From Nitrospinae bacterium RIFCSPLOWO2_12_39_16 (GTDB taxonomy: Bacteria; Nitrospinota; Nitrospinia; UBA9942), in assembly GCA_001805005.1 (NCBI GenBank), contig MHDO01000152.1:1-39636 (forward strand): a DNA stretch of 39,636 nucleotides, read 5' to 3'. The notes under the pieces were generated by a model. The model was not told the DNA's origin and did no database searches. It was given only the letters and a program-made list of their open reading frames with translations. The position numbers and the translations under genes are program-made. Positions 1 to 39,636 of the stretch are shown here, in pieces (position 1 is the stretch's first letter; every line of letters starts with the position of its first letter).

Positions 1-620
1 TTTAATGCGCGTTCTGCCTCTAATTCCGGACCGGGTTGACGATATTGTTTCCCTTCCGACGTGCCATTGAAATGTGCTTCAGTGTCAAGAAAATCCGCAT
101 CAACAAGACAAGAAAATACCATGCGAATATCCAGCATCGTGCTAACAGTGCTGTTTAATTCGTTGCCTAATAGCGTGTTTTTAATACTTGGGGTTATTCC
201 ATCAGTGAGCAGTCGGGATTTTATGACATCAAGATTTGTTTCACTTAACCGCAACTGTAGTGGATGATTCATTTCAAGTTGTTTCGGGTTGATACCACTT
301 AGATGATTTTTGCTGAGATGCTGCAAACCGATGTGATGTCCTTCTATAGCTAATGCGGCTGCTATTGCTTTATATTCACTTATCGCCGACCATGCGCCAA
401 AAGACCAATGATCAATTCCTTTTTCTTCACCTTTAAGCCTTGCCTGAAACAAATCGCCATATTTGCCGAGATCATGAAGAAGTCCAGCCAAAACTGCCTC
501 ATCTGCCAAAGGCGTATCTGCAAGTAATTCACCTGCCAACTTGCTGACTGAGGATAGATGATCAGATAGGTGATGCTTAATACCTGCTTTATTACGGCTA
601 TGCGCATATAAATCAGTCAT
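1..620 (-). CDS. cas3: CRISPR-associated Cas3, N-terminal HD nuclease domain (partial, runs off left edge)
   Basis: Manual minus-strand translation from ATG at 620: MTDLYAHSRNKAGIKHHLSDHLSSVSKLAGELL...VLAGLLHDLGKYGDLFQARLKGEEKGIDHWSFGAWSAI...IEGHHIGLQ...MLDIRMVFSCLVDADFLDTEAHF. No stop to position 1. Contains the HDLGK, EGHH and DAD motifs of Cas3 HD domains. Confidence 0.88.
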   Translation of the reverse strand, partial: MTDLYAHSRNKAGIKHHLSDHLSSVSKLAGELLADTPLADEAVLAGLLHDLGKYGDLFQARLKGEEKGIDHWSFGAWSAISEYKAIAAALAIEGHHIGLQHLSKNHLSGINPKQLEMNHPLQLRLSETNLDVIKSRLLTDGITPSIKNTLLGNELNSTVSTMLDIRMVFSCLVDADFLDTEAHFNGTSEGKQYRQPGPELEAERAL

Positions 621-792
621 TCAGAATCCCCCCCAATTGCCCCATCCCCGCCAGCCTTCCCCATTCCCCGCACCCGAATTCCGCGGCAAAAGACCCAGCC
701 AGTTCAGCAGTCCCCTTTAGATGCTCCTCAAGAGTATGCCATTTGTCTAATGGCTTTCCTTTAACGCTATGTGCGTAAAATTTTTGCAACAT
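613..792 (-). pseudogene. Truncated second cas3 N-terminus (decayed HD domain)
   Basis: ATG at 792 gives MLQKFYAHSVKGKPLDKWHTLEEHLKGTAELAGSFAAEFGCGEWGRLAGMGQLGGILND*, a Cas3 start that loses register exactly where LAGLxHDLGK would be expected. Overlaps the start of the intact cas3. Confidence 0.75.
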
Positions 793-850
793 TTTTCAAA
801 AAATATTTAATAGAATGTTATTTTTATAAGATAGGCGGTCTGATTACAGG

Positions 851-1231
851 CTACAGGCTTCCAAGAAGCCTCTTGATTTCAGCTAAAAAAGCTTTTCCCT
901 CTTCAATTTTCAGCGATGCAGTTGGCTCAACGATTTCTTCCTGAATATCATAATCAGCTATCTCGCGTATCTTCCTTGCATCTATAAGCATCCTGTGGTA
1001 TTTTGAATTAATTTTTCCGGGCTTTGCAAAGTAATATCCAAATGCTGATTCAACGGCTGAATGCTTGATAACATCAATCCCTTCTGATTTCAAAAGCGCC
1101 TGCGCTGCATAATACATTGAATAATAGATTTTGCTTGCGGCATCTGACGGATAGCTGTCATCCATCAGTTTCTCCGCCACTTCAAGCGCATGTTCAGCCT
1201 TTTCAATCAGTTTTTTTACTTCCTCGGTCAT
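851..1231 (-). CDS. HEPN domain protein (HEPN/MNT pair)
   Basis: 126 aa; KLIEKAEHALEVAEKLMDDSYPSDAASKIYYSMYYAAQALLKSEGID typical of UPF0332-like HEPN; overlaps the MNT gene by 4 nt. Confidence 0.85.
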   Translation of the reverse strand: MTEEVKKLIEKAEHALEVAEKLMDDSYPSDAASKIYYSMYYAAQALLKSEGIDVIKHSAVESAFGYYFAKPGKINSKYHRMLIDARKIREIADYDIQEEIVEPTASLKIEEGKAFLAEIKRLLGSL

Positions 1232-1557
1232 GCTGAAATCCCCTCTTTTTCAACATGCCTATAAAAGGAAAAACCCCTTTTAAGGGCGTTGTAAAAGTGA
1301 GATTCAGAGAATACCTTGAGGGATATGATAGGCTTAAAATCATGATCCCACATAACCTGATACACTATATCTTCAAGATGTTTTTCAATTTCAGGGGTTT
1401 TTTCATCTACTAATGCAATAGCATCAAGGTCTGAATCCTCTGCTGCTTCACCTCTCACCCTTGAACCAAAAACTATGAGACGCTTCACATGGTCTGCTAA
1501 ATCCGATGTGAGTCTTCTTTTAATTTCGAATATCAAATCCCTGTCTCTATCATCCAT
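1228..1557 (-). CDS. MNT-type minimal nucleotidyltransferase
   Basis: 109 aa; VKRLIVFGSRVRGEAAEDSDLDAIALVDE contains the GSxxRGxxxxxSDxD motif. Confidence 0.88.
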   Translation of the reverse strand: MDDRDRDLIFEIKRRLTSDLADHVKRLIVFGSRVRGEAAEDSDLDAIALVDEKTPEIEKHLEDIVYQVMWDHDFKPIISLKVFSESHFYNALKRGFSFYRHVEKEGISA

Positions 1558-1690
1558 AACATCTCCTCCTTATCTGCAGAATACTGACATTCAGCCCCAA
1601 AAACAGTTTAGCCTTAAAATAATCTCAAGGCAAGGTCATTTTTCGTCCTTATTTTTTTACCAAAATTTTAGGCGCATGGAACACCTTATA

Positions 1691-1756
1691 TAGATAAGAA
1701 ATATACTTTCCCAAATCATACCTCAACCTCGCCAGATATACCCACTCCCCGCATCC
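1691..1756 (-). pseudogene. Possible further cas3 HD-motif fragment
   Basis: Minus-strand translation GCGEWVYLARLRYDLGKYIS resembles the Cas3 segment GCGEWGRLAGLxHDLGKYS. Nucleotide similarity to 613-690 over roughly 40-50 nt by eye. Confidence 0.35.
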
Positions 1757-1876
1757 GATAATCCCCCATCAAGTTCTCTCCAATAAAAAACACAAGCTTC
1801 CCTATGACAAAACAGATGGTTAAATCTACACCTCCCAGTAAAAACTGTCAATTCTTTCTTATGTCCATTTTTCCAA

Positions 1877-1905
1877 TTGACATAGTTACTATTATAGTCT
1901 ATATT
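1877..1905 (+). promoter_or_regulatory. Sigma70-like promoter of the antitoxin-toxin pair with two palindromes
   Basis: TTGACA (1877-1882), 17 nt spacer, TATATT (1900-1905). Palindromes ATAGTTACTAT (1882-1892) and TATAGTCTATA (1893-1903). AAAGGAGGG RBS and ATG at 1925 follow. Confidence 0.7.
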
Positions 1906-1924
1906 ATAGCGAAAGGAGGGCGGC

Positions 1925-2200
1925 ATGAAAACTTTAACGGCACTTGATTTAAGGAAAAAACTCGGCTCTGTTCTTGACGATGTATCAATGAAAGGCGAGG
2001 AGGTAATCATATCAAGGGCAAATAAGCCCCTTGCCGTAATAATCTCCATAGAAGAATATGAGGAAAAAGTCCAGAAAAAACACAGGGAGAAAAAACTCGT
2101 TGATGTAGCGGCAGAAATGGACAGATGGAAAAAGAAGCATCTTAAAGAAACCAGGATAGATACTGTAAAAGCCATCAGGAAAATCAGAGAGGGCAGATGA
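1925..2200 (+). CDS. Phd/YefM-family antitoxin
   Basis: 91 aa; MKTLTALDLRKKLGSVLDDVSMKGEEVIISRANKPLAVIISIEEYEE; overlaps the PIN gene start. Confidence 0.85.
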   Translation: MKTLTALDLRKKLGSVLDDVSMKGEEVIISRANKPLAVIISIEEYEEKVQKKHREKKLVDVAAEMDRWKKKHLKETRIDTVKAIRKIREGR

Positions 2201-2601
2201 TAGTCCTTGATGCCTCCGTTGTCCTTAAGTGGATATTTGGAGATGAAGACAGGGAAGAAAAGGCAAGGCTTTTCAGGGAAAACCACACTTCAGGCAAAGA
2301 TACCATAGCTGTCCATAATCTCTTTTTCTATGAGATAGCAAATGTCTTTTCAACTAAAACAAGGCTGAGTTATAATGACGCTTCCGATGCCTTTTCCCTT
2401 ATATGGGATTTTGATTTTGATGTCTTTGGTTTCGGACAAAATGAATATCTTAGCTCAATATACCTTTCAAAGCGTTATGGCATAACCCTCTATGATGCAT
2501 CTTATATAGAACTTGCACAGAGATTGAAATGCAGATTCATTACTGCCGACAGAAAACTCTATGAAAAGGTAAAGGGGATAAGTGGAATTGAACTTCTGTA
2601 A
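2197..2601 (+). CDS. PIN-domain toxin (VapC-like)
   Basis: 134 aa; MIVLDASVVLKWIF..., YEIANVF, LYDASYIELAQRLKCRFITADRKL: acidic PIN motifs. Confidence 0.88.
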   Translation: MIVLDASVVLKWIFGDEDREEKARLFRENHTSGKDTIAVHNLFFYEIANVFSTKTRLSYNDASDAFSLIWDFDFDVFGFGQNEYLSSIYLSKRYGITLYDASYIELAQRLKCRFITADRKLYEKVKGISGIELL

Positions 2602-2709
2602 TATACCCCAATCATGCCACACAACTTCAACCCTAAATTCAATCCGATTTTACCCAACTTAAGCCAACTTGCTTAATAATGAATCATTTGATACAATTCA
2701 AAAAATCCA

Positions 2710-3582
2710 ATGAAATATCTATTTAAAATCACAACATTCCTCTTTTTATCAATCTTCTACCTTGCAGATTCAGTTTACCCCCACACCTATTTCCAACGGT
2801 TACCGATGCCCATTCGAAACGACTCAACTTCCGCAGGAATAGGTGTGGGGGTTGACCTGCCGGAGGAATCTCTCTATTACGATATTAGTTTTTTGTGGTT
2901 TAAAAAGGCTGCTGAAGGAAAAATAACATTTAAGAAAAATAATAATGATAGTAATTATACTGCTGTATTAGAGGCGGAGACACTTGGGTTTATAGGCTTC
3001 ATCACAAGTTATCGCAAATATTTATACATCTCACATCTCAGATATGATGAGAATCTTAATAGATTAATATCCACAAAATTTGAAAGGATTGAGATTGTAG
3101 GAAATAAGATATGGCAGTCTGCCACTCTTATAGACTATGAAAGCAATAAGATAAACTGGAAGTCTTCTTTCATGCAAAAACTCTTAAAGGAGACTGTTGA
3201 AGAGATACCTTCTGATACAATCTATGATGATATTCTTTCTGCACTATTTAATTTCAGATTTGGATTCCTCGGGAATATTGAGAAAGGAAAAGATTATATT
3301 GTTAAAGGAATTCCTGATAAGGGGATTGTGAACTATTCCATTCATGTGTCCTCACATGGAGAGGAGATTCCTGTAAGGAAAAGATTGGGTATAGAAAAAG
3401 AGGACGGTTATATGCTTCTGGTAAAAATCCCCAGAGCGATATTCAAATCAAAAGGGATTGTCTGGATATGGTTTACCAAAGACCTGCTTCCTATAACAGC
3501 AACAGTTGAAGATGCTGTTATATTCGGCGATATAACAGGCGTATTAAATAACAATAGGCAACCCAATCTCTCATTACTATAA
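2710..3582 (+). CDS. DUF3108-like exported protein
   Basis: 290 aa; signal peptide, LxYDISFLWFKKAAEGKITF..., C-terminal LPITATVEDAVIFGDITGVL pattern. Confidence 0.65.
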   Translation: MKYLFKITTFLFLSIFYLADSVYPHTYFQRLPMPIRNDSTSAGIGVGVDLPEESLYYDISFLWFKKAAEGKITFKKNNNDSNYTAVLEAETLGFIGFITSYRKYLYISHLRYDENLNRLISTKFERIEIVGNKIWQSATLIDYESNKINWKSSFMQKLLKETVEEIPSDTIYDDILSALFNFRFGFLGNIEKGKDYIVKGIPDKGIVNYSIHVSSHGEEIPVRKRLGIEKEDGYMLLVKIPRAIFKSKGIVWIWFTKDLLPITATVEDAVIFGDITGVLNNNRQPNLSLL

Positions 3583-3596
3583 TTATTGGAGGATAT

Positions 3597-4367
3597 ATGG
3601 GATTAATGGATGGTAAAAAGGGTATTGTATTTGGTGTGGCAAATGAGAGGAGTATTGCATGGGCATGTGCCAAACAATTGGCAGATGCAGGGGCTGAGGT
3701 TGCATTTACATATCAAAATGAAATCTTAGAAAAAAGGGTAAGACCATTGGCAGAGAGTGTTGGTGCAAAAATTATTGAGCCGTGTGATGTAAGCAAAAAT
3801 GAGCAGGTTGAGTCAGTTTTTAAAAAAATCAGCGATAGTTTTCAGGGGCTTGATTTCATGATACATTCCCTTGCATTTGCAAATAAAGATGAACTTTCAG
3901 GGAGATATATTAATACAAGCAGAGAAGGGTTTTTACTGGCAATGGATGTGAGTGTCTATTCCCTCACTCTATTGTGCAGGCATGCCGAACCTCTTATGAA
4001 TGGAAGAAATGGGAGCATTGTTACATTGACATATTATGGGGCAGAAAAGGTAATACCAAATTATAATGTTATGGGGGTGGCAAAGGCAGGGCTTGAGGCG
4101 AGTGTCCGCTATCTGTCATCCGATATGGGACAGAATGGCATCAGGGTAAATGCAATATCTGCAGGACCAATAAAGACACTTGCCGCATCAGGTATTGCAG
4201 GGCTTAGAACTATGCTGGAACATTGCGGTGAAAAATCACCATTAAAAAGGAATATTACAGCCGAAGAAGTTGGTAAGACAGCACTCTATCTATGCAGTGA
4301 CCTCTCAAGTGGTGTAACTGGCGAGATTATATATGTTGATGCAGGATATAATATAATCGGCATGTAA
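3597..4367 (+). CDS. fabI: Enoyl-[acyl-carrier-protein] reductase (NADH)
   Basis: 256 aa SDR: GIVFGVANERSIAWACAKQLADAGAEVAFTYQ, HSLAFA, Y-x6-K (YNVMGVAK), RVNAISAGPIKTLAASGI. Confidence 0.93.
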   Translation: MGLMDGKKGIVFGVANERSIAWACAKQLADAGAEVAFTYQNEILEKRVRPLAESVGAKIIEPCDVSKNEQVESVFKKISDSFQGLDFMIHSLAFANKDELSGRYINTSREGFLLAMDVSVYSLTLLCRHAEPLMNGRNGSIVTLTYYGAEKVIPNYNVMGVAKAGLEASVRYLSSDMGQNGIRVNAISAGPIKTLAASGIAGLRTMLEHCGEKSPLKRNITAEEVGKTALYLCSDLSSGVTGEIIYVDAGYNIIGM

Positions 4368-4379
4368 CCCCACACACAC

Positions 4380-5378
4380 CTATCCCATGTGATGCCCTGC
4401 TGATGTAATCATTCCATTTATTATAAGTCCAATCATTATCAGGAATATTATAATAAATACTGCAATCGCTGTCTTTCTTTCCCCGAGCTTTATTGAACTG
4501 TTTCTGTCAAAAAAAGGTAAAAGGATTAGTGGTGTAAATATTATAAAAGGGGCAAATATCAGAGAATATACCCAGATATTTTCTAATGAATATAGCCACA
4601 GGAACATCCATGGCGGTTTTGTAACCTCAATCCCTTCTACTGGCTCCCCCCCAAGCGAAGGCTCTATTATAAGGGCAAAGATAGAAATAATTAAAAGTGT
4701 AAATAGTCCATATTTTATCAACTGCCTTATATGGGAAGTAAAATCTACCATTCTTTCTTCTCCTCCTGACGGCAGCGGAGAAATTCTATGTATTTTTATA
4801 AGAAAAACATGGACTGATAACAAGAAGATAGTAAGAATTGGCAGAATTGAGATGTGAAGTGTATAAAACCTCCCCAATATATTGACTCTTGAAAATTCTG
4901 AAGAAAATATATTTCCAATAGCTCCAAGTTTTTCCATCGCCCACAGATGATGATGTAGTGCCTCATAACCCTCCTGGTCCCACTTTAAGACAGTCCCGGT
5001 AAATATAAATCCTCCTGCTAATGAAAGAAGTAATACACCGCTAAGCCAGGTAAATTCCCTCGGTTTTTTATATGATGCGGTTAAAAATACTCTGATTAGA
5101 TGCAGCGATACTGTTACAGTAATTATCTGAACTGCCCAATAGTGTATCCCTCTTATAAACCACCCAAGATATACTTCATCCTTTATATATGAGATACTCT
5201 TATTGGCATCTGAGACAGCAGGATTATAGAATTGAGTAAGAATAAAACCACTTATAAATAGAATAACAAGAGATATTAGTGTAATGCCTCCAAGTGTATA
5301 GGGTATTTTGTTGGCATGGGAAGGAATTTGATAGTGAAAAGAATTTATTCCTAATGACTCTTTAAATTTATCAACCAT
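4380..5378 (-). CDS. Cytochrome b (b6-type core with subunit IV-like C-terminus)
   Basis: 332 aa polytopic; helix B H-x13-H (HYWAVQIITVTVSLH) and helix D H-x14-H (HISILPILTIFLLSVH); PPWMF at the PEWY position. Confidence 0.88.
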   Translation of the reverse strand: MVDKFKESLGINSFHYQIPSHANKIPYTLGGITLISLVILFISGFILTQFYNPAVSDANKSISYIKDEVYLGWFIRGIHYWAVQIITVTVSLHLIRVFLTASYKKPREFTWLSGVLLLSLAGGFIFTGTVLKWDQEGYEALHHHLWAMEKLGAIGNIFSSEFSRVNILGRFYTLHISILPILTIFLLSVHVFLIKIHRISPLPSGGEERMVDFTSHIRQLIKYGLFTLLIISIFALIIEPSLGGEPVEGIEVTKPPWMFLWLYSLENIWVYSLIFAPFIIFTPLILLPFFDRNSSIKLGERKTAIAVFIIIFLIMIGLIINGMITSAGHHMG

Positions 5379-5709
5379 CTCTATCCCTCTCTCTCCAATA
5401 AAATGAAACTAACCCCCAAACAACTGCATTAAATCCTGCAAAAACAACTGCAACATTATAACCCTGCTTCTCGCCAATCTGGATTGCATTAAACGAGCCT
5501 GTCTTTACTATTTTTGTGTGCCCATGTCCCTCATGTGAAACAGGAGGTAATGCAACTGCCTTCTCCTCTATGCCTTTGTCCTTTGGTTCTGCAACAGTTT
5601 CAGTACTCTTATCCACATGTTTTTCCTTTCCATGCGGATAGGCATCTTCTGCCCATATACATGCCATACAAAAAACTAACATCATTAGAAGTATTTTATA
5701 ACTCTTCAT
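5371..5709 (-). CDS. Small His-rich exported/membrane protein, cytochrome b partner candidate
   Basis: 112 aa; signal peptide, HGKEKH and SHEGHGH, C-terminal TM helix YNVAVVFAGFNAVVWGLVSFYW; overlaps the cytochrome b start. Confidence 0.6.
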   Translation of the reverse strand: MKSYKILLMMLVFCMACIWAEDAYPHGKEKHVDKSTETVAEPKDKGIEEKAVALPPVSHEGHGHTKIVKTGSFNAIQIGEKQGYNVAVVFAGFNAVVWGLVSFYWRERDRDG

Positions 5710-5721
5710 ATATCATCTTTC

Positions 5722-7746
5722 CTATTTTGAGTCAGGATGGCATTCTATACATCTGTTATCTTCAAAAGGTTTATGAAGAATTGTATGAAGAAGATTCTTG
5801 TTTTTAGAGAAATGAGACTCGTGACAGGAGGTACAATTCCCCTCCTTTAAAGGAATATTTCCGTGCCGCTGTATAAAACCTTTATCTGTTTTTTCATGAC
5901 AATTTGAGCATAGTGTCAGGTTATCAGACAGCAGCAGATTTTCCTCTTTTGCATAGTGGGGATGGTGGCATTTCAGACACTCGCCTTCATCAACTGGCTT
6001 ATGAATAAAACTGCCAGGGGTCGCCAGTTTATCAGCAATATCTTTATGACAGGAGAGACAGAGGACTTTCACAGACCTCTTTAAATAGCCCTTTATCTTG
6101 CCTCCATGAGAATTATGACATACCATACATTTACCCTCTGATAAAGGGATATGGGTATGTTTCATGGCGGCAAGCCCTACCTTTGTATCTTTATGACAGC
6201 CATAACAGAGTTCCGGTTCGTCATCTATCAATTGGTTATTTCTATTGCTGGCATGCGAGTCATGGCAGCTATAGCAATTCCCATCTTTATATGGACCATG
6301 CACAGCATCCTTTCCCCATTCCTTTTCCATATTGGTATGGCAGTTAAAACAAAGGTCCTCCTTTTTTTGCGTCAGCATCCCGTCTATATTAGAGCCATGA
6401 GGTTTATGACACTTTGCACAATCCCCATTTTTTAGCGGAGTATGGGTGCTAAATTTCTCAGATTTTTTCTTTATTTCATTATGGCACATATAGCAGATAT
6501 TCCCTTTCTCTGCAATAAGGCTATTTTCAAAGTCCGAGGCATGAGGGGAGTGGCATGCAATACATTTTCCTTCAGCAACAGGAGTGTGCGAAACCGTATT
6601 TTTAAAATTATCTTCTTTGTGACATTTGTAGCAAAGCATTCCGCCTGCATATTTCAGCCCCTTCTCTTGTTCGGAGGCATGGGGGTCGTGACAATCGGAA
6701 CAATTGTTTTTAGTCAAAGCCGTATGAATATATTTTTTCTTATGTTCTTTTTTTTGTTTTTCATGACAGCTATAGCATAGTTCTTTTTCAGGGCTTCTCA
6801 ATCCATTCTTATAATCTGATGCATGCGGACTATGACAAGACAGACATCTGCCATCTTTGACTGGGGCGTGGATATGTGCTTTTTGAAAGGACTCTTTCTT
6901 ATCAGAATGACATTTATAACATAGGGCATCTCCTTCTATCTTCATCCCCAGAGGTAATTTTGAGTCTGAGGGATTATGACAGGAACCGCAATCTAATTCG
7001 GCAAACGGCTTGTGAATATTCTCTCTTAACAGCTTTTCATTTGACGAAGAATGTGATGCATGGCAACTTGTACAATCACTATCTTCAAAAGGGTAATCCT
7101 TATGGGCTGCTTTTAACTCTATATTCACCTTGTGACAGTCCAGACATAATTGTCTAACAGGCATGGTGAGCCCGTGGGGACTATCCGATGAGTGAGGGTC
7201 ATGACACTTTATACATCCCTCTTCCTGGGGTTTATGAATCTTTTTTTTCTGATAATCCTCTTTACTGTGACAGTTAAAACAAAGGTCATTCCCAGCTATG
7301 CGTAATAATTTCTTTGTCTTTGATGAGTGTGGACTATGGCAGATTAAACAGTCTTTCTTTTTTAACGGGTCGTGCAGGTTTTTCTTTTCAAGCCTGACTT
7401 TATCTTTTTCATGGCAGTTATAACACAGGGCAGACCCTTGATTTTTTAAATAAAGTGCACCTATGGCACCATGAGGGATGTGGCACCCTTCACAAAGCTT
7501 CTGCGTTACAGGAATATGCTGACTCTCATCGCTGGAAAATTTCTTGTATTCTTTCTGATGGCAGTCAACACATGTCCTCCTTACAATGGCCACCTTTGGA
7601 GGTATGCAACTGTAAGACGCAAGGAGCAGGAGACAAGAAGCAAGAAGCAAGAAGCCAGACTTTTTGCTTCTTGTATCTTGTTTCTTACATCTTGTTTCTT
7701 GCATCTTGTTTCTTACCTCTTGTTTCTTACTTCTTGCCTCTTGCAT
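5722..7746 (-). CDS. 26-heme multiheme c-type cytochrome (doubled CXXCH repeats)
   Basis: 674 aa; I count 26 CXXCH motifs in a repeating pattern HxP...xxCxxCHxPHxS...LCxxCH. Confidence 0.92.
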   Translation of the reverse strand: MQEARSKKQEVRNKMQETRCKKQDTRSKKSGFLLLASCLLLLASYSCIPPKVAIVRRTCVDCHQKEYKKFSSDESQHIPVTQKLCEGCHIPHGAIGALYLKNQGSALCYNCHEKDKVRLEKKNLHDPLKKKDCLICHSPHSSKTKKLLRIAGNDLCFNCHSKEDYQKKKIHKPQEEGCIKCHDPHSSDSPHGLTMPVRQLCLDCHKVNIELKAAHKDYPFEDSDCTSCHASHSSSNEKLLRENIHKPFAELDCGSCHNPSDSKLPLGMKIEGDALCYKCHSDKKESFQKAHIHAPVKDGRCLSCHSPHASDYKNGLRSPEKELCYSCHEKQKKEHKKKYIHTALTKNNCSDCHDPHASEQEKGLKYAGGMLCYKCHKEDNFKNTVSHTPVAEGKCIACHSPHASDFENSLIAEKGNICYMCHNEIKKKSEKFSTHTPLKNGDCAKCHKPHGSNIDGMLTQKKEDLCFNCHTNMEKEWGKDAVHGPYKDGNCYSCHDSHASNRNNQLIDDEPELCYGCHKDTKVGLAAMKHTHIPLSEGKCMVCHNSHGGKIKGYLKRSVKVLCLSCHKDIADKLATPGSFIHKPVDEGECLKCHHPHYAKEENLLLSDNLTLCSNCHEKTDKGFIQRHGNIPLKEGNCTSCHESHFSKNKNLLHTILHKPFEDNRCIECHPDSK

Positions 7747-7747
7747 T
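7618..7747. repeat. Inverted heptanucleotide repeat array (CAAGAAG)n / (TCTTGTT)n inside coding 5' end of the 26-heme cytochrome
   Basis: acaagaagcaagaagcaagaagc ... ttgcttcttgtatcttgtttcttacatcttgtttcttgcatcttg; period 7. Confidence 0.9.
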
Positions 7748-9445
7748 AAGACCTCTCATAAAAGATTCATTTATTCTAATCTTTGAAACTGCCCTTAATT
7801 TCATAATATAATCAGACATAAGCTGTTCATACTTTTTTTTACTCAAGGATTCAATAATGCTATCTCTAACAGATTCAAAATCTCTCAATTTCCCTTCCTC
7901 TTTCCCAGTGAGCTTAATAATAATAAAATCTTTTTCAAAATTAAAAGGCCCATATATCTCCCCTACCTCCATCTCATTTAGCCCATCTTTAATATCAGGA
8001 GGCATCATATTAACATATAACCAGCCTGTATCTTCCCCTTTTGAGACAGCTGAAGTATTAGATATATCAGAGGCAGTTATATCAAAATCAGCACCCTTTT
8101 TTAACTCGCCAATAATCCTCTCCGCCTTTTCTTTTTCCTTAATCTTAATTGTGCTCATTCTGATTTTTTCAGGTTCTTTAAAGAGCTTTTTGTTATCATC
8201 ATAATATCTTCTGATTTCCTCATCATCAACTTTAATTGCAGCAGCGATAATTTTATTTTTAAAAAACCTGTTTAAGACAGCCTCCTTTGTAATTAAGAGC
8301 GAATATCTAAAGTCTTCATTTTTCTCATAATTTCTTCTATCAGCTTCCCTGTCAAGAAGCCTCTGGTTAATTATACTGTCTATAACTAATTTTTTTAATC
8401 TATCCATCTCATCTTCATCTCTTCCCAAAGGTGCTGACCTCAAGCGAGCCAGAACTTCATCCCTTTTGATATCTTCCCCTTCTACAGTCGCCGCAATCCC
8501 TTTTCCCCCATCAAATTCCTCATCCCTTTTGATGCTTTTCAGTATATCTTCATTGATGGTAATTTTTGCCGTTTCTATTAATTTTGTCAGGTATTCCCTG
8601 TTTTTTTCTCGTTCTTTCTCACTAAAGATTAACCTCTCTGTTCTTTTTTTCTCCTTGTCGGAAATTGTTTCAGCTGGCACTCTTCTCTCCTCTAATTTGA
8701 TTATATGAAAACCATGCGCTGTATTGATTAACCCGCTTATTTCCCCTTCTTTCATGCCAAAGGCTGCATCCGCTATCTCCTTTGGCAATTCATCTCTCCT
8801 TTTAAAACCCACATCACCGCCTTTTTTCTTTACCCCATCAGAGTCTTCTGATTCCTTCTCTACGAGATTGGTAAAATCAGCTCCTTTTTTTAATTCGCCA
8901 ACAATCTTCTCTCCCTTCTCCCTTTCTTTTGTAAAGAAATGACGCAATCTCACTGATTCGTAAAGGATCATATAACGATTCTTTATTTCTTCATCTGTTA
9001 CCTTGACCTTATCAATAACTTCTTCTTTTTTTAGCATATATAGAGAGAGATTGAGTCTGTAGAGTTTATAATCCCCTGTAAATTCAGGTGTCTTATCAAG
9101 ACCTATCTTAATCGCCTCCTGAACAATCAGCTTATCATCTATCATCTCATTTAGTATTTTGAGATAGTCAACATTCGCTATATCTATATGCATCTTATCC
9201 CCTATATCCTTTATTGTATGAAACCCTTCAAGTCTTTTTTTGAAATCATATTCTGTAATTGTATCATCATTTACTTTTGCAACATACCTATCTCCCTGTA
9301 GCCAGAATGTCCCTCTACTACAACCGCTCAAAAAACAAGAAACAAGAAGCAAAAAAAAAGCTGAAAGCCTTAAACTTTGAGCTTTGAACCTTGAACTGTC
9401 TCTTGCCTTTATGCCCTTGCATCTTGCATCTTGCATCTTGTTCAC
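7727..9445 (-). CDS. SurA/PpiC-like peptidylprolyl isomerase lipoprotein with two parvulin-like domains
   Basis: 572 aa; lipobox LSGC; ADFTNLVEKESEDSDGVKKKGGDVGFKRRDELPKEIADAAFGMKEGEISGLINTAHGFHIIKLEE plus a second diverged PpiC segment. Confidence 0.88.
   Translation of the reverse strand: MNKMQDARCKGIKARDSSRFKAQSLRLSAFFLLLVSCFLSGCSRGTFWLQGDRYVAKVNDDTITEYDFKKRLEGFHTIKDIGDKMHIDIANVDYLKILNEMIDDKLIVQEAIKIGLDKTPEFTGDYKLYRLNLSLYMLKKEEVIDKVKVTDEEIKNRYMILYESVRLRHFFTKEREKGEKIVGELKKGADFTNLVEKESEDSDGVKKKGGDVGFKRRDELPKEIADAAFGMKEGEISGLINTAHGFHIIKLEERRVPAETISDKEKKRTERLIFSEKEREKNREYLTKLIETAKITINEDILKSIKRDEEFDGGKGIAATVEGEDIKRDEVLARLRSAPLGRDEDEMDRLKKLVIDSIINQRLLDREADRRNYEKNEDFRYSLLITKEAVLNRFFKNKIIAAAIKVDDEEIRRYYDDNKKLFKEPEKIRMSTIKIKEKEKAERIIGELKKGADFDITASDISNTSAVSKGEDTGWLYVNMMPPDIKDGLNEMEVGEIYGPFNFEKDFIIIKLTGKEEGKLRDFESVRDSIIESLSKKKYEQLMSDYIMKLRAVSKIRINESFMRGLNARGKK
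9331..9443. repeat. Inverted heptanucleotide repeat array at 5' end of the PPIase gene
   Basis: aaacaagaaacaagaagc ... cttgcatcttgcatcttgcatcttg; period 7. Confidence 0.85.
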
Positions 9446-10128
9446 TTTATTGTCTCAATTATCTCCGAAACTACTCTTTTTGTAAGGGCGCTTATTGACC
9501 TTACCCGACCAAAGCCAAACACAGTAATATAATCGTCACCACTCTTCTTGTGCCTGACCATCCATAATATCTTCCCGCTTCTGATATCAATTAATTTAAC
9601 GCGGATAACTACTACAGGGGTTGTCAACCTGCCTCCCCAATCTCCACCTGTAAATTCTTCTACAACACCGATGAAAACTGCATCAATTTTTAATCTCATC
9701 CCTAATTTTTTTAACTGTTCCATATCCATCATTTGAACAGATTTTACTTTTTCGCTAATTAGAAACTTTTCTATATTACCCTTCTCCTCTATTTGAAATA
9801 TATCGCTTTTAAATAATATGGTATTAAATGTATTTGTAACAATCTCTCCTGCCTGCCGTTTTTCACTTTCATTTACAAATGGGAGCACCCCAACCCTCTT
9901 TATTTCAAATAGTCCTTTTTCTCTATTAAGATCAGAATAAATTATAACAGAAGAAGAACATCCATGAAATAATAATGGCAATATAAGGATTGCTATCAAA
10001 AACAAAAAACTGATTAATTTACAGATTTTGCCAACACCATTCCTGCCCCTGCTTTTGCAGGGGTAAACTTGTCCCTGCGAAAGCAGAGAGCAGAAATTTA
10101 TTTCCTTATACTGATTTTTGTTTTTCAC
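9442..10128 (-). CDS. CsgG/TolB-like lipoprotein, paralog 1
   Basis: Lipobox LFHGCSS; VGVLPFVNESEKRQAGEIVTNTFNTILFKSDIFQ...LKIDAVFIGVVEEF...VKLIDIRSGKILWMVRHKKSGDD. Confidence 0.65.
   Translation of the reverse strand: MKNKNQYKEINFCSLLSQGQVYPCKSRGRNGVGKICKLISFLFLIAILILPLLFHGCSSSVIIYSDLNREKGLFEIKRVGVLPFVNESEKRQAGEIVTNTFNTILFKSDIFQIEEKGNIEKFLISEKVKSVQMMDMEQLKKLGMRLKIDAVFIGVVEEFTGGDWGGRLTTPVVVIRVKLIDIRSGKILWMVRHKKSGDDYITVFGFGRVRSISALTKRVVSEIIETIK
10046..10063. repeat. Palindrome CCCCTGC-TTTT-GCAGGGG in the 5' coding end of a CsgG-like gene
   Basis: Perfect 7-bp stem, followed by a related CTGC-GAAA-GCAG hairpin. Confidence 0.7.
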
Positions 10129-10208
10129 TCCCTTAATAACGGTTGGGTAACTTTAATCCCGAAGTGGAAATTCTTTTTATTAGCAATCAGTGAGTTTTAT
10201 AAAATGTG

Positions 10209-10784
10209 TTAATACTTTCCAAAAAATGTCGCAAATACCTTTTTTACTACTTCGTTGCTTAATTCAATCTCACCTTTTTGCTCAATTCCAAATATTGATC
10301 TCATTAAACTGCTGCCTTTTTGAGAATGAAAACCCCGCCATAATGTCAGCCCGGAATTTGACTCTACCAGTCGAAGAGATAGGGAAACAACGGCATACTG
10401 TGAGCCTCCCCCACGGTTTTGACCGTATGACTCCACTGAACCAATAAAAATCGCCTGTACCCCAAGCTTCTCAGAAATTCTCTTGATGCCCTCAATGTCC
10501 AATGCAACAAGTTCTCCCTCTCTGAACCCCATTTCCCTAAAAACATCAACTACCACCTTATTAACTTCTCCATCTTCCGCCACTTCAAAAACACCGCTTT
10601 CAAGTATATTCATTACAATCATACTCTTAAGTTTCTCGCCAGCATACTTGTCATCCGTCAGATTATTAAGAGGAAGCACTGCAACCTTTTTAATATACTG
10701 AAAGTTTACATTAGTCCTGATATATTGTTTCGGAGATGTACCGCATCCACTATGAACAACTAAAAATCCAAATAAGGGAATCAA
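10209..10784 (-). CDS. CsgG/TolB-like lipoprotein, paralog 2
   Basis: Lipobox VHSGCG; VAVLPLNNLTDDKYAGEKLKSMIVMNILESGVFEV...LGVQAIFIGSVESYG...LRLVESNSGLTLWRG. Listed start is TTG; true start uncertain. Confidence 0.65.
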   Translation of the reverse strand: MIPLFGFLVVHSGCGTSPKQYIRTNVNFQYIKKVAVLPLNNLTDDKYAGEKLKSMIVMNILESGVFEVAEDGEVNKVVVDVFREMGFREGELVALDIEGIKRISEKLGVQAIFIGSVESYGQNRGGGSQYAVVSLSLRLVESNSGLTLWRGFHSQKGSSLMRSIFGIEQKGEIELSNEVVKKVFATFFGKY

Positions 10785-10919
10785 TAAAATATATTTTATA
10801 TACCATTTCTTAATTTCAACATCACCCCTTTCTTCATCAATTTTATTAAATAAATTGTATTAATGTATCACTTTTTTATAATTTATTGAAATATTTTCTA
10901 CCGTTTTTCTTGAATTTCT

Positions 10920-12983
10920 TCATCTGCGGATTAATAAAGCTATACTATATAAATTACTGCGGTCTCCTGTGCTGTTGTGAGTCAAAGTCGTAGTATAGCT
11001 TGAAGAAATATACAGATATCTGCTTATATTCCAGTAAATACTGCCTCCCATTGTCTCTGCGCCTGTTTGTGAAACATTGTAATTAATATTCATTTGCAAA
11101 CTGCCCGGCAGCCGTGTATTTATAGAGTAATTCTGCTTCGTCTCAGGAAGATGCTGAATATTGGCAGACAAATTTACAAACCGTGATGGAGTTATATTTA
11201 CCGTTGATGTTAGAGCTTCAGATTGAGAACTGCTCGTTTCTCTCCCGGTATCAGATGTGGAAGATGAAAATGCGCCATTAATGAGGATGTTTATGCTATT
11301 TTTCGGTATTAAGGTTAAATTTCCGTTAACTGAATTAGTTGCCGTTTTTGTTCCACTGATAAGGTCATCTGTTTTGCTTGATGTAAAACCTGTTCCAAGG
11401 TCAATACCAGAATACAATCTAAAGAACATATTTATATTTTCAGAAGTTGTTTCCGAAGTTTTATCATCCCCCGAAAGGGATTCAAAACGGCCAAGGGCAA
11501 TTGATCCATTTATAGTTTCCATTGGGTTTGTGCTTAATGAAAATGTATAATTATTTGAACCGATACTTTTGCTTGATGTTGATTCAGTTTTCTGACTTTG
11601 ATAGTTTAGAAAAAATGAGGCATATTTAGACATTGCATAGGACAATACTATCCCCTGATTGATATTCGTATCTTTGCGGTCAATAGGAGACTGTTTTGAT
11701 TCATCATAATTTATATTGTATGAAATACCCGTCTTCTCCGTTGGTCTTAGGCTCAGATTCATCCCGCCATATTGTCTATCAGTAATTGTCTCAACTGTAA
11801 CGCTGGTCTTTTTAGAGATTGACCCTATCGCCTCTATCTCCGTAACACTTATCTTCTGGGCTGAAGAATCATAAGTTGTATTTACCGCCTTAAAAAAGAG
11901 TGCATTTATAGGCACTGAAAAAACCAGTTTAAATCGTTTATTAACCTCATCATAGGAACTGTCCGATACAGTTGCAAAGCTCCAGATAAGCCCTGAGAGG
12001 TCATTACTATAATAAATATTCCATCCGAAATTCATATTTGCTATATTGCTATCCAATGTATCTATATATATATAAATAGTGTTTATTGTATCTGTATTTT
12101 TTAATTTCAAACCTATATTTCTATAAGAACCGTTTAAGTCAATTCCTGTATCCGAAGATTTATTATCATCAATTAAAGATGGGTAATCGGACAACTGCCC
12201 GTCGCCAGGCAAGGTATCTATCGCATAAAGCCCATTGCTTGCATCTTTTTTATCAGGAAAGGTCTGAGGCACACCAGATAAACTTATACTTGTAGAGGTT
12301 GAGTTTGTTACACCAACATTTGTGCTAATATTCAACCTGTTATCAAAAAAGGAGTTATTATAACTGACGGTCCCCAGATGTGTCGGGTTCTCTTGTTTTA
12401 TCTGTGAGACAAAATCATTCAATGTTGAACTGCTATAATTATACAACAAATTAAGACGTTTGATTGTGTAATCTGTGCTGGCACTCATATATGACTGTCT
12501 TGAATTAACAAGAGAAAATCTGTCTTTTGATTGCAATTCATTATAATTAAATCTCAATGAGGGAAAACCAGCAGGGGCTGTTGAGAAAATGGCATTTTTT
12601 GAGGTAGTATTTATACTGTTACCTGTTGCAAGAAAACGATCATTTACCTGATACCCAATATTTGAATTAAAATATTTATTATTCATATCCAAAAATAAAG
12701 AGGGGGCAATTGTGCTGTTTTCAGTTGAATCCACCTTGTTCTGAGATGCTCTTATATCCCCAGACAACCCCATTGTCCCTGTAATTTTTTTATTAAAAAC
12801 AAATGAATAAACCTGAGATAAAGTCGACTTGGTGGTCATCTTTCCTGCAAATTCATTCTCGCTCATTGTATAAATTACATCTCCATTCAAAGATAGACCA
12901 TCTGCAAAACTTCTATTTAAGGAACCTATCAAATATAAAATCGTTATTCCTGTTATAGTACCAACTCTTTTTATTATTCTCAC
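10920..12983 (-). CDS. Outer-membrane beta-barrel protein with internal jelly-roll-like insertion
   Basis: 687 aa; signal peptide; alternating amphipathic strands rich in Y/S/T/N (SIYWNISRYLYISSSYTTTLTHNSTGDRSNLYSIALLIRR at C-terminus). Confidence 0.72.
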   Translation of the reverse strand: MRIIKRVGTITGITILYLIGSLNRSFADGLSLNGDVIYTMSENEFAGKMTTKSTLSQVYSFVFNKKITGTMGLSGDIRASQNKVDSTENSTIAPSLFLDMNNKYFNSNIGYQVNDRFLATGNSINTTSKNAIFSTAPAGFPSLRFNYNELQSKDRFSLVNSRQSYMSASTDYTIKRLNLLYNYSSSTLNDFVSQIKQENPTHLGTVSYNNSFFDNRLNISTNVGVTNSTSTSISLSGVPQTFPDKKDASNGLYAIDTLPGDGQLSDYPSLIDDNKSSDTGIDLNGSYRNIGLKLKNTDTINTIYIYIDTLDSNIANMNFGWNIYYSNDLSGLIWSFATVSDSSYDEVNKRFKLVFSVPINALFFKAVNTTYDSSAQKISVTEIEAIGSISKKTSVTVETITDRQYGGMNLSLRPTEKTGISYNINYDESKQSPIDRKDTNINQGIVLSYAMSKYASFFLNYQSQKTESTSSKSIGSNNYTFSLSTNPMETINGSIALGRFESLSGDDKTSETTSENINMFFRLYSGIDLGTGFTSSKTDDLISGTKTATNSVNGNLTLIPKNSINILINGAFSSSTSDTGRETSSSQSEALTSTVNITPSRFVNLSANIQHLPETKQNYSINTRLPGSLQMNINYNVSQTGAETMGGSIYWNISRYLYISSSYTTTLTHNSTGDRSNLYSIALLIRR

Positions 12984-13027
12984 TCAACCTATCCTGCCTC
13001 TCCTCATGAACAAAAACCTGAAAGTGC

Positions 13028-13049
13028 CACAGAGATACAGAACTCTGTG
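13028..13049. repeat. CACAGAG/CTCTGTG inverted repeat, intergenic
   Basis: CACAGAG-atacagaa-CTCTGTG. Confidence 0.55.
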
Positions 13050-13072
13050 CCTAATTTAAATATGCCGAAATA

Positions 13073-14566
13073 TTATTTTACTGAAACAATTCCATAAGGC
13101 TTTTTCCCTACTATAATTATCTTTTCTACAACTTCGGAGACAGGATTTATAAGTATCACCCTGTTGGAACTATAATCAGTGATATAAAGATGGTTTCTTC
13201 CTTCATCAATTGCTAGTCCTATCGGCTTACTTCCGGCATTTATGCTTCTCGTAATGACTGCAGACGACGGAATTAAAAAAGAAACCTGTCCAACACCATA
13301 ATTTGAAAGATAAATTCTGTTGTATTTTTCAGAATAAATTCCCTTTCGCGGATTAATACCTGCCTGTATTCTCCCCTTAATAGTTTTTGTAACGGTATCT
13401 ATAATTGTAATACTATCTGATTCGGCATTCAGGACATAAATGTTATTTCTTACAACTACAACATCTACAGGTGTTCTGTCAACATTTATGGTAGCCTTTA
13501 CTTCATCTGTTATAGAATCAATAACTGAAATGGAGTTTGACCCGCTGTTGGCTACATATACTTCCTGCCTTTCTGGATTGGCGGATACTCCAAGCGGAGC
13601 ATTGCCAACCCTTACACTCTTTATCTGAGATTTCATAAATGTATCTATAGCAGTAACATCATTAGACCCCCGATTCGTAATATATAGTTTTCCATGATTT
13701 CTCCTGTCGCTGTATGGAATCATAGCCATTTCAACAGGTTCAATTCCTGAACTAAATTGTATCCTGTCCCGGACAAAGTCCTGCGATGTATCAATAATTG
13801 ATATGCTATTTGACCTGGAATTTAAAACATACAACCTCTCTTGTTCCTGGCTTAAAACAAGACTTGTAGGATTCTTTTCTACACCTATTACACCAACTAC
13901 TCTATTTTCAAACCTATCAACAACCGATACATAATTTGAACCGCTGTTTGCAACATATAAAAGCAGTGTCTTTGGAGAAACTCTTTGAGATTCAATAGTT
14001 ATTGAAGGGCTAAAAAGATAGTTATTTGAGACAGATTTATCAGGTTCCCATGTTAAAAATATAGCCCTACTCTCACTGCTTCCTATACTTATAATATCCC
14101 CTTTGAGTTCTACCTCTCCATTCGGTTGAGGCAGTGCCAGTGTATGAAATTTTTCATTTCTCCTTACACTGGCATTGGAGATACGTATCATAACCCTGTC
14201 ATACTCTCCTTCCATTATATTTGATTCAGTTAACAGAACCTGATCCTTTGCTATATCAAGGGACCTTATTACAAATGGTTTTTCTGATAATTTAATCCAT
14301 CCCCCATCCCTTTGTTTGATTTCAATCTTCTCAATTGTAAAATTTATATCCTGCTGGTTAGAATTTGGAAGATAAAGGTAAAAAACCAATGTCCCCTCTG
14401 ACACCTCTTCTCTTTCAATCTTCATCCCTGTACAAGAGATAAGGATAAGAAGTAAGAAGCAAAAAACCAGAGGACAGAGGACAGAAGACAGAAGACAGAC
14501 TTCTGACTTCTGTCTTCTGACTTCTAACTTCTGGCTTCTGACTTCTAACTTCTGGCTTCTATTCAT
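13073..14566 (-). CDS. YVTN beta-propeller lipoprotein with N-terminal DUF4382-like domain
   Basis: Repeated LYVANSGSNYVSVVD / LYVLNSRSNSISIID / VYVANSGSNSISVID blades; N-terminal INFTIEKIEIKQRDGGW...MEGEYDRVMIRISNASV. Confidence 0.85.
   Translation of the reverse strand: MNRSQKLEVRSQKLEVRRQKSEVCLLSSVLCPLVFCFLLLILISCTGMKIEREEVSEGTLVFYLYLPNSNQQDINFTIEKIEIKQRDGGWIKLSEKPFVIRSLDIAKDQVLLTESNIMEGEYDRVMIRISNASVRRNEKFHTLALPQPNGEVELKGDIISIGSSESRAIFLTWEPDKSVSNNYLFSPSITIESQRVSPKTLLLYVANSGSNYVSVVDRFENRVVGVIGVEKNPTSLVLSQEQERLYVLNSRSNSISIIDTSQDFVRDRIQFSSGIEPVEMAMIPYSDRRNHGKLYITNRGSNDVTAIDTFMKSQIKSVRVGNAPLGVSANPERQEVYVANSGSNSISVIDSITDEVKATINVDRTPVDVVVVRNNIYVLNAESDSITIIDTVTKTIKGRIQAGINPRKGIYSEKYNRIYLSNYGVGQVSFLIPSSAVITRSINAGSKPIGLAIDEGRNHLYITDYSSNRVILINPVSEVVEKIIIVGKKPYGIVSVK
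14440..14563. repeat. Inverted heptanucleotide repeat array at 5' end of the YVTN protein gene
   Basis: agaggacagaggacagaagacagaagacag / cttctgacttctaacttctggcttctgacttctaacttctgg; period 7. Confidence 0.9.
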
Positions 14567-15227
14567 TTTTTATTTCTTTCACCTTATCCTTTTGTAACCG
14601 CTCCATATGACACCTGTAGCATTCCCTTAAAGGAAAGGCTATTTTACCATGACACCTGCCGCAATACTCTCCACTTAAAATTTTCCACATGGTCATCTCA
14701 GGATTACCACCCTTCTTTTGAACAAAAATACCCGGATGACAAATTTTACAACTTAACCAATATGTATGAATACTGTGAGGAAAGATGACATCCGTCATAA
14801 ATTCATTCTTAGCCTTGATTGATATAAGAAGGTCAATGGGATCATCATCTTCTTGCAAACCATCAATTGATGAAAGCGGAGAAATTATACCACTCCTCAC
14901 AGCCCCTGCCCAGTCAATTAAATCGTATTTGTCCCTTGGTAGAAGTGTAAGAGGAATAGCCCTTTGCTGGAGGAGAGATTGTGCTGTCACCTCATTCGCA
15001 GTTTTATACTTATATTCGTAAAACTGCTCTATGTAGCTATTTAAGGAGTTAGAGGAAGGGTTATCCTGATTTTCAACTGCATAAGATGGTGATATTAAAA
15101 AACAGATACTTAATTTACCACAGAGGACACAGAGAAAGAGGAAAGAACAAAGACCCGACCTTAGCCGCGAAGGACACAAAGGTAAAAATAATTTTAGGGT
15201 TTTTAATCTCTGTGCTCTCCGTGCCAT
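14559..15227 (-). CDS. Triheme c7-like cytochrome with N-terminal extension domain
   Basis: CKICH, CGRCH, CYRCH; FPHSIHTYWLSCKICHPGIF...GEYCGRCHGKIAFPLRECYRCH. Confidence 0.85.
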   Translation of the reverse strand: MARRAQRLKTLKLFLPLCPSRLRSGLCSFLFLCVLCGKLSICFLISPSYAVENQDNPSSNSLNSYIEQFYEYKYKTANEVTAQSLLQQRAIPLTLLPRDKYDLIDWAGAVRSGIISPLSSIDGLQEDDDPIDLLISIKAKNEFMTDVIFPHSIHTYWLSCKICHPGIFVQKKGGNPEMTMWKILSGEYCGRCHGKIAFPLRECYRCHMERLQKDKVKEIKNE

Positions 15228-15235
15228 TTGTGTTT
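15118..15235. repeat. Inverted CACAGAG-type repeat at 5' end of the triheme cytochrome gene
   Basis: ccacagaggacacagag ... ctctgtgctctccgtgcc. Confidence 0.7.
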
Positions 15236-15306
15236 AAATTTTCTATACAAGAGCAAAAAATTGATTTTATCGCAGATAACTTTGATTTAAACAGATTTTC
15301 ACCAAT

Positions 15307-16887
15307 CTAAAAATCGCTCTCCCCCCATCCAAATTGTAATTTTTCATTTCTCTTTGCAAACTTTTCCTTTTCTTTCTTTGAGAAAGCAATTGTCTGGTTT
15401 GAGGTTTTAAATATGTTTCCTGCTTTATCCACAGCCTTAAAAGCATACATTATCTTTCCACCACCTGCTGTCACTTCTCTGTTTTCAGATATTAAAGGTA
15501 TAATTAGCTTTTTAGCTACATTCCCTCTTCCGCTTAAATTCTTTATAATTTTTGAGTCCTCGCCCAATATTACAAATTCCCACTTCTCCATCATTTCATT
15601 TTCTTCGTAGTCAAGGTTAAAAATTACCACATCATTATCATCAGTTGCTTCAGCCTCTATTTTTACTGCCGGTGGTGTTGCATCCAGTATTATCTTCTTT
15701 TGAAAAACCCCTGCATTTCCTGCAGTATCCCATACCGTAAGGTTAAGATAATATATTCCATCATCATTTCTACTTCCTGCATTATTCTCACCTCTCCACA
15801 TAAGCTGCATAGGTAATGCACCAAATCCCCTCTCTCCTCTCACAAATTTATTTTCTTTATCCACTATTTCAACTTCCCACTTTTCTATAACCTCATTTGT
15901 TTTAAGGGTAAATATAATTGAATCCTTTTTTACAAGCCCGGCAGTAACATCTTTGTCTGTTGAAACTGTTACTTCTGGCGATACTGTATCAACCTTTACC
16001 TCCCCTACTGAAGGAAAATGAGAAATCTTATCATCAGACAGCACAGCAATAATATCTACAGGATATAAGCCATCTGCATAGGGAACGGTAATCTCGCCAT
16101 CATAATAATCACCATCTCCATCCTTCAAATCAAATTTCATTTCACCTATATAAGCCTGAACCTTCACTATTTTTTCTACAACAGATATAATTTTGACTGA
16201 TACCTTTGCAGACTTCCCCCCTCTGACAATTGCGGGAGAAATCTTTAAGCTCCCTATCTCAAAAAGATTATCATCTCTATTTTTCAAGAGATATTCCCTT
16301 GGTATCCCACCCACAATATTGCTAACAGCTACCGATCCAAGCTGAACAATCAATTTCACTCTACCAATACCAAGCAAGCCGGCAAAATCGCTTCCAGCAT
16401 AGGAAACGGTGTCCATCCATATTATTGAACAATCCCTTGTCCCAACAAGGCGAAGAGTTAATCCTACATATATTTCATTACTAACATTGGAATACTGGTC
16501 AATTGAACCTAAAACCACCGCATCAACTCCAAGCTCACGATTTAACTCAAGCGTTGTTATTCTGTCAATAAAACTCGTATTCCTAATTCTTCTCTTGGTC
16601 AAAAATTTATCCACATCTTCATATGGAACCAATTCAAACCCTCTTTTTTCAAGTTCTTTCTGAAGCAATGAATCTATAATTGCACGAGCATCTAAATTTC
16701 CAGAAATGTTTGCCATAGGAAGGACCACAATCCTATCTATTTTATGAACATCCTTTCCCACTTCTGCCTGAACAGCGGATGCAAAAAACAGTAAGCAGTA
16801 GGCAGTAAGCAGTAGGCAGTAAGCAGTAAACAAGAGATAAGTGGTCTTGCTTCTGGCTTCTGGCTTCTGACTTCTATCTTTTATCAT
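15307..16887 (-). CDS. CsgG/TolB-like N-terminal domain plus FlgD/Ig-like C-terminal domains, paralog 3
   Basis: IVVLPMANISGNLDARAIIDSLLQKELEKRGFELVPYEDV...LGVDAVVLGSIDQYS; C-terminal MQLMWRGENNAGSRNDDGIYYLNLTVWDTAGNAG. Confidence 0.65.
   Translation of the reverse strand: MIKDRSQKPEARSKTTYLLFTAYCLLLTAYCLLFFASAVQAEVGKDVHKIDRIVVLPMANISGNLDARAIIDSLLQKELEKRGFELVPYEDVDKFLTKRRIRNTSFIDRITTLELNRELGVDAVVLGSIDQYSNVSNEIYVGLTLRLVGTRDCSIIWMDTVSYAGSDFAGLLGIGRVKLIVQLGSVAVSNIVGGIPREYLLKNRDDNLFEIGSLKISPAIVRGGKSAKVSVKIISVVEKIVKVQAYIGEMKFDLKDGDGDYYDGEITVPYADGLYPVDIIAVLSDDKISHFPSVGEVKVDTVSPEVTVSTDKDVTAGLVKKDSIIFTLKTNEVIEKWEVEIVDKENKFVRGERGFGALPMQLMWRGENNAGSRNDDGIYYLNLTVWDTAGNAGVFQKKIILDATPPAVKIEAEATDDNDVVIFNLDYEENEMMEKWEFVILGEDSKIIKNLSGRGNVAKKLIIPLISENREVTAGGGKIMYAFKAVDKAGNIFKTSNQTIAFSKKEKEKFAKRNEKLQFGWGESDF
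16788..16882. repeat. Composite heptanucleotide repeat array at 5' end of CsgG/Ig-like gene
   Basis: acagtaagcagtaggcagtaagcagtaggcagtaagcagta ... cttgcttctggcttctggcttctgacttct; period 7. Confidence 0.9.
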
Positions 16888-16897
16888 CTCGTCTCTC

Positions 16898-18043
16898 CTA
16901 TTGATTATGACACTGCTGGCATGTATCTCTCATCATTGTGCCAGCCCCCCCTGATGCTGTCGGTGCCCCAAATATTAAATTAGAATGATTTGGAGAACCA
17001 TGCGACCTGTGACAGGTAAGACAAAACGGCTGTTCATCGCCGCCACTGTCAAGCCCATCCGGATTTATAGCACGCACCCGATTAAAACCAGTTATTGATG
17101 CAAAATTTGCCGGGACTGTATGCCCATTTCCAACCCCAACTGAAATCTTACCTACAGGATGACGAACCCATTGAGTATCTGTCCCGCTATCGCCTGTAAC
17201 ACTGCCACCCAACTTCCCACTTCCATAACCAATATCATCACCACCATACCCGTTAGAATTATAAAATTTTACATGACATTTACCACAAAAACCAGCTATT
17301 TGTTTAGTACTACTCCTAAATGTCATGTTAGATGTGGAATATTGGTTGGCAGGGTTACTCCCATCACAATTCCCATCTATAACCGCCTGTGCAATTGAGG
17401 ATATACCATCCCATACTCCATTATTATAGGTTACTATTTTATATGAATCCGCTGGTGTGCTATCTCCCGGTTCTCTGAAAGAGGGGTCTAATGGTTCGGG
17501 CCTAAAATTTCTGTAATTACTATTTCCATGCTGGTCATGGCAGTATATACAGCTGAAAACAGGACCGTATTTTGTCTGTGCTGTAGTCCAGTCACTCCCT
17601 ACATAACCCGGTGGCTTTATCCCTGTCAAATCAACTCCGATACTGTGCCGTTTATCTTCGTCAGGTGTTCCGCCTGTATTAAAATCACCTGCCGAAGCGT
17701 TATAAATAGGACTAAACAGGTCAGGTGCACCGATATTAATAGGATCTCCATCATGACAGTATTTACAAAGATTAACCACTGAATCTGCCCTAAGTAACTT
17801 TTCGTAAGTATTTATTCCTCCACTATAAATCAAAGATACACTACCCTGCGTGCCATGCATAACATGACACTGGGCACATGCAAGCGTAGTTTCAGCAGGA
17901 ATACCTGATTTATGATAATCTCCGGCAAAGGAATCATTAGCAAACAGTAAGCAGTAGGCAGTAAGCAGTAAGCAATATATAGTTTTTTTCTGCCTACTCC
18001 ATACTGCATACTGCCTACTTCTATTTGTTTCTTGTCTTTTCAT
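16898..18043 (-). CDS. Hexaheme c-type cytochrome, OmcS-like motif order (copy 1)
   Basis: CAQCHVMHGTQG, CKYCHDG, CIYCHDQHGNSNYRNF, CGKCH, WVRHPVG, CLTCHRSHGS, CQQCHNQ at C-terminus: six CXXCH. Confidence 0.85.
   Translation of the reverse strand: MKRQETNRSRQYAVWSRQKKTIYCLLLTAYCLLFANDSFAGDYHKSGIPAETTLACAQCHVMHGTQGSVSLIYSGGINTYEKLLRADSVVNLCKYCHDGDPINIGAPDLFSPIYNASAGDFNTGGTPDEDKRHSIGVDLTGIKPPGYVGSDWTTAQTKYGPVFSCIYCHDQHGNSNYRNFRPEPLDPSFREPGDSTPADSYKIVTYNNGVWDGISSIAQAVIDGNCDGSNPANQYSTSNMTFRSSTKQIAGFCGKCHVKFYNSNGYGGDDIGYGSGKLGGSVTGDSGTDTQWVRHPVGKISVGVGNGHTVPANFASITGFNRVRAINPDGLDSGGDEQPFCLTCHRSHGSPNHSNLIFGAPTASGGAGTMMRDTCQQCHNQ
17943..18024. repeat. Inverted heptanucleotide repeat array at 5' end of hexaheme cytochrome gene (copy 1)
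   Basis: aacagtaagcagtaggcagtaagcagtaagc ... ctgcctactccatactgcatactgcctact; period 7. Confidence 0.9.
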
Positions 18044-18044
18044 C

Positions 18045-18923
18045 TTATTCCACCTTCTTAAACATACTAACCCTTCCCCTGCCTTTTTCTACTACATAAA
18101 AGTTCTCTCCCTTAAAATCAATGCCAAGGGGGTAATAGAGGTTTTCCCTGGAATTTCCATAAATACCAAATCCACTCAGTCTTTTTCCTTCATCATTAAA
18201 ACCTGTCACCCGATGCTTAAAGGCATCAACTACCCATATCATACCGTCATCATCGACTTTTATTCCAGAAGGCATAGAAAAATTCTGTTCCCCTTCCCCA
18301 ATATGCCCAAAACCTGCAAGGTATTCGCCTTTTGTATCAAATATCCTTACGACAGGGTCAGCACTCATTACCGACACATAAATCTTTCCACTCTTTGCTG
18401 CAATACCGCCAATTGATTTAAACAGATTTCTGCCGCCAAAGTTAAATTGATATTTCCCATCTTTATCAAATACACAAATCTTTAAAGAATTTCTATCAAC
18501 AACAAGAAAACCTACCCCATCCATAACCGCCATCTTACCTGGTGTAAATCCCTCATAAGGAGGCTCAATGCTTCCAACCTTTTCTCCCCTGATATTAAAA
18601 ATCTCTATATAATTTTTACCTTCTCCACTCATATAGATATAATTATTTGAAACAAAAATATCAATGGGGGATGATACCCCCTTTTCTTTTCCAAACCGAA
18701 AAACAGGCGTCCCATCAAGTTCAAAAATATAGATATTGTTCCCTCCATTATCAACAACATATAGTTCATCATCTTCTATAAAAATTGAGGATAATCCCTC
18801 AAATCTATATTCATCTGAAAATCTGTCAATAGCGCTGATAAAATAGAAACTCGAAGGTGCGGATTCTACCTTAGCTATAAGAATAATCAGAATTCCACAT
18901 GTTAAAAAGAATCTTTTCATCAT
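18045..18923 (-). CDS. NHL-repeat beta-propeller exported protein
   Basis: 292 aa; signal peptide; repeats such as FSMPSGIKVDDDGMIWVVDAFKHRVTGFNDEGKRLSGFG and YYPLGIDFKGENFYVVEKGRGRVSMF. Confidence 0.85.
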   Translation of the reverse strand: MMKRFFLTCGILIILIAKVESAPSSFYFISAIDRFSDEYRFEGLSSIFIEDDELYVVDNGGNNIYIFELDGTPVFRFGKEKGVSSPIDIFVSNNYIYMSGEGKNYIEIFNIRGEKVGSIEPPYEGFTPGKMAVMDGVGFLVVDRNSLKICVFDKDGKYQFNFGGRNLFKSIGGIAAKSGKIYVSVMSADPVVRIFDTKGEYLAGFGHIGEGEQNFSMPSGIKVDDDGMIWVVDAFKHRVTGFNDEGKRLSGFGIYGNSRENLYYPLGIDFKGENFYVVEKGRGRVSMFKKVE

Positions 18924-19035
18924 AAGTAATTAAGAACAAAAACCCGAACAAAAAATAAAATCATTAGACAGAATAAACAGGATTTTTTTATTTTTCTTTT
19001 CTTTAGTTATCTTGTAAATCTTGACTATATATTAA

Positions 19036-19051
19036 AGCAAAGAATATGCCA
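19036..19051 (-). promoter_or_regulatory. Sigma54 (-24/-12) promoter candidate upstream of NHL/hexaheme operon
   Basis: Minus strand TGGCATATTCTTTGCT versus consensus TGGCACGNNNNTTGCW; GG-N10-GC spacing; start codon at 18923. Confidence 0.72.
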
Positions 19052-19057
19052 AAACAA

Positions 19058-20521
19058 TTACTTTCCAATCAAAAACTCCACTCTTCTATTAATCTTTCTC
19101 CCCTCTTCAGTGTCATTATCGGCAATTGGTCTTGATTCTCCAAAGCTTATAGTGATAATTCTTGAGGGGGCAATACCCTTATTAGTGAGGTATGCCTTTA
19201 CCGCATCTGTTCTCGCCTGTCCAAGTTGCAGATTATTAACTTCTGCCCCCATATTATCAGTATGCCCGGTGATATGCAATTTATATGTCGGTTTCTTTAT
19301 CAGCAACTCGTATAATTTATCTAAAAATTCAAAGGAAGATTTTTTTATAATAACCTCCCCACTTTCAAATTCCAGATTTTTGAATACATCTGCCAATATA
19401 TCTTCCTCCTGCTTTTCAATTTTTATCGGCTCAATTTCTTTCTCAACAGACTGTGGCTCAACTACTTTCTCAATAACAGGCTCAACCTTTATTGGTTCGG
19501 TTGCCTTACCCCCCTCGCTCAATCCCTCTCCACTTGTGGAAGAAGGGAGGGGTGAGGGGATAGATTCAACAGTTTCTGGCAGTTTACCCTTACTAATTTG
19601 CTGAACAACCTTTTCTTCTGGCATAACAAGCTCATATACCTGAACCCTTGCATTACCCGTATCACAAACATATATCTTGCCATTTTCACCTATTTTAACA
19701 TCCGAGGGCCATGAAAGGTTTTCAGGGTTTCTGCCGGCCCCTCCAAACTCTGCTATTGGTTTACCATTCCTATCAAAGATTATTACAACAAACCTGTTTG
19801 TATCTACAACAAATAATCTCTCTCCATCTGTATCAATATTTGACGGCATACTAAAACCGCCGAACAAGCTTGATATAATGCCAAACATGAAAAGAAATTT
19901 ACCATCTTCCTTATTATAAACTGATACACGAAATAGTGCCGGGTCAAGAAGATAAAACCTCTCTGAATCTGTAGTAATTGCCTTTGCGTTCAAAAACTCC
20001 CCTTCATTACTACCCTTTTTCCCAAACTGAAATAAAAATTTACCTGCACTATCAAAGACAATAATCCTGCTTAATCTTCCATCACCTATATAAATATAGC
20101 CATTTTCATCTATGTGCAGCGACTGGATAGATAAAAGTGTGAAATCTGGCACAGAAGAAAGGTCGAACTTCCTCAGATATTCTCCCCTATAGTTAAGGAT
20201 ATTTATCTCACCTGCATCAGATAAATAAATATTCCCATCCTTTGTTACAGAGAAAATCTGTATAGAATTTGCAAGTGGGATTTTAAAGACTGCTATACCA
20301 TCTTCATTGATAATTATGATTTCTTTGCTCTTGCTGGCAACATAAAGCTCGCCCTGCTGATGGTCAATATGAAGTTTTGAAGGAGCTCCCCCTCCCATTG
20401 ATTTTGCTGTGTAAGAGGTAATATGTCTTACATCAATCTTTGAGGCGGCTTCTATATCAACTGATGCAAATATCAATATAGCTATGACAAAAAATATTGA
20501 ACGGGTTATATATATATACAT
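19058..20521 (-). CDS. NHL beta-propeller fused to C-terminal OmpA peptidoglycan-binding domain
   Basis: 487 aa; NHL blades, linker, then YKLHITGHTDNMGAEVNNLQLGQARTDAVKAYLTNKGIAPSRIITISFGESRPIADNDTEEGRKINRRVEFLI. Confidence 0.9.
   Translation of the reverse strand: MYIYITRSIFFVIAILIFASVDIEAASKIDVRHITSYTAKSMGGGAPSKLHIDHQQGELYVASKSKEIIIINEDGIAVFKIPLANSIQIFSVTKDGNIYLSDAGEINILNYRGEYLRKFDLSSVPDFTLLSIQSLHIDENGYIYIGDGRLSRIIVFDSAGKFLFQFGKKGSNEGEFLNAKAITTDSERFYLLDPALFRVSVYNKEDGKFLFMFGIISSLFGGFSMPSNIDTDGERLFVVDTNRFVVIIFDRNGKPIAEFGGAGRNPENLSWPSDVKIGENGKIYVCDTGNARVQVYELVMPEEKVVQQISKGKLPETVESIPSPLPSSTSGEGLSEGGKATEPIKVEPVIEKVVEPQSVEKEIEPIKIEKQEEDILADVFKNLEFESGEVIIKKSSFEFLDKLYELLIKKPTYKLHITGHTDNMGAEVNNLQLGQARTDAVKAYLTNKGIAPSRIITISFGESRPIADNDTEEGRKINRRVEFLIGK
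19509..19560. repeat. GC-richer inverted repeat in the NHL-OmpA inter-domain linker
   Basis: ccccctcgctcaatccctctCCACttGTGGaagaagggaggggtgagggg. Confidence 0.65.
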
Positions 20522-20528
20522 TTAGAGC

Positions 20529-20563
20529 AAAAAAAAAGGGAAGCGTCCCCGCCTCCCCTTTTT
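20529..20563 (-). terminator. Intrinsic terminator after the OmcS-like gene
   Basis: Minus strand AAGGGGAGGC-GGGGAC-GCTTCCCTT followed by a T run, 20 nt after the stop of 20583-21800. Confidence 0.75.
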
Positions 20564-20582
20564 GAAATTAAACCAAACTTCA

Positions 20583-21800
20583 TTATCTGTTATGACACAA
20601 CTGACATCCTTTTGTTGATGAAACAGCATTACCTGTCTGACTACCTGTCCCAACAGCGGATGTATAATCCCATCTTAGATTATCATTATAAGGACCGCCA
20701 TGTGCAAAATGACAGGATAGACACATAACCCTATCGGTTGAATTATTTGTTTTGTAAAATACCCTATTAGACGATGAAGCACTTGCAACAGGAAGGTAGT
20801 AACCTGCTGTTGTAACATCATAATTAGTAGTATCTATGATAGTTACACCTGCCCCAGAAGTTGTTGAACCATCGCCAGCCAATGTGTTATTAACAGGATG
20901 CCTTTTCCAATCATCACCTGAGGCATTGGTCGTTACTATAGCCTCATGCCAGTTATCATGACACTGGGCACACCATCTTGAAATGCCATTTGACCCTCCA
21001 CCATAGGAATTGCTATTTGCAGTATCATCAGCAGCTGATCCTGTAGTAGACGCAGTTTTGATTACCGGCCATATATTATTCTTATTTGATGCCCCGCCTA
21101 TTGCAAGTATAGTATCCTGAAAGTTTGTCCCATTAATACCTCCAACCCAACTCGTATGGTCTGCATCAGTAAGTTCAACACCTGCATTACTTCCTGCATT
21201 TGTTGCACTCATCCTCAGATTTCTGAACTTATTTATAGCAGTATCGGCTGCATTGGCAGTTCCATGAGGGTCATGGCAAGATGTGCATGAGAAACCTGCT
21301 ATTTGCGTACTATCTGCACTACCCGGCGGTATGACATTTGCGAGACCAATGGAATGCCCTCTTCCAAGCGCAGTACTGCCTCCATCTGTACTCAATGTAA
21401 AATCTGCATTAACCTCTGGAAAGAAGTTACCACCAGCACCTATACCAGTCAGGTGATCCGTCTGTGTCCATAGTGTGCCAGTTGCAAGGTGCACCTTTGG
21501 TGGTTTTACATTCTTTGGCGCAAATTGAACATCTCCATTAGGGCCTTGATCAGAATGACACTGCAGACAAAGCCTGTGAATATTTTCTCTGCTGGATACA
21601 TCCGCCCTAAGCAAAACGAGTGAGCCGCCGGATGCACCACCAAGCGTATTAGTACCACCTCCCTGGCTGTTATGCATTGTATGACAGTTACCGCATGTCA
21701 AATCACCTGCACCTTTATGAACTGCAAAAACCGATGTATTTATTAATAAGAAACCAGTAATCAAAACAACAACTCCTAACCATTTTTTCATGTCTTTCAT
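20583..21800 (-). CDS. Hexaheme c-type cytochrome, OmcS-like (copy 2), nanowire candidate
   Basis: 405 aa; CGNCHTMHNSQGG, CLQCHSDQG, GFSCTSCHDPHG, RWCAQCHDNWHE, WKRHPVNN, VMCLSCHFAHGG, CQLCHNR; six CXXCH plus 11 other His. Confidence 0.85.
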   Translation of the reverse strand: MKDMKKWLGVVVLITGFLLINTSVFAVHKGAGDLTCGNCHTMHNSQGGGTNTLGGASGGSLVLLRADVSSRENIHRLCLQCHSDQGPNGDVQFAPKNVKPPKVHLATGTLWTQTDHLTGIGAGGNFFPEVNADFTLSTDGGSTALGRGHSIGLANVIPPGSADSTQIAGFSCTSCHDPHGTANAADTAINKFRNLRMSATNAGSNAGVELTDADHTSWVGGINGTNFQDTILAIGGASNKNNIWPVIKTASTTGSAADDTANSNSYGGGSNGISRWCAQCHDNWHEAIVTTNASGDDWKRHPVNNTLAGDGSTTSGAGVTIIDTTNYDVTTAGYYLPVASASSSNRVFYKTNNSTDRVMCLSCHFAHGGPYNDNLRWDYTSAVGTGSQTGNAVSSTKGCQLCHNR

Positions 21801-21875
21801 AATATTTTCCTCCTTTCTTTTCTTTATGTTTATTTTGTAATTTTATATTGCCTGTAACCCTTGCCTTGAATAATA

Positions 21876-21891
21876 AGCATATATCATGCCA
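21876..21891 (-). promoter_or_regulatory. Sigma54 promoter candidate for the OmcS-like gene
   Basis: Minus strand TGGCATGATATATGCT versus TGGCACGNNNNTTGCW; GG-N10-GC spacing; GGAGG RBS and ATG at 21800. Confidence 0.72.
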
Positions 21892-22017
21892 TTCCAAAAA
21901 ATATTAATTTTCAAAATGAACAAAACCTAATTTAACCACAAAGACAGGAAAATCAAAGGCTTCAAGTTTATAAAGTAAAAATTTCATAAAAATAACTTTA
22001 GTGAAGCTGTAGATTTT

Positions 22018-22031
22018 GTGTAAAACTACAC
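22018..22031. promoter_or_regulatory. Candidate enhancer/operator palindrome
   Basis: GTGTA-AAAC-TACAC perfect inverted repeat about 130 bp upstream of the sigma54-like promoter at 21876-21891. Confidence 0.35.
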
Positions 22032-22085
22032 ATTGTTTAGTTAAATTTCACACATTACCCCCCTTTTGTTAAGAGGGATTTAGAG

Positions 22086-22421
22086 TTATACATGACATTT
22101 TTTACAGGTTGACATATCCCATGAAGACTTCCCATTATGGCATTTTCCACAATATTCACCTTCTACATTCTTTTTCATTGTAACCAAATTTGCACCTTTT
22201 TTCTCTTTAAAAACAGATGGATGGCAATCTTTACATTTCAATTTACTATGCTTTGAATGGGAAAAGCGGGCAGGAGGCATATCTGCCTTTTTCCTGCTCG
22301 CCTTTTGATTTTCAAATACAATAACATCCTGCGGTTTTTTCTCCGCCGCAAATAGAGGAAAAATCCACACAATTGACACTACATAAAAAATTATAAAAAT
22401 TTTTAAAGTAGTTTTCATCAA
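22086..22421 (-). CDS. Triheme c7-like cytochrome
   Basis: CKDCH, CGKCH, CKKCH; RFSHSKHSKLKCKDCHPSVFKEKKGANLVTMKKNVEGEYCGKCHNG. Confidence 0.88.
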   Translation of the reverse strand: MMKTTLKIFIIFYVVSIVWIFPLFAAEKKPQDVIVFENQKASRKKADMPPARFSHSKHSKLKCKDCHPSVFKEKKGANLVTMKKNVEGEYCGKCHNGKSSWDMSTCKKCHV

Positions 22422-22433
22422 TTAAAGCCCATA

Positions 22434-23183
22434 CTACTTAGATACTGTCCTCAGAGTAATAGTATCGTCAGGTTTATTCTTCTTTGGAAAGGTATGGCAT
22501 CTCTTACAATCTGCAAGAGGGAATGCAATCTTATTATGACACCTGCCGCACCACTTGCCGCCAGCCATTTCTATCATCTTTACATCATTCCCGCCTGCTA
22601 CCGGCTCAAATATAGGTCCACCGACACTCGCGTGACAAACCTCACATTTTAACCACCATGTATGGATAAAATGGGGAAATATAACATTATCCATAAAATC
22701 GCTTTTGGTCTCAAATAATATATTCATATCAAGTATCGCTTCATCATCAGGTTTTGCATTTGAGTCTAAATCAAAACGGGGGTCAATCGTCTTATCCCTA
22801 ACAACCTGTGCCCAATTAATCAACTTATACTTATCCAATGGAAGTCCTGAATCTGTAAGAGCAGTAGGATGCCATCCTGCCCCAATTTTTGCAAATGTAG
22901 ATGCAACTCCTGATTTATTGATATCACCCGTTCCAGCCATTTCGCCCTTTGTATCAAGGTAAATAAGACTTTTTTTATCTTTTGGGTCAAGAGTCTTTGT
23001 AGAAGGTGTCTCTACTGTAGGAGTTGGAGGTGCTTTAGGCTGTTCTACTACTACTGGTGGAGCTGCCTTTTCAGCAGCCTTCTTTGATGGTTTTTTTTCA
23101 GCCGCGTCAACTGAAATACAAAATATTGCAATAAATATTGTAATTAATAATGATATTTTTTTTAAAATTTTATTAATCTTCAT
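22434..23183 (-). CDS. Triheme c7-like cytochrome with N-terminal extension domain
   Basis: CEVCH, CGRCH, CKRCH; LPLDKYKLINWAQVVRDKTIDP...FMDNVIFPHFIHTWWLKCEVCH, parallel to 14559-15227. Confidence 0.87.
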   Translation of the reverse strand: MKINKILKKISLLITIFIAIFCISVDAAEKKPSKKAAEKAAPPVVVEQPKAPPTPTVETPSTKTLDPKDKKSLIYLDTKGEMAGTGDINKSGVASTFAKIGAGWHPTALTDSGLPLDKYKLINWAQVVRDKTIDPRFDLDSNAKPDDEAILDMNILFETKSDFMDNVIFPHFIHTWWLKCEVCHASVGGPIFEPVAGGNDVKMIEMAGGKWCGRCHNKIAFPLADCKRCHTFPKKNKPDDTITLRTVSK

Positions 23184-23205
23184 TGATTCCCTCCTTTCTA
23201 TTTAT

Positions 23206-23586
23206 TTATTTGGCAATCTTCTTTGAATACTGAACAACACCAGGCGACCAGCCAGGTTCCCATGAATGACATCTCTCACAATAAAGAGGCTCCCATGCTA
23301 TAATACCATTGTGACACTTACCGCACTTTTCTCCATTCATAATCAGACTCATATTGATATCATTAGCACCTGCCTTTAATATAAAAATATCTTCATGACA
23401 AACCTTACACTTAAATCTTATACGGTGAAACCAGTGAGGAAACATGACATCATTAACCCCTGCCTTCCTCATACTTTCAGCCTTGCTATTCAGTATTATA
23501 TCTCCATATTCGGCAAATGAAAATTCAGCTAAAAAAAGAAAAGAATATAATCCTAAAAGTAAACCAATTAAAATTCTAATTTTCAT
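23206..23586 (-). CDS. Triheme c7-like cytochrome
   Basis: CKVCH, CGKCH, CERCH; VMFPHWFHRIRFKCKVCHEDIFILKAGANDINMSLIMNGEKCGKCHNG. Confidence 0.88.
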   Translation of the reverse strand: MKIRILIGLLLGLYSFLFLAEFSFAEYGDIILNSKAESMRKAGVNDVMFPHWFHRIRFKCKVCHEDIFILKAGANDINMSLIMNGEKCGKCHNGIIAWEPLYCERCHSWEPGWSPGVVQYSKKIAK

Positions 23587-23762
23587 TTCACTCCCCCCCC
23601 TTTTTTTATTTTATGTGTATTTTCACACTCTATGAGTGTTATATTGCCCATCTTTCCTTTTTGAACTTTATGTATCCTTAAAAATAAAACAAAATATTTC
23701 AACAAATTACATAAGCAGTTCACCTCCCCATGTTTTACAAAACAGATAAGTAGATATATAAA

Positions 23763-23778
23763 AGCAATTAATATGCCA
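23763..23778 (-). promoter_or_regulatory. Sigma54 promoter candidate for triheme cytochrome operon
   Basis: Minus strand TGGCATATTAATTGCT versus TGGCACGNNNNTTGCW; next gene starts at 23586. Confidence 0.7.
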
Positions 23779-23876
23779 TTAATTAGAGGAGTTATAAAGT
23801 CTATCAAGTTGAAAGTTAAAAGTTGCTTTATGACTTTATTAACTTTACAAACCTTATAACTATATTCTTTCTAATC

Positions 23877-25271
23877 TTAATCTGTAGCATCTGCTTTTAA
23901 ATATCCAATCTTCTTCAACCTATATCTTAAGGCATATCTGCTCAGGCTTAGAAGTTTTGCAGCCCTGGATTGATTTCCCCCGGCTTTTTTGAGTGCTTGA
24001 ATTAAAAGATTTTTTTCTACTTCTTCAAGTGGAACTCCACCTTCCGGAAGGACAAAACTTGATTGTTGCTGTTCTTCACCTTTTACAGGGACACCCTCTA
24101 CCACTTCAATAGGTAGATGCTCAATTAATATCTCATCTTTGCTCTCAAGGATAATCGCCCTTTCAATCACATTTTTCAGTTCTCTCACATTTCCGGGCCA
24201 ATGATATGAGAGAATAGCCTGTTCAGCCTTTGATGATAAACCTTTAACATCTTTCCTGAACTCCTGATTGAACTTATCTATAAAGTACTTAGCAAGAATT
24301 AGTATATCTCCTTTTCTCGCCCTCAGCGGCAGTATAAAAATCGGTATTACTCTGAGGCGGTAATATAAATCCTCTCTGAACCTCCCATTCTTAATCTCTT
24401 CTTTTAGATTCTTATTGGTTGCCGCTATAATCCTGACATCCACCTCAATATCCGAAGCCCCTCCAACCCTCTTAAACCGCTTATTCTCAATAAATTTTAA
24501 CAGTTTCGTCTGTGTCATAAGTAGCATATCTCCGATTTCATCAAGAAGGACACTCCCGCCATCTGCAAGCTCAAATAGCCCTATTTTTTTCGCCTTTGCA
24601 TCTGTAAATGCGCCTTTTTCATAGCCAAAAAGCTCACTCTCAACAAGTGTATCTGGCAATGCAGTGCAATTTATATCCATGAATGGTCTTGCTGACCGTC
24701 TGCTCGCATAATGTATAGCCCTTCCTACAAGGTCTTTACCTGTCCCGCTCTCCCCTTCTATTAAAACAGTAGTTGCATCGCTCTGAACTATCTTTTGAAT
24801 CATGTCCAGAACATCTTTAATCTCTTTACTCTCCCCGATTATACTATCAATACTGTGGGTCTTCTTTTCCTTTTCAAGTCGCCATGTAACCTCCCTGTTG
24901 ACCCTTTTAGACTCAATAGCCTTCTTTGCAATTATAGCGACCTCAGTGAGGTTAAAGGGCTTGCTGATATAATCATAAGCCCCAAGCTTCATGGCAGTTA
25001 CTGCTGTATCAACTGAACCTGAGCCTGTAATCATAATTACAGGGATATCTTCATTTAAACCAATAATTTCCTTCAATATCTGAATTCCACCTATATCAGG
25101 CAAGAAGACATCAACAAATGCGATATCCGGCATATCTTCCCTTATAGAATTGATTGCCGATTCGCCATTTTCTGCAGTCTTGACTTCAAAGCCCTCTTTT
25201 GTCAGTTTTTCCTGCAATGTCCATGCAATAATATTTTCATCATCAACTATCAACGCCCTTGCCTTTTTCAT
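23877..25271 (-). CDS. Sigma54-dependent response regulator (REC-AAA+-Fis HTH, NtrC family)
   Basis: 464 aa; GESGTGKDLVGRAIHYASRR, ESELFGYEKGAFTDA, C-terminal GNQSRAAKLLSLSRYALRYRLKKIG. Confidence 0.95.
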   Translation of the reverse strand: MKKARALIVDDENIIAWTLQEKLTKEGFEVKTAENGESAINSIREDMPDIAFVDVFLPDIGGIQILKEIIGLNEDIPVIMITGSGSVDTAVTAMKLGAYDYISKPFNLTEVAIIAKKAIESKRVNREVTWRLEKEKKTHSIDSIIGESKEIKDVLDMIQKIVQSDATTVLIEGESGTGKDLVGRAIHYASRRSARPFMDINCTALPDTLVESELFGYEKGAFTDAKAKKIGLFELADGGSVLLDEIGDMLLMTQTKLLKFIENKRFKRVGGASDIEVDVRIIAATNKNLKEEIKNGRFREDLYYRLRVIPIFILPLRARKGDILILAKYFIDKFNQEFRKDVKGLSSKAEQAILSYHWPGNVRELKNVIERAIILESKDEILIEHLPIEVVEGVPVKGEEQQQSSFVLPEGGVPLEEVEKNLLIQALKKAGGNQSRAAKLLSLSRYALRYRLKKIGYLKADATD

Positions 25272-26815
25272 AATAAAACCTCACTATCGTTATATTCGGC
25301 ATCTTCCTCAACTATATTTAATGAATTCTCAAGGGGTAATACTATTACAAACTTACTACCTTTGTCAACAACACTTTCTACCTTAATTGTCCCCTTATGT
25401 TTTTCCACTATCCTTAAGCTGATTGGCAGTCCCAACCCGCTGCCATCCTTCTTTGTCGTAAAAAACGGGGTAAATATATTCTTTATAATTTCAGGAGAAA
25501 TACCGCATCCTGTATCAGAAATCTCTATCTGAATGTATTCGCAGCCATTGGGTTTATCTGTTGATGTTGTAATTGTCAGCTTGCCATTTTCCTTCATAGA
25601 TTCAACAGCATTGAGGCAGACATTGAGTAATACCTGCTGCATCTTCTCTCCATCAATCAAGATATTTGGAATATTACTAAGGCTTGTGTCAATAGATATT
25701 TTACCCTTTCTGCACTTGAATTCAAGCAGATTAATTGTATCTGTTATCAGTTTATTCAAATCGTGCATCTTTGGATTTACAACAATAGGCTTTGAGAACA
25801 TGAGAAGGTCTTTTAGCATTGAATCCAACCTCTGAACCTCCTTAACTATCATATTAATAATCTCCTTTTTGGGGTCATCTGACGGAAGATCTTCATCAAT
25901 CAGTTGAACTGCACCACTGATTCCAGTAATAGGGTTTTTTATCTCATGTGCCAAAACAGCCGATATCCTGCCGAGAGATGCGAGGTGGCTCTCCTGTTTC
26001 AGCCTGTCAAGCATTATATTAAAATGCCTTGCCATATATCCAATCTCATCATTTGACTTCAAACCAATCCTCTGGTTTTTATTGCCATGTTCAATCTCCT
26101 TTATTGTCTTAATAACTGCATTCAGCGGCTTAGAAACCAGATTATAAACAATCCAGCTTATTACAATTACCAAAATGATTACAGTAGCTACAGATATCCA
26201 TAACATGATAATAAGGTGGTTATTTAGATGCTCAGCAAATTTTTCGTCGGATAAGGAAATTTTTAAAATACCACGAATCTTTTCTTTATCGCCATGACAT
26301 TTATGACATGCAGGCTTATTTAAAACTGGCAGATAATAATCATAGAAAACCTTTCCGTTTTTATCATAGCCATAGAACTCTTTCTCCTTCCCTTCTCTCA
26401 AGACATCTTTTATCTTCTCATCGCTGACCACATCTGCCTTTCCCTCTTCTAAATTCATATACTCCTCTATGACATCATGGGAAAATTGGTAAATCTCCTT
26501 TACCTTATAAAATGTCTCAAAATCCTTAAATGCCTCTTTTCCGTTTGTTCTGATTACCTGTAAATTTTTTATCCCTGGAATTTTTTTAAATTTATGGATT
26601 AGATCTCGGACAATAAAAGGCCTTTTTCCCTCCATTTCTTTTTCTATCATTGTAGAAATAGAATTTGCATATACCTTCGTCTTGGTAAGCCAGTCGTCAT
26701 GGAATATGTCCCTCTCCATTCTTTCTACGGTATATATCATGATGGAAAAAATTATGACAATAGCTATAATGATTGGCAATATTATTTTTACCTGCAGTCT
26801 GTTAAAAAAAATCAT
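25268..26815 (-). CDS. Sensor histidine kinase with periplasmic c-heme sensor domain, HAMP, HisKA, HATPase
   Basis: 515 aa; YYLPVLNKPACHKCHGDKEKIRGILKISLS in the periplasmic region; LAHEIKNPITGISGAVQLI; DTGCGISPEIIKNIFTPFFTTKKDGSGLGLPI. Confidence 0.93.
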   Translation of the reverse strand: MIFFNRLQVKIILPIIIAIVIIFSIMIYTVERMERDIFHDDWLTKTKVYANSISTMIEKEMEGKRPFIVRDLIHKFKKIPGIKNLQVIRTNGKEAFKDFETFYKVKEIYQFSHDVIEEYMNLEEGKADVVSDEKIKDVLREGKEKEFYGYDKNGKVFYDYYLPVLNKPACHKCHGDKEKIRGILKISLSDEKFAEHLNNHLIIMLWISVATVIILVIVISWIVYNLVSKPLNAVIKTIKEIEHGNKNQRIGLKSNDEIGYMARHFNIMLDRLKQESHLASLGRISAVLAHEIKNPITGISGAVQLIDEDLPSDDPKKEIINMIVKEVQRLDSMLKDLLMFSKPIVVNPKMHDLNKLITDTINLLEFKCRKGKISIDTSLSNIPNILIDGEKMQQVLLNVCLNAVESMKENGKLTITTSTDKPNGCEYIQIEISDTGCGISPEIIKNIFTPFFTTKKDGSGLGLPISLRIVEKHKGTIKVESVVDKGSKFVIVLPLENSLNIVEEDAEYNDSEVLL

Positions 26816-27082
26816 AATTTGCCTTGCCTCGTTAGAAAATCACGCCTACTCCGTTAGACAAATTATAGAAAAAACTTTCTAACGGGATTTGCTTTGGCAT
26901 GATATTTGGATATATAACTTTAATTAAGCAATTATAATCTCCATTTATTTTAAAAGCAACAGCAAATAAACAACATTTACATCCCTGCCTGTCCTGTTTG
27001 CCAGCAGGTAGGTCTAATATATTATTACAATCTGTGTCTTTTAATACACATTAATGTTGCATATAGCACAAATTTTTTAAAT

Positions 27083-28243
27083 ATGGAAAAAAGAACCGTT
27101 TTTATTATAGATGATGAGGAGATTATAAGAAAGACCCTCTCTATCCATCTGACAAAGGGAAATTATTCGGTCATTCAGTCAGCTGGCGGCTCTGGGATAT
27201 TTGAGGAGCTAAAAAATAACAATTATGAGCTTGTTATCAGTGATATCAGAATGCCTGAGGTTAATGGGCTGCAGATATTAGAATATGTCAAGAAGAATTA
27301 TGCTAATATCCCTGTCCTAATCCTCACAGGTTTGATGGATTTCAATATTACCATTGAAGCCATGAAAATGGGTGCCTTTGATTTCCTTATAAAACCAATT
27401 ACGAAAGAGCACCTCTTAAATACTGTCCAGAACGCACTTCATAATAGAGACCTCCTTATTCAGAATAAAAAATTAGAAAAAGAAAATCTTGAATATCGCA
27501 CCATTCTGGAAAATAAGGTAGAAGAGAGAACAGAGCAGCTCAACAAAAAGACTGTTGAACTTGAAAATGCTTATGAAACACTGCAAAAAATGAATTTTCA
27601 GATGGTAAAGGTGCTTGCTGAGGCAATTGAAGCAAAAGATAAGTATACGAGGGGGCATTGTGACAGAATGCGTTTCATCTGCCTTAAGATTGGTGAATTA
27701 CTTGGTATTTCAGGAGGGGAAAGGACTGACCTTGAATTTGCCGCCATCCTGCACGACCTTGGTAAAATTGGAATTGCCGATTCAATCTTAAACAAGATAG
27801 ACACCCTTAATGAAAATGAGTTTGATATGATAAAAGAACACTCTTTAATTGGCGAGAAGATTATCTCGGAGATAAGCACATTTAAAAATGTAAGCATGAT
27901 TATAAAACATCACCATGAAAATTATGATGGAAGCGGATATCCGGGAGGACTCAAAGGCAGCCAGATCCCCCTCCTCTCACGAATTATTGCAGTAGCGGAT
28001 GTATTTGATGCGCTGACAAGTAAACGCCCATATCGTGAATCCCTCTCCATAGAGAGTGCCATTTCTGAGATAAAAAATATATCTGGGACAAAATTGGACC
28101 CGTCTATTGTCCAGCTTCTAATCAACAACAAAGAGTACACAAAACTAAAACCTAATCAGCCACAGAAACACAGTGACACAGAGGAAAAAAATAAATTATT
28201 AAAAAAATCTCTGTGTCTCCATGCCTATGGCAATTCTCTGTAA
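27083..28243 (+). CDS. Response regulator with HD-GYP phosphodiesterase domain
   Basis: 386 aa; REC domain, AAILHDLGKIGIAD, IIKHHHENYDGSGYPGGLKGSQIPLLSRIIAVADVFDALTSKRPYR. Confidence 0.95.
   Translation: MEKRTVFIIDDEEIIRKTLSIHLTKGNYSVIQSAGGSGIFEELKNNNYELVISDIRMPEVNGLQILEYVKKNYANIPVLILTGLMDFNITIEAMKMGAFDFLIKPITKEHLLNTVQNALHNRDLLIQNKKLEKENLEYRTILENKVEERTEQLNKKTVELENAYETLQKMNFQMVKVLAEAIEAKDKYTRGHCDRMRFICLKIGELLGISGGERTDLEFAAILHDLGKIGIADSILNKIDTLNENEFDMIKEHSLIGEKIISEISTFKNVSMIIKHHHENYDGSGYPGGLKGSQIPLLSRIIAVADVFDALTSKRPYRESLSIESAISEIKNISGTKLDPSIVQLLINNKEYTKLKPNQPQKHSDTEEKNKLLKKSLCLHAYGNSL
28159..28231. repeat. CACAGAG-family inverted repeat encoding the C-terminal tail of the HD-GYP protein
   Basis: gccacagaaacacagtgacacagag ... 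tctctgtgtctccatgcctatggc. Confidence 0.75.
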
Positions 28244-28258
28244 TTTCTTATTGCTTGT

Positions 28259-30685
28259 ATGGATCAGGAAAAAACAAACCTCATTTTTACCATCCGCAAT
28301 AAACTTATCATTATCTTCCTTCTTGCTTCAATACTGCCATTTATTATATTAGGTTATACAACCTATAAAAAAGGTGAATCTATCTTAAGGGAAAAAATAT
28401 TCAATCAATTGAGCAGTATTGCCGATAGCAAAGAAAAAAAGATCAGGACATGGTTTATAGAGAGGTTTAATGATACAGAGATGATTGCCCATAATAGATT
28501 TATGGAAATAAGTCTATCAAAACTTCTATTGATTAAAAAAGATTATGAGCATAGAGGGTTTCCACCAGAAATCTATTATGGGCGACTATCTAAATATACA
28601 GAGAGTGAGGAATACAGCAACATCGTCTCTTTCTTGAATATGACAATGAGTCAATTTGGTGTTTTTTCTGAGATATTCATTTTAGATACCACAGGACATG
28701 TAGTCCTCTCTACAGATGTCAAAAGACTTAATGAGGATGAATCAAGTAATGATTACTTTAAAATACCAATTTTACAAAAAGAGGTTTATATAAAGGATGT
28801 CTATTATTCTGATAGATTAAAACAGCCTATTATTACATTTTCAGATGTCATATACGATTACGGCGGAGAAGAACATGGTGTTGTCAACGGCGTCGTGGTT
28901 GCAAAAGTAAAGGTAAATGAGATATTGGAGCCATTGGTTGAAGATGCATCAGGAATGGGCGAAACAGGAGAAGAGATTCTTGTCAACAAGGATAATATTT
29001 CATTATTGAATCTCAAAGATTTTAAAGATAGTGCATTAAAATATAAACTGCCGGAAGAAACACCATCAACACTGGCTATTGCAGGAAAGAATGGTATCAC
29101 TGAAGGGATAGACTATAGGAAAAGGCATGTCCTCGCAGCATATAGGTATATACCCGACCTGGACTGGGGATTGGTAGTCAAGATGGATATTGATGAGGCT
29201 TATGCACCAATTAATAAACTATTTAAGATAATTATTATATTCACAGCAATAGGTATCAGTTTTATCCTGTTCTTCATCTCACAGGTATCAAGGCGTGTAA
29301 CAGCCCCCCTAATTGAAATGAAGTCAATTGCCAGAGAGATTTCACACGGCAATTATCAAAAGGGTAATGATTATAAACTTAAGAGGACAGACGAGATTGG
29401 AGGCCTTGCCCATTCAATCAGGGAGATGTCTATAAACCTGAATAAAAAACAGTCTGAGGTAGAAAACTACAAACAGAAATTGGAATCAAGGCTAAATGAA
29501 ATATCTGAAAAGAATCTTAACCTTGAAAAGACATACCAAGAGCTTTATAAGACAAAAAACTATCTTGAAAAGATTATTGACCATTCAAAGGATATAATCA
29601 TAACAACTGATATTAATGGAAATATTGTGGAATTTAACCCTGAGGCAGAGGAAAAGCTCGGATTCAGAAAAGATATGATAATAGGCAAGCCTGCTTCAAT
29701 CCTTTACGAAAACCCAGATGAGAGAAAACAGATAATGGAGTTCGTCAATAAATTTGGTGCGGTCAGAAACAAAGAAGTCCGTCTGCTGTCAAAAACCGGA
29801 GATGTTCATCATGTAAGCCTTACCATATCACAACTAAAAAACGACTCCGGAGAGATTGACGGAACTATCGGAATATCTAAGGATATCTCGGAAGAAAGAA
29901 TGCTTCAATATAAATTAATACAATCTGAAAAGATGGCTGGCATCGGGACACTCGCCTCTGGAATTGCCCATGAGATAAACAATCCCCTTGCAGGCATTCT
30001 TGGCATGGCAGAGGCTATTCTTGATGAAAATGACCACATCAGGATAAACTCATACGCAAAGGATATAGTCCATTATACCCTTGAAGCTACAGCCATCGTA
30101 AAAGAATTATTAACATATTCCCGACAGACACAAAATGAATCCATATCAACAATTGATATGGCAGTCATTCTTGAAAATTCCGTAAAGATGGCAAAACATT
30201 CAGCCGACTTCTCTTTAATCACCATCATCGCGGACATGAAGAGGGGGTGCTGGATAAATGCAAACGCAGGTGAAATGCAGCAGGTCTTTATAAATCTTAT
30301 AATAAATGCAACACATGCAATGGAAGAAAAAGGGGGCAAGCTGATATTAAGCTGCTATAAGACAAATGATTCTATCAATGCAGTTGTTACTGACACAGGG
30401 ATAGGGATTAAAAAAGAACATCTCAAACAGATTTATAATCCATTTTTCACTACAAAACCAGTGGGCAAGGGGACCGGCTTGGGGCTGTATGTGGTATATA
30501 AGATTGTTACAAAATACCATGGGCATATTGATTTGATTTCAGAGGAGGGAAAAGGGACATCTTTCGTTATAACACTCCCGATTGCCGAAGGCATAGCCGC
30601 CATTCAAGAAAACGGCTCTGAGGGCAAAGATGTAGCATATATGGTTGACGATGCTGATAATTCACAGATAAATCTATTTACTTAA
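28259..30685 (+). CDS. Sensor histidine kinase: Cache-like, HAMP, PAS, HisKA, HATPase
   Basis: 808 aa; TTDINGNIVEFNPEAEEKLGF (PAS); GIAHEINNPLAGILGMAEAIL; DTGIGIKKEHLKQIYNPFFTTKPVGKGTGLGL. Confidence 0.93.
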   Translation: MDQEKTNLIFTIRNKLIIIFLLASILPFIILGYTTYKKGESILREKIFNQLSSIADSKEKKIRTWFIERFNDTEMIAHNRFMEISLSKLLLIKKDYEHRGFPPEIYYGRLSKYTESEEYSNIVSFLNMTMSQFGVFSEIFILDTTGHVVLSTDVKRLNEDESSNDYFKIPILQKEVYIKDVYYSDRLKQPIITFSDVIYDYGGEEHGVVNGVVVAKVKVNEILEPLVEDASGMGETGEEILVNKDNISLLNLKDFKDSALKYKLPEETPSTLAIAGKNGITEGIDYRKRHVLAAYRYIPDLDWGLVVKMDIDEAYAPINKLFKIIIIFTAIGISFILFFISQVSRRVTAPLIEMKSIAREISHGNYQKGNDYKLKRTDEIGGLAHSIREMSINLNKKQSEVENYKQKLESRLNEISEKNLNLEKTYQELYKTKNYLEKIIDHSKDIIITTDINGNIVEFNPEAEEKLGFRKDMIIGKPASILYENPDERKQIMEFVNKFGAVRNKEVRLLSKTGDVHHVSLTISQLKNDSGEIDGTIGISKDISEERMLQYKLIQSEKMAGIGTLASGIAHEINNPLAGILGMAEAILDENDHIRINSYAKDIVHYTLEATAIVKELLTYSRQTQNESISTIDMAVILENSVKMAKHSADFSLITIIADMKRGCWINANAGEMQQVFINLIINATHAMEEKGGKLILSCYKTNDSINAVVTDTGIGIKKEHLKQIYNPFFTTKPVGKGTGLGLYVVYKIVTKYHGHIDLISEEGKGTSFVITLPIAEGIAAIQENGSEGKDVAYMVDDADNSQINLFT

Positions 30686-30700
30686 GGAAATTATAAAATT

Positions 30701-30800
30701 AACCACAGGTTTTTTAAACCGTTTAAGCCGTTTAAACCGTTTAAACTGTTTGAACCGTTTTTAATGAATCTGTGTTAATCTGTGTCCATCTGTGGTTTCA
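30701..30800. repeat. Intergenic compound repeat: 9-nt period core in an ACCACAG/CTGTGGT frame
   Basis: aaccgtttaagccgtttaaaccgtttaaactgtttgaaccgttt, then atctgtgttaatctgtgtccatctgtggt. Confidence 0.8.
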
Positions 30801-30834
30801 TTAGGTTTTGTTCTTGACTTTTTACGAGATAGTT

Positions 30835-32370
30835 ATGATTGTGAAAGAAAATAGAGATATAACCAATAAAGAAAACCTGCTTATTGTAAGAGACCTGATA
30901 CAGAAGAGGTCAGGAATATTCTTTCCTGAATCAAAAATCCTTACATTAGAAAAATCTATTTACTCAAATTATCTTGAGTCAATGGCAAATAACTTTAATG
31001 AATATATATTGTGCCTTTCTTCAAAGAACGGAGACAGTTATTTTAGAAAATTGATTTCCTTCCTGACAACAAATGAGACCTACTTCTTCAGGGGAAAGGC
31101 GGATTTTGATATATTGAAGAATATCATCTTTCCCGAGTTAATTAAAAGAAAATCATCCAATCATAGAACTATCTCTATCTGGAGTGCGGCTTGTTCAACA
31201 GGCGAAGAGCCCTATTCGCTGGCAATTATACTGAAAGAACTTATTCCAAAAATAGAAACATGGAAGATTAACATCATTGCTTCAGATATTGATGAGACGG
31301 CAATCAGCACCGCAAGGAAAGGGGAATACAGTCAATGGTCTTTCCGCGGGGTTGATACTGCTACTATGAATAAATATTTTTATAAAAAAGGTGATACATA
31401 TAAAATAAAGGAAGATTATAAGACACTTATTCATTTTATAAATCATAATCTCATCTCAGACCCTCCCCCTGCAAATGAAAATGATAATCTTGCCTCCGCA
31501 GACAGTAAGCATGAATTTGATATTATTATCTGCAGAAATGTCACCATCTATTTTAAAAAAGAAACAACCATGAATCTCGCTTTGAAGTTCTATAATTCCC
31601 TTAATGAGGGTGGCTACCTTGTTGTAGGACATACCGAGTATTCAGCAGATAATTACAGTAAATTTATAAGCAGGGTTTTCCCGGTCGGTATCGTTTATCA
31701 AAAAGCAACCAATGGTGCAGCAAAAAATAAGACTACTCCAGAACTGATTAGCATAGAAAAAAAACAGGTTAAGGAAACTGACAAATTGCTGAACATTATT
31801 AAAAAGAGCACCCCATCATTGCCGAAAATATCTGACAATCTCAACTTACATGAGCATAGAAACAATTTAAGTGAAGAGAAAATCATATTCAATGAGGCTA
31901 TAAAGTATTACACCAATAATAATTATGACTTCGCCATTGATAGATTCTTCAAAGTCCTTGACATCAATCCAAAAAATGTGAGAGCATCCTGGATGCTGTG
32001 CCATATATCAGCCAACAGGGGACATTTTGAAGATGCTATCAAATGGGGAACCCGCTGTATTGAGATAGACCCCCTTTTCAAAGAGGCATATTATTCACTC
32101 GCACTGATTAACCTTGAGAGGAAAGAGTATAATGAGGCTGTGGAGAAGCTGAAAAAGGTAATCTATATTGATCCGAATTTCACTCTCGGTTATTTTACAC
32201 TTGGAAATATCTACACATTAATGTATCTACATTCCCAGGCAACAGATTGTTTTAAGATAGCAATCGATATTTTGTCAGTAAAGCCGTCTGACGAAATCGT
32301 TTTTCAGGCTGAACATCTGACGGTTAAAGAACTCTTAAACCTTATTGAATTGAAGTTCCGTGCATCATGA
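30835..32370 (+). CDS. cheR: CheR methyltransferase with C-terminal TPR repeats
   Basis: FLTTNETYFFRG, SIWSAACSTGEEPYSLAIIL, DIIICRNVTIYF, GGYLVVGHTEY; TPR-like C-terminus. ATG at 30835 preferred to the TTG at 30808. Confidence 0.92.
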   Translation: MIVKENRDITNKENLLIVRDLIQKRSGIFFPESKILTLEKSIYSNYLESMANNFNEYILCLSSKNGDSYFRKLISFLTTNETYFFRGKADFDILKNIIFPELIKRKSSNHRTISIWSAACSTGEEPYSLAIILKELIPKIETWKINIIASDIDETAISTARKGEYSQWSFRGVDTATMNKYFYKKGDTYKIKEDYKTLIHFINHNLISDPPPANENDNLASADSKHEFDIIICRNVTIYFKKETTMNLALKFYNSLNEGGYLVVGHTEYSADNYSKFISRVFPVGIVYQKATNGAAKNKTTPELISIEKKQVKETDKLLNIIKKSTPSLPKISDNLNLHEHRNNLSEEKIIFNEAIKYYTNNNYDFAIDRFFKVLDINPKNVRASWMLCHISANRGHFEDAIKWGTRCIEIDPLFKEAYYSLALINLERKEYNEAVEKLKKVIYIDPNFTLGYFTLGNIYTLMYLHSQATDCFKIAIDILSVKPSDEIVFQAEHLTVKELLNLIELKFRAS

Positions 32371-32839
32371 ACAAAGACTTAATTTCCTATACATGAACTT
32401 TGTGATATTTTTTTTAAATAATGTCCGTTATGCAATTGATATATCGGTAGTTGAAGAGGTCATCCCTCTCCCCGCAATTACCCCAATTGCAAGGCTCCCA
32501 TCATTTATCCGTGGAATCATCAATTTAAGAGGAAGTGCTATTCCTGTTATTGACCTGAAAGAGAGGCTCGGGATTGGCTCAAGTACTTATGAGCTGAATA
32601 ATGATATTATTGTTGTCAGGGCACACAATAAAAAGGCAGGCTTTATCGTTGATGATACACTCTCTATAACGGATATCCCTGATAGCTTCTTTGCCCCTCC
32701 TCCTGATATAATCAGTGGAATTGATATCAGATATATATCTTCAACTGCCCAGATTGGTAAGGATTTGATAATCTCTCTAAATCTGGATAACATTTTAACC
32801 CTATCAGAAAAAGAGGAATTTGTAAAACTTGAGGTGTAA
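32360..32839 (+). CDS. cheW: CheW-like coupling protein
   Basis: VRYAIDISVVEEVIPLPAITPIARLPSFIRGIINLRGSAIPVIDLKERLGI. Start may be the internal ATG near 32393. Confidence 0.9.
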   Translation: MHHEQRLNFLYMNFVIFFLNNVRYAIDISVVEEVIPLPAITPIARLPSFIRGIINLRGSAIPVIDLKERLGIGSSTYELNNDIIVVRAHNKKAGFIVDDTLSITDIPDSFFAPPPDIISGIDIRYISSTAQIGKDLIISLNLDNILTLSEKEEFVKLEV

Positions 32840-32849
32840 TAAACCACTT

Positions 32850-33015
32850 AACACAGAGAAAATTAAAAATTAAAGATAAAAAGTAAAAAATGCATATTAA
32901 AATGCAAAAATCATTTCTTACGCTTCAATTCACAAACTCATCTTTAATTTTTGATTAGTCATTTTGCATTTTTATTTTTAACTTTTTATTTTTTTAACCT
33001 GTTACCTCTGTGATT
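32850..33015. repeat. Intergenic A/T heptanucleotide inverted repeat with CACAGAG/CTCTGTG ends
   Basis: acacagagaaaattaaaaattaaagataaaaagtaaaaaatgca ... tgcatttttatttttaactttttattttt...cctctgtg. Confidence 0.75.
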
Positions 33016-33067
33016 AAAATTTTTATAATTTCATATGATAAAACACAAGACAAAAGGAAGTGTTGCT

Positions 33068-33733
33068 ATGACAAATACGGATGTCTGGGAAAAAATCAGG
33101 AAAAGGGCTAAGGAGATTCAAAAGAAGTCAGAACTTCTGGAAAAGATATCTGATAGTGAAAAGAAAAAAATTTTCAGGGAACGGGCTGACAGGCTAAGCC
33201 AGATTAAAAAGGAATCTGATGATAGTAAAGATTTAATAAAAATTATCTCTTTTAATATCGGAAAAGAACTGTATGGAATTGATATAAGGTATCTTAACGA
33301 GGTCTATGAACTTGATAAAATCACCCCTATCCCCTGCACACCTCAGACAATATCAGGATTGATAAACTTGAGGGGGAGCATTTTAACTGTTCTAAATCTG
33401 AATTTATTACTCAACCCCTCAGCCGAGACAACTCAAAAAGAGTTATCTGATGAACTATCTTCCTTTCATCCTCCACTTGCAAAGAGGGAAAACAGGGGGA
33501 TACATAAAATCCTTATACTCAGCAGTGGAGAAATAAAGGCAGGCATCAGGGTTGATAGTTTTAACGCTCTATATGAACTCCCAAAAGACAGCATTCAACC
33601 AGTATCATCAATCTTTTTCAAGAAAAATAAGATTATCAAACATGAGTTTTATGTAAACAATACCTCACTCTGGATTATTGATGTAGAAGAGCTATTAAAT
33701 GATGAGAGATTAATTGTTAATGAAGATGTATAA
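33068..33733 (+). CDS. cheW: CheW-like coupling protein with N-terminal helical extension
   Basis: KELYGIDIRYLNEVYELDKITPIPCTPQTISGLINLRGSILTVLNLNLLL; ORF track starts at 33035, ATG at 33068 is also plausible. Confidence 0.88.
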   Translation: MTNTDVWEKIRKRAKEIQKKSELLEKISDSEKKKIFRERADRLSQIKKESDDSKDLIKIISFNIGKELYGIDIRYLNEVYELDKITPIPCTPQTISGLINLRGSILTVLNLNLLLNPSAETTQKELSDELSSFHPPLAKRENRGIHKILILSSGEIKAGIRVDSFNALYELPKDSIQPVSSIFFKKNKIIKHEFYVNNTSLWIIDVEELLNDERLIVNEDV

Positions 33734-33770
33734 ACATAAGAAGCTCAAAGGGTTTGTTTTCAGCTTTCAT

Positions 33771-33798
33771 TTGTTTCTTTCATGTCTTATGTTATAAT
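33771..33798 (+). promoter_or_regulatory. Sigma70-like promoter candidate for the MCP gene
   Basis: TTGTTT (33771-33776), 16 nt spacer, TATAAT (33793-33798); GGGAGG RBS before ATG 33834. Confidence 0.5.
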
Positions 33799-33833
33799 CG
33801 GTTTCTAAATTTATTAAAGGGAGGAAAAATAGG

Positions 33834-35354
33834 ATGAAAATTTTATTTTTTTTAAATTTCAGCAAATTGCAGAGACAGCTTGTTCTGACCGTAACACTTA
33901 CACTTATTATCGGTTTCTGTATAACAACATTTTTATCTATTAAACATGATATGGCTAATATGGAAGAGGGGGAGCGGATAAAGATCGCCCTGTTTACATC
34001 CACAGTTTCCGATGTAATAAGGGAAGAGATGGTCACTGGCAATGCAGAGCTTGTTACAAACTGGCTAACAAATATCAAAAATTCCGGAAGTTTTAAGGTG
34101 GTTCGCCTTATGCGCACCGATAAGACAGAGGCATTCGCTGACAACCAGACAATAGACAAGGTAAACAATTATCTTAATTCCAAGGCATTTTCTCAAAAAT
34201 TAGCTACAAAACAACAGAATGAAATCTTAATTACAAATAAAGATATGTTTGATAGGGCAGTTCAAGGTGCCGCTGAAGTTGCCTACAATGAAACAATAAA
34301 TGGAGAGCCTGTCCACACCCGTTTGATCCCAATTGTCAGGGATGAGCGATGCGTTACCTGTCATGGATATGAAAATAACCCTGTCCGAGGTATCCTCCAT
34401 GTTTCAGCATCAAGGACTGAACTTTTGAGTAATATAAAGAACGATGCTATTAACGGAATTATAGGTGCTGTAATTATAATTATAGCAATCAGTATTACTA
34501 TGAGTTATCTTATTCAAAAGATAGTCATAAAACCTATAGCAGAGGTTATTTTTAAAATAACATCAGCCGTAACCCAGCAGGAGCAGGTTACTTCACAGCA
34601 AGCATCATCTGTTAACCAGATAACTACAACCGTAGAAGAACTGAATGCGTCATCAAAACAGGTATTTACAAAATCAGAATTCCTTGCACAACAGTCTAAA
34701 GAATCCCTCTCTATTGCACAGGAAGGGCAGAAGGCAGTGGAAAAAAGCATTGCTGAAATGAATTTAATAAAAGATAAGGTGGGGACGATTGCAGAAGAGG
34801 TTCTCACCTTAAGTGAAAAGACAAATCAAATTGGCATGATTATAAATGTAGTTGAAGATATAGCCAATAAGACTGATATGCTTGCATTAAATGCCTCAAT
34901 TGAGGCCGCAAAGGCAGGAGAGCATGGAAAGGGTTTTGCGGTAGTCGCATCTGAAGTGCGTTCCCTTGCAGACCAAAGCAAGAAGGCTACAGAGAAGATT
35001 TCTACCCTTATTCAGGAGATACAGTCATCTGTCAATTCCACAGTCCTTGCAACTGAAGAGGGGGCAAAAAAAGTAGATGCAGGGGTCAGCCATATTTTAA
35101 ATGCAGGCTCAACCATTAATAACTCTATCAATACAATCCAGACAACTTCAGATTCAGCCAACGAAATCAGCATTGCATCAAGACAGGAATCCCTTGCAAA
35201 TGATCAGGTAGCCGAGGCTATGACTCATATCAATAACGGAATGAAAGAGACAAGCAATGCAATAAAAGACCTGCATTTAATTGCACAGGATTTACAAGAA
35301 CTGGTTGATAGACGGAAAATCAGTAGGCCTAAATTAGATCTGAAAAATAAATAA
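33834..35354 (+). CDS. Methyl-accepting chemotaxis protein with periplasmic c-heme sensor domain
   Basis: [29 protein letters not shown]; cytoplasmic hairpin [41 protein letters not shown]. Confidence 0.95.
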
Positions 35355-35403
35355 GGAAGGGTTCAAGTAAATACCCTTGCCGCTGGAACCTTACTTAAAC
35401 AAT

Positions 35404-38136
35404 ATGCCATTCAGTAAAGAGGAATTTGAGAAGCTGTTTGAAATTTTTAAATTGGAGTGTGATGAGCATATACAGAAACTCAACAGCGGCATACTGACCC
35501 TTGAGGAAAATCCTGATAATATAGGACTCATTGGGGAAATTCTTCGGGATGCACACAGCCTTAAAGGTGCTGCCCGAATGATTGATTTTAAGTCAATAGA
35601 GGATATTTCCCACAACCTTGAAACAATTCTCGGAAAAATTAAAAAGGGTGAAATCAAACTTTCAACTGAAATCGCCAATCTAATCTTTAACAGCCTGGAA
35701 AACATTTCTGAAATCGTAAAAATCATATCACAGGGAGGCAGAGAAGATGAGGTTGATATCTCATCACTGATTGAACAGCTAAAGAAGGCATCAAAAGGTG
35801 AGCCATTTTCAAAGCCATCAGCCAAAAAAAATAAGCCAGATGAAACACCCCGCCTATCCCCCCTTTCTGAAGATGGGATAGATATGAATCTCTTCATGGA
35901 AGAGACAACTGATTCATATCAGAATCTTATAAACAGCCTCATCAAGATTGAGAAATCTCCTGACAATAAAAAGGCGATAGAGATTGCCTATAACCAAATA
36001 CATGCCCTAAAGGGGAGTGCCCGCATGATAAAACACAGTAAAATGGATTCACTCTCACTTGCCATGGAACAGATATTATCAGGGGCTATGGACAAAAAAA
36101 TTGTTATAACTCCTTCGTTGATAAGCACCCTCCTATCAGGTGCAGATTTCATAAAAATATTTATCCATCAAATCGGCAGCAAGATGAATCCTCCGTATAA
36201 TTGGCAAAACTCTGATGAAGTTCTGCCTAAAGATATAGACCAAAACACATTTAGAGAACTTACTGATATTATCAATTCAGTTAATCCATATCTATCGACA
36301 GGCAGGCAACAGACGACTGAAACTTCATCAAAAATACCTAACATTAAAAAGGGGCATAAGCCTAATGGTGGGGCTTCTGCCATCCAGTCAAAAAGCACTG
36401 TTAGGGTAGCTTCCGAAAAGCTTGATAGACTTATGGAAGAGGCGGGCGAGCTTTTAATCATGAAGTTAAAGGCACAGCAGAGAGTCATCCATGTCCAGTC
36501 AATAATCAATGACTGTAATTTGACTAATCAGTCATTTAAAAAAAATAAAAGGGTAATTCGCCACCAGGCAAAATTGAAGAATGATAAAACCTCAGAGGTT
36601 ACAGAGAAACGCATATTAACAGAATTTGAAAAAAAGATTTCAAATCTCTCTGACAGGCTTGATTCTCTCTACAAGACACTGTCTAATGACAGTCACCAGC
36701 TTTCACTTATCATCGAAAAACTTCAGGACGATATTAGAAAAACAAGGCTCCTCCCCTTCCATACAATCATGAGTGCATTTCCAAAGATGGTAAGGGATAT
36801 ATCTGTCAATGAAAATAAAAAGATAAAATTTGAATTCTCAGGCGGCGATATTGAGCTTGATAAATTTATCCTTGAAGAGATTAAATCCCCCCTTATGCAT
36901 ATGCTACGCAATTCCATTGACCATGGAATAGAACCGACGGAAGATAGAATAAAATTTGGTAAAACCGAGGAGGGAAATATAAAAATATTGCTGTCTCAGA
37001 AAGGGAATAATGTCATTATAGAAATAAATGATGACGGTAGTGGAATAAACATTGAACAACTAAAGAGTTCTGCTGTAAAAAAAGGATTATATACAGAAAA
37101 AGAGATGCAGCAGATGAAGGAGAGACAAATACTGAATATCATATTTCAACCAGGCTTTTCTACAAGTAAAATTATTACGGACATATCAGGCAGGGGAATT
37201 GGAATGGATGTAGTAAAGGCTACCATTGAACGGTTAAATGGAACAATTGACATTGAGACATCAAAAAATACAGGAACAAGATTCATTCTTACAATCCCTC
37301 TAACCCTCAGCATAACCCATGCTATTAAATTTTTAGTCAACAACGAAATTTATTACATCCCTATCGATATGATTGAAAGAATAATAATAGTTGACGAGAA
37401 AAATCTGTCTACCATTGAGAGGGGACTTGCGATACATTATAATGGTTCAATAATACCTTATGTCCGCATGCAGCAGATATTGGAGATACCGGTGTCTGAG
37501 TCTAAAGAGTCAGAGAGATTTGCGATTATCCTTAAAACAGGCAATACAATGGCAGCATTTGCTATAGATAAATTCCTTGGGGAGGAGGACATAACCATAA
37601 AAGGGCTGGGAAACTATATGAAGAGGGTTAGAAATATCTCAGGGATTACTATTATGAGCGATGGCAATATTGCACCACTTTTAAATGTAACCGATATGAT
37701 TAATACAATCCAGCTCAGAGGAATAGCATCAACAAAGAGAAAAATAGAAAGTCCTGATGTAGAAAAACACCTTTCAATTCTTGTGATTGATGATTCAATT
37801 ATGACAAGAACACTTGAAAAAAATATACTTGAATCTTATGGCTATGATGTAGTAACCGCCATTGACGGGCAGGATGCAATTTTAAAGCTGCATGAAAAGA
37901 ATTTTGATGTTATTGTAAGCGATGTCCAGATGCCAAACATGGACGGCATTGAATTGACAGAGAAAATCAAACAGGATAACAGATACAGCAAAATTCCTGT
38001 CATACTTGTTACCGCCATGGAATCGGATGAAGATAAAAAAAGAGGAATGCAGGTAGGTGCAGACGCATACATAGTCAAAAGCTCATTTGACCAGTCAAAC
38101 TTATTAACAACTATAAAACGGCTGACAAGTATATGA
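35404..38136 (+). CDS. cheA: Hybrid CheA: two Hpt domains, HATPase, CheW-like, C-terminal REC
   Basis: AHSLKGAARM and ALKGSARM (two Hpt); HMLRNSIDHGIEPTEDR; GRGIGMDVV; C-terminal ILVIDDSIMTRTLEKNILES...VSDVQMPNMDG. ATG at 35404 preferred to the TTG at 35377. Confidence 0.94.
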   Translation: MPFSKEEFEKLFEIFKLECDEHIQKLNSGILTLEENPDNIGLIGEILRDAHSLKGAARMIDFKSIEDISHNLETILGKIKKGEIKLSTEIANLIFNSLENISEIVKIISQGGREDEVDISSLIEQLKKASKGEPFSKPSAKKNKPDETPRLSPLSEDGIDMNLFMEETTDSYQNLINSLIKIEKSPDNKKAIEIAYNQIHALKGSARMIKHSKMDSLSLAMEQILSGAMDKKIVITPSLISTLLSGADFIKIFIHQIGSKMNPPYNWQNSDEVLPKDIDQNTFRELTDIINSVNPYLSTGRQQTTETSSKIPNIKKGHKPNGGASAIQSKSTVRVASEKLDRLMEEAGELLIMKLKAQQRVIHVQSIINDCNLTNQSFKKNKRVIRHQAKLKNDKTSEVTEKRILTEFEKKISNLSDRLDSLYKTLSNDSHQLSLIIEKLQDDIRKTRLLPFHTIMSAFPKMVRDISVNENKKIKFEFSGGDIELDKFILEEIKSPLMHMLRNSIDHGIEPTEDRIKFGKTEEGNIKILLSQKGNNVIIEINDDGSGINIEQLKSSAVKKGLYTEKEMQQMKERQILNIIFQPGFSTSKIITDISGRGIGMDVVKATIERLNGTIDIETSKNTGTRFILTIPLTLSITHAIKFLVNNEIYYIPIDMIERIIIVDEKNLSTIERGLAIHYNGSIIPYVRMQQILEIPVSESKESERFAIILKTGNTMAAFAIDKFLGEEDITIKGLGNYMKRVRNISGITIMSDGNIAPLLNVTDMINTIQLRGIASTKRKIESPDVEKHLSILVIDDSIMTRTLEKNILESYGYDVVTAIDGQDAILKLHEKNFDVIVSDVQMPNMDGIELTEKIKQDNRYSKIPVILVTAMESDEDKKRGMQVGADAYIVKSSFDQSNLLTTIKRLTSI

Positions 38137-38214
38137 AGAAGGGGTCAAGGATACGAGGATTCAGGTGGAAAACACTTGAACCCATGGACCCTTGAATCCT
38201 TGAACCCTTTGTTT
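38136..38214. repeat. Intergenic heptanucleotide inverted repeat (GGTCAAG/CTTGAAC)
   Basis: gggtcaaggatacgaggattcagg ... cttgaacccatggacccttgaatccttgaaccctt. Confidence 0.75.
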
Positions 38215-38224
38215 AATTTTCTAT

Positions 38225-39316
38225 ATGATTAGAGTATTGATTACAGAAGATTCGCCGACAATAGCAGAGATTATAAGGATGACCCTTATCAAGGATAAGG
38301 AGATACAGGTCATTGGGTGGGCGAAAAATGGCAAAGAGTGTATAGAGATGACTAATAAATTAAAACCGAATGTTATTACAATGGATATCCGCATGCCTGT
38401 AATGGACGGTTTTGAGGCAACCAAGCAGATAATGGCAAAAACTCCCACCCCGATATTGGTCTTTAGTGCCTCTATAAATGATGACTTAAATGTTACCTTT
38501 AATGCACTAAAATTCGGGGCATTGGATGTCCTTGAAAAGCCCAGAACACTGACAGCCGGCAAGTCATCAGATGATATGGCAGAGGAACTCATACAGCGAA
38601 TTAAAATTGTATCAAGGGTCCGCCCCTTCAAAAAAACTTTTAAGCCAACTCCTCTGGAAAGTAAAAAACATCGTCCAAAAAGAATATCTATTTCTTCCGA
38701 TGGAGACAGCATCTTAATTATCGGCGCCTCAACAGGTGGGCCGCCTGTATTAAATTATATCCTAAATAAGCTGCCTTCAAAATTTCCTTTGCCGATTCTG
38801 ATTGCACAACATATAGCACGTGGATTTATTGAAGGACTGGTTACATGGCTTCAGGATGGATGCTCAATCAAAATTAAAATTGGCGAAAACAACGAAACCG
38901 TTGAAAAGGGTAAAGTCTATTTTGCACCTGACAATTATCATATGGGAATTACAGATAACAAAAAAATATTCCTGAGTAATGCCCCGCCAATTTCGGGACA
39001 CCGTCCTTCAGTGAATTTTTTAATGGAATCCTCTGCATCCGTATATAGAGAGCACTGTATGGGTATAATACTTACAGGCATGGGAAGGGATGGTGCCATG
39101 GGGATGATGGCAATAAAAAAGGAAGGGGGTTTTACCCTTTCACAGGATATGGAGAGTAGTGCTATCTTCGGTATGCCAAAGGTTGCAATTGAGAGTGGTG
39201 CTGTTATGAAGGTGTGTAATATTGAGCAGATTCCTAACGAGATAATATGGTGGATTCAGAAAAAAAACCTAATAAGCCACAGAGACACAGAGGCACAGAG
39301 AAATAAAATAAGTTAA
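38225..39316 (+). CDS. cheB: CheB methylesterase response regulator
   Basis: REC; IGASTGGPPVLNYIL, IAQHIARGF, GIILTGMGRDGAMGM. Confidence 0.95.
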   Translation: MIRVLITEDSPTIAEIIRMTLIKDKEIQVIGWAKNGKECIEMTNKLKPNVITMDIRMPVMDGFEATKQIMAKTPTPILVFSASINDDLNVTFNALKFGALDVLEKPRTLTAGKSSDDMAEELIQRIKIVSRVRPFKKTFKPTPLESKKHRPKRISISSDGDSILIIGASTGGPPVLNYILNKLPSKFPLPILIAQHIARGFIEGLVTWLQDGCSIKIKIGENNETVEKGKVYFAPDNYHMGITDNKKIFLSNAPPISGHRPSVNFLMESSASVYREHCMGIILTGMGRDGAMGMMAIKKEGGFTLSQDMESSAIFGMPKVAIESGAVMKVCNIEQIPNEIIWWIQKKNLISHRDTEAQRNKIS

Positions 39317-39351
39317 AGAAATCTCCGTGTCTCCGTGCCTCTGTGGCAAAT
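39277..39351. repeat. CACAGAG octamer inverted repeat overlapping the cheB 3' end
   Basis: gccacagagacacagaggcacagag ... ctccgtgtctccgtgcctctgtggc. Confidence 0.85.
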
Positions 39352-39361
39352 TTTATATATT

Positions 39362-39636
39362 ATGAATAATAAACGGGTATTGGTGATAGATGACAGCAAA
39401 ACCCAGCTTGTCTCGCTGCAAATGTCCCTCCAGAAGTATGGGTATGATGTCATAACTGCAGGTAATGGCATGGAAGGGGTCAACCGTGCATTCAGAGACG
39501 CACCTGATATTGTTGTCTCCGATGTAATGATGCCAGAATTAAATGGCTATCAAGTATGCAGACTGCTAAAAAATAATAAGGAAACCTCCGATATCCCTAT
39601 TATTCTGCTAACAAGTATGGACCAGCCGCAGGATAG
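39362..39636 (+). CDS. Response regulator receiver protein (partial, runs off right edge)
   Basis: Manual translation MNNKRVLVIDDSKTQLVSLQMSLQKYGYDVITAGNGMEGVNRAFRDAPDIVVSDVMMPELNGYQVCRLLKNNKETSDIPIILLTSMDQPQD; open to the window end. Confidence 0.9.
   Translation, partial: MNNKRVLVIDDSKTQLVSLQMSLQKYGYDVITAGNGMEGVNRAFRDAPDIVVSDVMMPELNGYQVCRLLKNNKETSDIPIILLTSMDQPQD

Follow-up and report, generated by a model that had tools for sequence, protein, structure and literature searches.

Does a hexaheme cytochrome encoded by an uncultured groundwater bacterium build filaments of the kind made by OmcS, or does it share little more than heme motifs with the protein that does? The question is raised by a gene, here called hexA, on a 39,636-nucleotide contig (MHDO01000152.1; this whole stretch is the window) of Nitrospinae bacterium RIFCSPLOWO2_12_39_16, which an earlier note had put forward as encoding a candidate nanowire subunit. 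Features of the window lie on the minus strand unless marked (+). Judged from its sequence, hexA is a good nanowire candidate, and its status as a subunit remains that of a candidate.

hexA encodes a secreted protein with six heme-binding motifs

The hexA gene (20583..21800) is an intact 405-aa open reading frame with an ATG start and six CXXCH motifs, at residues 36, 78, 172, 277, 360 and 399, arranged in the OmcS order exactly as the earlier note had stated; 20,000 shuffles of its composition gave a mean of 0.013 CXXCH motifs and never more than two. The local motifs that the note had listed are likewise present: CGNCHTMHNSQ near the N terminus, CTSCHDPHG at the third heme, WCAQCHDNWH at the fourth, an RHP at H301-P302, CLSCHFAH at the fifth heme and CQLCHNR at the C terminus. 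A hydrophobic signal peptide covers about residues 1-26, ends near VFA-VHKG and has no lipobox cysteine; the mature N terminus would be about VHKGAGDLTCGNCHTMH, with a predicted start at or beside V27-H28, where mature OmcS begins with F-H.

The likeness of hexA to OmcS is specific

In a phmmer search of PDB sequences, OmcS was the only match to hexA at E values up to 1 (E=1e-10, residues 30-393), with an identity of 26% overall and 18% outside the heme motifs and ligands. A family profile of 69 relatives, searched against 177,635 PDB sequences, placed OmcS first (3.6e-107) and OmcE second (4e-5); the family alignment includes members of the OmcS clade, meaning that the OmcS score is not independent of them, and for this reason we built an OmcS-clade profile without hexA. 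This profile gave hexA 94.8 bits (E 5.8e-29) and other multiheme proteins of the same loci about 21 bits at most. Motifs GDF, PGG and RW are common to hexA and OmcS.

Structure prediction pointed the same way, with less force. The AF2 model of hexA was of mediocre to moderate quality (pLDDT 64.7, pTM 0.67), and Foldseek returned 6ef8 as its only PDB match (E=9e-4, probability 0.97); with a TM score of 0.40 and an rmsd of 13, despite 6ef8 being the only match, this predicted-model support for an OmcS-type fold is real but weak.

The sole PDB match, the profile margin, the register of the histidines described below and an osc-type neighbourhood that is conserved among loci together make the likeness specific to OmcS, as the description "OmcS-like hexaheme" had claimed; generic CXXCH similarity is ruled out as an explanation by the profile margin and the histidine register. 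On this evidence from sequence, hexA adds a divergent new member to the OmcS family. Two other identities were considered and rejected: OmcE, in view of the six hemes of hexA and a profile similarity that is only partial; and OmcZ, an octaheme cytochrome with a long CX14CH heme-1 loop (PMC9473688), in view of six hemes that are all plain CXXCH. OmcZ was matched neither by hexA nor by the family profile in the PDB sequence searches.

Twelve histidines are kept in register across the family

We mapped the ligands on a 105-row family alignment. Exactly twelve His columns are near-universal: those of the CXXCH motifs (OmcS His13, 51, 144, 243, 332 and 404; hexA His40, 82, 176, 281, 364 and 403) and six distal ones (OmcS His2, 16, 110, 147, 257 and 335; hexA His28, 43, 149, 179, 301 and 367). 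All twelve are kept in 94 of the 105 members. The statement that hexA has enough extra histidine for bis-His ligation can be sharpened accordingly: the protein contains 17 His in total, and exactly six distal ones are family-conserved, giving twelve candidate axial ligands for six hemes. The His2, 110 and 257 columns lie outside the motifs neighbouring a CXXCH, yet are conserved in register, whereas just 3, 19, 1 and 7% of rows, respectively, keep OmcS His53, 63, 139 and 309, whose counterparts in hexA are not His; the His247 column is intermediate (66%).

hexA His43 aligns with OmcS His16, which Wang et al. in 2019 reportedly identified as the donor to heme 5 of the neighbouring filament subunit. 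The twelve axial ligands of OmcS are all His, eleven of them from within the subunit and one, that of heme 5, from the neighbour (Filman et al., PMC6584659; for the inter-subunit ligation also PMC7096707). Conservation of His43 makes ligation of heme 5 between subunits a candidate feature of hexA. A His16-type ligand occurs in almost the whole family, including paralogues without a demonstrated wire, and is therefore by itself no proof of polymerisation. Three hexahemes lack it (L085:7896-9293, L091:7890-8915 and L092:1159-2220), and these are possible natural non-filament forms.

In four pentaheme members, from Desulfobulbaceae/Desulfobacteraceae (L032:2952-4160, L050:7908-8948, L061:4492-5715 and L082:8007-9035), the heme-3 CXXCH has been lost, and with it the His2 position. 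This joint loss points to His2 as the distal ligand of heme 3 and lends support to the ligand map; the four form one clade in the tree, meaning that the loss may have been one evolutionary event. Their existence also suggests that there are natural five-heme versions of the OmcS fold.

hexA branches outside the OmcS clade

In our gene tree, a quick search with SH-aLRT as the sole support measure, one 66-row clade (SH-aLRT 97) held OmcS together with the Geobacter-type hexahemes that adjoin the osc block (OscC position), and hexA and hexB, a second family hexaheme in the window, fell outside it in two other groups. hexA is therefore a family member and not an OmcS orthologue (GSU2504): its position fits, but the tree places it in a separate deep clade. 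The same holds for hexB as an OscC orthologue, which position favours and the tree does not, and the sequences indicate that hexA and hexB are probably not the OmcS/OscC pair.

Besides some Nitrospinota, the hexA clade takes in MAGs, from groundwater or elsewhere, that bear the title "Deltaproteobacteria bacterium". Among named records, Nitrospinota groundwater MAGs (loci L016 and L023) come closest, and the nearest relatives beyond the class carry the "Deltaproteobacteria bacterium" title. Strong matches occur in only 6 of the 78 genomes of the class (its own, two of the same genus, one other of the same family and two of a second family), meaning that the trait is patchy within it.

An osc-type companion cluster surrounds hexA

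On one side of hexA lie a sensor histidine kinase (25268..26815; HATPase, HisKA and HAMP, with one CXXCH, CHKCH, in its sensor region), the counterpart of GSU2507; an NtrC-type sigma54 response regulator (23877..25271; Sigma54_activat 1.8e-67, receiver and Fis HTH), the counterpart of GSU2506; and three triheme c7-type cytochromes matching TIGR04257 (23206..23586, 2.4e-17; 22434..23183, 2.2e-15; 22086..22421, 1.8e-17). On the other side are an NHL beta-propeller with a C-terminal OmpA domain of the peptidoglycan-binding type (19058..20521; Pfam NHL/DUF5128, OmpA 8e-21), a second NHL beta-propeller (18045..18923; Pfam NHL) and hexB (16898..18043; six CXXCH), which heads an osc-like block. Between hexB and the rest of this block come an LpoB/GNA1162-like protein with a FlgD-like Ig region (15307..16887; Pfam), whose homologues stand beside hexahemes across phyla, and a further triheme cytochrome (14559..15227; NCBIfam TIGR04257 nanowire_3heme, 1.4e-17).

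The block continues with a YNCE/YVTN-type beta-propeller in the OscD position (13073..14566; Pfam and synteny); a 687-aa candidate outer-membrane beta-barrel (10920..12983), which had no Pfam match and is a putative barrel whose homologues adjoin the YNCE propeller in many loci; a GNA1162-like lipoprotein (10209..10784; Pfam and synteny); a putative lipoprotein (9442..10128) with no Pfam match and with phmmer homologues in the same position; an OscH-like PpiC/SurA-type prolyl isomerase with two rotamase domains (7727..9445; Pfam Rotamase and SurA_N, synteny); and a 26-heme cytochrome with 26 CXXCH in 13 paired-CXXCH units (5722..7746), the counterpart of GSU2495/OscI, whose homologues stand beside family hexahemes in many phyla. 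One cluster thus holds the osc/omcS companion set of sigma54 regulator, kinase, hexahemes, propeller, putative barrel, lipoproteins, prolyl isomerase and 26-heme cytochrome.

Homologues of these genes surround family hexahemes in Thermodesulfobacteriota, Krumholzibacteriota, Acidobacteriota, Rokubacteria, Gemmatimonadota and others. In 27 distant loci, each 15 kb or longer, a plain count made without a random-locus control found the GNA-type gene in 23, the isomerase in 19, the YNCE propeller in 16, the 26-heme-type protein in 15 and the NtrC-type regulator in 13. By gene content, the hexA cluster is the omcS/osc companion cluster seen across phyla. In three MAGs, including one Gemmatimonas-titled and one Zixibacteria, very large cytochromes with 42 CXXCH take the place of the 26-heme protein beside OmcS-family hexahemes (L037:3392-6544, L056:3500-6601 and L088:2950-6063).

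hexB is the more distant of the two hexahemes: all 12 ligand His align, but it scores 17.5 bits against the OmcS-clade profile compared with 94.8 for hexA, it had no significant match in the PDB sequence search, and its AF2 model (pLDDT 48) was too poor for a fold search.

The propeller-OmpA gene lies directly downstream of hexA here and is also found in L018, L020, L022 and L023, which makes it a conserved feature of part of the hexA clade; the OmpA fusion is absent in L016 and in all three OmcS-clade propellers tested. With this distribution it is a distinctive partner of hexA in terms of gene content. Since OmpA domains commonly bind peptidoglycan, the propeller-OmpA protein is a reasonable candidate for the role of filament anchor.

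Other genes of the window and genome

Directly 3' of the 26-heme gene, at 4380-5709 (-), lie a cytochrome b (PF00033/PF13631) and a small His-rich protein, a possible quinol-side partner of the electron path. On the opposite strand, 27083-39316 (+) holds a chemosensory-type cluster with an HD-GYP response regulator, a sensor kinase, a CheR-like protein, two CheW-like proteins, a chemoreceptor, a CheA hybrid and a CheB-like protein, all assigned by eye from translations except the chemoreceptor. The latter (33834-35354, +) has one CXXCH in its sensor region, as does the kinase at 25268-26815 (-); both regions resemble Mcp40H-type sensors with borderline Pfam scores, which suggests heme-c redox or gas sensing by kinase and chemoreceptor next to the nanowire locus. 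Two small adjacent genes at 851-1557 (-) have, by eye, the look of a HEPN/nucleotidyltransferase (MNT) toxin-antitoxin pair. Elsewhere in the genome, contig C7 carries an OscJ-like cytochrome (L104:3385-4629, -; 414 aa, 15 CXXCH and one CX3CH) adjoined by a gene for a 308-aa putative propeller. An OmcE-like tetraheme was suspected on contig C149, where the sequence is a three-heme fragment at a contig end.

hexA has its own sigma54-like promoter and terminator

Sigma54-like sites with at most one mismatch number five in the window against 1.2 expected, and five were reached in one of 100 shuffles. Three of them lie, correctly oriented, in the gaps before the triheme operon (TGGCATATTAATTGCT, 23763..23778, no mismatch), before hexA (a -24/-12 element, TGGCATGATATATGCT, 21876..21891, one mismatch) and before the unit of the second NHL propeller and hexB (TGGCATATTCTTTGCT, 19036..19051, no mismatch). 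The triheme-operon site is identical in L016; that of the NHL-hexB unit is conserved in L016 (no mismatch) and L023 (one); and the hexA site is of the same position class in both. Similar sites precede hexahemes at two Geomonas loci (L053 and L059), L046 and L041, and none was found in the more distant hexA-clade loci that we checked.

Directly 3' of hexA, an intrinsic terminator (20563-20532, -) combines a 14-pair stem with a T-run, and a terminator-like hairpin stands in this place in all eight hexA-clade loci inspected. Both signals that had been proposed for hexA, an own sigma54-like promoter and an intrinsic terminator, are thus in place and recur in relatives, which would fit a product needed in bulk.

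A probable filament subunit, and what else hexA might be

We think it reasonably probable that, in this groundwater Nitrospinota bacterium, hexA supplies the structural subunit of a cytochrome filament of the OmcS type, and this lineage probably makes protein nanowires. A heme-sensing kinase and the NtrC-type regulator would switch on the three sigma54 units; after export, hexA would receive its six hemes, fold with help from the prolyl isomerase and cross the outer membrane by way of the barrel, lipoproteins and beta-propellers. The filament would grow by head-to-tail stacking, in which His43 of one hexA subunit ligates heme 5 (His364) of the next and the hemes form a continuous chain; electrons would reach this chain from the periplasm through the triheme and 26-heme cytochromes. 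hexB, in an OscC-like role, could be base, cap or second filament, and the purpose of the whole may be respiration to minerals or partner cells. Identity of 26%, placement in a separate clade, a pLDDT of 64.7 and a TM score of 0.40 count against this filament reading, and there is dispute over whether long-range current runs through cytochrome filaments in vivo (PMC11077965).

Of four Geobacter paralogues, OmcS alone is known to form a wire (PMC12977616). The main rival is therefore that hexA is an OmcS-like hexaheme at the outer surface or outside the cell that does not polymerise, serving as an electron carrier or as base or cap where hexB, or no protein at all, makes the filament; OmcT, OmcJ and OscC may be precedents. 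Sequence cannot tell those paralogues apart, hexA branches outside the OmcS clade, and the hexahemes of L085, L091 and L092 imply that the fold tolerates non-filament forms. hexA nevertheless keeps the His16 position, has the promoter and terminator expected of a bulk subunit, and scores far above hexB with the OmcS profile; we therefore hold a non-polymerising hexA to be possible, though on the unlikely side. A periplasmic or soluble multiheme shuttle, similar to OmcS through convergent CXXCH spacing and with no filament function, would account for the low identity outside the heme motifs, given that multiheme proteins drift fast, and some of these reach about 20 bits with the OmcS profile. 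hexA's own score with that profile, the register of His2, 110 and 257, the motifs common with OmcS and the osc-type synteny all speak against a shuttle, which we consider highly improbable.

The filament could also serve electron uptake, by oxidation of Fe(II), metallic iron or partner cells, in place of export. Nothing in a cytochrome wire itself fixes the direction of flow, and related Nitrospinota classes have been described as oxidisers of sulfur and nitrogen (PMC10839748). Against this, a locus of the same layout serves Fe(III) respiration in Geobacter, and uptake seems doubtful to us. As it concerns direction and is compatible with the filament reading, our confidences need not add up to one. 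A bolder version of the filament reading, which we offer tentatively and expect rather to be wrong, is that the hexA clade is a separate nanowire lineage whose filament the propeller-OmpA protein ties to the cell wall, with hexA and hexB forming distinct filaments or a filament and its base. If true, wire and peptidoglycan would be joined by a dedicated anchor, which would account for both the site and the means of attachment. For the general question of what holds cytochrome filaments to the cell, the propeller-OmpA neighbour supplies an answer that can be put to the test.

In a 2024 comparative-genomics paper on Nitrospinota (PMC10839748), a term search turned up neither multiheme cytochromes nor extracellular electron transfer; a full OmcS-type locus would thus give these uncultured groundwater Nitrospinota an additional, respiratory lifestyle. 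A relative this divergent with an intact ligand pattern also shows what selection preserves in such a wire: the twelve His and the order of the hemes, and not the surface of the protein.

Comparison with known systems

The nearest characterised protein is OmcS of Geobacter sulfurreducens (GSU2504; PDB 6EF8/6NEF), which has six CXXCH in identical order, shares the CHTMHNS, CHDPHG, WCA-CH, HP and CLSCH-AH motifs, and like hexA has a signal peptide without lipobox and a sigma54 regulator, kinase and osc block nearby. Mature hexA is slightly shorter, at about 379 residues compared with 407, and having a propeller-OmpA fusion as neighbour is a further difference. OmcE (PDB 7TFS) also uses an inter-subunit His and has family-profile similarity over hemes 1-3 (E 4e-5), but it is a tetraheme of different fold with no full-length similarity to the six-heme hexA.

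At the level of the locus, the omcS region of G. sulfurreducens comprises GSU2494, GSU2495 (26 hemes), GSU2501, omcT, omcS, GSU2506 (sigma54 regulator) and GSU2507 (kinase) (PMC3495685, PMC10599522, PMC12977616). Its osc block has been linked to OmcS maturation and secretion (PMC12977616, PMC13194489) and is proposed to act in OmcS folding, secretion and morphology (PMC13194489, citing Shen et al. 2025). As OscC (GSU2501) heads that block, so hexB heads the one described here, and both blocks contain a propeller, lipoproteins, a prolyl isomerase, a 26-heme cytochrome and a barrel, the latter putative in the block with hexB. hexB and the OscC-position hexahemes do not group in the tree, however; the LpoB-like and triheme genes behind hexB are extra relative to the osc cluster, and the 16-heme OscJ-like component lies on contig C7, apart from the main cluster. 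The oetABI/OmcX/OmcS-like cassettes of sulfate-reducing ANME partners (PMC10553843) belong to a different phylum and likewise combine OmcS-like hexahemes with large cytochromes and an outer-membrane barrel, a likeness drawn at the level of the cassette.
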